Assembly: GCA_016931895.1 (NCBI GenBank) | Contig: JAFGDY010000296.1 | Location: forward strand, 1 to 55,236 | Source of the DNA: Anaerolineae bacterium | GTDB lineage: Bacteria; Chloroflexota; Anaerolineae; 4572-78; J111 | DNA: 55,236 nt | Direction of reading: 5' to 3' | Shown here: positions 1 to 55,236 of the stretch, piece by piece | Layout of the letters: each line of letters begins with the position of its first letter | How positions within the stretch are numbered: position 1 is the first letter of the stretch | Notes under the pieces: generated by a model | What the model saw: only the letters and a program-made list of their open reading frames with translations | Told to the model about the DNA's origin: nothing | The model's database searches: none | Program-made: the position numbers and the translations under genes

Positions 1-2
1 AG

Positions 3-1136
3 GTTGGGGCAGGGCAGGCCCCGCTCGGTGAGTTTGGAGCCGTCGGTGCCGCCGCGAATGGGGCGAAAAACCGGCTCCAGCCCCATCTGTTCAATGGCTT
101 CGGCGGCCAGGTCTACCGGGCGTTTGTCTTTTTCCAGCCAGTAGCGCATGTTGCGGTATTGGGGCGTGATCACGCATTCAATTTTGGCGCGAGGCTCGCC
201 GGCCTGCACATTCTTACAGATTGATTGCACCAGCTCGCCGCGCGCGGCCAGGCCGTCCAGTTCAAAATCACGTAAAATAAGGTGCAGCTTGGCCTGGGCC
301 GTGGCGCCGCGCATTTCGTACAGGTGAATAAAACCTTCCCGTTCGGCGGTGGTTTCCGGCGAGCAATGGTCCTGGGGCAGGGCGTCGGCAATTTTGGCGG
401 CCAGGTGCAGGGCGTTGACCATTTTGCCTTTGGCCTCGCCGGGATGGATGGAAACGCCGGTGACGGTGATGGTGGCTTTATCGGCGGAGAAGGTTTCATA
501 ACACACTTCGCCCAGTTCGGCCCCGTCCAGGGTGTAAGCTACGTTGGCTGCCAGTTCCTCTAATTCTAAATTGGCTACCCCGCGCCCTACTTCCTCATCC
601 GGGTTAAAGCAGAGCCGAATTTCACCGTGTGGAATCTCGGGGTTGGCCAGCAGGTGGGCAGCCATGGTCATAATAATGGCGACCCCGGCTTTGTCGTCGG
701 CTCCCAGCAGGGTGTTGCCGCCGGCGGTGATGATGTCGTCGCCGTATTTGTGTTGCAGATAGGCAAAATCTTTTTCATCTAAAACCAGGTCAGGATTATC
801 GGGAAAAGTAATCGGCGTGCCGCTGTACCGGCGCTGAATGATGGGCCGGACGCCCGTTCCGCTAAAGGCCGGGGTGGTATCCACGTGGGCCAAAAAAGCG
901 ACGGTAGGCAGATTGTTGGTGGAGACGGTGGCCGGAAGGGTGGCCAAGACGTAGCCGGGGCCGGTCAACGTCACGTCTTTTGCCCCCAGCGTTTGTAATT
1001 CGCCGGCCAGCAACCGCAACAAATCAAATTGTTTGGCGGTGCTGGGGGTTTTGGGGGAATCTTCCCGGCTTTGGGTGTCAATTTGCACGTAGCGCAAAAA
1101 TCGTTCTTCAAGCTCTTTGAGAAATTGTTGGGTCAT
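3..1136 (-). CDS. pepT: Peptidase T (tripeptide aminopeptidase), C-terminus cut by window edge
   Basis: Zinc tripeptidase of family M20B that removes the N-terminal residue from tripeptides in the cytoplasm. Reading leftward from the ATG at 1136, 378 codons are open to the window edge. Visible family signatures are AHVDTT (H84 and D86), LGADDKAG (D147 and D148), NPDEEVGRG (catalytic E181, E182) and YTLDGAELG (D204). A GGTDGSKL motif lies near the cut end. The last metal-binding histidine should lie outside the window. A GGAGA ribosome site sits just upstream of the start. It is the third gene of a leftward operon after the M29 aminopeptidase and oligoendopeptidase F, 27 bases after the latter. 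Together the three would take oligopeptides down to amino acids. Confidence 0.95.
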   Translation of the reverse strand, partial: MTQQFLKELEERFLRYVQIDTQSREDSPKTPSTAKQFDLLRLLAGELQTLGAKDVTLTGPGYVLATLPATVSTNNLPTVAFLAHVDTTPAFSGTGVRPIIQRRYSGTPITFPDNPDLVLDEKDFAYLQHKYGDDIITAGGNTLLGADDKAGVAIIMTMAAHLLANPEIPHGEIRLCFNPDEEVGRGVANLELEELAANVAYTLDGAELGEVCYETFSADKATITVTGVSIHPGEAKGKMVNALHLAAKIADALPQDHCSPETTAEREGFIHLYEMRGATAQAKLHLILRDFELDGLAARGELVQSICKNVQAGEPRAKIECVITPQYRNMRYWLEKDKRPVDLAAEAIEQMGLEPVFRPIRGGTDGSKLTERGLPCPN

Positions 1137-1163
1137 TGGGTCTCCATTTGCTTAAATGTCCGG

Positions 1164-2933
1164 TCAGCCCACCAGAGATACAAACTCAGCCACGTCGGCT
1201 AAAACGCGATCAACGGCAGTTTCCCAAAATTCCGGCTGGGTCAGGTCAACCCCAAGATGGGTTTGGGCCAATTGCTCTGTGGTCATCGAGCCGGTATCGC
1301 GCAGCAGGGCGATGTAACGATCCTTGAAACTTGGCCCTTCGGCCAGGGCCTGGGCGTAAACGCCGTTGCTGAAGAGATAACCAAAGGTGTAGGGGAAATT
1401 GTAGAAGGGCGCATCGGTAAAGTAAAAGTGCAATTTTGAGGCCCAGAAGAGGGGGTGATAATCGGCCAGGCCGTCTTTGAAGGCGGTCTTTTGCGCCGAG
1501 AGCATCAGGGCGGACAGTTCGTCTACGCTGAGGGCTTTTTGGGCGCGCTGCTCAAAAAAGGCGGTTTCAAAAATAAAGCGGGCGCGAATGTTCATCAGAA
1601 AGCCGGCGGCGTCGTTGAGTTTGGCCGCCAGCAGGCTCAAACGTTCTTGGTCATTGGTCGCCGCCTTGAGGCTGGCGTCGTTGATCACCGACTCGTTGAA
1701 GGTGCTGGCGGTTTCGGCCACGCTCATGGTGTAGCGGCGCGCGCCGTAGGGCAGGTCGCGCATAACCCAACTATGATAGCCGTGGCCCAACTCGTGGGCC
1801 AGGGTGCGGATGCCGTTGAAGCTGCCGTTGAAGGTCATAAAAACGCGGGATTGGCTGATCAGGGGAAAGCCGGTGCAAAAGGCGCCGGCTCGTTTGCCGG
1901 GACGGTTTTCAGCCTCGATCCAGCGCTGGTCAATGGCCATGCGGCAATAGTCGGCGATGTGGGGGTTGAAGGGGCGGATGTTGTCCACTACAAAATCGGC
2001 GGCTTCGGGGTAGGTGAAGGTTTGGGTGGTTTTGCCAACCGGGGCGTAAACGTCGTACCAGCTTAAGCGCTCCAGGCCCAAAATTTTGGCTTTGGCGGCA
2101 AAGTAGTCAAGCAGTTTGCTGTTTTTGGTTTCAATTACATGCCACATGGCCTCCAGCGTGGCCAGGGTGAAACGGTTGTCGAGCAGGGGTTCTTTGAGTA
2201 CCGAGTCCCAGCCGCGGTGTTTGTAGAGCGACAACCGAAACCCGGCCTGATTGTTAAGGGCCTGGGCGCAGATTTTGGAGACCTTGCGCCAGGTGGATTC
2301 ATATACGGTAAAGGCCTGGCGGCGGGTTTCGCGGTCGGGGTCGTCTTCGTACTTGTTTTGCAGTTGGCCCAAAGAGAGGGGCCGGCCCTGGAACTCCACT
2401 TCTTCGTCGCCGCTGACAATGCCGTAGAGCCGGTCCCAGGCGTGGTAGCCGTTGGTAGCCAGGTCGTTGGCCAGGCTTTCCAGAGCAGGAGACATTTTCT
2501 GGCGGGCCAGGTCGCGTTGCTCGTTGAGGTGAAAGGCCACCGCCCGGAGAGAAGTGGCCGCCAATAAATCCTGCCAGGCAGCGTCATCCTCTTGGGCAAA
2601 GCGCGCGCTCAGTTGGGTCCAATGATTGCCCAAACTCGCGCTCAACCGGTCTACGCGGGCCATTTCCTGAATGGCTTTGTCGTCCTTAACATCCTGCGAA
2701 ATGAGACATTCAATAAAAGAGGCGGCCTGGTGCAGGCGAGCGCCTAACTGGTAGAGCGTTTCAATTTTTTCGACCCAGCGGGGCTGCCCGGCTTTGGTCA
2801 AGGGCGTGGGTAGATTTGAACCGTCAAAATCAGACAAATCGCGGGTCAAGGCCTCCAAAAATTCGGCCAGGGTGGGGGATTGGCTGCCCCCGGCAAAAAT
2901 GGATTCTAAGTCCCAGGTGGCGGGAATGGTCAT
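1164..2933 (-). CDS. pepF: Oligoendopeptidase F, M3 family metallopeptidase
   Basis: A 589-residue M3 family zinc endopeptidase that cleaves short peptides internally in the cytoplasm. The zinc site HELGH is at residues 380-384, and a downstream AETASTFNE supplies the third ligand (E407). The FCTGFP and GSFNGIRTLAHELGHG context is typical of the PepF clade. Length is normal for the family. The start at 2933 is supported by AAGGAG eight bases upstream. It lies 33 bases after the M29 aminopeptidase gene and 27 bases before pepT, so the three are almost certainly co-transcribed. No signal peptide is visible. Confidence 0.95.
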   Translation of the reverse strand: MTIPATWDLESIFAGGSQSPTLAEFLEALTRDLSDFDGSNLPTPLTKAGQPRWVEKIETLYQLGARLHQAASFIECLISQDVKDDKAIQEMARVDRLSASLGNHWTQLSARFAQEDDAAWQDLLAATSLRAVAFHLNEQRDLARQKMSPALESLANDLATNGYHAWDRLYGIVSGDEEVEFQGRPLSLGQLQNKYEDDPDRETRRQAFTVYESTWRKVSKICAQALNNQAGFRLSLYKHRGWDSVLKEPLLDNRFTLATLEAMWHVIETKNSKLLDYFAAKAKILGLERLSWYDVYAPVGKTTQTFTYPEAADFVVDNIRPFNPHIADYCRMAIDQRWIEAENRPGKRAGAFCTGFPLISQSRVFMTFNGSFNGIRTLAHELGHGYHSWVMRDLPYGARRYTMSVAETASTFNESVINDASLKAATNDQERLSLLAAKLNDAAGFLMNIRARFIFETAFFEQRAQKALSVDELSALMLSAQKTAFKDGLADYHPLFWASKLHFYFTDAPFYNFPYTFGYLFSNGVYAQALAEGPSFKDRYIALLRDTGSMTTEQLAQTHLGVDLTQPEFWETAVDRVLADVAEFVSLVG

Positions 2934-2966
2934 GGTTTGTTCTCCTTGAATAATTTTGATTTCCGG

Positions 2967-4208
2967 CTAAAAGGCCCACTCGCCCCGGCGCATCACCGGC
3001 TCAACAGCGCCGTCGCGGGTCAGGCCGTCAACGTCCATTTCAGCCGAGCCGATCATAAAGTCGGTATGGATCAGGCTGTTATTGCCGCCGGCGGCAGCAA
3101 ACTGCTCGTCCGACATTGTGGGGCCGTGTTGCAGGCAGAAGCGATAAGCCCGCCCCAGGGCCAGATGGTTGGCTGCGTTTTCATCGTACAGGGTGTGGTA
3201 AAAAAGAATCCCGGCCTGGGCCACGGGCGAACTTTGCGGGGCCAGGGCCACTTCGCCCAACTTGGCCGCGCCCTCGTCGCTGTTGATCATTTTTTTGAGG
3301 GCGGTTTCGCCTTTTTTCGCGGCGGCCCCCACCACCCGCCCGTGGGCAAAGGTCAGGCTGAAATCCTCAATCAATACGCCGTTGTAGTTTAAGGGTTTGG
3401 TGCTGGCCACCACGCCGTTGGCGGTGTCTTTGTGGGGCATGGTAAAAACTTCTTCGGTGGGCAGGTTGCACACAAAAGAAATACCGTTTTGGCTTTGGCT
3501 TTGCCCACTTTTCCAAATGTGGTTTTGGGGGAGACCCACGGTGAAATTTGTGCCGGGGGCCGTGTATTTGAGGACGGCATATTGTTTGGTATTCAGGTAG
3601 TCCGCTGTTTTTTGCAAAATAGCCAGGTGTTCCTGCCAGGCGGCCAGGGGGTCGAGCCGGTCAAGGCGGCACACTTTAAAAATGACGTCCCAGAGTTGGG
3701 CCAGTTGTTTGTCCGGCGGGTCGTGGGGAAAGATTTTGGCGGCCCAGGCCGGAATAGGCATAGACACCAGGCACCAGTTGCTTTCGTCGGCCATCAATCT
3801 GCGGCGAAAGGGCAGCAGGTGTTCATCGTGGACCCGTTGGGCCAGAGAAACCAACTCCGGGTCCTGATCCTTGAGCAGATCCGGGTCAACCACGTGAATC
3901 GAGAGGGCGGCGTCGCCCTGTTCGGCGAATCCGGTCATCGCTTCGGTGCGCCAGGCGGGATATTCGGCAAAGGAGTCGCGCGGCGCGTACTTAAAGCGGG
4001 CCAGGGTGAGGGCGTCGTCGGACCACATTACGTCAACCAGCCTGGCCCCGGCCTGATAGGCGCTGGCGGCAATCAATCGCACCAGGGGCGCGGCCTCAAC
4101 CGGCGCCCGCACCAGTAAACGCTGCCCGGCTTGCAAGCCCAGGCCCACCTTAACAATTAAATCCGCGTAATTTTGTAGTTTTTGGGCAAAGGTCTGACTT
4201 GTTTGCAT
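2967..4208 (-). CDS. Aminopeptidase, M29 family (thermophilic aminopeptidase T type)
   Basis: A 413-residue metallo-aminopeptidase of family M29, acting as a cytosolic exopeptidase. The family's metal-ligand segments are all present: PTEEVFTMPHKDTANG, a central SDEGAAKLGEVAL, LFYHTLYDENAANH and a C-terminal SLIHTDFMIGS. I set the start at the ATG at 4208 because a GGAGG lies six bases upstream. The longer open frame to 4256 has no such site and adds residues unlike the family. It is the first gene of the leftward peptidase operon and is divergent from the P1 peptidase at 4382. A weak TTGGAG/TAGAAT pair can be seen upstream on this strand but is not convincing. Confidence 0.93.
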   Translation of the reverse strand: MQTSQTFAQKLQNYADLIVKVGLGLQAGQRLLVRAPVEAAPLVRLIAASAYQAGARLVDVMWSDDALTLARFKYAPRDSFAEYPAWRTEAMTGFAEQGDAALSIHVVDPDLLKDQDPELVSLAQRVHDEHLLPFRRRLMADESNWCLVSMPIPAWAAKIFPHDPPDKQLAQLWDVIFKVCRLDRLDPLAAWQEHLAILQKTADYLNTKQYAVLKYTAPGTNFTVGLPQNHIWKSGQSQSQNGISFVCNLPTEEVFTMPHKDTANGVVASTKPLNYNGVLIEDFSLTFAHGRVVGAAAKKGETALKKMINSDEGAAKLGEVALAPQSSPVAQAGILFYHTLYDENAANHLALGRAYRFCLQHGPTMSDEQFAAAGGNNSLIHTDFMIGSAEMDVDGLTRDGAVEPVMRRGEWAF

Positions 4209-4323
4209 TTTTGCCTCCGTTGGCATTGTCTCAAAACAACGCTTCAGTTTAGCCACAGTTTAGCTGGACTCTCCAAATTCTACTCAGATTTCCTCTGTCT
4301 CCAAATCAGAATCAGTTCAATGT

Positions 4324-4353
4324 TTGACCAGAATCTGCCTCCTGTAGTATAGT
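4324..4353 (+). promoter_or_regulatory. Sigma70-type promoter for the P1 peptidase gene
   Basis: TTGACC at 4324-4329, an 18-base spacer and TATAGT at 4348-4353. Each hexamer matches consensus at five of six positions. Transcription would start near 4360, giving a short leader with AGAGG before the ATG at 4382. Confidence 0.6.
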
Positions 4354-4381
4354 GGGCCTTAAAATCAAGAGGTTATTTATC

Positions 4382-5488
4382 ATGGAACGAATGCGTTTAC
4401 GAGATTTAGGTATCACCATTGGCAGACTTCCCCCCGGCCCTCACAATGCCATCACCGATGTCCCCGGCGTATGGGTGGGCCACAGCACATTAATCTACAA
4501 TATGCCCCGCGTGGCCCGCACCGGCGTCACCGTGATTATGCCGCGCCAGGGCAAAATTTGGGAGAACAATGCTTTTGCCGCCTACTATGCCTTCAACGGC
4601 AACGGAGAAATGACCGGCGCCCATTGGATGAACGAAGTGGGATTACTAACTTCGCCCATTGCCCTCACCAACACCAACCAGGTGGGGTTGGTGAGGGATA
4701 TGCTGATTGCCTATGAGCGCGAGCATTACATTGAAGGGGCTACGTTGCCGGTTGTGGCCGAAACTTTTGACGGCTGGCTTAATGATATTGACGCCTTTCA
4801 CGTGACCAAGTCAAACGTATTTGAAGCCATTAACCGCGCTGCCGGCGGGCCGGTGACCGAGGGCAATGTGGGCGGCGGCACAGGCATGATTTGCCACGAT
4901 TTCAAAGGCGGCATTGGCACGTCCTCCCGCCTTGTGCCCATTGACGACACACAGTACACGGTAGGCGTTTTGGTGCAGTCCAATTATGGCGACCGGCACA
5001 TGCTGCGGCTCAATGGCCTGCCGGTAGGGACGTTCATTGACGAAACCGAAGTGGCTTTACCCTGGGGAGATACGCCGTCGCTGCCGGGAGGGTCTATTAT
5101 TGTGGTCATCGCCACCGATGCGCCTTTGGTGGCCAACCAGTGCCGGCGGCTGGCTCAACGGGCCACCGTGGGCCTGGCCAGGGTGGGCGGCATTGGGCAC
5201 AACGGCAGCGGCGATATTTTTATTGCCTTTGCCACCGGCAATGATCTGCCTTACGACATGCCGGTTTACGTGGATTTTAAAATGCTTCGCCACCAAAAAC
5301 TGGACCCCTTTTTTGAAGCCGTAGCTGAGGCCACTGAAGAGGCCATTTGGAATTCAATAACCATGGCCGAGACCATGACCGGCTTCAAAAATAGAGTGGC
5401 CTACGCCGTTCCCCTGGACCGTTTGCAAGACCTGGCCCAAAAAAATTGCGGTTTTTTAGGATTTGGCGTGGCGACGCCCTGCCCGTAG
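4382..5488 (+). CDS. P1 family (DmpA-like, S58) self-cleaving peptidase
   Basis: A 368-residue member of the DmpA/BapA (S58) family of N-terminal-nucleophile aminopeptidases, which autocleave into two chains and remove N-terminal or beta-linked residues. The family opening ITDVPGVWVGHSTL follows the N-terminus, VGGGTGM is central, and HNGSGDIFIAF marks the cleavage site, predicted between Gly275 and Ser276. The start at the ATG at 4382 fits AGAGG nine bases upstream; an in-frame GTG at 4352 lies inside the -10 box and is rejected. The gene is divergent from three other peptidases, so this end of the window is a peptide-degradation locus. Confidence 0.9.
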   Translation: MERMRLRDLGITIGRLPPGPHNAITDVPGVWVGHSTLIYNMPRVARTGVTVIMPRQGKIWENNAFAAYYAFNGNGEMTGAHWMNEVGLLTSPIALTNTNQVGLVRDMLIAYEREHYIEGATLPVVAETFDGWLNDIDAFHVTKSNVFEAINRAAGGPVTEGNVGGGTGMICHDFKGGIGTSSRLVPIDDTQYTVGVLVQSNYGDRHMLRLNGLPVGTFIDETEVALPWGDTPSLPGGSIIVVIATDAPLVANQCRRLAQRATVGLARVGGIGHNGSGDIFIAFATGNDLPYDMPVYVDFKMLRHQKLDPFFEAVAEATEEAIWNSITMAETMTGFKNRVAYAVPLDRLQDLAQKNCGFLGFGVATPCP

Positions 5489-5508
5489 GGGTGTCCGGCC
5501 GGACGCCC
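5489..5508 (+). terminator. GC-rich hairpin directly after the P1 peptidase stop
   Basis: GGGTGTCC and GGACGCCC form an 8-bp stem (one G-U pair) around a GGCC loop, starting one base after the stop codon. There is no T-run behind it, so it may stabilise the mRNA end rather than terminate. Confidence 0.35.
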
Positions 5509-5603
5509 TTGCCAGATATACAATTTGTCGTGGACATTCCCAAAAACCCAAAATTGCGCCAGGCGAATAACGGGCAAATAAACCTCAAGGGCAAAGCAAA
5601 CTG

Positions 5604-5631
5604 TTGCGCTACCGGCCAAGTGTGTTACAAT
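5604..5631 (+). promoter_or_regulatory. Possible promoter for the DUF970 pair
   Basis: TTGCGC at 5604-5609, a 16-base spacer and TACAAT at 5626-5631, preceded by TGTG. The -10 is good and the -35 poor. It lies directly ahead of the ribosome site of the first DUF970 gene. Confidence 0.42.
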
Positions 5632-5646
5632 ATCGCCGGAGGAAAC

Positions 5647-6000
5647 GTGTCTAAATCTTCTGCTACGCTGACGGTCAATCAATTAGTTATTGTTACCGCT
5701 TCCGCCTCTCAGGCCCATGCGCTCACCGAACGGTTGACCCGCGACGAGTTTTACGTAACTCAGATAGACACCAGCGGCGGCCTGTTATACGAGGCCACCG
5801 TCTCGTTGCTGATTGGGGTTGACCAGGCTCGCTTGCCGCGCCTGCTCAACCACATCCGGGAGTACTGCGCTACGGAGCAGCGGTTTGTGATGGCTTACGG
5901 CGAGGTCCCCCTGCTGGAAGCCCAGCCCATGATGCTGGAGGCCGAGGTGGGCGGCGCAACCGTTTACGTGCTCGATGTTGAACATTTTGAGCAGTTCTGA
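5647..6000 (+). CDS. Cyclic-di-AMP receptor-like protein (PstA/DarA, DUF970), copy 1
   Basis: A 117-residue protein of the PII-like PstA/DarA family, small trimeric cytosolic receptors for c-di-AMP. The family core is recognisable but divergent: QLVIVTASASQAHALTERL, then VTQIDTSGGLLYEATVSLLI and a C-terminal VYVLDVEHFEQF that matches the next gene's end. The open frame extends back to 5446, but a GGAGG four bases before the GTG at 5647 fixes that GTG as the start. In copy 2 the conserved VRDVDA and ASTGGFLRRGN are intact. Here they read TASASQ and DTSGGLLYEAT, so ligand binding may have changed or been lost. It probably forms an operon with copy 2, 30 bases on. Confidence 0.8.
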   Translation: MSKSSATLTVNQLVIVTASASQAHALTERLTRDEFYVTQIDTSGGLLYEATVSLLIGVDQARLPRLLNHIREYCATEQRFVMAYGEVPLLEAQPMMLEAEVGGATVYVLDVEHFEQF

Positions 6001-6030
6001 GCAAACTCTCACGAATGAGGCTCGTTATCT

Positions 6031-6294
6031 ATGAAACTGATTATTGCTATTGTCCGCGATGTAGACGCCGGCCCGGTGGTTGACCAGTTGATCGCCCACC
6101 ACTATCGGGTCACTCGGGTGGCCAGCACCGGCGGTTTTTTGCGGCGGGGCAATGTAACCTTGCTCATTGGCGCAGAAGAGCAAAAGGTCCGGCCAATTAT
6201 TGCCCTGCTGCGAGAGGCCTGTAGCCCACCTGATCCCAATCATCACCGCGCTACAATTTTTGTGGTCAATGCCCCCCACTTTGAACAAGTCTAA
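6031..6294 (+). CDS. Cyclic-di-AMP receptor-like protein (PstA/DarA, DUF970), copy 2
   Basis: An 87-residue member of the same family with the canonical pattern: MKLIIAIVRDVDAGPVV, then ASTGGFLRRGNVTLLIG and EEQKVRPIIALLRE. It is shorter than usual (about 105-110) because the loop after the second helix is compact. AATGAGG lies about ten bases before the ATG. It directly follows copy 1 and is 25 bases ahead of an MFS transporter. The tandem pair could form a heterotrimer in which only this copy binds nucleotide; that is inference. Confidence 0.87.
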   Translation: MKLIIAIVRDVDAGPVVDQLIAHHYRVTRVASTGGFLRRGNVTLLIGAEEQKVRPIIALLREACSPPDPNHHRATIFVVNAPHFEQV

Positions 6295-6319
6295 AAAACC
6301 CCATTCTACCCGGAGCGCG

Positions 6320-7618
6320 ATGGCCAAGTTGCGTATCAGGTTACACCTGATGCGGCGGCGGACCCGGCGTTTTACCGCCGGCGGGCGCTGGACCGAGCAG
6401 CTTCGTCCGGCGGTCAGGCAAAACTTGCGTTGGTTCTGGTTTGATGGGGTGTTTGCCAATGCCAGCGAGGCCGTTATCCTGGCTTACCTCTCGTTGTTTG
6501 TGCTGGCGTTAGGAGCCAGCCCGGCCCAAATTGGCCTGATGAGCGCGCTGTCCAGCCTGAGCGCGGCCCTGTTTCTGTTACCTGGGGCGGCGGCGGTGGA
6601 GCGGTGGGGGCATCGCAAACAAACGGTTGTTTTCAGCAGCGGGGTGGTAGGGCGGGCGATGTTGCTGTTGCTGGCCCTTTTGCCCTTGGCTTTTAACGGC
6701 CCTACGGCGGTGGTGATTGCCATTGGCCTGGTTGTGGTGCGCAACGCGGCCAATCACCTGGCGTTCCCGGCCTGGATGTCGCTCACGGCCGATATTGTGC
6801 CCCTGGCCTGGCGCGGTCGTTATTTTGGTTCGCGCAATATCATGATGAGCCTGGCCGGAATGACCACCACCTTTTTGGTGGGTTTGCTCATTACCTTTGT
6901 GGGCGGGTTAAAGGGCTACCAGCTTGCCCTGGCCGTAGCTTTTGTGATTGGGGCGGGAGCGACCTACAGTTTTAATCGTATCCGCGACCCGCTGGCGGCG
7001 GCGACCTCTCCTCAAAGCGGGCTAAATATCCTGGGCTTGTTTGGGCGTTGGCGGCAGGATGCGGGTTTCTGGATTTTGTGCGCCACTACGGCCTTGTGGA
7101 ATTTTTCGCTGAATATCGCCGGGCCGTTTTTTAACGTGTACCTGGTGGATGGCCTCCAGGCCAAGGCCAGTATGGTGGGCGCGTTAAGCGTGGTTAGCAG
7201 CCTGGCCGCGCTGCCCAGCCAGCGCCTGTTTGGGGCGTTGGCCGACCGGTGGGGTCCGCGCCGGGTGCAGCTTTTGACCGGCCTGCTGATTCCCATATTG
7301 CCGTGGGGTTGGGCGTTGGTGCGCTCGTTGTGGCAATTGGTGCCGGTTGAATTTTTAGCCGGTTTCCTGTGGGCCGGTTATAACCTGGCCGCTTTCAATT
7401 TTTTGCTTACGCTGATGCCGGAAGGGCAGCGAGAGCGCTACTCGGCGCTTTATCAAATCATTGTGATGACGGCCCTAGCCGGCGGGGCGGCCCTGGGCGG
7501 CGTGATCGCCGAGTATGGAGGCTACAAGGCCACTTTTATATTTTCCGGCCTGGGCCGTTTGACCGCCGCCTTGCTTTTTGTGCGTTTTGTGCCGCAAATG
7601 GTGTCTGAAAAGTCATAG
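6320..7618 (+). CDS. MFS transporter
   Basis: A 432-residue major facilitator with about 12 hydrophobic spans. A basic cytoplasmic N-terminus (MAKLRIRLHLMRRRTRR) precedes helix 1 (AVILAYLSLFVLALGASP). The MFS loop signatures EQ/ERWGHRKQTVV after helix 2 and ALADRWGPRRVQLL after helix 8 are visible. The substrate cannot be read from sequence. The start at 6320 uses CGGAG four bases upstream; the open frame reaching back to 6167 only overlaps the DUF970 gene in another frame. It ends 11 bases from the convergent SGNH gene. Confidence 0.88.
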   Translation: MAKLRIRLHLMRRRTRRFTAGGRWTEQLRPAVRQNLRWFWFDGVFANASEAVILAYLSLFVLALGASPAQIGLMSALSSLSAALFLLPGAAAVERWGHRKQTVVFSSGVVGRAMLLLLALLPLAFNGPTAVVIAIGLVVVRNAANHLAFPAWMSLTADIVPLAWRGRYFGSRNIMMSLAGMTTTFLVGLLITFVGGLKGYQLALAVAFVIGAGATYSFNRIRDPLAAATSPQSGLNILGLFGRWRQDAGFWILCATTALWNFSLNIAGPFFNVYLVDGLQAKASMVGALSVVSSLAALPSQRLFGALADRWGPRRVQLLTGLLIPILPWGWALVRSLWQLVPVEFLAGFLWAGYNLAAFNFLLTLMPEGQRERYSALYQIIVMTALAGGAALGGVIAEYGGYKATFIFSGLGRLTAALLFVRFVPQMVSEKS

Positions 7619-7629
7619 GCCGATAGATT

Positions 7630-8967
7630 TTAATCTTTAGCCTGTTGCGGCTCAGAAATAAAGCCGTTCTCTACCACCCATTGGCAAATAGCCTCCGCCG
7701 TCACTTGATGGCCCCGTTCGTTGATGTGGTTGTCTCTTTCAAAGTAGATGGGCGCGGAGTGGGCGGCGTCGTAGTGCCTGTAAATGGGCAATAGGTCCAG
7801 GCTGGGGATATTTTTTTCGGCCAAAAGTTGGCTGAGAGCCTGGTTAGGCGCGGCGTAGTTCCAGGCAATGCCGGCAATATCAACGCCGTAACGGTCGGCA
7901 TATTTTTGATAGGTCTCCAGGTAGTAACGCTCCATGGCCTGTTTTCTTTGGGGCAAAATCAATACGCCCACGCCAGCATCGGCCGAGGCGCTGACCGCCT
8001 GGATTTGGGAGAGGGTTTGGCCGATAATGGCCCAACCTTCAACCAACTGGGCCGGTATCTCCGGGCCGTAGGGAAAATCCGGGGCAAAAACCATCAGGTC
8101 CAAATTTTTCCTAAAGTCATCCTGTGGCTCTTGTTCCTCCGGCGGGGGACCCCAAATTAAGGCAAAGGGCCACCGGGCCTGCCACTTCTCTTGCCAACTT
8201 TCCAGGCGACTGGCTGTCCAATGGTTGAACTGCGTATCGGGGTGAGCTAAAATGTAGTACGTGCGCGATCGGCGGCGCAAAAACCCCTCAAGGGCTGAAA
8301 TGTCCTCATAAGGGCCGGGATTTTTCCATTCCACCCAGGTTTTCTGCAATTGGCCGCTTTCGTCCAACTCAATCAGGTAGCCCCCCATCGAGTTCAACCA
8401 ACCGTCGCTGGACTGCCGGGCCGCGTAAGCATCAAGGTCGTCTAAAGAGAAGCCCACTAAAACCAGGTCTGGCCGGTAGCGCAGCCCCTCTTGCTGTAAA
8501 AAAAATAACTCCTCGGTGCTGGCGTAATAAGACACGCCGCCGTTGATCACCTCGATGGGCTGCCGGTAGTGGTTGTTCAAACAACCTTCCAAAAGATAAG
8601 GAAACCCCTTGTCTAGCGGCGTCACCAACGACTCGGTCACGGAATCGCCCAGCAGGAGAATGCGAAACGTTCCGGCCGGCTTTTGATAAGGATGTTCGGT
8701 ATCATATAGTCCCCGGGAATTGATCTTTACCGGCACATCAATCTCGCCCTCAATCACATAGCGCGTGGCTGCATTGGGTTTGTGTTGCCAGCCAATGGCG
8801 GGATCGGTCTGGTATAATTCGTGCCGGTTCTGGTTATGCGTGGTCAGTGCCTTGAGCGCATTTTCCGGAAGCAAGTGCAGGCCGATTTCCACAATCATCA
8901 GGCCAAGCAAAAGGCCCAATAGCCTTGCCCCGATATTTTGAAGAAGTTGTTTCAATTGAAATTTCAT
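7630..8967 (-). CDS. Membrane-anchored SGNH/GDSL hydrolase
   Basis: A 445-residue protein with one N-terminal signal anchor (residues about 14-33) followed by an SGNH-hydrolase domain outside the membrane. The Ser block is RILLLGDSVTES (S109), the Gly block VINGGVSYYAST, the Asn-region block LVGFSLDDLDAY, and the Asp-His block DNHINERGH (D412, H414). Such membrane SGNH proteins often add or remove acyl groups on extracellular polysaccharides. In the third block an Asp occupies the place of the usual Asn, so catalysis is not assured. It is read from its own promoter, divergent from the first CotH gene, and a second SGNH gene lies at 15057. Confidence 0.82.
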   Translation of the reverse strand: MKFQLKQLLQNIGARLLGLLLGLMIVEIGLHLLPENALKALTTHNQNRHELYQTDPAIGWQHKPNAATRYVIEGEIDVPVKINSRGLYDTEHPYQKPAGTFRILLLGDSVTESLVTPLDKGFPYLLEGCLNNHYRQPIEVINGGVSYYASTEELFFLQQEGLRYRPDLVLVGFSLDDLDAYAARQSSDGWLNSMGGYLIELDESGQLQKTWVEWKNPGPYEDISALEGFLRRRSRTYYILAHPDTQFNHWTASRLESWQEKWQARWPFALIWGPPPEEQEPQDDFRKNLDLMVFAPDFPYGPEIPAQLVEGWAIIGQTLSQIQAVSASADAGVGVLILPQRKQAMERYYLETYQKYADRYGVDIAGIAWNYAAPNQALSQLLAEKNIPSLDLLPIYRHYDAAHSAPIYFERDNHINERGHQVTAEAICQWVVENGFISEPQQAKD

Positions 8968-9005
8968 CGGTTTGGTAACCTATTTTTGCCATTCCCAGGC
9001 TAAAG

Positions 9006-9034
9006 ATTATCATACGTCTGAGGCGATAAGTCAA
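9006..9034 (-). promoter_or_regulatory. Sigma70-type promoter for the SGNH gene (leftward)
   Basis: On the minus strand TTGACT (9034-9029), 17 bases, GATAAT (9011-9006); each is five of six to consensus. It lies in the 97-base divergent gap before the ATG at 8967. Confidence 0.6.
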
Positions 9035-9064
9035 TTCTTTAGACCGGCAGAAAGTATAGCCCAA

Positions 9065-11983
9065 ATGCCCATGCTCATCAAACAGCGCCGCCAAACATTT
9101 TTTAAAATAGCCATGGCCCTGGGCCTGTTATTGGCCGGGATGCAAGTTTTTTTGACTGCTGCCGAAATCCGCCCCGGCGACCTGATGATCAGCGAGTTTG
9201 TGGCCGACAACGACGCCGGCCTGGTTGATGAGGATGGCGACCCTGTGGACTGGATTGAAATCTACAACCGCAGCAGCGAAACCGTCAACCTGGGCGGCTG
9301 GGCGCTCACCGACGACCCCAACCAGCCCCAAAAGTGGGTCTTCCCCGACATGACCCTGGGCAGCGGGAAATACCTGCTGATTTTTGCTTCTGGCAAAAAT
9401 CGCAGCCCCACCGCCTCAGACGGCCCGGTACACGCTAACTTCAAACTCAACCGGTCGGGTGAATTTTTGGGGCTTTACAATATTTTCCAGCGTAGATTTG
9501 TGGACCAGGTACAGCCGCAGCCGCAATTCAGCAACATAGCCTACGGCCGCTACGGCTCCGAGCCGGGTTATAGTTACCTGGCCCACCCCACCCCGGGCCG
9601 GGCCAATAATCAGGGTCCGGTTTGGGCCGGCCTGGTGGCCGAGGTCAACTTTAGCCAGACGCGCGGCTTTTACGACGCGCCGTTTATGCTTGAATTGAGC
9701 ACCACCACTCCCGCCGCCACCATCCGTTACACCACCGACGGCAGCGAGCCGGGCGAACACCGCGGCCTCACTTACACCGGGCCAATTTTAATTGATGCCA
9801 CCACCCCGCTGCGGGCCATCGCCTTAAAACCCGGCTTTTTGCCGTCGTCCCCGGCCACCCACACCTACCTCTTTGCCAACGACATCCTGACCCAACCGCC
9901 CCACCCGCCCGGCTTGCCCCCTACCTGGGGCGCGCACGGCGACGATTACGAAGGATACGCGCCCGGCTCCCCGGTGAGCGCCGATTACGAAATGGACCCG
10001 GAAATCGTCAACAATCCGCGTTATCATGAAACCCTCCGGGATGGCCTTACCTCAATTCCCACGTTGTCTCTGGTGATGAACCGGCAAGCCTTTGCCGAAC
10101 TTTACGCCAATCCCCGGGCGCAAGGAGTGGCCTGGGAGCGGCCGGTTTCGGTGGAACTGTTTTATCCCCGGGGCGATGGGCCGGCCTGGCAGGTTAACGC
10201 GGGCCTGCGCATGCAAGGCCACGCCAGCCGCCGCGAAAATATGCCCAAACATTCCTTCCGGCTATTTTTTAAGCGGGAATACGGGCCAACCAAGCTGGCT
10301 TACCCGCTTTTTCCGGATTCGCCGGCGAACAAGTTTGACACCCTCATCCTGCGCGGCGGGGCCGACCGCAGTTTTGCCGGTTGGCCCAAAAGCGGTTATG
10401 ATTACCGGCTCACCACCTACACCCGCGACGAGTGGGTGCGCGCCTCGCAAATTGAAATGTCGGGGGAAGGCTCGCACGGCCTTTTTGTGCACCTTTACCT
10501 CAATGGTTTATATTGGGGCTTGTACAACCTGGTGGAAAGGCCGGACGCTTCTTTTATGTCGTCTTATTTTGGCGGTCAAAAAGAGGATTGGTATGTTAGA
10601 AATCACAGCGGCCCGATCAGCGGGTCGGACGGGAGGATCAAGGCGTTGGAACAGGAGCTGGCCGGGTTGGGGGGTCTTGATAACCTGGCTGGCGCCGAGC
10701 GGTACGCTGTGCTGGCCCGCTACCTCGACATCCCCCAATTTATTGACTACGTTATTTTGAACTGGTATGCCGGCACCAAAGATTGGCCCAGCAATAACTG
10801 GTATGCGAGCGTGCAAAATCCGGCGGGACAAATTAGATTTTTTGTCTGGGACGCCGAACACGCCTGGGTGAACGGCGCCGAAATTGTTTTGGGCCAGGTC
10901 AAACAAAAGAACCTGGTCCGGTTTTTCTTTGACGCGCTGCTGGAGAGCGAAGATTTTAAAATACAATTTGCCGACCGCGTTTACAAACACCTGTATAACG
11001 ACGGCGCGCTCACCGACGCCAACGCCCAGGCCCGTTGGCTGCAACTGAACAACAACATTCAACAAGCCATTCCGGCTGAATCGGCTCGCTGGGGCGATGC
11101 CCGGTATGACGACCCGATTACGCCGGATGATTGGCGTCAGGGGCGGGATGCTGTGTTGGCCCAGATGGAGGGCAATGCCGCCAGGTTGGTTTTTTTGCTC
11201 CGGGAGGCAGGTTACTATCCTCCGGTTGACCCGCCGGCTTTCAACCAACAAGGCGGGCTGGCGCCCGCAGGTTTCAAATTGACTATGAACCTTCCCCCCA
11301 TTTGTCAGGGGCAGGCGGCGGGGGAATGTACTATTTATTACACCGTTGACGGCTCCGACCCTCGATCCTGGGGCGCGGGCGGGATTGCGCCTGGTGCTTT
11401 GATTTACGAGTCGCCTCTAGTGCTGACCGGCGCCACTCATATCAAGGCGAGGGTGCTGGTTGGTGAACAATGGAGCGCCTTGAATGAGACTACGTTTAAA
11501 GTGATGGCCCAGGACCGGCCCTTACGGATCACCGAAATTATGTATAACCCGCCGGGGCCAGACGAGCTTGAGTTCATTGAGCTAAAAAATACCGGCCATG
11601 CCGACATAAATCTGTCGAATATGACCTTTGCGGGAATCCGGTACACCTTTTTCCCACATACCAGGCCGCTGGCCCCCGGCGAATTTTTGGTGTTGGTGCG
11701 TGATCGCGCCGCGTTTGCCCAACGTTACCCCGGCGTGCCCGTTGGCGGCGAATACGGCGGGCAACTTTCCAACAAGGGCGAAAAGATCACGCTCACAGAC
11801 AGCCGGGGCGAAGTGGTGATCTCGGTTGAATACAGCAGCGAAAACGGCTGGCCCATCAGCCCTGATGGCCGCGGGGATTCCCTGGTGCTGGCCAGGCCAA
11901 ATGGCGACCCTGACCATGCCCAAACCTGGCGGGCCAGCCTGAACCTGGGCGGCTCGCCCGGGGTGGATGAGCCTGGCCCATGA
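9065..11983 (+). CDS. CotH kinase family protein with lamin-tail domains, paralogue 1
   Basis: About 972 residues with a single N-terminal membrane anchor or signal. Order of domains: lamin-tail (about 35-200), chitobiase/hexosaminidase C-terminal-like Ig fold (about 205-290, TIRYTTDGSEPG), CotH kinase core (about 330-690), a second chitobiase-like fold (IYYTVDGSDPRSWG) and a C-terminal lamin-tail (ITEIMYNPPGPDE). The CotH core keeps YLNGLYWGLYNLVERPDAS, DWPSNNWYA and FVWDAEHAW, the positions expected for the atypical protein-kinase active site. CotH proteins phosphorylate secreted or coat proteins. The start at 9065 is the best fit to a signal anchor, although no strong ribosome site is seen; 8972 is improbable. 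It overlaps translation of the next glycosyltransferase gene closely. Confidence 0.9.
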   Translation: MPMLIKQRRQTFFKIAMALGLLLAGMQVFLTAAEIRPGDLMISEFVADNDAGLVDEDGDPVDWIEIYNRSSETVNLGGWALTDDPNQPQKWVFPDMTLGSGKYLLIFASGKNRSPTASDGPVHANFKLNRSGEFLGLYNIFQRRFVDQVQPQPQFSNIAYGRYGSEPGYSYLAHPTPGRANNQGPVWAGLVAEVNFSQTRGFYDAPFMLELSTTTPAATIRYTTDGSEPGEHRGLTYTGPILIDATTPLRAIALKPGFLPSSPATHTYLFANDILTQPPHPPGLPPTWGAHGDDYEGYAPGSPVSADYEMDPEIVNNPRYHETLRDGLTSIPTLSLVMNRQAFAELYANPRAQGVAWERPVSVELFYPRGDGPAWQVNAGLRMQGHASRRENMPKHSFRLFFKREYGPTKLAYPLFPDSPANKFDTLILRGGADRSFAGWPKSGYDYRLTTYTRDEWVRASQIEMSGEGSHGLFVHLYLNGLYWGLYNLVERPDASFMSSYFGGQKEDWYVRNHSGPISGSDGRIKALEQELAGLGGLDNLAGAERYAVLARYLDIPQFIDYVILNWYAGTKDWPSNNWYASVQNPAGQIRFFVWDAEHAWVNGAEIVLGQVKQKNLVRFFFDALLESEDFKIQFADRVYKHLYNDGALTDANAQARWLQLNNNIQQAIPAESARWGDARYDDPITPDDWRQGRDAVLAQMEGNAARLVFLLREAGYYPPVDPPAFNQQGGLAPAGFKLTMNLPPICQGQAAGECTIYYTVDGSDPRSWGAGGIAPGALIYESPLVLTGATHIKARVLVGEQWSALNETTFKVMAQDRPLRITEIMYNPPGPDELEFIELKNTGHADINLSNMTFAGIRYTFFPHTRPLAPGEFLVLVRDRAAFAQRYPGVPVGGEYGGQLSNKGEKITLTDSRGEVVISVEYSSENGWPISPDGRGDSLVLARPNGDPDHAQTWRASLNLGGSPGVDEPGP

Positions 11984-11989
11984 GTGTCT

Positions 11990-14900
11990 ATGAGTAAAAC
12001 ATCGCCTCATTACCTCAAAAATCAATATACCTGGCTTTTGTGGCTTTTGATAGGGGTGGTGGTTGTTATCCCCCGCATTTTGGATTTGGACGTATTCTAC
12101 GCCCGCGACGAACTGGCCGTGTGGCCCTGGGCCGATGAATTTGCCCTGGCCGTGTGGCAAGGCAACCCGGCCGGCACGCTGACCGAGAGTGATTATCCCG
12201 GCATCCCCCTGTTTTGGGCGCAGACCCTCTTTTTGACTCTTAAATACAATGTCCCGGCGCTGTTTCCGCACACCGGGCTGCCCCTGGAAAATCTTTTTGA
12301 CGGCCGCACGCTTGACCTTTTGGCCGAACGTCGCCTGGTGGTGGGGTTATTTGTGAGTGGGCAAATTCTGGCCGCGGTGTGGTTGGCGCGGCGATTATTT
12401 GGTTGGACTGTGGCCCTGCTGGCGGTTGTTTTCTTGGGCCTGGACCCCTTCAGCCTGACCGAAGCGCGCGTGCTGCGCCTGGAAATGATTTCGGACCAAT
12501 TTGTTTTTCTCAGCCTTTTAACCTACTTTCTCTACCTGCGCGAACGCCGGTGGGGTTGGATTCTTCTTTCGGGCGTGATGGCCGGCCTGGGCGTGTCCAG
12601 CAAAACAGCCGCCGGTTTGGTGGCGCCTTACATCTGGCTGTTGTTGCTGTTGGAGTTTGTTTTTGCCCGGCGCGCCCGGCCGGAAAAACTCAAACGGGTG
12701 GTGGTCAACGGCCTTATCTGGGCGGGCGGGGCTATTGGCATTTTTTGGCTGATCTGGCCGGCCATGTGGGTCAAACCTCTGGCGGCGCTCAATTATATTT
12801 TTGGGTTGGGCCTGTCACAGGCCGCCGAAGAAAGCGTGTGGCATGGCGATGTTTTCTTCTGGGGCCGGCTCGTGCCCAATGATCCCGGCCCGTTTTTTTA
12901 TCCCGTGGTTTTGGCCTTTCGGACCATGCCGCTCACTTGGCTGGGCGTGGTCGCAGCCTTGCTGCTGCTGGGTTTGTTGATGTTTTACCCGCAGGGCAGT
13001 TATGCCCGCTTTCCCCTGTCTTCACCGGCCGGCCCCCGCCTGGGACGGCTCTCGTGGCCCGGCATGGCCCTGGTTTTACTGTTGACCTTCATCATCCTGC
13101 TCTTGCTGGAAATGACCCTGGTGATCAGCAAGGTTGACCGCTTTCTGCTGCTAATTTTTCCGGCTGTGGGGATGTTGAGCGCTCTTGGCTTGGCCGCTTT
13201 TTTTGAATGGCTGGCAAATGGGGCGGCCCGGTTATGGGCCAAACGCCGGGGCCAGGGAGTCGGCCAAGGAGTTGGCCAAGGAGGCAAAAGCCCAATCGTA
13301 GCTTCCGGCGTCCTGGCCGGCCTGATTGTTATCACCCTCGGTTTTCAACTCGGCCAGACCCTGCCGGTTCATCCCTATTATTACACGTATTGGAATCCAT
13401 GGTTGGGCGGGGGACGGGCGGCTATGAACATGGTGCCGGTGGGCAGCGGCGAGGGGTTGGACCAGGTGGTGAATTATCTCAACCAGCAACCGGAGGCGGC
13501 GGAAACGAGCCTGGTTTGCGGCGCGTCTCAGCCCTGGTGTAAATGGTTGTTCAAGGGCGAATCGTTGCGTTATGCCAGCTATTTTGACGGTTCCTGGCTA
13601 AAGGCGGATTACGCCTCGTTGTACATTTCTCATCTCCAACGGCAAATTTATCCGCCGGAGGTGGTTGACTTTTTGCTGTGGCAAAAACCGTTGCGCCAGG
13701 TTGACTTGCAGGGCGCCACCTACGCCTGGCTGTACCGGGTGCCCGAGATTGAACATTGGGCCGGTCCCTTTAATGACCTGGCCGGATTGGGGCGTTTGTT
13801 GGGGTATAACCTGTCGCCCGGAGTGGAGGGTGGGGCCGGCGGGCCGGTTGGCGAGACCATCACGGCCACCGTCTGGTGGACCAATTTGGGGGCCGGTGTT
13901 GATCACCTGGTTTTGCGCTGGCTTGATGAAACCGGCTACGAGTGGGGTCGGGCCAGGGTCAGGCCGCTGCCCGAATATGCCTCCCTTCCACCTGAGCAGC
14001 GGGCCATTGTGGTGGGCACGGCCATGCTCACCATTCCCCCCACCACGCCGCCGGGCACTTATTTTTTGCGGGTGAGTGTGGTTGCGCCCGACGAGCAGGA
14101 ACTGTTGGGCGACTTTGCGCTGCCTGCCACCGCCGACCAGTTAATCGTGACCCCCGGCCAGATTTTAACGAACCCGGCCCGGTTGGCGCCGGCTAACCCG
14201 GTTCATGAGGCTTTAAGCCAGGAAATCACCCTACTTGGTTTCACCCCGCCGGAGCAAGTGTTAAATGCCGCTTCGCCGGCCTGGCTTACCCTGTATTGGC
14301 AGGCCACAACCCCACCCCCTGACTATTGGGTCAACTTACGCTTGCTGGCCGGTACAGGCAAAGAGGTCGCGCACTGGCAGGGCCGGCCCGGTTACGGCCG
14401 TTATCCCACTTCTCAATGGCAGTCCGGGGAAATTGTTAAGGACGTGTGGGCTTTACAGGTTGAGCCGGATATCCCTCTTGGCTCGTATGGCCTGGAACTA
14501 TCGCTTGCCCATCCTGACGGTACCCTCCCTGCCCCCTCTTACGGCCTGCTTTCCAATCTTGAAGTTTGGCCTCAACCCATCACCTATGACCTGCCCGACA
14601 TGCAGGCTACCTTGAACGTAAACTTTGGCCGCCGCCTGACCCTGTTGGGTTACGATCTCTATTTTGATACGGATGGAGCCGGGCGGGGGTCCCTTGCGCC
14701 CACGTTTTATTGGCAAAGCCGGGCCGAGGGACAGGAGTCGTTTGACCTCCTGTTGACCTTACGCCAGGCGGAGACGAACCAGACGTTAAAACAGTGGTCG
14801 GCGCCGTTAGGGGGCGAATTTCCCAAAACTTTGTGGAAGGCCGGGGAAGTTGTCACCACCCTTTATCAATTTAACGTTGGCGCGATGACGGGCGGAAGCT

Positions 14901-15034
14901 ATCACCTGGATATTGCCCTTAAAAATATGGCCACAAGGCAAGTTGAGCCGGTTAAGCTAACCAACGGCTCGGAAACCAACTTTGTTAGGATAGAAAATAT
15001 TCAAGATAAAATTGTAATCCGGGTGATTAAATAA
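11990..15034 (+). CDS. GT-C glycosyltransferase with three C-terminal beta-sandwich modules (A)
   Basis: A 1014-residue polytopic membrane protein of the ArnT/PMT (GT-C) type, which transfers sugar from a polyprenyl-phosphate donor outside the membrane. The acidic first-loop motif is FYARDELAVWPW; later come WPAMWVKPL, NDPGPFFYPVVL and HPYYYTYWNPWLGG, shared with other GT-C genes here. After about residue 590 the chain is soluble. It holds three copies of a module of about 110 residues built on LTLYWQA, YPTSQWQSGEIV and PPGTYFLRV. A 12-base repeat encodes GQGVGQGVGQGG in the loop before the last helix. The ATG at 11990 lies six bases after the CotH stop, so the two genes are coupled. Confidence 0.9.
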   Translation: MSKTSPHYLKNQYTWLLWLLIGVVVVIPRILDLDVFYARDELAVWPWADEFALAVWQGNPAGTLTESDYPGIPLFWAQTLFLTLKYNVPALFPHTGLPLENLFDGRTLDLLAERRLVVGLFVSGQILAAVWLARRLFGWTVALLAVVFLGLDPFSLTEARVLRLEMISDQFVFLSLLTYFLYLRERRWGWILLSGVMAGLGVSSKTAAGLVAPYIWLLLLLEFVFARRARPEKLKRVVVNGLIWAGGAIGIFWLIWPAMWVKPLAALNYIFGLGLSQAAEESVWHGDVFFWGRLVPNDPGPFFYPVVLAFRTMPLTWLGVVAALLLLGLLMFYPQGSYARFPLSSPAGPRLGRLSWPGMALVLLLTFIILLLLEMTLVISKVDRFLLLIFPAVGMLSALGLAAFFEWLANGAARLWAKRRGQGVGQGVGQGGKSPIVASGVLAGLIVITLGFQLGQTLPVHPYYYTYWNPWLGGGRAAMNMVPVGSGEGLDQVVNYLNQQPEAAETSLVCGASQPWCKWLFKGESLRYASYFDGSWLKADYASLYISHLQRQIYPPEVVDFLLWQKPLRQVDLQGATYAWLYRVPEIEHWAGPFNDLAGLGRLLGYNLSPGVEGGAGGPVGETITATVWWTNLGAGVDHLVLRWLDETGYEWGRARVRPLPEYASLPPEQRAIVVGTAMLTIPPTTPPGTYFLRVSVVAPDEQELLGDFALPATADQLIVTPGQILTNPARLAPANPVHEALSQEITLLGFTPPEQVLNAASPAWLTLYWQATTPPPDYWVNLRLLAGTGKEVAHWQGRPGYGRYPTSQWQSGEIVKDVWALQVEPDIPLGSYGLELSLAHPDGTLPAPSYGLLSNLEVWPQPITYDLPDMQATLNVNFGRRLTLLGYDLYFDTDGAGRGSLAPTFYWQSRAEGQESFDLLLTLRQAETNQTLKQWSAPLGGEFPKTLWKAGEVVTTLYQFNVGAMTGGSYHLDIALKNMATRQVEPVKLTNGSETNFVRIENIQDKIVIRVIK
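13250..13285 (+). repeat. Three 12-base in-frame repeats (GQGV)
   Basis: Three successive near-identical 12-mers beginning GGCCARGGAG encode Gly-Gln-Gly-Val/Gly in a cytoplasmic-type loop. The period keeps frame, unlike the 7-base arrays in paralogues at the homologous place. Confidence 0.8.
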
Positions 15035-15056
15035 AAGTGTGAGACAGGAGGGCTAG

Positions 15057-16076
15057 ATGTACTGGTTTGTCCTTTCTATCATCGCCTTTGCTGTAATTAG
15101 TTTGGTTTTGAATATAACTTTCTTGTTCCGTTATATCTGGAAAGATAAGTTTGGCAAAACCAGGCAGATTGCGCAAAATATTTCGCTGCTCTTGATTTCG
15201 TTTTTGATTACCCTGTTGTTGCTGGAGTTATTTCTTAAACTTTTTTTTGCTCAATCTAACACCTTTGGTTTTACCCTGGCCGCCACAAATTGGCGCCAGC
15301 GTTATGTTCATGTTAATTCGCTGGGCTATCGGGATAAAGAATGGACGCCAACGTTACTGGAGGGTCGCACCAAAATTATGGTTTTGGGCGATTCTTTTGT
15401 TGAGGGCACCGGCATAGAGAATCCGGCGGACCGTTTTTCCGATTTGTTGGGTCAGAAGCTGGGCCAGGAATATGCCGTGCTGAATGCGGGCCTCAGTGGG
15501 GCCGATACCAAGGACGAAATCAGAAACGCTCTGGCGTATCCTTATCAGCCGGATATTGTCATCCTTTCCTTTTGTCTCAACGATATCGATTCAACGGCTA
15601 AAGATATGAAGTTTACGCGGCCAAACCTGATCGTGCCCCCTCCTTTTTTGGTGGCCGAATCCTATGCGCTGAACTTTTTTTATTGGCGTCTGTACCGGCT
15701 TATACCGCAAGCTGATGAAATTTATTGGGATTGGATAATGACCGTTTACCATAACCCCGATATTTGGCAAGTTTATCGGGGCGAACTGTTACAGATGGCC
15801 CAAATTGCCAGGGCCGGGAACAGCCAATTCATCGTGGTCATTTTTCCAGATATGATAAAAATTGAGGAAAGCCGCCCGATTACTTCCCAGGTTGCTAACC
15901 TTTATCGTGAACAAGGAGTCCCGGTTTTGGATGTAACCGATTTGCTGGCTGGAATAGCCCCCGCCAACTTGATTGTCAGCAATGTTGACGCCCATCCAAA
16001 CGAATTTGTCCACCGCCTTGTGGCTGAAGAATTATACCGGCTGGTGTTGGATAGCCAGCAAGCCGTAAACAAGTAA
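15057..16076 (+). CDS. Membrane-anchored SGNH/GDSL hydrolase, second gene
   Basis: A 339-residue protein with two N-terminal membrane spans (about 3-26 and 41-63) and an extracellular SGNH domain. KIMVLGDSFVEG holds Ser113, NAGLSGADT the Gly block, LSFCLNDID the Asn block (complete here), and VDAHPNEF the Asp311/His313 pair. All four catalytic blocks are intact. AGGAGGG lies five bases before the ATG at 15057. It sits between two large GT-C genes and overlaps the next start (TAATG), so it is in the same operon; removal or addition of acyl groups on the glycan they make is the likely role. Confidence 0.87.
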   Translation: MYWFVLSIIAFAVISLVLNITFLFRYIWKDKFGKTRQIAQNISLLLISFLITLLLLELFLKLFFAQSNTFGFTLAATNWRQRYVHVNSLGYRDKEWTPTLLEGRTKIMVLGDSFVEGTGIENPADRFSDLLGQKLGQEYAVLNAGLSGADTKDEIRNALAYPYQPDIVILSFCLNDIDSTAKDMKFTRPNLIVPPPFLVAESYALNFFYWRLYRLIPQADEIYWDWIMTVYHNPDIWQVYRGELLQMAQIARAGNSQFIVVIFPDMIKIEESRPITSQVANLYREQGVPVLDVTDLLAGIAPANLIVSNVDAHPNEFVHRLVAEELYRLVLDSQQAVNK

Positions 16077-19027
16077 TGGTCATGCGTAACATCCCTCATT
16101 TTCGCAACTATAGAGCCTTTTATTTTGTTTTGATTATTTTTTTGATGGCGCTGGGGCCGCGCATAACCACCTTGAGCGGCACTTTTATTGTCAATGATGA
16201 AACCCTCTATTGGAGTTGGACAAACGAGTTTGTCACAGCCTTGCTTAATTTTGATTGGGCCGGAACCCTGGTGGGTAAGGGTTATCCCTCGGTGACGGTG
16301 TTTTGGGTGCATGGGGCCGGCTTTTTGGTTCATTTTTTGGTTGACACCCTCCGGGGCTACTCCTGGGCCGAGTTTGTCCAGCGGGCCGCTTTGGACCAAC
16401 CCTTCAACTTTGACCTGCTTGGCCAGCGCCGCCTGGCCATGGGGCTGGCCAACGCCCTTTTGCTCGGCTTGATTTTTTGGCAGGCCAGGCTCCTGGTGGG
16501 CGAGGCGATAGCCTTTTTGGGCACCGGCTTAATGGCCCTTTCTCCCTTTTTATTGGCCGACGCCCGCACCATGCGCGGCGATGCGCTCATGAGCAGCCTG
16601 ATGCTGGCCAGTGTTTTGGGTTTTTTGTTGTTTCTCTTAAAACGCCGTTGGTTTTACCTTGTTTTTTCCGGCCTTAGTTTGGGATTGGCCATGCTCACCA
16701 AAATCACGGCCATTCCCGTGACCGGCTTTGTTGTTTTGGCGATGGGCCTTTATCTGGGGCTGTATCGCCGGGAGGTGAACTGGCTGCGCCGGTTGCGGTG
16801 GGGGGTTGTTGTTTTGCTGGACTGGGGCGGCATTGTCGCCCTGACCATCGTTGCGCTTTGGCCCGCCCTGTGGGTTGCGCCCGGCGAGGTTTTTGTTTTT
16901 GTGCGTAACTACGCCCTGGGTTCCATTGACGGCCGGCTCAACTATTTTTGGGGCCAACTCACCTTCGACCAATCCATCCCCTTGTTTTATCCCAACGCCT
17001 TCCTTTTTCGGGCCACCCCTTTAGTGGTGTTGGGCGGGGCCATTATGGCCGGCCTGGCCGGGATAAGCGGCTGGCATCTGCTGCGGTGGATGGCCGGGTG
17101 GAAGGTCAATTTGCGGTATCGTTTGGACAACTTATGGCGAATGACCGTCCCGGCCCGGTGGACACTCCTGGCTCTGGGCGTTTATTCTGTCGTCTACTGG
17201 CTGGTGCTCAATGCCGGCGCCCTCAAACGAGATCGCTATTTAATGCCCATTTTCCCGGCGGTTCATCTCATTGCTGCGGCCGGTCTGTTATGGCTGGTCA
17301 AACAAGTAGGCCAACGTTGGCCTGGCGCAAATTGGCCGATCTGGGGGGTGTTTGGGCTATTGCTGGCTTTGCAGTGGGCGCAGGTTCTGTCAACGCATCC
17401 ATTTTATTACACTTATTGGAGTCCCTTGCTGGGCGGCGGGCGAGTGGCCCAACAAGCGATGATGGCCGAGTCGGGCGTGGAAACGTTGGCCCTGGTTGAG
17501 TTGAGCCAATCACCCGATGCCAAAAACCAAACCCTGGCCCTGCTCTATACCCGCGATTTTGCCCCGGCCTACACTGGCCGGGTGGTGCGCCTGGCCGATC
17601 AATCCCCCTGGATTACGGCTGGTCACGTGCTGCTGCGCCAGTATCATTTTCAAACTGAAAAGCTGGACCCCAACCTGCTTGAGTATTTGTATCGAAAAAG
17701 GCCGGAACGGGTGATTGAGTTTCAGGGTTATGCCTGGGCCTGGCTTTATCCCGGGCCGGCGGCCCAATATTATGCGGGCAGTCTTTTAGACGGCCAGGCG
17801 GAATTATTGGGCTACAATCTGAGCCGTGATCGGGCTTCTGTTGACCGGCCATTGCAAGTAAAACTTTTTTGGCGTAATCGGGGTTACAACCCGCGCCATC
17901 AAATCTTTGTGCGCCTGGTTGATGCTCAGGGATTTGCCTGGGCGGCCATGACTGCCCAACCTTTGCCCCAATTTGAGGCGGTGGCCGGTAAATTGGGGGC
18001 CATTGTGGAAAGCGAAGCGTTTCTCCAGATTCCGCCCGGCACGCCGCCCGGCCTATACTTTTTGAAAATCGGGCTTACGGTTGGCCCAGATGAACCGGAT
18101 ATTGGCGAATTCGCGCTGCCTTCCGCTGGCGACAAAGTGGTGGTGGAAAGGCCGGCGGTCCAACCAACTCTGGTCTTTACCTACCCGCTGTCCCAAAAAC
18201 TAACCCATAACCTGACTTTATTGGGAACCGATGTTGAACCTCCGCTGATCTTAACGCCGCAAACACCCCAACCGCTTACCCTCTATTGGCAGGCCGGGGA
18301 AAACATCACCGCGGATTATGGGCTTTTGTTTCGTTTGGTGGATGCGGCTGGGAATGAAGTGGCCTCCTGGTCTGGCCGCCCTGCTCGCGGCCTGTACCCA
18401 ACCTCCCGCTGGCAACCGGGCGAACTTGTCCGCGATCCCTGGCTGCTGAATCTGGCCGAAGCCCAACAAACCCGGCCCGTTTCCCCGGGATATTACCACT
18501 TGCAGCTTGTTTTGTTTGCAGAACCGTCCGGGCCGGCGACGGGAGAGGTTTTGTTGGGCCGGGTGGAAGTCCTGGACCGGCGGCGATTATACACCCTTCC
18601 GCCGGTAGAGCATCCCCTTGAGGTTAGACTGGGTGAAGCGATTTTTTTGTTAGGGTATGATTTGACCCAGGTTCCTTTGACCGGCGGGGCGCGGTCTACC
18701 CTGACCCTGTATTGGCAGGCTGTCCAACCCGTATCCCTGGATTATACTGTTTTTGCGCAAATGCTTGACCCCACCGGCCAGGTGGTCGGCCAGCACGACG
18801 GCCTACCTGCTGCCGGTACGCTGCCTACCACGGCGTGGGAGGTCGGCGAAATCATTCCGGATCGCCATCAATTTGATTTTGCCCTGACTCAGAGCGGCCT
18901 CTATCGCCTGATTGTGGGCATGTATAACCCGCAAACAGGAAAGCGTTTGCCCGTTACGGACCCTCAGGGACAGGCTGCCGGTGATTTCTGGACGCTTTAT
19001 ACGTTTGAGGCTGGCGCGGCCAAATAA
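16076..19027 (+). CDS. GT-C glycosyltransferase with three C-terminal beta-sandwich modules (B)
   Basis: A 983-residue close paralogue of gene A at 11990. The acidic loop is FIVNDETLYWSWTNEF, followed by GYPSVTVFW, the WPALWVAPGEV segment, and HPFYYTYWSPLLGGGR. In paralogues a GWGEG motif follows; here it reads MAESG, so this part has diverged. Three modules follow from about residue 570, the last being the most typical (LTLYWQA, DYTVFAQMLDPTG, LYRLIVGMYNP). The start shares one base with the preceding stop (TAATG). The operon probably ends near here because a promoter is seen in the next gap. Confidence 0.9.
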   Translation: MVMRNIPHFRNYRAFYFVLIIFLMALGPRITTLSGTFIVNDETLYWSWTNEFVTALLNFDWAGTLVGKGYPSVTVFWVHGAGFLVHFLVDTLRGYSWAEFVQRAALDQPFNFDLLGQRRLAMGLANALLLGLIFWQARLLVGEAIAFLGTGLMALSPFLLADARTMRGDALMSSLMLASVLGFLLFLLKRRWFYLVFSGLSLGLAMLTKITAIPVTGFVVLAMGLYLGLYRREVNWLRRLRWGVVVLLDWGGIVALTIVALWPALWVAPGEVFVFVRNYALGSIDGRLNYFWGQLTFDQSIPLFYPNAFLFRATPLVVLGGAIMAGLAGISGWHLLRWMAGWKVNLRYRLDNLWRMTVPARWTLLALGVYSVVYWLVLNAGALKRDRYLMPIFPAVHLIAAAGLLWLVKQVGQRWPGANWPIWGVFGLLLALQWAQVLSTHPFYYTYWSPLLGGGRVAQQAMMAESGVETLALVELSQSPDAKNQTLALLYTRDFAPAYTGRVVRLADQSPWITAGHVLLRQYHFQTEKLDPNLLEYLYRKRPERVIEFQGYAWAWLYPGPAAQYYAGSLLDGQAELLGYNLSRDRASVDRPLQVKLFWRNRGYNPRHQIFVRLVDAQGFAWAAMTAQPLPQFEAVAGKLGAIVESEAFLQIPPGTPPGLYFLKIGLTVGPDEPDIGEFALPSAGDKVVVERPAVQPTLVFTYPLSQKLTHNLTLLGTDVEPPLILTPQTPQPLTLYWQAGENITADYGLLFRLVDAAGNEVASWSGRPARGLYPTSRWQPGELVRDPWLLNLAEAQQTRPVSPGYYHLQLVLFAEPSGPATGEVLLGRVEVLDRRRLYTLPPVEHPLEVRLGEAIFLLGYDLTQVPLTGGARSTLTLYWQAVQPVSLDYTVFAQMLDPTGQVVGQHDGLPAAGTLPTTAWEVGEIIPDRHQFDFALTQSGLYRLIVGMYNPQTGKRLPVTDPQGQAAGDFWTLYTFEAGAAK

Positions 19028-19029
19028 TC

Positions 19030-19058
19030 TTGGCCAATCAGCCCTCTGGTGGTACAAT
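19030..19058 (+). promoter_or_regulatory. Promoter ahead of the GT-C gene at 19130
   Basis: TTGGCC (19030-19035), a 17-base spacer and TACAAT (19053-19058). Four and five of six consensus bases respectively. It starts two bases after the previous stop. Confidence 0.55.
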
Positions 19059-19062
19059 GCAA

Positions 19063-19116
19063 CCCGCCCACCATCCGGTTATGAAAAAATCAAGGAAGTT
19101 GAAGGCGGGCTTTTTT
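19063..19116 (+). terminator. Weak hairpin with T-run in the leader
   Basis: CCCGCC (19063-19068) can pair with GGCGGG (19104-19109), followed by a T6 run within TTTTTTATT. The loop is 35 bases, long for an intrinsic terminator. Its place between the promoter and the start could allow attenuation, but the support is thin. Confidence 0.25.
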
Positions 19117-19129
19117 ATTGGATGAAGAT

Positions 19130-21805
19130 ATGAAGTCTATTATCATCACTGCCGGAATTGCGCTGTTACTGGCCGTGTTTGTAACGTTGTCGTGGTATCC
19201 GGGGCAACTGGTAGCCGGTTTATTGTTTATTGCCTTTTTGCCCGGTTATACGCTCCTGGCGGCGCTCTGGCCCAATTCCGGCGACGCCCCTTTCACTCAG
19301 CCGGAACAATGGTTGGTGGCCGTGGCGGTCAGCTATGGATTGAGCGTCACCGTGCTGATGTTCATGGTTTTTGCCCGGCTGCCGTTAAATGGGTTGACCG
19401 TAGTGAGCGGCCTGGCCGGGATAACCCTAATTTTGGCCTGGGTCGCCTGGCTGCGCGCGCAAAAGGGGACTCCTCATCCGCGAAGGGTTCATCTGGATTC
19501 CTGGCTTATCGGGTTGGGCCTCGTTGTTCTGGTGGCGGCGCTCTTTCGGATAGTCAATATTTATTATTCCGATCACCAAGGCGATGAGGCCGAAATCTTA
19601 TTACGGGCGGTGTCGTTGGGTTATGGCCGTATTGAGGCTATGCTCACCCACACCAAAGGCCCCGGCGAGATTTTGTTATTGAACGCCATTGGCGCTATCG
19701 CGGGCCAATTTGACGAACAAACGGTTCGGTTGCCCTTTGCGCTGGCCGGCACAGCCGCGATTGGCCTGGTGGCGCTGTTGGGCCGGCGATTGTTCAATAA
19801 TTTGGTTGGCCTGGTGGCCGGTTTGCTGGCCGCTGTTGAAGGGGTTTTGATTTCCTACGCGCGCACGGCCCAATACCAGAGTGTGGTCTTGTTGTTCACC
19901 CTGGCTGCGTTGTTATGTTTTTATCGTTTTTATCAAACCGGCGGGCGTTCCAGGCGTTTGCACGGCCTGGGCGCGTTTTTGCTGGCTGCGGCTATTCTGT
20001 TTCATTTTGAAGCGGTATTGCTGGTGCCGGTAGCCATTTATTTGACCCTGGCCCACCTGGGACGGCCCAAACTTCAACAGCTAACTGCTTATCTTTCGCG
20101 CCTGGTTTATCTATGGCCTTCGGCCGTTATCTTTATCGTTTTGCTGGCTGTTTTTTATATCCCTTTTTTGTTACATCCCAGCGTTCAAAAAACCGGCGTG
20201 TATCTGGAAAACCGGGTGATAGCGGGCAGCCTGCCGCCTTTTAATAATTTGGCCCACTTTTTTTACTTTCAGGCGGTCAAATACAACTCTATTTATCACG
20301 TGGTTGGGCTTAATTTATTGTTATTGCTGGCGCTGCTCATTGACTTTGCCAGGACATTTTGGGATAAGGCAAATCAACAAACAGACCATCGTGTTTCTCG
20401 TTTCACAGATTACGTCTCGCGGTTTGTCCCGGCGATGGCCGTCGGCCTGATCCTGGCCGGTCTGATTTTGGTGATGAGGGGGGAGCAAAGATTATCGGCC
20501 TGGTTGTTGGGGTTGGGGCTATTTTTTATTTTTGGCCTGATCATCTTTTCGCGGGCCACGCCGCTACCCCAGCGAGTGCTCTGGTTGTGGATAGCGCCCT
20601 CTTTTTTAACTTACGTGGTTCTGGTCAATCGTCCCGGCAAACACCATTATTTGTTCCTGGCCGCTTTGATCATAGCCGGCGCGCTGGCGGTGGCCCAACT
20701 ATGGTCGGCGGGCGTCAAACGCTGGCCGTGGTTAAAACCTGCCGGGGGACGATGGTTGACCGCGGGCCTGGGGGTCATGCTGCTGCTAATTTTTGCCGCC
20801 CATGCCGTCATGCTGTTTTTGCGCAACGACCTGGAATACATCCTCACCTATCCGGCGCACAAAAACGCCTTTTACCCCACCGATGCCCACTATCCCCACG
20901 ATACCCGCATTGGGTTTGGTTTTCCGTTTCGCCTGGGCTGGCAAATGGTGGGCCGGTTGAAGCGCACCGGGCAGTTAGAGGGCACGTGGGCCGGCAATGA
21001 CGACGGCAACGCGCCCCTGTGGTACATGCTCAACACGCCGCCCACTCCCTGCTACCCCGACTACGTTTTACGGGGCGAAATCACTTACAAGGGCAGCGCT
21101 GATTTTGACGTGCCCTTTGACCCGCAGAATTTTGGCTATGTGCCCCGCTATCGCATTTGGGGCAATGACCGGCTGCGGTTGACGATTTTGGCCTTTGACC
21201 CGCTGGCCGGTGAAGTTGAGCCGTTTGACCTGTACGAAACTGCCCACTTTCCGCCGCCGGTTACGGCGACCGATTTTGCGGCCGGTATGAAGCCGCAGGA
21301 GCCGCCGACCCCGCAAATCCGGCTCGAGCCGGCCCCGGTTTTAGGCGAAGGTTCGGAATTAAAAGATAACGCCCCGCCCGAATACCTGGAACGAGCCAAA
21401 CGCTTAAAGGGTCAGGTGGCCTTGATTGGTTATGACCTGGAGACGCAGTTTGCCCAACCGGACGGAATTGTGCCTGTTACCTTACATTGGCAGGCGCAAA
21501 ACTTATTGAGTTTGCGTTACAAGGTATTTGTCCACTTGCTTTCGGCGGATGGCCGGGTGTGGTCTCAGGCCGATGATTTTCCGGTCTGCGGCCTGTCGCA
21601 CGCCAATAGTTGGCCGCCGGGAGCCGTTGTTCAGGATCGCCACCTGCTCAAACTGCCCCCCGACCTTCCCCCTGGTGCTTATACCTTGCTGGTGGGCATG
21701 TACGAGCCGGAGTTAGGATTGCGCCTGAATTATTTTGATGTGGCTGGAAATGAACAGGGTAATAGTTTAACGGCGGGAACTCTAGAAGTTAGACCCGGAT
21801 CATGA
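19130..21805 (+). CDS. GT-C glycosyltransferase with DUF1616-like N-terminus and one beta-sandwich module
   Basis: A 891-residue polytopic protein. The first 130 residues form four helices resembling the DUF1616 membrane domain. Then comes a PMT-like GT-C catalytic part with the acidic loop YSDHQGDEAEILLRA and KGPGEILLL, about ten more helices, and a soluble tail. One module closes the chain (VTLHWQAQNL, VFVHLLSADGR, PPDLPPGAYTLLVGMYEP). It differs from genes A and B in lacking the TYWNPLLGG segment. The start is taken at the ATG at 19130; a TTG four codons upstream is in frame. It overlaps the following CotH gene by four bases (ATGA). Confidence 0.88.
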   Translation: MKSIIITAGIALLLAVFVTLSWYPGQLVAGLLFIAFLPGYTLLAALWPNSGDAPFTQPEQWLVAVAVSYGLSVTVLMFMVFARLPLNGLTVVSGLAGITLILAWVAWLRAQKGTPHPRRVHLDSWLIGLGLVVLVAALFRIVNIYYSDHQGDEAEILLRAVSLGYGRIEAMLTHTKGPGEILLLNAIGAIAGQFDEQTVRLPFALAGTAAIGLVALLGRRLFNNLVGLVAGLLAAVEGVLISYARTAQYQSVVLLFTLAALLCFYRFYQTGGRSRRLHGLGAFLLAAAILFHFEAVLLVPVAIYLTLAHLGRPKLQQLTAYLSRLVYLWPSAVIFIVLLAVFYIPFLLHPSVQKTGVYLENRVIAGSLPPFNNLAHFFYFQAVKYNSIYHVVGLNLLLLLALLIDFARTFWDKANQQTDHRVSRFTDYVSRFVPAMAVGLILAGLILVMRGEQRLSAWLLGLGLFFIFGLIIFSRATPLPQRVLWLWIAPSFLTYVVLVNRPGKHHYLFLAALIIAGALAVAQLWSAGVKRWPWLKPAGGRWLTAGLGVMLLLIFAAHAVMLFLRNDLEYILTYPAHKNAFYPTDAHYPHDTRIGFGFPFRLGWQMVGRLKRTGQLEGTWAGNDDGNAPLWYMLNTPPTPCYPDYVLRGEITYKGSADFDVPFDPQNFGYVPRYRIWGNDRLRLTILAFDPLAGEVEPFDLYETAHFPPPVTATDFAAGMKPQEPPTPQIRLEPAPVLGEGSELKDNAPPEYLERAKRLKGQVALIGYDLETQFAQPDGIVPVTLHWQAQNLLSLRYKVFVHLLSADGRVWSQADDFPVCGLSHANSWPPGAVVQDRHLLKLPPDLPPGAYTLLVGMYEPELGLRLNYFDVAGNEQGNSLTAGTLEVRPGS

Positions 21806-24717
21806 GAAGCAAGAGAAACTATAAGCCGTTTTTCTGGGCGGCCACGCTGTTGTGTCTCCTGTTTGGCGGCTTACAGATTGCCATTCATGCGGTGCGCCAG
21901 GTGCCCAGCGACGTGATTATCAACGAATTCATGGCTGCCAATACTACCGGCTTAACCGATGAAAATGGCGAGCATGCGGATTGGCTTGAACTCTACAATC
22001 CAACCGGCCATCCGGTCAACCTGGGCGGTTGGTCGCTCACCGACGACCCCACCCAGCCGGAAAAGTGGCCCTTGCCCGATATTGTGTTGGGCAGCCATGC
22101 CTATTTGCTGATTTTTGCTTCCGGCAAAGACCGCCGCGCAGTTGAGCCGGGCGCGGCCTTGCACGCCAACTTTAAACTCAACCGGCAGGGTGAATTTTTG
22201 GGGCTGTACAACATTTTTGAAAAACGCTTTATGGACCAATTTTCGCCGTCGTTTCCAAAACAGTTTAGAGATATGGCCTACGGTCGTTATGGGCATGAGG
22301 GGCAGGCCGGCTATCTGGCCACAGCCACCCCCGGCCAGCCAAACAACGACAGCCTGGTTTGGCAGGGGGTATTGCCCCCGGTAGAATTTAGCGTGGAACG
22401 CGGTGTTTACGACGCTCCCTTCACCCTGGCCCTTCATTCGCCTGACCCGGCCGCCACCATCCGTTTTAGCACCGACGGCGGGCAGCCTACGGAAACGCGC
22501 GGCCTCCTCTACGTCCAGCCGATCCTCATTAGCACCACCACCTTTGTGCAGGCCACTGCCTTTAAACCCAATTTTCTACCCTCCCCCCCCCGGGCCCACA
22601 CCTACCTTTTTTTGAACGACGTGTTGCGACAGCCGGTTTTGCCGTCCGGTTTTCCCAAAACGTGGGGTATCCACGAGATTGATTTTGCCGGGCACGCCAG
22701 GGGCGAGGAAGTGCAAGCCGATTACGAACTGGACCCCAACGTGGTTAACGACCCGCGCTATCGCCCAACCATCACAGATGATTTGCAAACTATTCCTATT
22801 CTCTCCATTACCACCCATCCCCAAAATTTTGACATTTACGCCCATCCCCGGAATAGAGGCCGGGAGTGGGAGCGCCCGGTATCGGTGGAATTGATTGACC
22901 CTACCGGCAGCCAAACAGGCTTTCAAATCAATGCCGGTCTCAGGATTCAGGGTGGGGCGGGGCGGTGGGAATTTATGCCCAAGCACTCTTTTCGGCTTTT
23001 CTTTCGAGATGAGTACGGAGCTGCCACCCTCAAATACCCCCTTTTCTCCGATGCCCCGGTAGATGAGTTCGACACCCTCATTTTGCGTGGCGGCGTAGAC
23101 CGCAGTTATGCCGGCCATCCCGAAGTGGCCGACCACGCCCTGACCACTTATACTCGCGATGAATGGCTGCGCGCTTCGCAGATAGCCCTGTCGGGTGTTG
23201 GCGCGCACGGCATTTTTGTGCATCTCTATCTCAATGGCCTCTATTGGGGCCTGTATAACCTGGTGGAAAGGCCGGATGAGGCCTTTGCCGCCTCATATTT
23301 TGGCGGTCAAAAAGAGGAGTGGTACGTAATCAATCACCGGGGCACGGTGAGCGGCTCCAGCGACCGCTTTAGTGAATTATTGGCCTTGGTCAACAGCGGC
23401 AACCTGGCCGCGTCCGACCGGTATGCGCTGGTTCAAGCGTATCTGGATGTGACCCAATTCATAGATTACCTGATCTTAAACTGGTATGCGGGTACTGAGG
23501 ATTGGCCGGAAAACAATTGGTATGCCGTGTTGCCCAACCGGCCCTCGGGCCGGGTGAATTTTTTGGTTTGGGATGGGGAAGAAAGTTGGAACGAGGGGGC
23601 CAAAATTCACCTGGGCCAAAACGACCTGGCCGGTCGGCCTAACCTCGTCAAAATATTCTTTGAAGCCTTGAGCCAGAATCCGGACTTCAAAATGGAATTG
23701 GCCGACCGGTTATACAAACATCTCTCTCACAACGGCGTTCTTACCGATGTCCAGGCTAAGGCCCGCTGGCGGCGGCTCAATCAAGTGCTTGACCGGGCCA
23801 TTGTGGGCGAGTCGGCCCGGTGGGGAGATGTTAGGCAAGAGCCGCCGCTAACGCGGGACGACTGGCTCAAGGCACGAGATAATGTGTTGGCCCAAATGGA
23901 GGGCAATGCCGCCAAACTGTTGGCCCAGGCGCGGGCCATGGGGTATTATCCGCCGCTTGACCCGCCGGTTTTTAACCAACAGGGCGGTTTGGTGGCCGGG
24001 GATTTTGAACTGACCATGACCATTTCTACCCCGGTTAGCGGAGCGACCATCTACTACACCACCAACGGCGCCGACCCCCGCCTGCCCGCTAGCGGCCAAG
24101 TTTTGCCCGAGGCTTTGATTTATGACACCCCGCTGCCGTTGACCACAACCACGTTTATCAAAGCGCGGGCATTGGCCGGTGAGGCCGGTGAGGGGCCGGT
24201 GTGGAGCGCCCTGAATGAAGCCACCTTCAAACTGCGGGCCGCCGGGCCGCAGGCGGCCCTCACCGAGATAATGTACAACCCGGTGGGCGGGAACCAATAC
24301 GAATTCATTGAGTTAAAAAACACCGGCGATACGGATTTGCCCCTGGGCGGCGCGTTTTTTGATGAAGGGATTGCGTTTAAATTTCCGGCGGCAGTGGCCC
24401 CGCTTGCGCCCGGCCAGATGATTGTGCTGGCCCGCAACCCCGGCGCTTTTGCCAGCCGTTATCCGGGGGTGGAAATTGCCGGGGTGTATCAGGGAAAATT
24501 ATCAAACCAGGGCGAACGGCTCACCCTGCGTAACGGGTCGGGCGACATCTTGGTTTCTGTAGCGTATAACGATGAAAATGGCTGGCCCATCAGCCCGGAT
24601 GGCCGGGGCGATTCATTGATTTTGGTGGACCTGGCCGGGGATGTAGACAATCCGCAGCACTGGCGGGCCAGTATCGAGGTAAATGGTTCACCCGGCAGAG
24701 ACGAACCGGCCCCATAA
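21802..24717 (+). CDS. CotH kinase family protein with lamin-tail domains, paralogue 2
   Basis: A 971-residue paralogue with the same five-domain order as the gene at 9065: signal anchor (about 11-32), lamin-tail, chitobiase-C-like fold (TIRFSTDGGQPTE), CotH core, chitobiase-C-like fold (IYYTTNGADPRLP) and a final lamin-tail (LTEIMYNPVGGNQ). The active-site region reads DWPENNWYA and FLVWDGEESW, so the key acidic residues are kept. The start overlaps the stop of the preceding GT-C gene. A run of nine C at 22583-22591 lies in the Pro-rich end of the first chitobiase-like fold. Downstream is a remnant of a VTC gene instead of an intact one. Confidence 0.9.
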   Translation: MRSKRNYKPFFWAATLLCLLFGGLQIAIHAVRQVPSDVIINEFMAANTTGLTDENGEHADWLELYNPTGHPVNLGGWSLTDDPTQPEKWPLPDIVLGSHAYLLIFASGKDRRAVEPGAALHANFKLNRQGEFLGLYNIFEKRFMDQFSPSFPKQFRDMAYGRYGHEGQAGYLATATPGQPNNDSLVWQGVLPPVEFSVERGVYDAPFTLALHSPDPAATIRFSTDGGQPTETRGLLYVQPILISTTTFVQATAFKPNFLPSPPRAHTYLFLNDVLRQPVLPSGFPKTWGIHEIDFAGHARGEEVQADYELDPNVVNDPRYRPTITDDLQTIPILSITTHPQNFDIYAHPRNRGREWERPVSVELIDPTGSQTGFQINAGLRIQGGAGRWEFMPKHSFRLFFRDEYGAATLKYPLFSDAPVDEFDTLILRGGVDRSYAGHPEVADHALTTYTRDEWLRASQIALSGVGAHGIFVHLYLNGLYWGLYNLVERPDEAFAASYFGGQKEEWYVINHRGTVSGSSDRFSELLALVNSGNLAASDRYALVQAYLDVTQFIDYLILNWYAGTEDWPENNWYAVLPNRPSGRVNFLVWDGEESWNEGAKIHLGQNDLAGRPNLVKIFFEALSQNPDFKMELADRLYKHLSHNGVLTDVQAKARWRRLNQVLDRAIVGESARWGDVRQEPPLTRDDWLKARDNVLAQMEGNAAKLLAQARAMGYYPPLDPPVFNQQGGLVAGDFELTMTISTPVSGATIYYTTNGADPRLPASGQVLPEALIYDTPLPLTTTTFIKARALAGEAGEGPVWSALNEATFKLRAAGPQAALTEIMYNPVGGNQYEFIELKNTGDTDLPLGGAFFDEGIAFKFPAAVAPLAPGQMIVLARNPGAFASRYPGVEIAGVYQGKLSNQGERLTLRNGSGDILVSVAYNDENGWPISPDGRGDSLILVDLAGDVDNPQHWRASIEVNGSPGRDEPAP
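22583..22591 (+). repeat. Homopolymer run of nine C within CotH paralogue 2
   Basis: CCCCCCCCC followed by GGG encodes part of LPSPPRAHTY. The aligned codons of the other two CotH genes have no such run. Loss or gain of one C would truncate the protein before the kinase core. Confidence 0.85.
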
Positions 24718-24720
24718 AAA

Positions 24721-24789
24721 GAGGCCGTGATTGGGGAAATCCGGTATTTGTACTATACTCTGCGTTTACCCTATCCGGCCAAAGACTGA
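24721..24789 (+). pseudogene. Remnant of a second VTC-domain gene
   Basis: Read from 24721, the frame encodes EAVIGEIRYLYYTLRL and soon stops. The intact VTC protein encoded at 28083 has QAVIEEIQYLYYTLQL at residues about 130-145. At the DNA level 24724-24762 and 28473-28511 differ at only a few positions. Nothing else of a VTC gene is present. The remnant lies four bases after the CotH 2 stop and runs straight into the 7-base repeat array, so a VTC gene once following CotH 2 has probably been deleted. Confidence 0.75.
24731..24759 (+). promoter_or_regulatory. Possible promoter inside the VTC remnant
   Basis: TTGGGG (24731-24736), 17 bases and TATACT (24754-24759). It could serve CotH 3, which otherwise has no visible promoter. 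The -35 is weak. Confidence 0.3.
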
Positions 24790-24855
24790 CGACCAAAGAC
24801 TGACGACCAACGACCAAATTTCGTCATTCGTTATTCGTCGTTGGTCATTCGTCGC
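24784..24855 (+). repeat. 7-base tandem array, two inverted halves (GACCAAM / TCGTYAT)
   Basis: Left half: GACTGAC, GACCAAA, GACTGAC, GACCAAC, GACCAAA. Right half: TCGTCAT, TCGTTAT, TCGTCGT, TGGTCAT, TCGTCGC. The halves are near reverse complements, so a long hairpin can form. The array ends two bases before the CotH 3 start codon. Confidence 0.88.
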
Positions 24856-24857
24856 TA

Positions 24858-27827
24858 ATGATTATGATCATCCGCAGACTTCGTAAAACAATCTTTTTTA
24901 CAGCCGTTTTAGCTTGCCTGTTGTTGGGCGCGCGGTGGGTTCTTTTTATTTCCGCCAAAGAAATTCCCGGCAACCTGGTGATCAATGAGTTTGTGGCCGT
25001 CAATGGCAGCGGCTTGACCGACGAAGATGGCGACTATGCGGATTGGATTGAAATTTACAATGCGGGGCAGCAGCCGGTCAACCTGAGCGGTTGGTCTTTA
25101 ACCGACGACCCCAACCGGTTAGCCAAGTGGACCTTCCCGGACATAATCTTGGGCAGCCACGAATACCTGGCGGTTTTTGCCTCCGGCAAAGACCGCAAAT
25201 CTGGGGAGCCTGGTTCATCCCTGCACACTAATTTTAAACTCAACCAAAAAGGCGAATTTTTGGCCCTCTACAATATTTTATACAACCAGTTAATAGATGT
25301 GGCCGCGCCGCAGTTCCCGCCGCAGTTTAGGGACCTGAGCTATGGCCGCTATGGCCAGGGTGTATACGGTTACCTGGCCAACCCTTCTCCCGGCGCAGCC
25401 AACGACGAAACCACAACCTGGGCCGGCGTGGTGGCCCCGCTCCTCTTTAGCCAGCCGCGCGGCTTTTATAACGATCCCCTCACCCTTGAGTTGAGCACCC
25501 CCACCGAAGGGGCCACTATTCGTTATACCACGGATGGCAGCCGGCCCACCGAAACCAACGGCCAAACCTACACCGGGCCGCTGAGCATTGCCGGAACAAC
25601 GTTGGTGCGGGCCGTGGCCTTTAAGCCGGGTTTTTTGCCCTCTTATCTGGACACGCATACCTACCTTTTTCTTGATGACGTGCTGGCCCAACCGGCGCAT
25701 CCCCCCAACTTTCCCGATACCTGGGGTATCCATTCCAAAAACATCGGCGGCTACGTTAAAGACACGCCGGTGCTGGCCGATTACGAGATGGACCCCGCCG
25801 TGGTTAACGATCCTCTCTACCGGGACGAGATCAGAGAAGGCATGGTTTCAATTCCCTCTCTATCTATTGTTACCGAAATGCAAAACTACAATATCTATGG
25901 CCAGCCCAGAATGAGGGGCGAAGTCTGGGAGCGGCCTGTTTCGGTGGAGTTGATTTACCCTGACTCCCAGCAAGAGGGGTTTCAAACTAACGCGGGCCTG
26001 CGTATTCAGGGCGGGGAAGCGCGATGGGAGTATATTCCCAAACACTCCTTTCGCCTGTTTTTCAAAGCCAAATACGGAGCCACCAAACTTGAATATCCCC
26101 TGTTCCCCGACTCGCCGGTCACGCAGTTCGATACCCTGGTGCTGCGCGGCGGCACCAGCCGTAGTTACGCCGGACGCCCGCGCAGCGACCAGCGAGCCGT
26201 TACTTATACCCGCGATGAATGGATGCGAGCTACCCAGGTTGACCTCTCCGGGGTCGGTTCGCACGGTATGTTTGTGCACCTCTATCTCAACGGGATGTAT
26301 TGGGGTTTGTACAACGTCATCGAAAGGCCGGACGCCTCGTTTGCCTCGGCCTATTTTGGCGGCGATAAAGACGATTGGTTTGCCATTAAACACGGTTTTG
26401 CCGACGAAACATCACCTGATAAACAGGAGTTGTGGCATGGCGTCAACCACGGTGAGCCACTCAGCGGCAGCAGCGACCGGTATGATACCCTGCATCGTTT
26501 GGCCAGTGAAGGGAACCTGGCCGACCCTGAAAAATATGCCGCCCTCACCGCTTATGTTGACATCCCTCAATTTATTGACTTTTTCATCTTAAATTGGTAT
26601 GGTGGCCGGGCCGATAGCTGGACCGAAAACAACTGGTACGCGATTATCCAAAATCCGGCGGGCAAAATAAAATACTTTGTTTGGGATGCGGAAAATGTGT
26701 GGGATGATGGCGCCCTGATCAATGTGGGTAAAACCGGGCCGCGCAACGCCCTGAAACGCCTTTTTGACGCCCTCAGCCAAAACCCGGATTTTAAAATGGA
26801 ACTGGCCGACCGGCTGTACAAGCATCTCTTTAACGATGGCGCGCTGACCGAGGCCAACGCCCAGGAACGTTGGCTGCGGATCAATCAGCCAATTGAGCAG
26901 GCCATTATCGGCGAATCGGCCCGCTGGGGGGATGTTCGGCACGAAACGCCTGTGACCCAGGCCGATTGGCTCAAGGCCCGGGCTGATGTGTTGGCCCAGA
27001 TGGAGGGCAACGGGGACAAGTTGATCGCTCAAGCTCGCCAGGTTGGTTACTATCCAAATATTGATCCGCCCGTTTTTAATCAGCACAGAGGCGTGGTGCC
27101 TGCCGGCTTCAATTTAACAATGACCGCTACGGAGGGCGTGATTTACTATACCACCGATGGCTCTGATCCCCGCCTGCCGGTGACCGGCGAGGTTGCGTCC
27201 GGGGCCGTCGCCTACAAAACTCCCCTGGTGTTAACCGCCACTACCCCGATTAAAGCGCGGGTTTTGGCCGACGACCCGGCAGCCGGAACAGGCCAAACGT
27301 GGAGCGCCTTGCATGAGGCTGTGTTTAAAGTGGTGGAGCGCGAAAGTCAACTCAGCCTGACCGAAATTATGTACAACCCCTTGGGCGGAAGTGGCTACGA
27401 GTTTGTTGAACTGAAGAATGTGGGCGAGACGGCCTTAAATTTGGCCGGGATGTATTTTGATGAGGGCATTGAGTTTGTTTTTCCTCCTGGTGCGGTTCCT
27501 CTGCCTCCTGATGGTTTGGTAGTGCTGGTTAGAAATCCAGAGACCTTTGCCCAACGATACCCCGGTGTTCTCAGGGGGGGTGTTTATCAGGGTAAATTGG
27601 CCAACCAGGGAGAAAAGATAATCCTGCGGGACGCTGGGGGTAAGGTGGTGGTGTCGGTGAATTATAATGATGAAAACGGCTGGCCGGTCAGCCCGGATGG
27701 GCGCGGCGATTCATTGGTTCTGGTTGATCCGGGCGCGGACCCGGATAATCCCCTCAGTTGGCGGGCCAGTGCCAACCTGCACGGTTCGCCGGGCAAGGAT
27801 GAGCCAGCCTTAGAAACTAAAAATTAG
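24858..27827 (+). CDS. CotH kinase family protein with lamin-tail domains, paralogue 3
   Basis: A 989-residue paralogue with the same architecture as the other two. It has a signal anchor (about 13-33), lamin-tail (LVINEFVAVNGSGLTDEDG), chitobiase-C-like fold (TIRYTTDGSRPTE), CotH core, second fold (IYYTTDGSDPRLP) and lamin-tail (LTEIMYNPLGGSG). The core has an extra segment of about 20 residues before SGSSDRYDTL. Active-site positions are SWTENNWYA and FVWDAENVW. The start ATG (24858, or 24864 two codons on) directly follows a repeat array and has no ribosome site. The last codons and stop (ETKN then TAG) are supplied by another 7-base array. It is followed by an intact VTC gene. Confidence 0.9.
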   Translation: MIMIIRRLRKTIFFTAVLACLLLGARWVLFISAKEIPGNLVINEFVAVNGSGLTDEDGDYADWIEIYNAGQQPVNLSGWSLTDDPNRLAKWTFPDIILGSHEYLAVFASGKDRKSGEPGSSLHTNFKLNQKGEFLALYNILYNQLIDVAAPQFPPQFRDLSYGRYGQGVYGYLANPSPGAANDETTTWAGVVAPLLFSQPRGFYNDPLTLELSTPTEGATIRYTTDGSRPTETNGQTYTGPLSIAGTTLVRAVAFKPGFLPSYLDTHTYLFLDDVLAQPAHPPNFPDTWGIHSKNIGGYVKDTPVLADYEMDPAVVNDPLYRDEIREGMVSIPSLSIVTEMQNYNIYGQPRMRGEVWERPVSVELIYPDSQQEGFQTNAGLRIQGGEARWEYIPKHSFRLFFKAKYGATKLEYPLFPDSPVTQFDTLVLRGGTSRSYAGRPRSDQRAVTYTRDEWMRATQVDLSGVGSHGMFVHLYLNGMYWGLYNVIERPDASFASAYFGGDKDDWFAIKHGFADETSPDKQELWHGVNHGEPLSGSSDRYDTLHRLASEGNLADPEKYAALTAYVDIPQFIDFFILNWYGGRADSWTENNWYAIIQNPAGKIKYFVWDAENVWDDGALINVGKTGPRNALKRLFDALSQNPDFKMELADRLYKHLFNDGALTEANAQERWLRINQPIEQAIIGESARWGDVRHETPVTQADWLKARADVLAQMEGNGDKLIAQARQVGYYPNIDPPVFNQHRGVVPAGFNLTMTATEGVIYYTTDGSDPRLPVTGEVASGAVAYKTPLVLTATTPIKARVLADDPAAGTGQTWSALHEAVFKVVERESQLSLTEIMYNPLGGSGYEFVELKNVGETALNLAGMYFDEGIEFVFPPGAVPLPPDGLVVLVRNPETFAQRYPGVLRGGVYQGKLANQGEKIILRDAGGKVVVSVNYNDENGWPVSPDGRGDSLVLVDPGADPDNPLSWRASANLHGSPGKDEPALETKN

Positions 27828-27844
27828 AAATTAGAAATTAGAGA
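27810..27844 (+). repeat. 7-base tandem array (TTAGAAA) over the CotH 3 stop codon
   Basis: Five units: TTAGAAA, CTAAAAA, TTAGAAA, TTAGAAA, TTAGAGA. The stop codon TAG at 27825-27827 is part of unit three. Confidence 0.85.
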
Positions 27845-27890
27845 TGGGTAGCCCACTTTGAACAGATATTCCGTATCGCGTATTTCGTTT

Positions 27891-27999
27891 GGGTGTGTTT
27901 CATTTGAGTTGAGACTACCCCTAGAGTGCGGAATTTATTCCGCTTTTTGGCAGAGGCAGAATGAAATTTGCACTCCTTCAACTGATTTGAAACGCACCC
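27891..27999 (+). mobile_element. MITE-like palindromic element, 109 bp, with 9-bp target duplication
   Basis: Terminal inverted repeats GGGTGTGTTTCATTTGAGTT (27891-27910) and AACTGATTTGAAACGCACCC (27980-27999) match at 16 of 20 positions. Identical 9-base direct repeats ATTTCGTTT flank it at 27882-27890 and 28000-28008. GAGTGC (27924) and GCACTC (27970) extend the symmetry inside. No coding capacity. Removing it and one copy of the 9-mer restores CGTATTT/CGTTT, which looks like a degenerate 7-base array. The 9-bp duplication is consistent with several IS families; the parent is not in the window. Confidence 0.78.
27928..27948 (+). terminator. Terminator-like hairpin inside the MITE
   Basis: GCGGAAT and ATTCCGC pair around TT, followed by TTTTT. 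It could terminate transcription coming from CotH 3 and so separate it from VTC. Confidence 0.5.
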
Positions 28000-28019
28000 A
28001 TTTCGTTTAGGCACTATAG

Positions 28020-28033
28020 AATACGTAATACGC
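28020..28033 (+). repeat. Two 7-base units (AATACGT, AATACGC)
   Basis: The same unit family recurs inside the GT-C genes at 42634 and 45215. Only two units here. Confidence 0.6.
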
Positions 28034-28082
28034 CTTGAGAAGTTGCCTCAGTAAGATTCCGCAAAATGAGTTTTTAGAGAGT

Positions 28083-28835
28083 ATGATGAGAATAAAAGAG
28101 TATAGCCGTTTTGAACTTAAATACGTTTTGAGCCGGGAACAGCAGGGCCGGCTGGTGGAGGTGTTGGCCGATTATTTGCAGCCCGACGTTATGGGCGACG
28201 CGCAGGGGCGTTATAACATCACCAGCCTTTACTACGACACGGATGACTACAAAGCCTATTGGGATAAAATTGAAGGGCACAAGTTTCGGCGCAAGGTGCG
28301 GGTGCGGGTTTACGGCGACCAGGTGGTTACGCCCGACACCCCTTGTTTTGCCGAAATCAAACAACGCAGAAACAAGACCCTGCAAAAAAAACGAGTCAAA
28401 ATGTCCTACGCCTTGGCCATTGCCCTGTGTGGGGCCGGTGAGCCGGTGGAGAATGTGTCGGCAACAGAGCAGGCCGTGATTGAGGAAATCCAATATTTGT
28501 ATTATACTCTGCAATTGCAGCCGGCCTGCGTGGTCAGTTACGACCGCCTGGCCTTTAACGGCGGTGAATACGACCCTGGCCTGCGGGTCACGTTTGACAC
28601 CAACTTAAAAGGCCGCACCCATGACCTGTCTTTACTTTCCGCCGGCCAGGTGGAAAATCATTTTTTTATGCCGCCGGGGTCGTGTGTTCTGGAAATTAAA
28701 GTAAACTACCGGGTGCCTTACTGGTTAACCGAGCTGATCGGCAAACATCGCTGCACCTTGCGCCGAATTAGCAAATACTGCACTGCTTTGGAGCAATCCA
28801 AGGCGCTATTACAGCATCAGCAAATATTTTATTAA
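28083..28835 (+). CDS. VTC-domain protein (polyphosphate polymerase domain)
   Basis: A 250-residue single-domain protein of the VTC/TTM superfamily, whose eukaryotic members polymerise polyphosphate from ATP in a tunnel lined by basic and acidic residues. Visible tunnel motifs: SRFELKYVL (R9, E11, K13), RRKVRVRVYG, CFAEIKQRRNKTLQKKRV, and a C-terminal VLEIKVNYRVPYW. No membrane span. The start is the ATG at 28083 (or 28086) after a weak AGAGAG; the open frame back to 28035 has no support. It lies 16 bases before the DUF4956 gene and follows CotH 3, a combination known from many bacteria where the three families co-occur. Confidence 0.9.
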   Translation: MMRIKEYSRFELKYVLSREQQGRLVEVLADYLQPDVMGDAQGRYNITSLYYDTDDYKAYWDKIEGHKFRRKVRVRVYGDQVVTPDTPCFAEIKQRRNKTLQKKRVKMSYALAIALCGAGEPVENVSATEQAVIEEIQYLYYTLQLQPACVVSYDRLAFNGGEYDPGLRVTFDTNLKGRTHDLSLLSAGQVENHFFMPPGSCVLEIKVNYRVPYWLTELIGKHRCTLRRISKYCTALEQSKALLQHQQIFY

Positions 28836-28851
28836 AAAAGAGGGAATGGTA

Positions 28852-29544
28852 ATGGATTTCTTAAAACTCCTGGAGAGCCTCCAGGATGCTACCAATGTTT
28901 TTTCCACGGAAGATGTTATTTTTGTCTTGATCCTCAGCTTTGTGCTCTCGTTGATAATTGCCTGGGTTTACAGACTCACCTACCGGGGCGTCTCATACAC
29001 CCAATCTTACGTGCATACCTTGATTATGATGACCATGGTGGTGGCGGTGATCATGCTGATCATCGGCTCTAACATTGCGCGAGCCTTTGCCCTGGTGGGC
29101 GCGTTGTCCATTGTGCGGTTTCGTAACGCGGTCAAAGATACCCGCGATGTGGGTTATATTTTCTTTGCCATGGCCATTGGCATGGCCGTAGGCACGCGCT
29201 TTTACCTGCTGGCCATTATTGCTACGGTGATCATTTCTTTTATCTGGTGGGGCATGGCTACGCTCAACCTGTTTGCCAAAGACATTCGAGAGCAAATCCT
29301 CAAGATCAGGTTGCCGGCCGACATGCCCTACGACACTCTGTTTGACCGCGTTTTTGCCCGGTACCTGGCCCGTTTTAGCCTGATTGCGGTTGAAACCGTT
29401 CAGGCCGGAACGCAGACCGAGTTGATTTACGGCATTGAGCTTAAAAAGCAGCAGGAGGCCCAGGAACTTATGGCCGAATTGCGCAAACTCAACGACAACA
29501 ACAAAGTGGCGCTGCTTACGGGACACCACGAAGTTGATCTCTAG
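28852..29544 (+). CDS. DUF4956 membrane protein
   Basis: A 230-residue membrane protein with about four helices in residues 20-140 and a soluble C-terminus of about 80 residues. The DUF4956 core ALVGALSIVRFRNAVKDTRD is intact. AGAGGG seven bases upstream selects the second ATG (28852) over the one at 28846. DUF4956 genes usually sit beside VTC-domain genes; the membrane protein may recruit the soluble VTC domain, which is inference. Its 3' end may overlap the following oxidoreductase gene by 11 bases. Confidence 0.9.
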   Translation: MDFLKLLESLQDATNVFSTEDVIFVLILSFVLSLIIAWVYRLTYRGVSYTQSYVHTLIMMTMVVAVIMLIIGSNIARAFALVGALSIVRFRNAVKDTRDVGYIFFAMAIGMAVGTRFYLLAIIATVIISFIWWGMATLNLFAKDIREQILKIRLPADMPYDTLFDRVFARYLARFSLIAVETVQAGTQTELIYGIELKKQQEAQELMAELRKLNDNNKVALLTGHHEVDL

Positions 29545-31024
29545 ATCGGGCCGGTGGAGTGACGCCATAGACAAGTCAACAGCACTCAAAACCGAGACCG
29601 CCATCACCTCAGACGTGGTCATCATTGGAGCGGGGCCAACGGGCCTGACTGCGGCTTACCAATTGGCCAAGCTTGGCCAAAAGACCATTGTTTTTGAAAA
29701 AGAGCGATTGGTTGGCGGGATTGCTCGCACCGAGAATTACAAAGGCTACGGCATTGACATTGGCGGCCATCGTTTTTATACCAAAGTGGCCGAAGTGGAA
29801 GCCATGTGGCACGAGGTGTTGGGCGATGACTTTTTGCCCCGCCGTCGCCTATCGCGGATTTATTACAAAAACAAATTTTTTTACTATCCCATCCGTTTTT
29901 TTGATGCCTTGTTTAAGCTGGGCCTGGTGGAAAGCGTCCGGGTGGGGGCCAGTTATGGGTGGGCTAAAATCCACCCTTATCCCCAGGAAGAAAATTTTGA
30001 GGAGTGGGTGTCTAACCGCTTTGGCCGGCGCCTGTACCAGATTTTCTTCAAAACTTATACCGAAAAAGTCTGGGGCATGCCCTGCACCGAAATCAAGGCC
30101 GAGTGGGCCGCCCAACGCATCAAGGGGCTTTCTTTGTCGCGGGCGGTCAAAGACGCCTTGTTCAAGCCTAAAAACCAGCAGGTCAAAACCCTGATTGATA
30201 CGTTTCATTATCCCCGGCGCGGGCCGGGCATGCTCTGGCGGCGGGTGCAGGAATTGATTGAGGCCCAGGGCCACCGGGTGATGCCGGAGTCTGACGTGGT
30301 GGAAGTGTATGTGGCCGGGGGGCGGGTCAAACACATTGTGGCCAATAGCCCCAATGGGCCAATCATGGCTTTGGGCAGGCATTTCATTTCCAGTATGCCC
30401 TTGAGCGAATTGATCCTAAAAATAAAACCGACCCCACCATCAGACGTTGTGACAGCGGCGCGTCAGCTTGCTTACCGCGATTTTTTGACCGTAGCCTTGA
30501 TTGTTCGGCGGGATGACCTTTTTCCCGATAACTGGATTTATATTCACAGCCCGGAGGTCAAAGTGGGCCGCATCCAAAACTTCAAAAATTGGAGTCCTGA
30601 AATGATTCCTCCCGCTCAACCGGAGACCACCTGCATTGGCCTGGAATATTTTTGCGCCGAAGGCGATGAATTGTGGCAGATGGCCGACGCCGACCTGGTA
30701 GCCCTGGGCCGGCAAGAAATGGCCCGTATGGGCCTGGTGGCCGAAAAGGACGTGGTGGAGGGGGTGGTCCTGCGCCAGCCCAAAGCCTATCCTGTTTACA
30801 TGGGCGCATACCAGAAACACCTTGATATCATCAGAACATATCTTGACACCATTGAGAATCTGCAATCTGCCGGGCGCAACGGCCTGCACATGTACAACAA
30901 TCAAGACCATTCCATGCTCACGGCCATGCTGGCCGTAAAAAATATTACGGGCGAAAAACACAATTTGTGGTCGGTGAATACGGAGCGGTCTTATCATGAA
31001 GAAGTTTATATTAACCAAAAATAG
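29534..31024 (+). CDS. NAD(P)/FAD-dependent oxidoreductase (amine-oxidase/UDP-galactopyranose-mutase-like fold)
   Basis: About 490 residues. The dinucleotide-binding motif VVIIGAGPTGLTAAYQL is near the N-terminus, then an FEKERLVGGIART glycine box and GIDIGGHRFYTK. The pattern resembles flavoproteins annotated as protoporphyrinogen-oxidase-like or UDP-galactopyranose-mutase-like; in glycan loci these probably act on sugar nucleotides or polyprenyl-linked sugars. The start is uncertain. No ATG exists in frame before the FAD motif. Candidates are TTG at 29534, overlapping DUF4956, and GTG at 29615 inside the motif. An ATA at 29567 is also possible; it has a GGTGGAG seven bases upstream. I list the TTG. 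Followed by the GT2 gene 39 bases on. Confidence 0.83.
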   Translation: MISRSGRWSDAIDKSTALKTETAITSDVVIIGAGPTGLTAAYQLAKLGQKTIVFEKERLVGGIARTENYKGYGIDIGGHRFYTKVAEVEAMWHEVLGDDFLPRRRLSRIYYKNKFFYYPIRFFDALFKLGLVESVRVGASYGWAKIHPYPQEENFEEWVSNRFGRRLYQIFFKTYTEKVWGMPCTEIKAEWAAQRIKGLSLSRAVKDALFKPKNQQVKTLIDTFHYPRRGPGMLWRRVQELIEAQGHRVMPESDVVEVYVAGGRVKHIVANSPNGPIMALGRHFISSMPLSELILKIKPTPPSDVVTAARQLAYRDFLTVALIVRRDDLFPDNWIYIHSPEVKVGRIQNFKNWSPEMIPPAQPETTCIGLEYFCAEGDELWQMADADLVALGRQEMARMGLVAEKDVVEGVVLRQPKAYPVYMGAYQKHLDIIRTYLDTIENLQSAGRNGLHMYNNQDHSMLTAMLAVKNITGEKHNLWSVNTERSYHEEVYINQK

Positions 31025-31063
31025 CAGAAAGTAAGTGATAGAGCCTTACCGGCCGGCCAAACC

Positions 31064-32029
31064 ATGAAAACCAAGCCAATCCTTTCAGTTGTCATTCCTT
31101 TGCTGGATGAGGCAGGGAATTTAGAACTGTTGCACCAAAAGTTAACCGAAACGCTGCCGGAGGTGGGTCAACCGTATGAGATCATCTTTATCAACGACGG
31201 CAGCACCGATGGGTCCGCGGAAATTTTAAACCGCCTCTTTGAGCGTGACCCGGCGGTCCAGGTGATCCACTTTCAGCAGAATTTTGGCAAAACTGCGGCC
31301 CTTACTGCCGGCTTTCGCCACAGCCGGGGCCAAACCCTGATCACCCTGGATGCCGATTTGCAGGACGATCCCGCCGAAATTCCGGCTATGCTGGCCAAAC
31401 TGGCCGAGGGTTATGATTTGGTGGCGGCCTGGCGTTACCATCGCCAGGACCCGGTTGACAAAACCCTGCCTTCGCGTTTGTTCAATTGGGCGGTAACCAC
31501 GTTTAGCGGGGTGAAGTTGCACGATTTCAACTGCGGTTTTAAAGTGTACCGCCGGGCCGTAACCGAGCAGATTTCTCTCTATAGCGACTTTCACCGTTTT
31601 ATCCCGGTTTTGGCGGCGGGCAAAGGCTTTCGCGTTACCGAACTGGCAGTGCAGCACCATCCCCGGCACGCCGGTAGTTCCAAATACGGCAACGTGGGCC
31701 GGGCCATGCGCGGCACGTTAGACCTGATTACGGTTCTTTTTTTACAAACCTATCTCAAACATCCCCTGCGACTCTTTGGCACCGGCGGGGCCATTGTGTT
31801 TGGCCTGGGCGGTTTAATTGAACTTTACCTGGCCGGGTTGTGGTTGCTGCGGGCCTGGGGCGTTGCCGAAGTGGGGCCGATTGGCACCCGTCCCCTCTTT
31901 ACGGTGGGCATTTTGGCCATGATTTTGGGGATTCAATTATTTTCAACCGGCCTGCTGGGCGAAATGTTGCGCTACTTTACCTATCGCCCCGAACAGGAAT
32001 ATGTTATTCAAAAAGTGCTCAAACACTGA
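31064..32029 (+). CDS. Polyprenyl-phosphate glycosyltransferase, GT2 family (DPM1/GtrB-like)
   Basis: A 321-residue GT2 enzyme. The nucleotide-binding FINDGSTDGS (43-51), the metal-binding LDADLQDD (D96, D98), and CGFKVYRR are typical of polyprenyl-phosphate mannose/glucose synthases. Two membrane spans follow (about 235-260 and 270-300). Such enzymes move a sugar from a nucleotide to polyprenyl phosphate on the inner face, giving the donor for GT-C enzymes; nine GT-C genes lie in the window, so this is probably their supplier. The next gene overlaps its stop by one base. Confidence 0.92.
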   Translation: MKTKPILSVVIPLLDEAGNLELLHQKLTETLPEVGQPYEIIFINDGSTDGSAEILNRLFERDPAVQVIHFQQNFGKTAALTAGFRHSRGQTLITLDADLQDDPAEIPAMLAKLAEGYDLVAAWRYHRQDPVDKTLPSRLFNWAVTTFSGVKLHDFNCGFKVYRRAVTEQISLYSDFHRFIPVLAAGKGFRVTELAVQHHPRHAGSSKYGNVGRAMRGTLDLITVLFLQTYLKHPLRLFGTGGAIVFGLGGLIELYLAGLWLLRAWGVAEVGPIGTRPLFTVGILAMILGIQLFSTGLLGEMLRYFTYRPEQEYVIQKVLKH

Positions 32030-32634
32030 TGATAGAAGGTCACGGCAATCTCCAAAAACACCTTAATCCCAATCCCTTCCAACGGTTCCTGTTAAAAAAA
32101 TTTCACCAAAAAATTACGAAATTGGTGCGACAGACAAAGGCCAATTACATCCTTGACGCCGGTTGTGGGGAAGGCTTTGTGATTAACTATTTGCGCCAGC
32201 AAAACCCTGCGCTCACAATAGTTGGCGGCGACTTTAGCCTTGAGGCATTGGGCTGGGGCCGGGCCAACGTGGCGCACCAGGCCCCCCTGGTGGTATTTGA
32301 CCTGCATCATTTGCCCTTTCCCGATAACGGCTTTCCCCTGGTGCTTTGCCTGGAGGTGTTGGAACACCTGCCCAACTCGACCGTTGGTTTGCGCGAATTG
32401 GCCCGCGTGTCTTCAGCCTACCTGCTGTTGAGCGTTCCTCACGAACCCTGGTTTCGCGTCTCAAACTTTTTGCGGGGCAAACACGTGTCGGCCCTGGGCA
32501 ACGACCCGGAGCATTTGCACAATTACACCGGCCGTAGTTTCCGGAGGATGGTCAGGGGGGTGGTTGACTTGGTCTGGCATGGTTACTCCTTTCCCTGGCA
32601 GATTGTTTTGGCCCGCAAAGCCAGGGTAAAATGA
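32029..32634 (+). CDS. Class I SAM-dependent methyltransferase
   Basis: A 201-residue methyltransferase with motif I ILDAGCGEGF (41-50), acidic residue at GGDFS, and motif IV-like LVLCLEVLEHLPN. The C-terminal region YTGRSFRRMV resembles methyltransferases acting on small molecules or sugars. It starts on the ATG that shares one base with the GT2 stop, so the pair is coupled. A glycan or lipid-carrier substrate is suggested by position only. Confidence 0.85.
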   Translation: MIEGHGNLQKHLNPNPFQRFLLKKFHQKITKLVRQTKANYILDAGCGEGFVINYLRQQNPALTIVGGDFSLEALGWGRANVAHQAPLVVFDLHHLPFPDNGFPLVLCLEVLEHLPNSTVGLRELARVSSAYLLLSVPHEPWFRVSNFLRGKHVSALGNDPEHLHNYTGRSFRRMVRGVVDLVWHGYSFPWQIVLARKARVK

Positions 32635-32644
32635 AATTTCGAGA

Positions 32645-32673
32645 TTGCCGTTAGCCCCCGGCTTGCGTATAAT
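32645..32673 (+). promoter_or_regulatory. Promoter for the pentapeptide-repeat gene
   Basis: TTGCCG (32645-32650), 17 bases and a perfect TATAAT (32668-32673). Transcription would begin near 32680, 30 bases before the ATG. Confidence 0.7.
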
Positions 32674-32709
32674 TTGGGCAGCGGGTAATATAACTCCTTG
32701 AGAGAAGTG

Positions 32710-33309
32710 ATGGAACGAGAAGAAGTTATCCAAATTGTTAAAATTGCGCACCGGGAAAACAAGGCACCAGACTTGCGTCGGGTCCAATTGAGCGGCGTTG
32801 ACCTGAACGGCGTCAATTTGCGCCGGGTGAATCTGAACGAGGCCGACTTGTATCAAGTTAATTTGAGCGGAACCAACTTGAGCGAAGCCAGCCTGATTTT
32901 TGCCAACTTAATGAAAGCCAATCTGGGTAGGGCTAATTTGCGCCAGGCCAACCTGGTTTTTGCCAATTTGCGTTTGGCCGATCTGGCCGGCGTTGATCTG
33001 ACCGAAGCCAATTTAAGCGCCACCGATTTATTTGGGGCTAACCTGAGCGGGGCCAATTTAACTGAGGCCAATCTATCCGAGGCTAACCTGAGTGAAACCA
33101 ATCTCGGCGGCGCCCATCTCCGTGAGGCCAACCTGAGCGAGTCCAGCCTGTACGAAACCGACCTGCGCGGCGCGGATTTGCGCGGCGCCGACCTGAATGG
33201 CGTCAATCTTACCCGGGCCGTCTACAATCGCCGGACCAAATGGGATAAAAGCTTCAATCCCGTAGCGGCGGGGGCCGTCAAGGATAAAAAATGGTTTGAC
33301 CTCTTTTAG
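32710..33309 (+). CDS. Pentapeptide-repeat protein
   Basis: A 199-residue protein. After about 25 residues the chain is almost all A(D/N)LXX repeats, roughly 28 in a row (residues about 28-175), giving a right-handed quadrilateral beta-helix. A short basic tail follows (YNRRTKWDKSF). No signal peptide, so probably cytosolic. The family includes DNA mimics and many proteins of unknown role; no function is assigned. ATG at 32710 is preceded by GAGAG. It has its own promoter and may not belong to the glycan operon. Confidence 0.92.
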   Translation: MEREEVIQIVKIAHRENKAPDLRRVQLSGVDLNGVNLRRVNLNEADLYQVNLSGTNLSEASLIFANLMKANLGRANLRQANLVFANLRLADLAGVDLTEANLSATDLFGANLSGANLTEANLSEANLSETNLGGAHLREANLSESSLYETDLRGADLRGADLNGVNLTRAVYNRRTKWDKSFNPVAAGAVKDKKWFDLF

Positions 33310-33387
33310 ACATCTACTCAACGGCCCTTCGTATTTTCGCAGACTCTTTTTCACCCTCATCCTGCACAGTCAACAACATTTGAGCCT

Positions 33388-34728
33388 ATGCGCATACTCA
33401 TCATTAATTACGAATTTCCCCCCATTGGTGCCGGCGGTGGCAAGGCCAGCCAGAAAATCGCTGCCTGCCTGGTGGAAATGGGGCATACGGTGCGGGTTAT
33501 CACCAGCCGGCCTACCCAGCTTTACACTTTTTTTGGCAATATGTCCGTGCTCGCCGGTTTGGGATTTTGGATTTACCTGGTTTACATCAAACTCGCCTTC
33601 AACAAAGACTTAAGCGACCACGGTTTTACGATCCTGGGGACTCTGCTTCTGCTGATTGGCTTTATCCTGCGCAACACCGGCCTCACCTGGGAATTGACCA
33701 ATCCTATTCGCGGCCTCAAGCCGGTTGAATTTATTGATGGAGTAGAAGTGCGGCGCATCCCGGTGTTGCGCCAGCGCCAGGAGTATTGTTCCACGTTTGA
33801 AATGGGCACGTTTTTATTGAGCGGCCTGTGGCACGGTTTGGCCCAGGCGCGTGAATTCAAACCCGACCTGGTGCACATTTTTTTTGGCCTGCCCGATGGG
33901 CCGATTGGTTGGGCCTTAAAGCGGGTGTACGGTTTGCCCTACCTCATCTCGTTGCGGGGGGCCGACGTGCCCTCGGACGAAGTCAAACGATTTGCCAAAC
34001 ACTACCGGGTGCTGCGGCCTTTTGTCCGCTGGCTCTGGCGCGACGCCGACGCCTTGGTAGCCGTGTCAAACGGCTTGCGGGAATATGCCCACGAAACCGC
34101 TATGGATTTGCCCATCCACGTTATTCCCAATGCCATTGAACTATCGCAGTTTACGCCACCCCGGCAGCGCAGCCACGACGGTCCGGTGCGTTTGCTGTTT
34201 GTGGGTCGGTTTAACGCCTTTAAGAACGTGGAAACTCTCCTGGAAGGTGTGGCCCGGCTGAAAAAGATGGGCATGGTTAATTTTGAATTACAATTGATTG
34301 GCGATGGCGAACGCCGGGCCAATTTAGAACGATTGACGGTGGCCCACCAACTCACCAAACATGTGCATTTTTTGGGCTGGGTGGACCGGGAAGCCATTGT
34401 CACCCGTTACCGGCAGGCCGACGTGTTTGTTACGGCCACCACCTGGGAAGGAATGCCCAACACCGTGTTAGAGGCAATGGCCTGTGGCCTGCCCATCGTT
34501 GCCACCCGCGCCTCCGGCCTGGGAGAATTGGTGCGCGAAGGCGTCAACGGCTACCTGGTAGACATCAACGATCCGGCTGTCCTGGCCGAACGCCTGGCCG
34601 ATCTGGTGGATAATCCCTACGAGCGACAGCGTATGGGCAAAGAAAGCCGCAAGATCGCCGAACAGGAATTTGCCTGGGAGTACATTACCGAGCAATATGT
34701 AGAAATTTATCAGAAAATTAGAAATTAG
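33388..34728 (+). CDS. GT-B glycosyltransferase (GT4/GT1-like) with two membrane helices inserted in the N-domain
   Basis: A 446-residue GT-B enzyme. The N-terminal domain starts MRILIINYEFPPIGAGGG as in GT4 enzymes. It is interrupted at about residues 47-110 by two hydrophobic segments (LAGLGFWIYLVYIKLAF and ILGTLLLLIGFIL), and then resumes (PVEFIDGVEVRRIPV). The C-terminal domain holds LLFVGRFNAFKN and the donor-site stretch GMPNTVLEAMACGLPIVAT. Cytosolic transfer of a sugar from a nucleotide to a membrane-bound acceptor is likely. The final KIRN and the stop codon come from a 7-base repeat array. Confidence 0.87.
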   Translation: MRILIINYEFPPIGAGGGKASQKIAACLVEMGHTVRVITSRPTQLYTFFGNMSVLAGLGFWIYLVYIKLAFNKDLSDHGFTILGTLLLLIGFILRNTGLTWELTNPIRGLKPVEFIDGVEVRRIPVLRQRQEYCSTFEMGTFLLSGLWHGLAQAREFKPDLVHIFFGLPDGPIGWALKRVYGLPYLISLRGADVPSDEVKRFAKHYRVLRPFVRWLWRDADALVAVSNGLREYAHETAMDLPIHVIPNAIELSQFTPPRQRSHDGPVRLLFVGRFNAFKNVETLLEGVARLKKMGMVNFELQLIGDGERRANLERLTVAHQLTKHVHFLGWVDREAIVTRYRQADVFVTATTWEGMPNTVLEAMACGLPIVATRASGLGELVREGVNGYLVDINDPAVLAERLADLVDNPYERQRMGKESRKIAEQEFAWEYITEQYVEIYQKIRN

Positions 34729-34737
34729 AGATTTCTA
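34710..34737 (+). repeat. 7-base tandem array over the GT-B stop codon
   Basis: Units TCAGAAA, ATTAGAA, ATTAGAG, ATTTCTA. The stop TAG (34726-34728) is inside unit three. Confidence 0.78.
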
Positions 34738-34745
34738 ATTCTTTT
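34716..34745 (+). terminator. AT-rich hairpin with T-run
   Basis: AATTAGAAAT and ATTTCTAATT pair perfectly (10 bp) around TAGAG and are followed by CTTTT. It overlaps the repeat array and ends five bases before the next start codon. Weakly stable. Confidence 0.4.
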
Positions 34746-34749
34746 ACCT

Positions 34750-36906
34750 ATGCGTTTACCAACTATCACCCTTATTATCCTCACCCTGGCCGGTTTTGCC
34801 CTGCGTCTGCACTATCTCATTTCCACGCATCCCTTTTTTGACGAATATACCACCGGGCTGGCCGCCCGCCAGATTTTGCAATACGGCTGGCCGGTATTGC
34901 CTTCCGGCCTATTTTACGAACACGGCCTGCTGGCCACTTACGTGATCGCCCCTTTTGCCGCTTTATTTATCAACGCGCCAGTCTCGCAATGGCAGCCTGC
35001 GCATTGGAGCTTGATGCTTGCCCGCTGGCCCAGCCTGCTCGTCAGCGCCGTCACCATTCCCTTGCTTTACACGCTTGGCCGCCGTGGGTTTACCACCTCT
35101 CTTTCCGCCCCTCTTGGCCTGTTGGCGGCCGGGCTGTTTGCCTTTAGCCCCGAAGGCATGGTCTGGGGGGGACGGGCGCGAATGTACGCCCTGGCCACCC
35201 TCCTGGTTTTGCTGGCCGTTTACTGGGCTTATCGTGGCTCGATCTGGCCCGCTCCGGCCAAATATCGCTGGTGGGCCTGGTTGACCCTTTTTTTTGCCCT
35301 GCTCACCCAACTGGGCGTTTTGACCCTACTCCCACCCTTGTTAGTAGCCATGCTTAGCCTGGGCTGGCTCTCCTCAAGACAAAAACCCGCTATCCGCCCC
35401 TGGTTTCTCAGGCCAACTGTTGTTCTGGATGGCCTGACTCTGGTGGCCATCATTGGCCTGGCGCTCCTGGTAAAACGTTTAGGCCAACCCCTTGGTGTCC
35501 CAACTTTGGTCGAGCCGGGCAGTGGTCCTCTTTGGCAGGAATTGTTCAAGACAGTCACTTACCAGACCGCCTTCCACTTTTCCTGGCTCGATGCCCTCAA
35601 ATTTCTCTCCCGCCAATTTGGCGTGCCCCACCATTTCTGGCTCACTATCGCTACCCTCATTGGCGCGGTGATCGGCCTGCTTGTTTGGCTCGCCGGCGCA
35701 AACAGTCAGAAATTAGAAATCAGAAAAAAGAAATCCATTTCTAATTCCTATTCCCTATTCTCTATTTTTCTATGGCTTGTTTTTGGCCTCATTATCCTGG
35801 AAATGATCACTTTGCTCGATCCCTTCCGCCGCAACCCCCGCTACGTGGTAATGTACCTGCCCCTTTTTTACCTCATCGCGGCCAGCGCCATCTTTAATTT
35901 TAGATTTATACTCGTTTCACCTTTGACCGCCTTATTGGGGAAAATCGGCATCCGGCATGTGGCGCAGAGAAAAGAGGGCAGGGTGTCCTGTTGGCAGCGC
36001 GGGCTACCTTCCCCGGCCCGGTTTCTCTCCCCCACGTTTGTCTCCCTCGTTCTGCTCATCTTCTTCGTAGCCGTCGGTTTTAACGACCTGCGTTTAACCC
36101 TGGTCACTCCCGAACCGGCCTATGAGGAGGCGTTAGCTTTTGTGCAGGCTAATTGGCAGCCGGGCGACACCTTGCTGACGATGAATACTCCCGCAGCCGG
36201 TCTTTATCTGGGCCATGCCGATGGCTTTACGGTTCAAAAAGAAGCCGAGCAGTTTTTGCTCAAGTCCGGCCCTGTTCCCGTTGACCGCTGGTTGGGTGCG
36301 CCCTGGGTGGGCACTGCCGCCGATTTTAATATGGCTCTCAATGCCGGTAAACGAACCTGGTTTGTTATTGATACCATTCGCCAGCCGGTTTATTTCAAAG
36401 GTGACTGGCTGGCTGTGGTCAACAATCAAATGGAGCAGGTTTGGGCCAAAGACAATGCCCTGGTCTACCGCACCCGGCCTGATCGTATTCCGTTGCCCAC
36501 CCAGCCCCAAACCCTTATCAACGCTACCCTGGGCAATTCAATTCAACTGCTTGGTTACACCCTCAGTGATGGGCCAAATTCGGCCTTGAGCCTCACTCTT
36601 TTCTGGCAACCCCTCACCTCCCTGCCCACCGATTACACCACTTTTCTACACGTTCGCAATCAAGCGGGCGATACGGTGGCGCAACAGGATGGTCAGCCCC
36701 TGGCCGGGCTTTATCCTACCAGCCATTGGCTGCCCGGCGAGACCGTGGTTGACCTCATCACCCTGTCGCTCCCCCCAGATTTGCCCGCCGGGAATTATAC
36801 CGTTTTGGTTGGCCTCTACCAGCTCGACACGCTGGAACGCCTACCCGTGGCCAACGACGCCTCCGGCGAAAACGCCGTTATCTTAGGAGAGTTCACGCTG
36901 CCATGA
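34750..36906 (+). CDS. GT-C glycosyltransferase with one beta-sandwich module (C)
   Basis: A 718-residue polytopic membrane protein. The first external loop holds STHPFFDEYTTGLAARQ, the acidic GT-C motif, and WGGRARMYAL follows in the third helix region as in PMT-like enzymes. About ten helices end near residue 440; one beta-sandwich module closes the protein (LSLTLFWQP, DYTTFLHVRNQ, PPDLPAGNYTVLVGLYQL). The loop encoded at 35705-35767 is a 7-base repeat array read in frame. No ribosome site is seen before the ATG. The next gene overlaps by four bases. Confidence 0.88.
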   Translation: MRLPTITLIILTLAGFALRLHYLISTHPFFDEYTTGLAARQILQYGWPVLPSGLFYEHGLLATYVIAPFAALFINAPVSQWQPAHWSLMLARWPSLLVSAVTIPLLYTLGRRGFTTSLSAPLGLLAAGLFAFSPEGMVWGGRARMYALATLLVLLAVYWAYRGSIWPAPAKYRWWAWLTLFFALLTQLGVLTLLPPLLVAMLSLGWLSSRQKPAIRPWFLRPTVVLDGLTLVAIIGLALLVKRLGQPLGVPTLVEPGSGPLWQELFKTVTYQTAFHFSWLDALKFLSRQFGVPHHFWLTIATLIGAVIGLLVWLAGANSQKLEIRKKKSISNSYSLFSIFLWLVFGLIILEMITLLDPFRRNPRYVVMYLPLFYLIAASAIFNFRFILVSPLTALLGKIGIRHVAQRKEGRVSCWQRGLPSPARFLSPTFVSLVLLIFFVAVGFNDLRLTLVTPEPAYEEALAFVQANWQPGDTLLTMNTPAAGLYLGHADGFTVQKEAEQFLLKSGPVPVDRWLGAPWVGTAADFNMALNAGKRTWFVIDTIRQPVYFKGDWLAVVNNQMEQVWAKDNALVYRTRPDRIPLPTQPQTLINATLGNSIQLLGYTLSDGPNSALSLTLFWQPLTSLPTDYTTFLHVRNQAGDTVAQQDGQPLAGLYPTSHWLPGETVVDLITLSLPPDLPAGNYTVLVGLYQLDTLERLPVANDASGENAVILGEFTLP
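35705..35767 (+). repeat. In-frame 7-base tandem array (ATYAGAA then CCTATTC)
   Basis: GTCAGAA, ATTAGAA, ATCAGAA, AAAAGAA, ATCCATT, TCTAATT, CCTATTC, CCTATTC, TCTATTT. It encodes a Lys/Ser-rich loop (QKLEIRKKKSISNSYSLF) between two helices. Confidence 0.82.
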
Positions 36907-39080
36907 CCGCTCATCTCTCAAACAGCCAAAATCCGCCAGCCCCCAACCGCAATCCATTTCCTGTCTCTTTTCTCGACCATCCCCGTCTCGTTGCTTTTCT
37001 TCTTTTCCTACTCGCGCTATTCCCTCGTCTGCCTGGCCTGAAACGTTTCTTGACCAGCGATGAGAACACCAACATTTTTTTTGCCGGCAGCGATGTAATT
37101 GCCGCCTTTTTGCGGGGCGACTGGCGCGGCACTTATTGGCATTTTTATCCGGGTGTAACGATGAGTTGGCTGGATGCTCTGGGCATAGCGGGTCAATATT
37201 TGGTTGACCTTTTCACCGGCCAGCCAGTCCCCCCCTTCACCGAGTACATTTATGGCGATATTTTGACGTTGCTGGTAGCCAATCGTTTGCCCTATGCCCT
37301 CTTAACCGCGGCGGCTGTGCCGGCCGTTTACCTGCTGGCCTGCCAATTGTTGCCCAAACGTTTGGCCCTGCTGGGCGCGCTCTTTCTGGCCGTTGACCCC
37401 TTTTACCTGGCCCATTCCCGCATGGCCCATGGCGACGCGCCGGTGGCTGTTTTTATGAGCCTATCGGCCCTGGCTTTTTTTGTGTACCTTGAAAAGTTGG
37501 CGAAAAACAAGTTAGGGAACGAAAAAACTGGCAATAATTTCTACTTTCTAATTTCTAATTTTTTTCCCCGGTCGGCCTTTATTTATCTGGTTCTCTCCGC
37601 CGTTTTTGGCGGCCTGGCCGCGCTCACCAAAGCTCCCGGCCAATTTATGGCCCTATTTGTCATTGGTATGTCTGGGGGCTGCGCCGGGCTAAAACTCTGG
37701 CAGGACAAAAAACAACTAAGCCGCTGGCCGCAGTCGGTCATCCGCTTGGTTCTGCCCTGGCTTGCAGTTGTCGTCGTTTGGGGGGGTGTGGCGCTCTTCG
37801 TCTTCGTTCTGCTCTGGCCCAGTATGTGGGTGGACCCCCTGGGCACGTTTAACCAGATGTGGGCCGAAACCTTTGGCAAGGTCGAGGAAGGCCACCTGGT
37901 TTACTTTTTGGGCCGGGCTACGCTTGACCCCGGACCCTGGTTCTATTTTTACGTCATTCCCTTCCGGCTTACGCCCGTAGTCCTGCTTGGCAGCGTCTTA
38001 TCTTTATTCGTCTTTATCCCTAACCTTCATCCCCACCGGACAGGTTCAACTCGCCGGGCCTCCTTCTACTTCTGGCTATTTGTTATTGCCCTATTGTTTT
38101 TTGGCAATCTCAGTCCCAAAAAACAGGATCGTTACCTGCTACCGCTGTTCCCGTTTCTGGATCTGCTGGCGGCCATTGGCTGGATGGGTTTGTTAAATTG
38201 GGTGTTCGGCTCCTTTTTTAAATCTCAAATCTCAAATCTCAAATCCCTAAGCCCGGCCTTTTTAATTTCTAATTTCTTACTTTTCATTCTCCTGGTATTT
38301 CACTTCCTGCCGGTTCTCACCTACTACCCTTACTATCTCACTTACTTCAACCCGCTACTGGGCGGCCCCACTCGCGCGGCAAAAACAACGTTGATGGGCT
38401 GGGGCGAAGGTATGGAGCAAGTCGCGGCTTATCTCAATACCAAACCCAACGCCGAACAGCTTTACGTAGCCTCAACCCCATCCCAAACGCTGCTGCCTTA
38501 CTTTGCCGGGACGGGCGAGAATTTTTATACCAACGACATCGCCTTCCGCGCCGATTATGTGGTGCTCTATCTGGCCCAAATGCAGCGCCTGGCCCCCAGC
38601 CCGGAAATTGTGCGTTATTTTGAAGCGCAACCGCCGGAGAAAATTATCACCATCCAGGATGTCGTTTACGCCAAAGTCTATCCCGGCCCCAAACTCATCC
38701 TCACCGACCTTCCGCCTACAGCCATTCCCCTCAATATTGGTTTGGCCGATACCCTGCGCCTGGCCGGTTACGAAAGGCAAAACTCCCGTCTAACTCTCTA
38801 CTGGCATGCCCTGACTCCCCTGTCTGTTGACTATACTATCTCGGTCCGTGCCCGCGCCGCTGAGGGGCAACTGCTGGCCCAACAGGATAGCTGGCCGGTT
38901 AATGGCTTGCTGCCCACCTCCCAATGGCGGCAAGGTGATTACGTAACCGATACGCACCTTTTGGAATTGCCTGAAACGGAGGTCGAGCAAATAGAGAGTT
39001 TTGAAATTGTGGTCTACCACCTGGCCACCGGCGAAACTCTTGGCCCGCCTATTGTTATCCCAATGAACCATGAACAGTGA
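36903..39080 (+). CDS. GT-C glycosyltransferase with one beta-sandwich module (D)
   Basis: A 725-residue GT-C protein of the same subgroup as genes A and B. Its acidic motif is FLTSDENTNIFF, and the HFYPGVTMSWL block follows. WPSMWVDPLGTFNQM and LDPGPWFYFYVIPFR are present, then PYYLTYFNPLLGG and GWGEGMEQVAAYLN. The final module is partly eroded (LTLYWHALTPLSVDYTI). Two loops are encoded by 7-base arrays (37541-37561, and 38221-38248 with 38260-38287). Paralogues B and gene 43908 have much shorter loops at one or both places. The start overlaps the previous stop (ATGA). Confidence 0.88.
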   Translation: MTAHLSNSQNPPAPNRNPFPVSFLDHPRLVAFLLFLLALFPRLPGLKRFLTSDENTNIFFAGSDVIAAFLRGDWRGTYWHFYPGVTMSWLDALGIAGQYLVDLFTGQPVPPFTEYIYGDILTLLVANRLPYALLTAAAVPAVYLLACQLLPKRLALLGALFLAVDPFYLAHSRMAHGDAPVAVFMSLSALAFFVYLEKLAKNKLGNEKTGNNFYFLISNFFPRSAFIYLVLSAVFGGLAALTKAPGQFMALFVIGMSGGCAGLKLWQDKKQLSRWPQSVIRLVLPWLAVVVVWGGVALFVFVLLWPSMWVDPLGTFNQMWAETFGKVEEGHLVYFLGRATLDPGPWFYFYVIPFRLTPVVLLGSVLSLFVFIPNLHPHRTGSTRRASFYFWLFVIALLFFGNLSPKKQDRYLLPLFPFLDLLAAIGWMGLLNWVFGSFFKSQISNLKSLSPAFLISNFLLFILLVFHFLPVLTYYPYYLTYFNPLLGGPTRAAKTTLMGWGEGMEQVAAYLNTKPNAEQLYVASTPSQTLLPYFAGTGENFYTNDIAFRADYVVLYLAQMQRLAPSPEIVRYFEAQPPEKIITIQDVVYAKVYPGPKLILTDLPPTAIPLNIGLADTLRLAGYERQNSRLTLYWHALTPLSVDYTISVRARAAEGQLLAQQDSWPVNGLLPTSQWRQGDYVTDTHLLELPETEVEQIESFEIVVYHLATGETLGPPIVIPMNHEQ
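37541..37561 (+). repeat. In-frame 7-base tandem array (CTAATTT)
   Basis: CTACTTT, CTAATTT, CTAATTT. It encodes FYFLISNF in an extended loop absent from paralogues A, B and 43908. Confidence 0.75.
38221..38287 (+). repeat. In-frame 7-base tandem arrays (AATCTCA; TTCTAAT)
   Basis: AATCTCA three times then AATCCCT (38221-38248). A second series at 38260-38287 reads TTTTAAT, TTCTAAT, TTCTTAC, TTTTCAT. They encode KSQISNLKSLSPAFLISNF before the helix that leads to TYFNPLLGG. Confidence 0.85.
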
Positions 39081-39131
39081 AACCGTAAACCTTAAACAAC
39101 CCCCTGCCCTTCTCTCCTCTCTCCTCTCCCT
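39065..39131 (+). repeat. 7-base arrays spanning a stop/start junction (GAACAGT; TCTCTCC)
   Basis: GAACCAT, GAACAGT, GAAACCG, TAAACCT, TAAACAA (39065-39099), then TCTCTCC, TCTCTCC, TCTCCCT (39111-39131). The first holds both the ATG of the next gene (39070) and the TGA of the previous one (39078-39080). Confidence 0.75.
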
Positions 39132-41244
39132 TCTTCCCTTCTTTATCATCCTCCTGGCTACATTTCTCCGCCTCTACCACCTGCCAGTTCTACCCCCCGG
39201 CCTAAATTTTGACGAAGCCGGCAACGGCGTGGCTGCCTTTGACGTTTTACGCGGCGAGCCAAAACTGTGGTGGCGGATTGGCGGGGGTAAAGAACCGCTC
39301 TGGCCCTATCTTATGGCGGCAAGCACCACCATTTTGGGGAATATTCCCCTGGCCCTGCGTCTGCCCGCCGCTTTGGTTGGCATTTTAAGCGTGGCTGCGG
39401 TTTATCCTTTGGGGCTTGTGCTGTTCGGCGGCGCAAACCGGCAGGGTTGTCCTCATGCGCGGCTGATTTCTCTGCTAACGATGCTTGGCCTGGCCCTGTC
39501 TGCCTGGCATCTTCATTTTAGCCGCCTCGGTTTTCGAGCCATTCTCCTGCCTTTATTTTCTACCCTGGGATTTTATTTTTTGTGGCGCAGTATTGTCAGG
39601 AGCCAGGAACCAGGAACCGGGCGTCGAATATTTTTTGCCCTGGTCTTATCGGCGTTTTTTGTGGCGCTGGCGGTTTATGCCTACCTGGCCGCCCGGTTAT
39701 TGCTGCTGGCGCCCCTGCTCTTTTTTGCGCTCCATTGGTTGAACGTTTTTGCCCGCAGCCACCGGGCCGGAAGCCCGCCAATGGCGGCGTTTACTCGCCC
39801 CCTCCTCCTGCTAATTTCTAAGTTCCTATTTCTCCTTTTTCTCTTTCTCTCCCCCCTCCTCGTCTACTTTCTTTTCCACCCGGCCGATTTTATGACCCGC
39901 TCAACCGCCGTATCCATTTTTAATCCTGCCTGGCGCCAGGGCGATTTGTTTGGCGCAGCCGGGCGCGTCTTGACCCTCACCCTTGGCACCTTTGTTGGTT
40001 TTACCGGCGACCCCAACCCCCTGGTCAATTTGCCCGGCCAACCTGCCGTGCCGGTTTTGCTGGCTTCCTTTTTTTTGTTGGGGGTTTTGGTCAGTCTCTA
40101 CCGCCTTATCCGTCCTCGACCCCTTCTATCCGCCAATCCTTATCTGTTTCTGCTCTGCTGGTGGGCCGTTATGCTGCTCCCGGCCCTGCTCGCCCCCGAA
40201 GGCGCGCCCCACCATCTGCGCCTCATCGGCGCCATTGTGCCTACCTACCTTTTCATTGCTGTAGGAATGACTGCCGCCGCCGGGCTGCTGGTCAAACTTA
40301 TCAGCTCTATTTTGCGTTACCCAAAATACGCCCTCTGTCCTCATCTGCTATCTGCTACCTGCTATCTGCTACCTGCTATCTGCTACCTACTCCTGGCTTT
40401 GCAAACTTACTCTAACTACTTTCTCCGCTGGCCTGCGGCGGTTGACTTTACCCTGCCTTTCGATCTCTACGCCGTTCGCCTGGCTAATGACATCGCCCAG
40501 GCTCCGCCTGATACCGTTTACGTGTTGCCCATGGATATTCGCGCCGGGCCGGAAGCGCGACACTATACCCTGGATTACCTGTTGGCCTCTTACCGGCCTT
40601 CAGCCTACATTTACCTGCCCGTTGACGAGCATAACGCCGAAACCCTGCTCACCACCCGGGCCGTTGCCGGCAAAAACGAGCTGCGCCTGGTCCGCTGGAC
40701 CGCGGACAAACACCACGAGGCCGACGCCAAAGAAATTGTCGCTTTTTTGCTGCAAACAAATGCCGTCCTCGTAACGCGGGAATCGTATCCGGTATACGAT
40801 CTTGAAACTTATACCCTCAACAGAAACGCCTCCTTTACGCTGCCGGCCATCACTCAGCCCATTGGCGCTACCTTCGACAATTTGCTGCGCCTGGATGCTG
40901 CCTTTATCCCTCCCACCGCCGCCCCCGGTCACTCGCTGCCCGTCGCCTTGACCTTTGCCCCCCTGGCCCAAATGGAGGCGGATTACAAGGTTTCTCTGCG
41001 CCTCATTAGCCCCAACGGCGAACGGGTCGCCCAAAAAGACCGGGTCTTGTTACACAATTTCCACCAGGGCACCTCACTCTGGCCGCCTGAAACGGCCAAT
41101 GAGTATTACCTGCTGCCAATTCCATCAGACGCCCAACCGGGCCAATATACGGTAGGGGTGGTTGTTTATCACCCCGACACGCAGGCTCCCCTGCTGGCCG
41201 GTGGCCTGGTGGAAGTGCCCCTGGGCGCTGTTTGGGTAAAGTGA
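39070..41244 (+). CDS. GT-C glycosyltransferase with one divergent beta-sandwich module (E)
   Basis: A 724-residue polytopic protein. The acidic motif is LNFDEAGNGVAAFDVLRG, typical of ArnT/PMT-like enzymes; GGGKEPLWPYL and FSRLGFRAILLP follow. About eleven helices are predicted before residue 460. The soluble tail contains one poorly conserved module (MEADYKVSLRLISPNGER, PGQYTVGVVVYHPDTQ). Three 7-base arrays are read in frame (39595, 39811, 40343), and the N-terminal 20 codons derive from two more. The start overlaps the previous gene by 11 bases. Confidence 0.87.
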   Translation: MNSETVNLKQPPALLSSLLSLLPFFIILLATFLRLYHLPVLPPGLNFDEAGNGVAAFDVLRGEPKLWWRIGGGKEPLWPYLMAASTTILGNIPLALRLPAALVGILSVAAVYPLGLVLFGGANRQGCPHARLISLLTMLGLALSAWHLHFSRLGFRAILLPLFSTLGFYFLWRSIVRSQEPGTGRRIFFALVLSAFFVALAVYAYLAARLLLLAPLLFFALHWLNVFARSHRAGSPPMAAFTRPLLLLISKFLFLLFLFLSPLLVYFLFHPADFMTRSTAVSIFNPAWRQGDLFGAAGRVLTLTLGTFVGFTGDPNPLVNLPGQPAVPVLLASFFLLGVLVSLYRLIRPRPLLSANPYLFLLCWWAVMLLPALLAPEGAPHHLRLIGAIVPTYLFIAVGMTAAAGLLVKLISSILRYPKYALCPHLLSATCYLLPAICYLLLALQTYSNYFLRWPAAVDFTLPFDLYAVRLANDIAQAPPDTVYVLPMDIRAGPEARHYTLDYLLASYRPSAYIYLPVDEHNAETLLTTRAVAGKNELRLVRWTADKHHEADAKEIVAFLLQTNAVLVTRESYPVYDLETYTLNRNASFTLPAITQPIGATFDNLLRLDAAFIPPTAAPGHSLPVALTFAPLAQMEADYKVSLRLISPNGERVAQKDRVLLHNFHQGTSLWPPETANEYYLLPIPSDAQPGQYTVGVVVYHPDTQAPLLAGGLVEVPLGAVWVK
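39595..39622 (+). repeat. In-frame 7-base tandem array (RCCAGGA)
   Basis: GTCAGGA, GCCAGGA, ACCAGGA, ACCGGGC, encoding VRSQEPGTG in a loop between helices. Confidence 0.82.
39811..39852 (+). repeat. Degenerate in-frame 7-base array (CTAATTT-like)
   Basis: CTAATTT, CTAAGTT, CCTATTT, CTCCTTT, TTCTCTT, TCTCTCC. It encodes a Leu/Phe-rich membrane stretch (LISKFLFLLFLFLSP). Confidence 0.55.
40343..40391 (+). repeat. In-frame 7-base tandem array, seven units (AYCTGCT)
   Basis: ATCTGCT, ATCTGCT, ACCTGCT, ATCTGCT, ACCTGCT, ATCTGCT, ACCTACT. The clearest array of the window. It encodes a heptad-periodic membrane segment, LLSATCY then LLPAICY then LLL. Confidence 0.95.
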
Positions 41245-41252
41245 GCGTTCTT

Positions 41253-41281
41253 TTGCCAGCCCTTCCGCCGCATGGTATGAT
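41253..41281 (+). promoter_or_regulatory. Promoter for the GT-C gene at 41294
   Basis: TTGCCA (41253-41258), 17 bases and TATGAT (41276-41281), each five of six. Transcription would start near 41288, only about six bases ahead of the ATG, so the mRNA would be nearly leaderless. Confidence 0.65.
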
Positions 41282-41293
41282 ACCGGGCCGTAG

Positions 41294-43921
41294 ATGACCG
41301 TGGTTAAACAGATTGCCCAAACCAAAAAACCTTTTCTCTTTGCCGAGGCCGCCATCAGCCTCGGCCTTTTCCTGTTGGCCTTGCTGCCCCGGGCTTATGC
41401 CTTGCAGCATTTTGTCACCGCCGACGAGGCCAAGTGGGTCTATCGCTCCGCCCAATTTTTGTCTGCTTTTTTGCGGGGCGATTTTGCCGCAACCACCGTT
41501 AACCTGACCCCTGCCGTGACCACCACTTGGTTGGGCAGCCTGGGTTTGGCCGCTTACCACAGCCTGCATTGGGCCGATATCGGTCTCTCTCTGCCCGAAT
41601 GGTTATTGACCCTGCCGGAATTCCGCCCTGAGTTAGACGTATTGGCGGCCACTCGCTGGCCAATGGTTATCTTGACCTCCCTGAGTGTGGCGGCCGTTTA
41701 CCTTCTAACCCGCTCCCTGTTCAACCGCGCGTTGGCCTTTGTGGCGGCGGCCTTTATCGCGCTTTCGCCCCACTTTGTCGCTCTTTCTCGCATTCTGGGC
41801 CACGATGCTCCCGCCGCTGTTTTTATGACTCTGTCCCTGTTACTGCTGCTGTGGGCAAACAATTTAGACGAGTTTGTGCCCGCTCAAGCTGTTCGCCGGG
41901 AACAAAAATCAAACCGGCGCAAGACAATGCGCCGGTTTGCGCCCCACCTGCTGCTCGTTCTTTCCGGCCTGATGGCCGGCCTGGCGTTTCTCTCCAAAGC
42001 GCCGGCCTTATTTCTCATTCCCTTTGCCATTCTGGTCTTTGCCGGTCGGGTCTGGCGGCAGAGCGCCTCGCTCTATTTTTGGTTCAAACGATTTTTACTC
42101 TGGCTTTTTGCCGCCTACCTTGCTTTCCTGATCTTCTGGCCCGCTGCTTGGGTTGACCCACTTGGCCGCCCTCTGGCGGTAATAGAGAACGCCTTTTTCT
42201 CCGCCACCGATCAGGAAGAAGCCGACGCCGAAGGTTATTGGCAGGCGCCCGACCTCGGCCCTTTTTACTACCTGGCGCATGGCTCCTTCAAACTCAGCCC
42301 ACTGGTGCTGGTTGGGGCGGGCCTGGCTGCCTGGTATCTGAGCCGGTCAATTCGCCAAACACCGAATCTGCCCAATGACCACGCAAAGAATAAAAAAGAA
42401 TCACTCGTTTCCCCCAAAAACTATCCAATGACCCTTCTATGGCTGCTCGGCTTTGTTCTCCTCTTCACCCTCTTCATCACCCTCAGCGACAAACGCAGCC
42501 CCCGTTACATCCTGCCCGCCTTTCCGCCCCTGGCGCTGCTGGCCGCTTATGGCTGGTTGACGTTGTTGGCGCAAGTCTCAGGGGTCAGGAATCAGGAATT
42601 AGGGGATAAAAGTGAGACGCCAGAGGCTACCACTACGCAATACGTAATACGCCATACGCAACACCTCTTTCCTCTCTCCTCTCTTCTCTTCCCCTTTCTG
42701 CTCACCCTCTCCGCGCTCATCATCCTGCTGCCCTACGCGCCTTACTACTTTACCTATTTTAATCCGCTGCTGGGCGGGCCGTACACCGCCCCGCGCCTGG
42801 TCAAAATAGGTTGGGGAGAGGGATTGGACCAGGTTGGCCGTTTTTTGCAGGCCCAATGGCCCAATAGCCGGGTGGGCGCGCCCTATGCCTCAACCGTAGC
42901 CCCCTTTTTTGCGGGCGACCTCTCGGACGTAATGGGCGACCACCTGGATTACGTGGTGCTCTACCGCAAACAAGTGCAGTCCGGCGAACCGTCGCCCGCC
43001 TTCATCCGTTATTATGAATATTCCGGCTCTATTTTTTCGGTGGATTTGAACGGCATCCGGTATGCCGATGTTTACCCCGGCCCGGCCCTCCAGTGGGCCT
43101 TAACCCTCACGCCCGGCCTGGATCACGGCATTTTGCCCCTGCCGCTTGGCTTTCGCCCGCTTACGCCCTATGGTCGGTTGGGCGAACTATTGGCAGTTGA
43201 CGTGGTCTGGCTGGCCAAAGGCCCTTTGCCCAACACGCCCTCTATCGTCACCTTGCAGCCCCTTTCTGTTTTCGACTTTTTGAACGAACACAACGACGAG
43301 CACGGCACGTCCCTTGAACCCCGGGCCGGCTTCGTTCTGGCCGAAGGGCCGGGCAGCCTGACCCGCCTGGCCGACGACTTGATTGTCAGCCGCCACCTCC
43401 TGCCTCTCCCGGCGGATTTGCCACGAGGCCGGTATGCCTTGTTGGTGGATGGCCGGCCCCTGGGTGAAGTTGAGGCGCGGAATTTTCAACTCCCGCCGGA
43501 GCTGAATCCGGTCAACCAGGTGATTTTTGACCAACAGATTGGCCTGGCCGCTTATCAACTCTCATTAGCTGATGATACCCTTGGTCTCAACATCGCCTGG
43601 CGCGCCGAAACAGCCCATCTGCCCGATTATACTGTGTTTGTCCAACTCCTTAACGCCGAAACCAACGAGCGCCTGGCCGGGGTGGATACGCAGCCCCTCG
43701 CGGGCGACTGGCCCACCGGTGCCTGGGTTAAAGAAGAAGTAGTGTTTGACAAATATGTTGTCTCCGTGCCGCCCGATTTGCCGCCCGGTTTTTACAAACT
43801 GATTGTTGGCTTCTATCAACCCGCCACCGGTCGGCGTTTGACTCTGCCCGGCGGCCAGGATTATTGGACCGTGCCGTGGACGCTTGTTCGTGAGAAACAA
43901 AACCAAAATGACCAGCCCTAA
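41294..43921 (+). CDS. GT-C glycosyltransferase with beta-sandwich tail (F)
   Basis: An 875-residue member of the A/B/D subgroup. Acidic motif FVTADEAKWVYRSAQF, then LTPAVTTTWLGSLG, FWPAAWVDPLGRP, and PYYFTYFNPLLGG with GWGEGLDQVGRFL. The tail has one degenerate and one good module (LNIAWRAETAHLPDYTVF, PPDLPPGFYKLIVGFYQP). Two loops carry extra DNA read in frame: a 28-base perfect palindrome at 41911-41938, and a composite 7-base array at 42575-42696. It has its own promoter and no ribosome site. It overlaps the next gene by 14 bases. Confidence 0.88.
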   Translation: MTVVKQIAQTKKPFLFAEAAISLGLFLLALLPRAYALQHFVTADEAKWVYRSAQFLSAFLRGDFAATTVNLTPAVTTTWLGSLGLAAYHSLHWADIGLSLPEWLLTLPEFRPELDVLAATRWPMVILTSLSVAAVYLLTRSLFNRALAFVAAAFIALSPHFVALSRILGHDAPAAVFMTLSLLLLLWANNLDEFVPAQAVRREQKSNRRKTMRRFAPHLLLVLSGLMAGLAFLSKAPALFLIPFAILVFAGRVWRQSASLYFWFKRFLLWLFAAYLAFLIFWPAAWVDPLGRPLAVIENAFFSATDQEEADAEGYWQAPDLGPFYYLAHGSFKLSPLVLVGAGLAAWYLSRSIRQTPNLPNDHAKNKKESLVSPKNYPMTLLWLLGFVLLFTLFITLSDKRSPRYILPAFPPLALLAAYGWLTLLAQVSGVRNQELGDKSETPEATTTQYVIRHTQHLFPLSSLLFPFLLTLSALIILLPYAPYYFTYFNPLLGGPYTAPRLVKIGWGEGLDQVGRFLQAQWPNSRVGAPYASTVAPFFAGDLSDVMGDHLDYVVLYRKQVQSGEPSPAFIRYYEYSGSIFSVDLNGIRYADVYPGPALQWALTLTPGLDHGILPLPLGFRPLTPYGRLGELLAVDVVWLAKGPLPNTPSIVTLQPLSVFDFLNEHNDEHGTSLEPRAGFVLAEGPGSLTRLADDLIVSRHLLPLPADLPRGRYALLVDGRPLGEVEARNFQLPPELNPVNQVIFDQQIGLAAYQLSLADDTLGLNIAWRAETAHLPDYTVFVQLLNAETNERLAGVDTQPLAGDWPTGAWVKEEVVFDKYVVSVPPDLPPGFYKLIVGFYQPATGRRLTLPGGQDYWTVPWTLVREKQNQNDQP
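41911..41938 (+). repeat. Perfect palindrome inside a coding loop
   Basis: AAACCGGCGC (41911-41920) and GCGCCGGTTT (41929-41938) flank an 8-base loop. An A5 run precedes it, so on the minus strand it looks like an intrinsic terminator (stem then ATTTTT). It is translated as part of a basic loop (NRRKTMRRFAPH). Confidence 0.85.
42575..42696 (+). repeat. Composite in-frame 7-base array, three unit families
   Basis: GTCTCAG, GGGTCAG, GAATCAG, GAATTAG, GGGATAA, AAGTGAG, ACGCCAG. After about ten bases: TACGCAA, TACGTAA, TACGCCA, TACGCAA, CACCTCT, TTCCTCT, CTCCTCT, CTTCTCT. It encodes a 40-residue polar loop just before the last helix. Confidence 0.87.
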
Positions 43922-46505
43922 CGGTTATTCGCCGTCCGTTTCCCGTTTCAGTTTTTTTGTTTCAGGCCTGGCTAAGGCAGGCTGGTTTATTGCCCTGGCC
44001 CTCTTTCTCCTGGCCTTCCTCCCCCGCGTGCTGGACCTGGACCGCTTCCTCACCCCCGACGAATTCCTATGGGTGGATCGCTCCCGCAATTTTTTAGCCG
44101 GGCTGACCAACCCGGCTTACCAATGCGACACCCGGGTTGAAAAATGGGCCTTCACCGAGGGCCTGGCCTGCACGCTGCGCACCGGCCACCCCGGCGTGAC
44201 CACCATGTGGAGCGGCAGCTTTGGCTTTTTGCTGCGCTGGCTGGCAGATGGCCGGCCCGAATCCTTGCATGATTACGTGGTGGCCGTCTCTACCAACCCC
44301 CTGGACCCCACCTTTATTGCCCCGGAACGGCTGGGCATTGTTTTGTTGACCTCCTTGGGCGTGGTGGTCTTTTATGTGTTGGCTCGCCGCCTGTTTGGAC
44401 CGGCTGTGGCTCTGGTGGCCGCCGCGCTGTTGGCCCTCAACCCCTTTCACGTGGCCTATTCCCGCGTGATCCACCACGACGCCCTCAGTACCACGTTTAT
44501 GCTTCTGTCTGTGCTGTGCGCCTTTATCTATTGGGGAGAACGGCAGGGGCGGGGCTGGTTGGCATTATCCGGCCTGCTGGCCGGTTTTGCCTTTTTGAGT
44601 AAACTCTCCTCCCTGTTTCTGATGCCCTTTATCGCCCTCATCGGCCTCTGGTTTTTTGTTTCCCATTGGCGGCAGATTGCCAAAAAGCCATCCTCTCTCC
44701 TCTCTCCTCTCTCCTCTCTCGTGCTGGATGGTCTGCTCTGGTTTGCCGTAACCGTCGCCGTTGTCTTCATTTTTTGGCCCGCCATGTGGGTCATCCCTGT
44801 GGAAACCTTGCAAACCGCTTTTGCCCTGGGGTTTCAGTATAGCACCGGCCCGCACGCTAAAGGCGTTTTCTTTTTAGGCGAAAGTGTGGCGGACCCCGGC
44901 CCCTGGTTCTATCCGGTTACCTGGCTTTACCACACCTCGCCGTTGGTGATGTTGGGCCTGGTTGGCGGGGCGGTAGTCTGGCTCTTCAATAGGTGGCGCA
45001 ATAAATCGCCCAAACAGGCAGAAAGCCAACAGGCCATACCTGGCCAGTCAACCTTCACCCGTTACCTGCCCCTTATCCTGCTCTTCATCTTGGGTTACTA
45101 CTTGCTCATGACCATCGGCGAGAAAAAGCAGGAGCGTTATTTCCTGCCCGTCTACCCCTGGTTCGATCTCATCGCCGCTGCCGGTTTGGTTTCTATGGCC
45201 ACTTCTCTATACCTAAAACGCAATACGCCACGCGCAATACGCCATCCCCTCATCCTGCTCCTCATCATCCTGCTGACCAACGGCTATCTGCTTGCCTCCA
45301 CTTTTCCCTACTACTTTACCTACTATAACCCCCTGCTGGGTGGTATCAAGAGCGCGGCTAGGGTCATTACCATTGGCTGGGGCGAAGGGCTAAACCTGGC
45401 CGCCGATTATCTCAACACCCATGTTGACCCCGCCCAAACCCGCGTGGCCAGTTGGTACGAATCCACCTTTGTCCCCTATTATCACGGCCCTTCCATCAGT
45501 TACTCCAAAGAAAAAGGCAAAGCCCTGGCCGGGGATTACGTTATCTTTTACGTCAATCAGACGCAGCGGGAGTACCCGGATGAGATAATGTTTGATTATT
45601 TTGAGAGTCGTTTTGAGCCGGAAAAGGTCATCTTGCTGCAAGGCCTGGATTACGCCTGGATTTACCCCAGCCTGGGCGTTGACCATTACCTTCAAGATCA
45701 AACCTACACCGGCATTGCCTCCTTGCTGGCCTGGCAGTGGGCCGCGGGTGATGAGGCCCCTCTTCTGCCCGGCCAATCCGCCGAATTTGAACTTTATTGG
45801 GAATATCTGGGCAAAAAACCGGACGAGACCTTCTTTTTCCGCCTGGTTGACGCACAAGGGCGGGCCTGGGCCGAGGGTCTGAGTGAAGTGGCGGCCGGCC
45901 AGAATCCGCCTGTGGCCCGGTGGCGCGAGGGCGAAATCATTTATGAACGGGGCGCGCTGCCCCTGCCGGCCGACCTCCCGCCCGGCCAATACCGGCTGCA
46001 AATCGGCTTTTATACCAGGGCGCCGGCTGTAACCGAGGGCGAACTTCTCTTTACCGTTCCCGACGAGGAAGCCTTGCTTACGATTGGCCACGCCGGGCCG
46101 GCGGATTATAAGCTACCGGCCGTGGCTGTCCCTATTGACCAACCCCTGGGCCACTCCCTGACTCTCTTGGGCGCGGCCTGGCCCACCGACGCCCTCTCGC
46201 CGGAGACCATCATTCCGTTGGACCTCTACTGGCGGGTGGAGCGGCCTCTCCCGGCCCAGACCAAACTGCACGTAGGGCTAATGACCGAAGGGGGCGAGGC
46301 CCAACAAGCCTGGTTTGATCTGACCCTGGCCGAAACGTTCAATCTTGACCAAACCACCTGGCAGCCCGGCGATATTGTCCACACCCACTGGCCGCTTGAT
46401 TTACTGCCCGGCGCGCCTCCTGGCGTTTATTCCTTTGAATTGGTTTTAGCTGAAAATCTCGCGAAAACGGTTGCCTGCGGGAAGGTGAGGCTTGAGGAGC
46501 GGTGA
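43908..46505 (+). CDS. GT-C glycosyltransferase with two beta-sandwich modules (G)
   Basis: An 865-residue member of the A/B/D/F subgroup and the best preserved one. Acidic motif FLTPDEFLWVDRSRNFL, then RTGHPGVTTMWSGSFG, FWPAMWVIPVETLQ, ADPGPWFYPVTWLYHTSP and PYYFTYYNPLLGG with IGWGEGLNLAADYLN. Two modules close it (FELYWEYLG, PADLPPGQYRLQIGFY; then LDLYWRVE, PPGVYSFELVL). 7-base arrays lie at 44694 and 45215. The start is the ATG at 43908, inside the previous gene's end; a TTG eight codons upstream is also in frame. Possible last gene of the glycan block. Confidence 0.9.
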   Translation: MTSPNGYSPSVSRFSFFVSGLAKAGWFIALALFLLAFLPRVLDLDRFLTPDEFLWVDRSRNFLAGLTNPAYQCDTRVEKWAFTEGLACTLRTGHPGVTTMWSGSFGFLLRWLADGRPESLHDYVVAVSTNPLDPTFIAPERLGIVLLTSLGVVVFYVLARRLFGPAVALVAAALLALNPFHVAYSRVIHHDALSTTFMLLSVLCAFIYWGERQGRGWLALSGLLAGFAFLSKLSSLFLMPFIALIGLWFFVSHWRQIAKKPSSLLSPLSSLVLDGLLWFAVTVAVVFIFWPAMWVIPVETLQTAFALGFQYSTGPHAKGVFFLGESVADPGPWFYPVTWLYHTSPLVMLGLVGGAVVWLFNRWRNKSPKQAESQQAIPGQSTFTRYLPLILLFILGYYLLMTIGEKKQERYFLPVYPWFDLIAAAGLVSMATSLYLKRNTPRAIRHPLILLLIILLTNGYLLASTFPYYFTYYNPLLGGIKSAARVITIGWGEGLNLAADYLNTHVDPAQTRVASWYESTFVPYYHGPSISYSKEKGKALAGDYVIFYVNQTQREYPDEIMFDYFESRFEPEKVILLQGLDYAWIYPSLGVDHYLQDQTYTGIASLLAWQWAAGDEAPLLPGQSAEFELYWEYLGKKPDETFFFRLVDAQGRAWAEGLSEVAAGQNPPVARWREGEIIYERGALPLPADLPPGQYRLQIGFYTRAPAVTEGELLFTVPDEEALLTIGHAGPADYKLPAVAVPIDQPLGHSLTLLGAAWPTDALSPETIIPLDLYWRVERPLPAQTKLHVGLMTEGGEAQQAWFDLTLAETFNLDQTTWQPGDIVHTHWPLDLLPGAPPGVYSFELVLAENLAKTVACGKVRLEER
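44694..44721 (+). repeat. In-frame 7-base tandem array (TCTCTCC)
   Basis: TCTCTCC three times then TCTCTCG, encoding SLLSPLSSL in a loop. The same unit occurs at 39111. Confidence 0.88.
45215..45249 (+). repeat. In-frame 7-base tandem array (AATACGC)
   Basis: AAAACGC, AATACGC, CACGCGC, AATACGC, CATCCCC, encoding KRNTPRAIRHP in the loop homologous to the arrays at 38221 and 42634. Confidence 0.82.
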
Positions 46506-46618
46506 GGGAAGGTTCGCTTATAAATTACGCCCCTCCTGACTATTGTGGTAGAATGAACATGCAAGCTGCCGGACGTGAGCGATAGCGTCCGCGCCAAAGG
46601 CGTGAGCGAGGAAACCTT

Positions 46619-47605
46619 ATGCCCACAAATCTTCCGCCGGAGTATTTTGAAGCAGACCGAAAGTATCGCGCGGCCACGTCGCCCCCGGAGAAGATTGCCT
46701 GCCTGGAAGAACTGATCAGCACCATCCCCAAACACAAGGGCACCGATAAACTCCGGGCCGACTTGCGCCGACGACTCTCCAAGTTAAAATCCTCAGCCCA
46801 GGCCAAAAAGGCCACGGGCAAGCGCGAAACAACGTTTCACTTTGACAAAGAGGGTGCGGGCCAGGTGGCCATTATTGGCCCGCCCAATGTGGGCAAATCC
46901 ACGCTGCTGGCGGCGCTGACCAATGCTACCCCGGAAATTGCCGACTTTCCCCACACCACCTGGCAGCCTACCCCCGGCATGCTGCCCCTGGACAACGTTC
47001 AGGTGCAATTAATAGACACCCCACCCCTGAGCCGCGATTTTGTTGAGCCGGAGTTGTTTGAATTGATCAAAAGAGCGGACCTGGTTTTGCTGATGGTGGA
47101 TTTGCAGGCCGACCCCATTCACCAACTTGAAGATACCCTTGCTTTTTTGGCGGAACATCACCTGGCCCCGCGTCGCCTGCAAAAAAAATATGCCGGACAA
47201 CGGCGTTTTACCTTTGTGTCCCTGTTAGTGCTGGTCAACAAAAATGACGACGAAACTTCTGATGAAGATTTTGAGATTTTCTGCCAACTGCTTGAAGACG
47301 ACTGGCCCTTGCTGCCTATTTCTGCCGCCACCGGCCGCCACTTTGACCTTTTGCAGCAGCGGATTTTTGCTGGCCTGGAGATCATTCGCGTTTATTCCCG
47401 GCCGCCCGGCAAAGAGCCAGACTTCACCACGCCCTTTGTCTTAAAAAAAGGGAGCACGGTGGAAGAGTTTGCCGGGAAGGTCCACCAGGATTTTGTGAAG
47501 AATCTAAAAAACGCCCGTATCTGGGGCCAGGGCGTTTACGACGGCCAACTGGTGCGGCGGGATCACGTTTTACACGATGGTGACGTGGTTGAACTGCATA
47601 TTTGA
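46619..47605 (+). CDS. DRG/Obg-like GTPase with C-terminal TGS domain
   Basis: A 328-residue P-loop GTPase. A helical N-terminus of about 75 residues is followed by GPPNVGKST (87-95), the switch region FPHTTWQPTPG, LIDTPPLS (G3) and LVLVNKNDDE (G4). SAATG is the G5 motif. Residues about 265-328 form a TGS domain ending GDVVELHI. The layout matches the DRG-type family, thought to act on ribosomes or translation. GAGG lies eight bases before the ATG. A TAGAAT at 46549-46554 could be its -10 box, without a clear -35. The 113-base leader contains a GGACG/CGTCC hairpin. No link to the glycan genes is evident. Confidence 0.9.
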   Translation: MPTNLPPEYFEADRKYRAATSPPEKIACLEELISTIPKHKGTDKLRADLRRRLSKLKSSAQAKKATGKRETTFHFDKEGAGQVAIIGPPNVGKSTLLAALTNATPEIADFPHTTWQPTPGMLPLDNVQVQLIDTPPLSRDFVEPELFELIKRADLVLLMVDLQADPIHQLEDTLAFLAEHHLAPRRLQKKYAGQRRFTFVSLLVLVNKNDDETSDEDFEIFCQLLEDDWPLLPISAATGRHFDLLQQRIFAGLEIIRVYSRPPGKEPDFTTPFVLKKGSTVEEFAGKVHQDFVKNLKNARIWGQGVYDGQLVRRDHVLHDGDVVELHI

Positions 47606-47634
47606 ATTATCGCCGCAGTACAGTGATGGATAGA

Positions 47635-47769
47635 GCCTGTCTGAAAAGCCTGATATAGGCTCCATGTCATTTCGAGCATAGCGAGAAATCCCTACGGTGT
47701 GAAGTTTTCTGGCGAGATTCCAGAGATTTCTCGGCCTATGGCCTCGAAATGACATGCTTTTCAGACGGC
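47635..47769. repeat. Large palindromic REP-like element between convergent genes
   Basis: Nested inverted repeats: GTCTGAAAAGC (47639-47649) with GCTTTTCAGAC (47756-47766), ATGTCATTTCGAG (47664-47676) with CTCGAAATGACAT (47743-47755), and CGAGAAATC (47682-47690) with GATTTCTCG (47725-47733). It fills the gap between the GTPase and DUF1349 genes and may act as a two-way terminator. It resembles the dispersed repeat family of 'CATTGCGAG..AATCTC' palindromes known in many bacteria. Confidence 0.85.
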
Positions 47770-47780
47770 TTCTTAGGCGC

Positions 47781-48380
47781 TCAAGCCCAGTCGCTTTCCT
47801 CAATTTGGAGCAGGAGAAACCTGCACCTGAAGCCTGCCCCAATAGGGCTACAGGCATACACCCCCACTTCCAGGCTGGGGGGACAATAGTGCAAGTGAGC
47901 AACGCGCATCTGTTGCCACGCTGCGCCGTCAAAAGAACTTTCAATCAAAAAGTCTTCCCCTTTTTTGTTCAGGCGATACCACATGGCGGTGGTGGCGGCC
48001 GGAATATCTTGCGTGGCCCAATCTGAAAAGCCTAAATTGGTGACCACCGACCCCAACCGGCTGATAGCGGCATCTTCATATTCCACGGAGGTTTTGAGCC
48101 AATGCCGGTTATCGGCCCGGACCATCAGGCCGCCCTGGTCGTATTGGTTCTGGGGTTCAAATTCCACGTGCGTGGTGATGGCAAAATCACCTTCCAGCCG
48201 GGTGAACAAACAGTGCCCATCGTCCCTGGAAAAACCGTAATGCGTTTTTTGCCAGAAGTCGGTTTTTTCATTGGTGTAGATTTCTAAACCCGCTCCCACG
48301 CTGTATTTTTCCGGCTCATTGAACCAGTAAAAGCCGGGGGGTATGTTTGGCTGCAAAAACTTCTCTGTGATTTTCTTCAT
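47781..48380 (-). CDS. DUF1349 domain protein
   Basis: A 199-residue protein that is a single DUF1349 domain, a concanavalin-like beta-jelly-roll. Typical segments are DFWQKTHYGFSRDDGH, FEPQNQYDQGGLMVRADN and LKTSVEYEDA. No signal peptide; the ligand is unknown, often presumed a carbohydrate. AAGGTGG precedes the start, which overlaps the stop of the cupin-DUF952 gene (ATGA), so the two are translated together. Ends against the palindromic element. Confidence 0.88.
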   Translation of the reverse strand: MKKITEKFLQPNIPPGFYWFNEPEKYSVGAGLEIYTNEKTDFWQKTHYGFSRDDGHCLFTRLEGDFAITTHVEFEPQNQYDQGGLMVRADNRHWLKTSVEYEDAAISRLGSVVTNLGFSDWATQDIPAATTAMWYRLNKKGEDFLIESSFDGAAWQQMRVAHLHYCPPSLEVGVYACSPIGAGFRCRFLLLQIEESDWA

Positions 48381-49099
48381 GGTTCCACCTTAGCTTTACT
48401 CCCAATCTCCGGCGGCAGGCTGAACGTTCCATCCGGGTTGGGCTTAAAAGTGACCACTTGCTGTATGGCCTCAATATTTAACCCCCCATAAACGTGCGGA
48501 AAGAAAACGCCGCTCCCGGTCAGGTCTTCATACCGCACCGGGGCCTGAACCGCCCCCGGTTCAATACACAGCAACACCAGATCGTCTTCTCCCCGGTAGT
48601 AGTGATTGCCTACATCCTCAATTTGGTCGGCCTCGCAGCAGTGGATGAAGCCTTCTGCCTCAAATCCGGCCGGTTGGTAACAATCGTTCTGCAATCCTTG
48701 TTCCCACGCTTTATATTTAGCTATATGATAGATCATCGGCTCAGGGAAAAAATGCTCGGCACACTGCTCTGCCTCCCGCTCAAAGGCAGGGGTGTGCAGC
48801 AAGAGCAATTCCACGGGGATGTTTGTTTTGTTCACGTAGGCAAATTTGTGTCCCTGTTGCACCAGGCCCACATCCCCTTCAACCAAAAGGTGAATGTCAT
48901 CATCCAACAAAAAATGAAGCTGGCCGGATATGAGGTAGTAGAACTTGTCGGAGCGGGTGGACCAGGCCCGGACATGCCTGGCCCCGGGCGGCACTTGAAT
49001 CCGGGCCACAGACGAGCTTGTGTTTTGGCCGGCGGTGAAATCGCGGATGGTCAAACCTTCCCATTCATGGGGGGGTGTAGCGTCTGTTTTTAAAATCAT
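48377..49099 (-). CDS. Cupin and DUF952 fusion protein
   Basis: A 240-residue two-domain protein. Residues about 1-110 form a cupin (RIQVPPGARHVRAWSTRSDKF? fold with the second motif EGDVGLVQQGHKFAYVN). Residues about 120-230 are a DUF952 domain (MIYHIAKYKAWEQG, EGFIHCCEADQI, FFPHVYGGLN). Both are usually separate proteins. The start at 49099 is fixed by AAGGAG nine bases upstream; the open frame to 49126 has no ribosome site. The substrate is unknown. Coupled to the DUF1349 gene. Confidence 0.85.
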   Translation of the reverse strand: MILKTDATPPHEWEGLTIRDFTAGQNTSSSVARIQVPPGARHVRAWSTRSDKFYYLISGQLHFLLDDDIHLLVEGDVGLVQQGHKFAYVNKTNIPVELLLLHTPAFEREAEQCAEHFFPEPMIYHIAKYKAWEQGLQNDCYQPAGFEAEGFIHCCEADQIEDVGNHYYRGEDDLVLLCIEPGAVQAPVRYEDLTGSGVFFPHVYGGLNIEAIQQVVTFKPNPDGTFSLPPEIGSKAKVEP

Positions 49100-49146
49100 C
49101 AAACGGTTCTCCTTGTTGTCAGACATCTGCCGGGAAATAATTCAGG

Positions 49147-49181
49147 ATACGTGTTGCGTATTGCGTGTTTTGTGTTTTTAT
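49147..49181. repeat. Intergenic 7-base array (TTGCGTA)
   Basis: ATACGTG, TTGCGTA, TTGCGTG, TTTTGTG, TTTTTAT. It is the complement-strand form of the TACGCAA family and lies between the sortase and cupin genes. Confidence 0.68.
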
Positions 49182-49202
49182 TGATATGGCCTCCAAAAAA
49201 TT

Positions 49203-50249
49203 CTACTGGACCAATACCGGCCTGGCCACAACTATAACGCGGTGGGTATTATTGCTATAAGGCCAGCAGGTCACCAGGGTGAGGCGTTCTTCATTAAAGG
49301 GGCCAATCCACTTGGCGTTGGCCCGGCGAACCGATTCAGACTCGCCTTTGTCTTTGAGGATGAATTTGTCATTGACCATATAATCGTAACGTTGTTCACC
49401 CACGTACAGGCTCACCAGGTCGCCCACTTCCAGGTCAACAATATAGCGAAACACTTCGCCCTTGATGTTGTGGTGGCCGGATAAAACAATATTGCCTGCC
49501 TGGCCCGGCAGCATTGAGTTTTTATGCCAGCCGGCGGCGTAATCGGCCACGGTCCACACGTTGGTGGCTACCCCGTCCTGGATAACTTCTGTCCAGCCCG
49601 TTTCCACCACCGGCGAGTCCAGGCCAATGCTCTCGGCCACAATCCGGGTGGGAGGGGCCAGGGCCGCAGTTGTTTCCCCAACCGGCCCAACCGCCCCCGG
49701 TTGGGCCGGCGGCTCCTCCTCGGTCACAACCACCAGGGGATTATCGGCCAAAGAGGGGACGTCTGTTTCTAGGGCTACCTCAACGGGTAGAGTTGTTGGC
49801 TGCGTCTCAATTGTCGGAACAATTTCTGCCGGGGGTGTTGCTGCGGCCATGGGTGTCTCAAACCGGGGGTCCACTTCATCTTCAAGAAGCGGGGGTTGGG
49901 TAGGGTTGTTTTCCGGTGTTTGGCCGGGCAAAGTGGTGGGGATAGGTTCCGGTTCAGCGGTAGGCCCGGCGCTGTTTGTTTCAGCCGCCACCGCCAGGGC
50001 AGGGGCCTCGGTGGGGCTGGGTTGAACCGGCAGCGTATCCGGCTCTTCTATGACCGGGGCTTCCACAATCCGGGCGGGCGGATTGTAAAGCTCGGCTTGC
50101 TGTTGGTAAAATGTCCAGCCGCCCCAGGCCATAATGAGCAGGCCAGCCCCTATCAGGGCCAGGCCCACAAATTGCCATATTTTTGCTTGAATTGAACGCA
50201 TTGGCTGCCACTCTGGTGGTTTTGGAAATTGGGTGTAGTTTTTGTTCAC
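49203..50249 (-). CDS. Sortase (class D/E-like transpeptidase)
   Basis: A 348-residue sortase. One N-terminal membrane anchor (about 24-45) precedes a 140-residue linker rich in Pro, Thr and Glu, and then the catalytic domain from about 205. IVLSGHHN carries the catalytic His (H259 or H260), TLVTCWPY holds Cys328, and THRVIVVAR gives Arg337. Sortases attach or process surface proteins with a C-terminal sorting signal. No protein in the window has an obvious LPXTG-like tail. The start is a GTG at 50249; ATG at 50201 is the alternative. It has its own promoter, divergent from the next gene. Confidence 0.9.
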   Translation of the reverse strand: MNKNYTQFPKPPEWQPMRSIQAKIWQFVGLALIGAGLLIMAWGGWTFYQQQAELYNPPARIVEAPVIEEPDTLPVQPSPTEAPALAVAAETNSAGPTAEPEPIPTTLPGQTPENNPTQPPLLEDEVDPRFETPMAAATPPAEIVPTIETQPTTLPVEVALETDVPSLADNPLVVVTEEEPPAQPGAVGPVGETTAALAPPTRIVAESIGLDSPVVETGWTEVIQDGVATNVWTVADYAAGWHKNSMLPGQAGNIVLSGHHNIKGEVFRYIVDLEVGDLVSLYVGEQRYDYMVNDKFILKDKGESESVRRANAKWIGPFNEERLTLVTCWPYSNNTHRVIVVARPVLVQ

Positions 50250-50282
50250 AATGTTGTTTGCCTTTTTGGCCCATCCGCAGTT

Positions 50283-50311
50283 ATGGTATCTTTGTCATTC
50301 GATTCTGTCAA
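50283..50311 (-). promoter_or_regulatory. Promoter for the sortase gene (leftward)
   Basis: On the minus strand TTGACA (50311-50306), 17 bases, TACCAT (50288-50283). Perfect -35, four of six at -10. Confidence 0.58.
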
Positions 50312-50359
50312 AAGAGACTTAAAACAAAATGAATGAAGTTGAGCCGATGGCCCAACCTT

Positions 50360-50388
50360 TTGACAAAGCCGGTTCTCTTTGATATAGT
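50360..50388 (+). promoter_or_regulatory. Strong promoter for the DUF2723 GT-C gene
   Basis: TTGACA (50360-50365), 17 bases and TATAGT (50383-50388). The predicted start of RNA is near 50395, eight bases ahead of the ATG, so the mRNA would be nearly leaderless. Confidence 0.72.
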
Positions 50389-50402
50389 ACGGCCCTCTTC
50401 TT

Positions 50403-52367
50403 ATGGTGGCCCGAATGTGCAAGATGAACGTTTGGCTGGGCGGCCTTGTGGTAGTGGTCGCTGCCGGTTTATACCTGTTTACGCTTGATAATGGCCTGCG
50501 CCCGGACGAGCTGACCGGCGGCGATTTGATTACCCATCAATACGCCCAGGTGGAGGCTCGACCCGGTAACGCCCCCGGGTACCCGCTTTATACCATGGGC
50601 GGCTGGTTGTGGTTCCGGTTGGGGCGGTTTTTGTTGGGCTGGGCGTTTAACCCTATCCAAATTCTGTCGTTGTACTCAACCTGGTGGGCCTTGGCCTCGC
50701 TGCTGGTGCTGTATTTTATCTTGCTCCGGGTCGGCCACGGCTACTGGCTGCCGGCCTGGCTGTTGACCGCTTTTTACGCCACCACCTATTTTTTTTGGTA
50801 TTACAGCGTTACTACCGAGCAGTATACCAGCGCCGTGCTGCAAACGCTGCTTATTATCTGGCTGGCCTTTAAGTGGGACGAGACCCCGCGTGATTCAATC
50901 TTGCTCTGGCTGGCTTTTATCAGCGGCACCATGCTGGCCAATATGCTCACTACCCTCTTCATTTTGCCCCCTCTCTTGTGGTTTGTTCTTTTCAAAAGGG
51001 ATGGCGGAAAATACTTTTTAGGCAGTTACCTTAAAAGGCCAAAATTAATTTTGCAGGCAGTTGCTTTGGCCCTGCTGCCGTTGTGCAGTTACGCCTACGT
51101 TTACTGGCGGGGCGCGCAGTATCCCCAGTGGCGCGGCGCCGGTCAATGGCCCACCGCCTGGGCCTGGTTTGTGCAATTTTTGACCATCCAGCAGGGGCGC
51201 GATGAATTGGCCCCGGGTTTAACCTGGCAAAATATTTTTACCGCCGAATTCCCGGCCTTGATGGGGCAAGAACTGACCTGGCTGGTTTTTGGAGGCGGTT
51301 TGCTGGGCCTGGCCTTTTTGGGCCGGCGGCGGGCCATTTTCCTTTACAGTACGCTGCTCATCTATTTCATTTTTGCCTGGCTGTATCGTTTTGGCAACTG
51401 GTTCCAGGTGATCATCCCGGCTTATCCTATTTTTGTTATTGGTTTTGTGGCGGGCCTGATCCAAATCCTTCAGTTGGCGCACCGGCCCATCAATAACTTA
51501 AAAAGCCGGCCTGGCCCTACGCTGTCTTTCATCCTGCGTCCTTCATTCTTCATCTTGGTGTTGTTGACCGGTCTTTTGCTCTACCGCTTTGCCGCCAGCC
51601 TGCCCCGGACCAATCAGCGAAATTTACCCGCCGATACCGGCCTTGATCCCGGCTGGGCCATTCTGGCGGATCAGCCGGGGCCGTCTGTGATTTCCGGCGA
51701 TTTTGCGGAGCGAGTGGCTTTGCAGTATTTAAAAACAGTGTGGGGCGTGGCGCCGCTGATTTATCCCACCGAGGCCGGAAATTTTGACCTGCCCCAAAAT
51801 GCGCCGCCGGTTGAGCGGGTTTACATCACCCGCCGGGCCGTGGCCGCAGCGCCGCAGGCTATTGAGCCGGGGCTGCATCCCCAGGCGGCCGGCGAGCAGT
51901 TGATTGCGCTCTGGCCGGCCCCGCGCCTTGAACTGCCCCCCCACGCCGTTCCGGCGGCTATTGATTTTGGCCAACAATTGAAGCTGGTGGGATGGCAACA
52001 AATTGATTCCGCCGCTTCATTGCCCGATGAAGTGGTCGCCCGTTTGCCGCGGGCCAATTGGCAAGTGGCGCTTTACTGGCAGGCTTCAACCAGGTTGACA
52101 GAGGATTACACGGTTTCGGTGCGGCCCCTGGTAGGCGGGCAATTGGTGAACGTGGCCGGGGAAAATTTAATGCAAGACCACCAGCCGGTGTGGGGTGTTT
52201 ATCCTACCGGCCGCTGGCGGCCCGGGGAAGTGGTGCGTGATGTTTACGCGCTTTTTTTGCCGGAGGGCCTCACGCCGGAAACCATGCAGCTTGTGGTTTA
52301 CCGTCCCACGGACGCCGGCTTTGAGAACCTGACCGAGGCAGAGATCCGCCTGAAGCCTAGGAAGTGA
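50403..52367 (+). CDS. DUF2723-type GT-C membrane glycosyltransferase with one beta-sandwich module
   Basis: A 654-residue polytopic protein. The N-terminal part fits the DUF2723 family (TMEM260-like protein O-mannosyltransferases): LRPDELTGGDLITHQYAQ, then GNAPGYPLYTMGGWLW. About ten helices run to residue 400, followed by a soluble tail with one module (VALYWQASTRLTEDYTVSV, YPTGRWRPGEVVRD). That module links it to the other GT-C genes although its catalytic part is of another subgroup. The ATG at 50403 lies directly behind a strong promoter. Its end overlaps the convergent small gene by 11 bases. A short 7-base array is read in frame at 51526. Confidence 0.87.
   Translation: MVARMCKMNVWLGGLVVVVAAGLYLFTLDNGLRPDELTGGDLITHQYAQVEARPGNAPGYPLYTMGGWLWFRLGRFLLGWAFNPIQILSLYSTWWALASLLVLYFILLRVGHGYWLPAWLLTAFYATTYFFWYYSVTTEQYTSAVLQTLLIIWLAFKWDETPRDSILLWLAFISGTMLANMLTTLFILPPLLWFVLFKRDGGKYFLGSYLKRPKLILQAVALALLPLCSYAYVYWRGAQYPQWRGAGQWPTAWAWFVQFLTIQQGRDELAPGLTWQNIFTAEFPALMGQELTWLVFGGGLLGLAFLGRRRAIFLYSTLLIYFIFAWLYRFGNWFQVIIPAYPIFVIGFVAGLIQILQLAHRPINNLKSRPGPTLSFILRPSFFILVLLTGLLLYRFAASLPRTNQRNLPADTGLDPGWAILADQPGPSVISGDFAERVALQYLKTVWGVAPLIYPTEAGNFDLPQNAPPVERVYITRRAVAAAPQAIEPGLHPQAAGEQLIALWPAPRLELPPHAVPAAIDFGQQLKLVGWQQIDSAASLPDEVVARLPRANWQVALYWQASTRLTEDYTVSVRPLVGGQLVNVAGENLMQDHQPVWGVYPTGRWRPGEVVRDVYALFLPEGLTPETMQLVVYRPTDAGFENLTEAEIRLKPRK
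51526..51553 (+). repeat. Short in-frame 7-base array (CCTTCAT)
   Basis: CTTTCAT, CCTGCGT, CCTTCAT, TCTTCAT, encoding SFILRPSFFI ahead of the last helix. Degenerate. Confidence 0.55.
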
Positions 52368-52725
52368 CCCGGGTCCGTTCATAAGAGTGGCAGCGAGGGC
52401 AGGGCGTCTCGGCATTTAGATAATTGGCCTCGTGGCGCATCGCCTTGATTACGGCAGAAATTCTATTGGCCAGGGGGGTTTTGGCAATGGCGCCCCGGGC
52501 GTATCGAATGTATTCAGCCTCGGCTATTTCAAAGGGCACTTCGTTGCCCAGCGCGGCATAAGTGGTTTGCGCCCGCAAGCGAATTTCATCACTGTCTAAA
52601 TTTTCCCACTCAGGATCAATTTCATACCGGCAAACCGCGCAGGTGAACTTGGGCAGCATGGCCAGGTTCCAGAGGGTGTCAATGGGGTTAATGTTCCAAT
52701 CAAGGAGTGAATTAGGCTCCTCCAT
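52357..52725 (-). CDS. Small CxxC protein of unknown function
   Basis: A 122-residue soluble protein that I do not recognise. A zinc-ribbon-like pair is visible: CAVC near residue 29 and CPRC near residue 110, far apart in sequence. The middle is helical and rich in Ala, Glu and Arg (RLRAQTTYAALGNEV). GGAGAG lies eight bases before the ATG, and the preceding solute-binding gene ends four bases upstream, so the two are probably one operon. Confidence 0.75.
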   Translation of the reverse strand: MEEPNSLLDWNINPIDTLWNLAMLPKFTCAVCRYEIDPEWENLDSDEIRLRAQTTYAALGNEVPFEIAEAEYIRYARGAIAKTPLANRISAVIKAMRHEANYLNAETPCPRCHSYERTRVTS

Positions 52726-52729
52726 TTAT

Positions 52730-54088
52730 TCATCTCTCCATATTGTTTTGCATCATTTCGGCGGCTTCCAACGGGGTAATTTCCCCATCTATAACCTGTT
52801 GGAGCGGTTGGCGCATGGCATTGAGCAGCACGTCAACATTGACTCCGGGCGGAACGGTTCGCCCGGCCAACATTTGCTCCGCGCTGATACGCAGGGCCGA
52901 ATCGTTTACAATCACCAGGTTTTCCAAAGCCTGGCGACGTGTAGGCAACAGGCCAAAGCGCACGGCCCAGGCCAGTTGTCTTTCCGGTTGGGTAATATAC
53001 TCCAAAAACGCCGTAGACGCCAATGCGCGGTTTCCGCCAGCCGCTCGGCCGACCACCCAATAACGAGCCAGCACCAGGGGCGCAGCCGGTTGGCTGGCCC
53101 CGGCTTCGCCCACGTTAGGCAAAAGCGCCACCCCCCAGTTGATTTTACCGGCCCGGGCCAATTCGGCAATGGCCCACTCGCCGTCAATCATCATAGCAAT
53201 GTCGCCGTTCAAAAAACGGCTGCGCGCTTCTTCATAAGTGGCTACCGGCGCAATGCCGGTTAAACGGCCCTGCCAGCTCAAATAGAGGGTAATGGCCGCT
53301 TCCATTGCCGCAGTGTTTAGGGTGGGTTGGCCATTTTCATCCGTGAGCCAACCGCCGTAAGGAGCCAGCCAGGGCACTAACCAGAGCGGCTCGTAACTGT
53401 TCACGGCCAAACCCCAGGCCGGCGCGCCCCGGTTTGTTTGATCATTTTGGGTGAGTTCTTGGGCCAGGCCGAATAACTCGGCTGTGGTTTGGGGAGGGGT
53501 ATCAACCAGATCGCGGTTGTAAAAAAGCAGCAGGTGAAATCCGGCCGTATCGGGCAGTCCCCACAGGGTGTCATCTCGACTGGCTCCCAGGAGCGCGACC
53601 CGGACAAAGTCGTTGGTAAAACTGGCCGGAAATAGGTCCGACATTGGTCTGATTTGCTCGGTGGCCCACAAATTTCCCAGCAGCACCGGCGCTACCAGGG
53701 CCACGTCAAAATCCGTTTCCCCGGCCATCAGCGGGCGCATAAAACTTTCTGGGCTATCATAATGTTGCAGGCTAACGTTGTATTGGGGAAATTCCTGTTG
53801 AAAGGATTGGATGTGTTCGGCCAGCGTTTCTGCCTGGGCCTGGGGCAGACTTTCCCAAACTACAATGGAGGTGGGGGGCGTAGCCGGGGCCGGTTCCAGA
53901 GTTGGCGCAGCGGTAGGTATTGCAGCAGCGCTGAGGGAGGTAGCGGCCAGGTCATCCTCAACCAGGATAGGGGAAGGCGTGACCTGGGGCGTGGGTGAAG
54001 GCGGCGGCGCGGGAGGGGTGCAGGCAACAGGCATGAGCAGCAGGGCCGCCAATAAAGTTAAGTTGCACCGTAAATTGACCATGAGCAT
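52730..54088 (-). CDS. ABC transporter extracellular solute-binding lipoprotein
   Basis: About 452 residues. A signal peptide ends in a lipobox (LLMPVACTPP), so the mature protein is anchored through a lipid on Cys. A Pro/Thr-rich linker of about 60 residues leads to a family 1 (sugar-type) solute-binding fold: TSIVVWESLPQ, DVALVAPVLLGNLW, GLPDTAGFHLLLFYNRDL and FLNGDIAMMIDGEWAI. The start is placed at 54088 (54082 next) because a promoter ends just upstream; the open frame to 54178 runs into the palindromic element. No permease gene is in the window. The ligand is not deducible beyond a likely carbohydrate. Confidence 0.87.
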   Translation of the reverse strand: MLMVNLRCNLTLLAALLLMPVACTPPAPPPSPTPQVTPSPILVEDDLAATSLSAAAIPTAAPTLEPAPATPPTSIVVWESLPQAQAETLAEHIQSFQQEFPQYNVSLQHYDSPESFMRPLMAGETDFDVALVAPVLLGNLWATEQIRPMSDLFPASFTNDFVRVALLGASRDDTLWGLPDTAGFHLLLFYNRDLVDTPPQTTAELFGLAQELTQNDQTNRGAPAWGLAVNSYEPLWLVPWLAPYGGWLTDENGQPTLNTAAMEAAITLYLSWQGRLTGIAPVATYEEARSRFLNGDIAMMIDGEWAIAELARAGKINWGVALLPNVGEAGASQPAAPLVLARYWVVGRAAGGNRALASTAFLEYITQPERQLAWAVRFGLLPTRRQALENLVIVNDSALRISAEQMLAGRTVPPGVNVDVLLNAMRQPLQQVIDGEITPLEAAEMMQNNMER

Positions 54089-54095
54089 GACCGCC

Positions 54096-54124
54096 AGTTT
54101 AACGCAGCTAAGCAGGCGTGTCAA
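54096..54124 (-). promoter_or_regulatory. Promoter for the solute-binding protein gene (leftward)
   Basis: On the minus strand TTGACA (54124-54119), 17 bases, TAAACT (54101-54096). RNA would start near 54089, directly at the ATG, so the transcript would be leaderless. Confidence 0.55.
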
Positions 54125-54183
54125 ACCGGCGGCAGTGATTACGTTTCTTTTAGATGGGGAATTAAATAACTTACCCATTCATT

Positions 54184-54256
54184 TCATTGCGAGCGAAGCG
54201 AAACAATCTCCCCTTACCAAACCGGAGATTGTTTCGGCCTATCGGCCTCGCAATGA
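54184..54256. repeat. Palindromic REP-like element (CATTGCGAG family)
   Basis: CATTGCGAG (54185-54193) pairs with CTCGCAATG (54247-54255) and GAAACAATCTCC (54200-54211) with GGAGATTGTTTC (54224-54235), loop 12 bases. It lies between the response-regulator and solute-binding genes. This is the common form of a repeat family found in many bacterial genomes. Confidence 0.88.
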
Positions 54257-54337
54257 CATGCGCAAGTTAATTAATTTTCATTCCTTAGCACAAGCTGGTG
54301 GGCGCGGGTGAAAAATTGCCGGTAGGTGAGGAGTGGG

Positions 54338-55144
54338 TTAGGCTAACTTGTAGAGTACTTGCCCATCTTGTTCTATCCGTTTAACCTGGCCGTCACTGAT
54401 CATCCCTTCCAGGCGATTTTGGGTGTTGCTTTCGGGTAAGCTTACGGCTTTGGCAATGGTGGCCAGGTTGGCCTGGCCCAATTGGGCCAGAACGTCAACA
54501 ATATCTTGCCGGCGCTGGAGGGATTTTTGATAAGTGTCGGGATAAAGCGCTTGCATACAATCCGGGCAAAGGCCGTGGCTAAATTCGGCATCAGAATGAT
54601 TTTCAATGTAAATTTCAACCTGTTGCCAATAACCCCGGTCGTCGCGGATTTTTTTGCAGTGGCTACAGATGGGCAACAAACCGCGCAATGTTTTTACCTG
54701 GCTCAGGGCCGTTTGCAATTCTTCATTACGCTGCTGCAAGGTGACATTCAGGCGGCGAAGGGCCATCATATCTTCAAACCGGGCCCTGGCTACCACAATG
54801 GCCCGTTCCACCTGGCGCTTGCTGGGCGGTTTCACCAAATAAGCCCCTATCCCGGCGGCGCTGGCTTCGGCTAAAAGCTCCGGCGTTTCATAAGCGGTCA
54901 AAATAACCACGGGCGTCGGGCAACATTCCTGGATACGTCGCGTGGCTTCGAGGCCGTTCATCTGGGGCATTTCAATGTCCATAAGCACCACGTCGGGCTG
55001 CAAGGCTTGCACCATTTCCAGGGCTTGCTGGCCGTCGCCTGCTTTGCCAACTACCTGGTACTGCAAGTCTTCCAATAATCCTTGCACCATTTCCCCAACC
55101 AGGGAGTCGTCTTCAACAATCAAAATGTGTTCTTCTTTTTCCAT
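54338..55144 (-). CDS. Response regulator with Cys-pair output region and C-terminal winged helix
   Basis: A 268-residue protein. The receiver domain (5-120) has the acidic pair E11-D12, phosphoacceptor D56 (VVLMDIEMP) and K105 (YLVKPP). A coiled coil (about 125-153) leads to LLPICSHCKKIRDD with C160/C163 and GLCPDCMQALYP with C193/C196. This CHCKK block is common at the end of two-component proteins and probably binds metal or senses redox. Residues about 205-268 look like a winged helix (IVDVLAQLGQANLATIAKAV). No sensor kinase is in the window. Its ribosome site is weak; 92 bases upstream to the edge hold no gene. Confidence 0.9.
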   Translation of the reverse strand: MEKEEHILIVEDDSLVGEMVQGLLEDLQYQVVGKAGDGQQALEMVQALQPDVVLMDIEMPQMNGLEATRRIQECCPTPVVILTAYETPELLAEASAAGIGAYLVKPPSKRQVERAIVVARARFEDMMALRRLNVTLQQRNEELQTALSQVKTLRGLLPICSHCKKIRDDRGYWQQVEIYIENHSDAEFSHGLCPDCMQALYPDTYQKSLQRRQDIVDVLAQLGQANLATIAKAVSLPESNTQNRLEGMISDGQVKRIEQDGQVLYKLA

Positions 55145-55236
55145 AATTTTTATTACTCGACTTTTGCAGTGACATAAGATTTAACATTAACAAGAAAATA
55201 TGGGATAATAAAGGTCAAGCTAATCGGTATTCAAAT

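Follow-up and report, generated by a model that had tools for sequence, protein, structure and literature searches.

A survey of intergenic pseudogene fragments in prokaryotes is described as asking for more than one disablement (Genome Biol. 2004 5:R64, PMC522871). In Clostridium perfringens, the locus NELoc-2 is listed with the gene order VTC, 'tubulin', resolvase, VTC, 'tubulin', CotH (PMC2879425). Intergenic heptanucleotide repeats are reported from the Beggiatoaceae and Cyanobacteria, and slippage has been proposed for them (PMC4679880). Our literature search found nothing on the CotH-VTC locus considered here, which lies in a 55,236-nt contig (JAFGDY010000296.1, assembly GCA_016931895.1) of an Anaerolineae bacterium; this whole stretch of DNA was analysed and is called the window below. 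It holds an intact VTC gene and, between two CotH genes upstream of it, a small piece of VTC coding sequence (Table 1).

CotH 2 and CotH 3 are tandem paralogues that share 59% of their amino acids and 64.5% of their nucleotides over 958 codons, and CotH 3 precedes the intact VTC gene across a gap of 255 bases. From the CotH 2 stop codon to the CotH 3 start (24858) there are 140 bases in two parts, with the VTC remnant on the left and a heptamer array on the right. The intact VTC gene (polyphosphate-polymerase-like) is the source or the sister of the remnant, and it is the single VTC hit in its own genome. A separate observation concerns CotH 1 and CotH 2, which are 90% identical over a 41-nt stretch (11840-11880 and 24574-24614) while the pair averages 63%; this could reflect gene conversion or strong local constraint.

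Table 1. Position of the genes, the remnant and the repeats around the CotH-VTC locus
Feature	Position	Strand	Description
CotH 2	21802-24717	+	971 aa; LTD, chitobiase/Fn3-associated and CotH-kinase domains; Pfam CotH PF08757, E = 1.2e-20
VTC remnant	24721-24780	+	core 24722-24763; VTC codons 130-148 (28470-28526), one 3-nt indel in the match
Heptamer palindrome, dispersed hairpin element	24779-24857		adjoins the right end of the remnant and the start of CotH 3; period 14 = 2 x 7
CotH 3	24858-27827	+	989 aa; Pfam CotH, E = 1.7e-23
Second heptamer array (TTAGAAA)	27810-27842		overlaps the CotH 3 3' end; Tandem Repeats Finder
MITE-like element	27891-27999	+	about 109 bases between CotH 3 and VTC; TIRs GGGTGTGTTTCA / TGAAACGCACCC
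Intact VTC gene	28083-28835	+	250 aa; Pfam VTC PF09359, E = 4.9e-44
DUF4956 gene	28846-29544	+	Pfam PF16316, E = 5.4e-17; usual VTC neighbour

The peptide read from the remnant, EAVIGEIRYLYYTLRL, corresponds to VTC residues 130-145, QAVIEEIQYLYYTLQL, and 40 of the 48 nucleotides in these codons are identical, in agreement with the first-pass annotation, which had the gap encoding nearly the same peptide as VTC. The core aligns without gaps to 28471-28512 (38 of 42 nt identical, local score 32.0). With one 3-nt indel, the match extends through CCGGCC to 24780 (VTC to 28526), where the extension past 24768, including the final 12 bases and the indel, was aligned by eye. The DNA match first noted as about 39 bases long is real, and its length is corrected to about 42 nt, or 57-60 nt with the indel. 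Its right end coincides with the start of the array (24779) to within about 2 nt, as had been noticed of the fragment and the 7-base array, and its left edge lies a few nucleotides after the CotH 2 stop codon (24715-24717). The remnant is on the VTC strand and, by coordinates, in the CotH 2 frame, with a TGA at 24787-24789. It is incomplete, comprising only residues 130-148 of the 250-aa protein, so that most of the domain is missing; in a tblastn search with VTC, the row in the gap between the CotH genes covers residues 129-145 alone.

A chance match was ruled out, both by 1000 first-order Markov shuffles of the gap (maximum score 13.5, compared with 32.0 for the remnant) and by the BLAST E-value of its match to VTC, which is 5e-9 in the self-comparison of the window and 1.8e-9 against the whole own genome. 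The self-comparison yielded 10 pairs at E ≤ 1e-3, and in our judgement this one appears to be the sole pair that joins a gene to an intergenic place. Judged by sequence, the significant homology confirms that the stretch is a genuine remnant of a VTC family (PF09359) gene.

We searched the whole own genome with the 140-base gap and obtained 71 rows (40 of 113 candidates scored). Two of these touch the remnant, namely itself and the VTC gene, and the other 69 fall within the array portion of the gap and represent, by our count, 38 other places. Across 12 genomes of the family, the remnant was found in its own genome alone, with no match in the 11 others at E ≤ 0.01. The first-pass annotation had held that a 39-base match found widely in unrelated intergenic DNA would indicate a dispersed repeat; such a spread is absent, and it is the array, not the remnant, that is dispersed. 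As the matches listed for the remnant in its own genome are itself and VTC, a dispersed repeat was rejected.

VTC was searched for in 25 genomes of the order, 13 of which have one VTC hit each and 12 of which have none; among the 13 VTC-bearing genomes, no intact second VTC copy was found. DUF4956 adjoins VTC in most relatives mapped, and VTC is immediately preceded by a CotH gene in G003, G005, G006 and G010. In G006 (C5) and G010 (C3), two genomes of a sister genus, the VTC start overlaps or abuts the CotH stop codon, and DUF4956 follows. These CotH genes (G006_C5 and G010_C3) are also the nearest relatives of CotH 2, in a grouping whose support (88/95 in a 20-row tree, 91/96 in a 16-row tree) is below the tool's star threshold. 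Because the nearest relatives of CotH 2 run directly into VTC, VTC debris behind CotH 2 makes sense, and its presence in a slot where VTC would be expected supports a remnant rather than an accident. As to the suggestion made at first pass, to look for a full VTC gene after CotH 2, relatives of CotH 2 precede the sole VTC gene in G006 and G010, and among the 13 VTC-bearing genomes none was found with a second CotH-VTC pair. Outside the phylum, a Rhodothermaeota MAG (L031) has two tandem CotH-like stretches before VTC-DUF4956, showing that the layout occurs there as well.

We compared the divergence of the remnant with that of the CotH pair. The tree path between CotH 2 and CotH 3 is about 0.94, compared with about 0.19 for the same-genus CotH orthologues G000_C56 and G001_C217; at about five times the orthologue path, the estimated CotH split is long past. 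The remnant agrees with its own VTC at 40 of 48 nucleotides and with the VTC of the same-genus genome G001 at 34 of 48. The two VTC genes agree with each other at 41 of 48 over the remnant's codons and at 71.7% overall, and this stretch is unusually conserved between them (a count of 41 is reached in no more than 10 of 235 windows). At the seven sites where they differ, the remnant matches its own VTC at six, G001 at none and neither at one (sign test, 6 vs 0, two-sided P = 0.03). Nonsynonymous changes account for 5 of the 8 differences between the remnant and VTC and for 2 of the 7 between the two VTC genes in the same codons, where about 80% would be expected without selection; the numbers are small, and the pattern no more than leans towards relaxed constraint. 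Barring gene conversion, the remnant most likely came from this lineage's VTC, late, and not from the event that made the two CotH genes. The age evidence is moderate, because it comes from 48 bases in a well-conserved stretch.

We consider it probable, at roughly 60%, that a second VTC copy, or a longer part-copy, once stood directly after CotH 2 and that the stretch is what is left of it as dead debris. That copy would derive late from the VTC of this lineage, at about the time of the separation from G001 or afterwards, and CotH 3 would have come between the two VTC copies or would already have been there. Deletion would then have taken away roughly the first 129 codons of the copy and, at the other end, everything from about codon 149 up to the heptamer element upstream of CotH 3; 57-60 nt would remain, to which we assign no function. 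The slot of the lost copy would be the same as that of VTC behind CotH 2's nearest relatives. Against this reading, none of the 13 VTC-bearing genomes among the 25 was found to have an intact VTC behind a CotH 2 orthologue together with a second VTC, and the grouping of CotH 2 with G006 and G010 stays below the star threshold, with a sisterhood of CotH 2 and CotH 3 not rejected. The genus has one further genome, G001, in which no CotH adjoins VTC, and the within-genus part of this history is tentative accordingly.

Cyanobacterial STRR sequences are heptanucleotide repeats, and the element that borders the remnant is likewise built from 7-nt units. It has at least 38 further locations in its own genome, inverted arms at 24798-24817 and 24834-24853, and a calculated RNA fold of -22.6 kcal/mol (z = -2.4). 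Intergenic heptamer palindromes of this kind have units such as GACCAAC or GACGAAC in one arm and the complement in the other, around an AATTT-like loop, and are possibly terminators or RNA elements. Of the other array copies, which number at least 38, we took 10 and searched the own genome with 20 of their flanks, each 60 nt long; at E ≤ 0.001 all of these matched only their own places. With none of 20 flanks carrying second-hand sequence, we rejected the view that such arrays are scars which generally carry copies of genes, and the first-pass placement of the array at a deletion scar is not borne out for an element so widely distributed. A link between the array and the deletion is possible.

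Alternatively, the heptamer hairpin could have been the site of a break whose repair copied about 60 nt from the VTC gene, 3.7 kb downstream, into the gap between CotH 2 and CotH 3, and a full second VTC gene would never have existed there. One event would be enough, and it would account for a piece that is internal to the gene, younger than the CotH split, and bordered to within about 2 nt by an element able to form a hairpin. However, such a patch would leave to chance that the piece lies in the VTC slot of CotH 2's nearest relatives, and the flanks of the 10 other element copies hold no patch from elsewhere (0 of 20). We regard it as possible, though rather unlikely.

The first-pass annotation had proposed that an ancestral CotH-VTC unit was duplicated, giving CotH 2-VTC'-CotH 3-VTC, and that VTC' was then lost. 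The tandem CotH paralogues are consistent with this order, as are CotH 3 preceding VTC in the window, the CotH 2 relative preceding VTC in G006 and G010, and a sisterhood of CotH 2 and CotH 3 that is not rejected (p-AU = 0.28). However, because the remnant is much younger than the CotH split, one old CotH-VTC duplication does not explain it, unless there was gene conversion. The 59% identity and the long path between the CotH genes, set against a remnant that is closer to its own VTC than to that of the same genus, would require a long homogenisation of two VTC genes. We find this duplication improbable; the better fit is a VTC copy or part-copy of later date that was then largely deleted. What stands of the proposal is that the stretch is a gene remnant, in the slot that VTC has in the nearest relatives of CotH 2; the copying itself would most likely be later than the CotH pair.

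The remnant could also have been left from the locus's old VTC when homologous recombination exchanged the locus for a donor segment that brought in CotH 3 together with a VTC of slightly different sequence. Alleles of related strains or species could well differ by the 10-17% seen here, and the best tree puts CotH 2 and CotH 3 on different branches. This replacement would nevertheless need an extra deletion and a donor, of which none is known, and G001 and the window share the grouping of VTC, DUF4956 and GT2; we consider it very improbable. Least credible is that the 60 nt are kept for a function, for instance as a C-terminal readthrough extension of CotH 2 (to the TGA), or as an mRNA segment with a binding site common to the VTC mRNA that would couple CotH 2 and VTC expression. 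In the region 24600-28200, Rfam gave no known RNA element at E ≤ 1. Scans found 5 promoter-like sites (2.4 ± 2.2 in shuffles) and 6 terminator-like sites (5.0 ± 2.1 in shuffles).

The 255-base gap between CotH 3 and VTC shrinks to 137 when the MITE-like element and one target copy are subtracted. The element's boundaries and target duplications were read from an alignment of six copies, in which inverted ends and 9-bp duplications are visible. It has terminal inverted repeats (one mismatch in this copy), a 9-bp target duplication (ATTTCGTTT, at 27882-27890 and 28000-28008), unrelated insertion sites and a length too short for a transposase, all of which are features of a MITE. It occurs in 12 other places in the genome at 91-96% identity, three of them at contig starts, as if the assembly broke at repeated copies. 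The inverted arms GCGTATTTCGT and ACGTAATACGC (27878-27888 and 28023-28033) flank it, and it appears to have inserted at the centre of a further palindrome that is itself heptamer-like. With one array before CotH 3, and the TTAGAAA array and the MITE after it, repeats lie on both sides of this gene. Elsewhere in the window, 7-base tandem arrays (38220-38245, 40343-40388 and 44691-44720) lie inside long ORFs (36903-39080, 39070-41244 and 43884-46505, respectively); because 7 is not a multiple of 3, changes in their copy number would shift the frame. A 117-nt imperfect palindrome, 73% self-complementary, is located near the window end (54160-54276).

The remnant is an ordinary kind of gene debris and a small piece of genome history. 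Turnover is fast in the CotH-VTC-DUF4956 neighbourhood of these Anaerolineae: CotH genes come and go beside a VTC gene of which each of the 13 VTC-bearing genomes of the order has one, and the debris and the MITE mark the joins. The debris represents one roughly datable event in this turnover, and it opens no long-standing question.

The heptamer element resembles the repeats described from the Beggiatoaceae and Cyanobacteria in its 7-nt units, its intergenic location and its many copies per genome, and differs from those described there in its unit sequence and in forming an inverted pair around a short loop (PMC4679880). The VTC remnant is similar to the prokaryote gene remnants characterized in the survey: it is homologous to a known gene, intergenic, without a complete frame, and made up of an internal part only. 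Unlike the remnants described there, it is much shorter, and the contig that holds it also carries its parent gene, at a distance of 3.7 kb (PMC522871). The NELoc-2 locus differs from the window in that both of its VTC genes are listed as full-length, and its 'tubulin' may be the DUF4956 partner. Its duplicate VTC beside CotH, as listed, provides a precedent for a doubled VTC unit next to a CotH gene (PMC2879425).

Follow-up and report, generated by a model that had tools for sequence, protein, structure and literature searches.

Arrays in the glycosyltransferase genes

The locus raises the question of how tandem arrays with a unit of seven bases can be carried by glycosyltransferase genes whose frames stay open, and whether such arrays act as switches. 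The window (i.e. the whole stretch of DNA that was analysed, 55,236 nucleotides) originates from an uncultured member of the Anaerolineae (Chloroflexota), and a literature search of open-licence papers retrieved no earlier report of such arrays in Chloroflexota. The present analysis indicates that they are, in all likelihood, dispersed heptad repeats which are tolerated in permissive loops and kept open by purifying selection, and which are not on/off switches.

The genes concerned are the following:

33388..34728, + strand, GT4-type glycosyltransferase gene, its end inside an AAATTAG array (Pfam Glycos_transf_1, E 2e-41; 3' end sequence)
34750..36906, + strand, GT-C-like gene for a multi-pass membrane protein, containing two arrays as an inverted pair (family HMM 2.8e-33, 8 TM; no Pfam match)
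36903..39080, + strand, GT-C glycosyltransferase gene (Pfam PMT_2; family HMM)
39070..41244, + strand, GT-C-like gene (family HMM 4.7e-69, 10 TM; no Pfam match)
41294..43921, + strand, GT-C glycosyltransferase gene (Pfam PMT; family HMM)
43884..46505, + strand, GT-C glycosyltransferase gene, predicted GT-C fold (Pfam PMT_2/PMT; family HMM; structure model)

The family HMM was built in this analysis and ties the genes at 34750 and 39070 to the Pfam-positive GT-C genes. The structure model of gene 43884 (moderate confidence, pLDDT 76.8) was matched by Foldseek to OST, Pmt4, ALG12, ArnT and AftA, being GT-C folds, whereas a PDB sequence search with the family profile gave no match. The arrays of the window are located as follows:

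24779..24853, unstranded, heptad arrays arranged as an inverted pair (GACCAA.. / TTCGTCA..), lying in an intergenic spacer; weak fold, z -1.84
27811..27845, + strand, AAATTAG array across the end of gene 24858-27827, giving its TAG stop
34715..34733, + strand, AAATTAG array in which gene 33388-34728 ends, giving its TAG stop
35708..35733, + strand, in-frame AAATTAG array in loop L3, forming the purine-rich first arm of a pair
35737..35766, + strand, in-frame second arm of that pair, inverted (ATTTCTA../CCTATTC), likewise in loop L3
37535..37561, + strand, TTTCTAA array, in frame, loop L1; TAC at 37542-37544 where the unit predicts TAA
38220..38254, + strand, AAATCTC array, in frame, loop L4
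38259..38277, + strand, in-frame TTTCTAA array in the loop region of the preceding array
39080..39097, + strand, short AAACCNT array, N-terminus of gene 39070..41244
39111..39137, + strand, TCTCTCC array, in frame, N-terminal segment
39597..39621, + strand, CAGGAAC array, in frame, loop L1
40343..40391, + strand, in-frame AYCTGCT array in loop L4 with a higher-order unit of 14 bases
42578..42603, + strand, TCAGGAA array, in frame, loop L4
42631..42659, + strand, AATACGC array, in frame, loop L4
42664..42689, + strand, CCTCTCT array, in frame, loop L4
44691..44720, + strand, in-frame TCCTCTC array in loop L2 with 4.3 perfect copies
49150..49178, unstranded, intergenic heptad array of AACACGC type

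Within the six glycosyltransferase genes (33388-46505), 13 period-7 arrays are present, as compared to 0.29 (sd 0.52, max 2) when the codons of the same genes were shuffled and 0.97 (sd 0.86, max 3) when the shuffle was confined to synonymous codons. These two codon-preserving shuffles rule out chance periodicity as the source of the arrays, and the presence of tandem 7-base units beyond chance is confirmed. When periods of 4 to 15 were compared in the six genes, only 14 (twice 7) came near to period 7. At the calling threshold employed for the window (a score of at least 8), 18 arrays were found to the right of 24.7 kb and one to the left, most of the window arrays also being recovered by TRF. 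The original observation of at least 16 period-7 loci to the right of 24.7 kb, mostly in GT-C genes with frames open throughout, is therefore borne out, all of these frames being read as open. Its description of the units as unrelated requires an exception for AAATTAG (at 27811, 34715, 35708, 37535 and 38259) and TCCTCTC (at 39111, 42664 and 44691), both of which recur.

Distribution, pairing and origin of the arrays

The arrays are best read as members of a population of short heptanucleotide repeat elements which is spread genome-wide in Anaerolineae. Sampling by stretches retrieved 56 period-7 arrays from 884 kb of the genome to which the window belongs (G000), while 74 were retrieved from 260 kb of a relative (G006), and in both samples tandem arrays with periods other than multiples of 7 were far rarer. 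In both genomes the GT-C genes come near to the intergenic level of arrays: density per kb amounted to 0.23 in GT-C genes, 0.27 in intergenic DNA and 0.016 in other genes of G000, the corresponding values for G006 being 0.70, 1.08 and 0.057. The comparison of density over gene functions, as proposed originally, gave a divided outcome: GT-C genes lie well above other genes, but in G000 without the window, among genes of at least 500 aa, 3/19 GT-C genes versus 7/128 others carry arrays, which is not significant (P=0.12). As regards neutrality, the enrichment in GT-C genes over other genes could also stem from function.

Paired arrays are nearly always inverted (47 inverted and 1 direct, all settings taken together). 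An inverted partner accompanies 69/101 intergenic arrays versus 4/194 in the control, and 14/64 GT-C arrays, genes usually retaining one arm. The typical spacer form consists of a purine-rich heptad run, a short loop and an inverted pyrimidine-rich run, and spacer arrays would accordingly be present as hairpins with this order of arms. Intergenic arrays occur at 0.57 per kb between co-oriented genes and 0.18 per kb in convergent gaps; since this preference is opposite to that expected of intrinsic terminators, a terminator role was rejected. Reverse-transcriptase-templated repeats were likewise ruled out, considering that the genome contains no RVT_1 match. Mobilisation of the REP/RAYT type was dismissed as no period-7 array was present in the examined DNA surrounding the four Y1_Tnp matches of the genome, action in trans being possible.

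There is a real, if somewhat less than even, chance that the arrays arose locally by period-7 polymerase slippage, with strand switching at replication generating the inverted partner and with no dispersing element involved. Heptanucleotides are reported to be the commonest repeats of 5-11 bases in most prokaryotes, little explained, and a polymerase-based proposal exists for them (cited in PMC4679880). Such an origin is also favoured by the lack of a reverse transcriptase and by the elements themselves, which share no conserved end or common sequence. It is opposed by the unit dictionaries, which recur many times inside one genome and differ between genomes, and by the patchiness of AAGGATG arrays (0 to 97 matches per genome). 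The local reading concerns the origin of the arrays and is compatible with tolerance as an explanation for their persistence in genes. We tentatively suggest, as a possibility that is itself rather doubtful, that the heptad-armed hairpins represent a dispersing palindromic element without fixed sequence but with a fixed grammar (a 7-base period, and a purine-rich arm followed by a pyrimidine-rich one), the dictionary of which is replaced from one lineage to the next, and which may colonise genes since every frame encodes the same cyclic heptapeptide.

Placement of the arrays in proteins

Of 67 arrays that could be placed on the GT-C domain, 58 are in four loops, even though these loops cover only ~77 of the 721 HMM columns (P about 7e-47); of the other arrays, 7 are N-terminal, 1 is C-terminal and 1 lies elsewhere. 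From the usual GT-C topology and the model mentioned above (pLDDT 76.8), the four loops are predicted to be cytoplasmic. In orthologues of the congeneric species G006 and G010 the flanks are conserved, and the loops differ in which unit they carry, in their length or in whether an array is there at all. The housekeeping repair helicase gene mfd carries arrays in six genomes (G000, G001, G003, G004, G006 and G010), with different units in the same variable linker and with all frames open; further in-frame hosts are P-type ATPase, radical SAM and methyltransferase genes. The original alternative of neutral insertions tolerated in loops is supported by the four loops and N-terminus, the Mfd linker, and orthologues with other units or none.

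It is improbable that the loop peptides are themselves under selection, for instance as transferase spacers or membrane-surface contacts. The concentration of arrays in four loops of one fold and the occurrence of like peptides (HPSSFIL, HASRIT) in several genes would suit such a role, yet these peptides recur because the units recur, and orthologues with conserved flanks differ in unit, length and presence. Moreover, the GT-C genes at 11984, 16076 and 19118 of the window together contain one borderline array (19218-19232, score 8), so that GT-C genes as such do not require arrays.

Reading frame and the question of a switch

For the frame test, 10 genomes were used, with one genome per species. 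All 82 arrays located in GT-C genes (~41 genes) are in frame and none is broken; as a positive control, one unit was deleted in silico from each array, which resulted in 68 broken frames, 7 open frames and 7 instances without a call. Of the unit cycles read on the coding strand, 68/78 contain no stop, versus 137/256 among the strands of arrays in intergenic DNA (P=1.8e-8), and arrays with a stop in the unit cycle are either short or have an altered base at that phase (TAC for TAA, 37542). The number of perfect copies per array has a median of 2.6 and a maximum of 5.6; the few arrays with 4-5.6 perfect copies could undergo slippage at some rate, and changes in unit number may occur at low frequency. 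One array is of identical length in two species at 76% protein identity.

A phase-variation switch, the other original alternative, in which slippage by one unit shifts the frame and thereby toggles single surface-glycan transferases, would fit a unit not divisible by 3 and the enrichment in glycosyltransferase genes, and heptanucleotide switches are indeed known, such as neuO with 3-53 repeats and an out-of-frame state in 65.6% of genomes (PMC13001214). It is nevertheless very improbable here, and was rejected in view of the 82/82 open frames with a control that detects breaks in 68/75 calls, the low copy number relative to neuO and the arrays in housekeeping Mfd, to which the mid-gene position in several loops of one gene and the array of unchanged length between species can be added. 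Under the preferred explanation of tolerated dispersed repeats, the in-gene arrays would be passengers, probably without function, and purifying selection would be what holds them in frame.

Spacer hairpins and constrained in-gene arrays offer two settings in one lineage which can be compared base by base, and which separate what makes the arrays (period 7, inverted pairing, lineage units) from the filter of selection (a stop-free strand, a length that is a multiple of 3, a permissive loop). Non-triplet repeats in surface-glycan genes should not be taken as phase switches by default, and through arrays of this kind membrane enzymes, as well as Mfd itself, acquire loops that change fast.

Comparison with known systems

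The arrays share a 7-base unit with neuO of E. coli K1, in which it is in frame in a surface-glycan gene (PMC13001214), and with hmwA of Haemophilus influenzae (PMC8262952); these switches possess long, near-perfect, variable arrays with many OFF alleles, whereas the current arrays are short, imperfect and mid-gene, with 0/82 OFF. REP and MITE-type palindromes are likewise short spacer hairpins, at times in genes, but the current elements lack conserved termini, and no array was found to adjoin a Y1 transposase.

Heptanucleotide SSRs of prokaryotes (cyanobacterial STRRs, GGGAATC of Xanthomonas/Nostoc, TAACTGA of Beggiatoaceae) are likewise degenerate 7-base tandem units at many, mainly non-coding loci with genome-specific units (PMC4692102; PMC4679880). 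The original likening to STRRs of heterocystous cyanobacteria holds in style but not in host group, the relatives named here being Anaerolineae of the Chloroflexota. Coding copies are under-represented in those systems, unlike here, where in-frame copies are frequent in GT-C loops; a single genome here also contains many types of unit, and its spacer arrays are mostly paired in inverted orientation.

Rickettsia palindromic elements (RPEs) differ in being ~150 bp in length and in having family sequences and a peptide that are conserved; no such family sequence of ~100-150 bp is present in the current arrays, the units of which vary by element and by genome, and which conserve only the 7-base period and arm polarity and are often single-armed in genes. 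RPEs are palindromic dispersed repeats that occur as in-frame insertions within protein genes of unrelated kinds, the product of which is apparently functional (PMC10969869), and under the preferred reading the arrays described here behave like them, showing the same in-frame insertion in genes for unrelated proteins.

Period-7 arrays in the window and their host genes

Scoring of period-7 self-similarity across the window (match +1, mismatch -1.5; score of at least 8) returned 18 arrays right of 24.7 kb versus a single one to the left, a contrast of a kind seen for no other period below 14, and most of these arrays were recovered by TRF. The six glycosyltransferase genes located in 33388-46505 hold 13 arrays, versus an expected 0.29 in codon shuffles and 0.97 in synonymous-codon shuffles; therefore, both codon usage and protein composition fail as an explanation. 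The original prediction had described period-7 arrays right of 24.7 kb, with glycosyltransferase frames open through all of them, and this observation holds, also against randomised sequence; its description of the units as unrelated does so only in part, AAATTAG being common to five sites (27811, 34715, 35708, 37535, 38259) and TCCTCTC to three (39111, 42664, 44691). The AAATTAG unit also gives the TAG stop of two genes which end within an array, namely a CotH-domain gene (24858-27827; array 27811-27845) and the GT4 gene (33388-34728; array 34715-34733).

Genes were called with a simple codon-usage caller written for this analysis and are named by their start. Gene 33388 encodes a GT4 enzyme, Pfam assigns PMT/PMT_2 to genes 36903, 41294 and 43884, and a family HMM built in this study also picks up 34750 and 39070, together with three GT-C genes of the window that are poor in arrays (11984, 16076 and 19118). 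The AlphaFold2 model of gene 43884 (pLDDT 76.8) matches OST, Pmt4, ALG12, ArnT and AftA, all GT-C folds.

Distribution across related genomes

The named relatives of the source are uncultured Anaerolineae/Anaerolineales (Chloroflexota), including the same-genus MAG Zod_Metabat.569. The proposed survey of its own and related genomes showed period-7 arrays to be abundant: at a score of at least 12, sampling 884 kb of the genome to which the window belongs (G000) yielded 56. No other period between 4 and 13 exceeded 12 there, and periods 14 and 21, both multiples of 7, gave 29 and 19. In a second genome from the family (G006), sampled at regular intervals to a total of 260 kb, there were 74. Period 8 is also elevated in G006 (19 arrays), and neighbouring period-8 arrays in the sampled loci, mostly of G006 (L050-L062), pair in inverted orientation only (7 pairs), perhaps as a variant of the same process. 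Unit dictionaries are genome-specific, led by AACGACC/AACGACG, AATTCAC and AAATTAG in G000 and by AAGGATG, AAATCGT, ACTCCCT, ACGCATC and ACCGTCT in G006; of 150 genomes in the class, 11 carry the AAGGATG array and G000 does not.

Considering that the window had been selected for its arrays, enrichment in G000 was recomputed without it, yielding 4/20 GT-C genes with arrays versus 9/583 other genes (P=5e-4), or 3/19 versus 7/128 for genes of at least 500 aa (P=0.12). The enrichment in G006 exceeds this, with 10/15 versus 13/216 (P=3e-8) and, for the longer genes, 10/15 versus 4/37 (P=1e-4). GT-C loci of relatives were picked by homology, not by arrays.

Arrays concentrate in loops that probably tolerate them

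Of 67 arrays placeable on the GT-C HMM, 58 fall in four loops (L1 14, L2 9, L3 9, L4 26), the rest being N-terminal (7), C-terminal (1) or elsewhere (1); another 12, in divergent members, fall beyond the part that aligns. The loops follow TM4, TM6, TM8 and TM10 of the gene 43884 model. In GT-C enzymes the N-terminus lies on the inner side and the catalytic DE, residues 59-60 in gene 43884, on the outer side; given this usual topology, L1-L4 would all be cytoplasmic. Catalytic and extracytoplasmic segments are nearly array-free. Some GT-C loops of loci L043, L044, L046 and L048 also hold the recurrent peptides HHLPLARGSS and RRPIRQAQGGPL, which resemble translations of other repeats, and thus seem to host several repeat kinds.

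Orthologues of the congeneric G006 and G010 (62-79% identity) align closely except in L1-L4, where the arrays have different units and lengths or are present on one side only. Length differences in 17 such blocks, one being a large alignment gap, are multiples of 3 (both genes open), and only 5 are multiples of 21; therefore, three-unit gain or loss alone did not keep the frame. One AAGGATG array (L043:8656, L048:7163) encodes FILHPSSFIL gap-free in both species.

Arrays also occur in genes for a P-type ATPase, a radical SAM enzyme, a methyltransferase, an RHS-repeat protein (L027, 6828-13094; in-frame AATTCAC array, C-terminal Ntox44 match) and the transcription-repair factor Mfd. Its linker (about residues 402-462) carries arrays of differing units in six genomes, all open, that of G004 exceeding 120 nt and encoding LTIGNEQ repeats:

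L131, G000, mfd with linker array
L132, G001, mfd with linker array
L133, G006, mfd with linker array
L135, G004, mfd with linker array
L136, G003, mfd with linker array
L137, G010, mfd with linker array

These arrays fit tolerated linkers and not surface-sugar switching. The reading of neutral insertions tolerated in loops, one of the two originally offered, is supported.

The reading frame is maintained

The other reading, phase-variation switches for surface glycans, was addressed by tblastn for a frame change across each array that scored at least 10 and had GT-C homology to other loci on both sides. All 82 arrays (about 41 genes, 10 genomes) were in frame, the probability of 41 open genes under a free frame being (1/3)^41, whereas deletion of one 7-nt unit, as a positive control, led to 68 being called broken, 7 open and 7 without a call. 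In neuO, a known heptanucleotide switch, the number of repeats is 3-53 and the gene is out of frame in 65.6% of 64 genomes (PMC13001214), whereas perfect copies per GT-C array reach a median of 2.6 and a maximum of 5.6. With Mfd carrying arrays as well, the switch reading is not supported and is very unlikely.

Inverted pairs and strand choice

Neighbouring arrays no more than 80 nt apart form 60 pairs, of which 47 are inverted, 1 is direct and 12 are unrelated, versus about 11% inverted and 11% direct for random array pairs; the purine-rich arm comes first in 41 of the 47. Two inverted pairs lie in the window:

24779-24853, inverted pair, spacer
35708-35766, inverted pair, within gene 34750

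A 42-nt direct repeat (24722-24763 and 28471-28512, 90% identical) has one copy in the spacer adjoining an inverted heptad pair and the other within an ORF. Some inverted pairs fold strongly (L053, z -9.7; L043, z -8.5) and others only weakly; of the arrays with a single arm, those tested (38220, 40343 and 44691) did not fold. An inverted partner is present for 69/101 intergenic arrays, 14/64 arrays in GT-C genes and 4/194 in the placement control. In the sampled genomes, intergenic arrays are commoner where the neighbouring genes are co-oriented than where they converge, and their median distance from the upstream stop is about 57 nt.

Since 7 and 3 share no factor, an array with at least three units passes through every phase, so that a unit on a given strand either has a stop or is safe in every frame. 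The coding strand is stop-free in 68/78 GT-C arrays versus 137/256 intergenic strands (P=1.8e-8), and arrays with a stop-containing unit are short or changed at the stop (TAC for TAA, 37542-37544). The opposite strand has a stop in 48/78, which would explain the tendency of genes to retain one hairpin arm. Pyrimidine-rich arms are in excess among in-gene arrays (57/78), in agreement with the pyrimidine-rich coding strand of the GT-C block (35001-45000; AT skew to -0.39, GC skew to -0.24).

Comparison with known repeats

According to work cited in PMC4679880, heptanucleotides are the commonest repeats of 5-11 nt in most prokaryote genomes. The G-rich heptamers of Xanthomonas and Nostoc lie mainly in non-coding DNA (PMC4692102). 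The predicted likeness to STRR elements of heterocystous cyanobacteria holds for style only. The closest behavioural parallel is provided by the Rickettsia palindromic elements, which occur as in-frame insertions in unrelated genes (PMC10969869).
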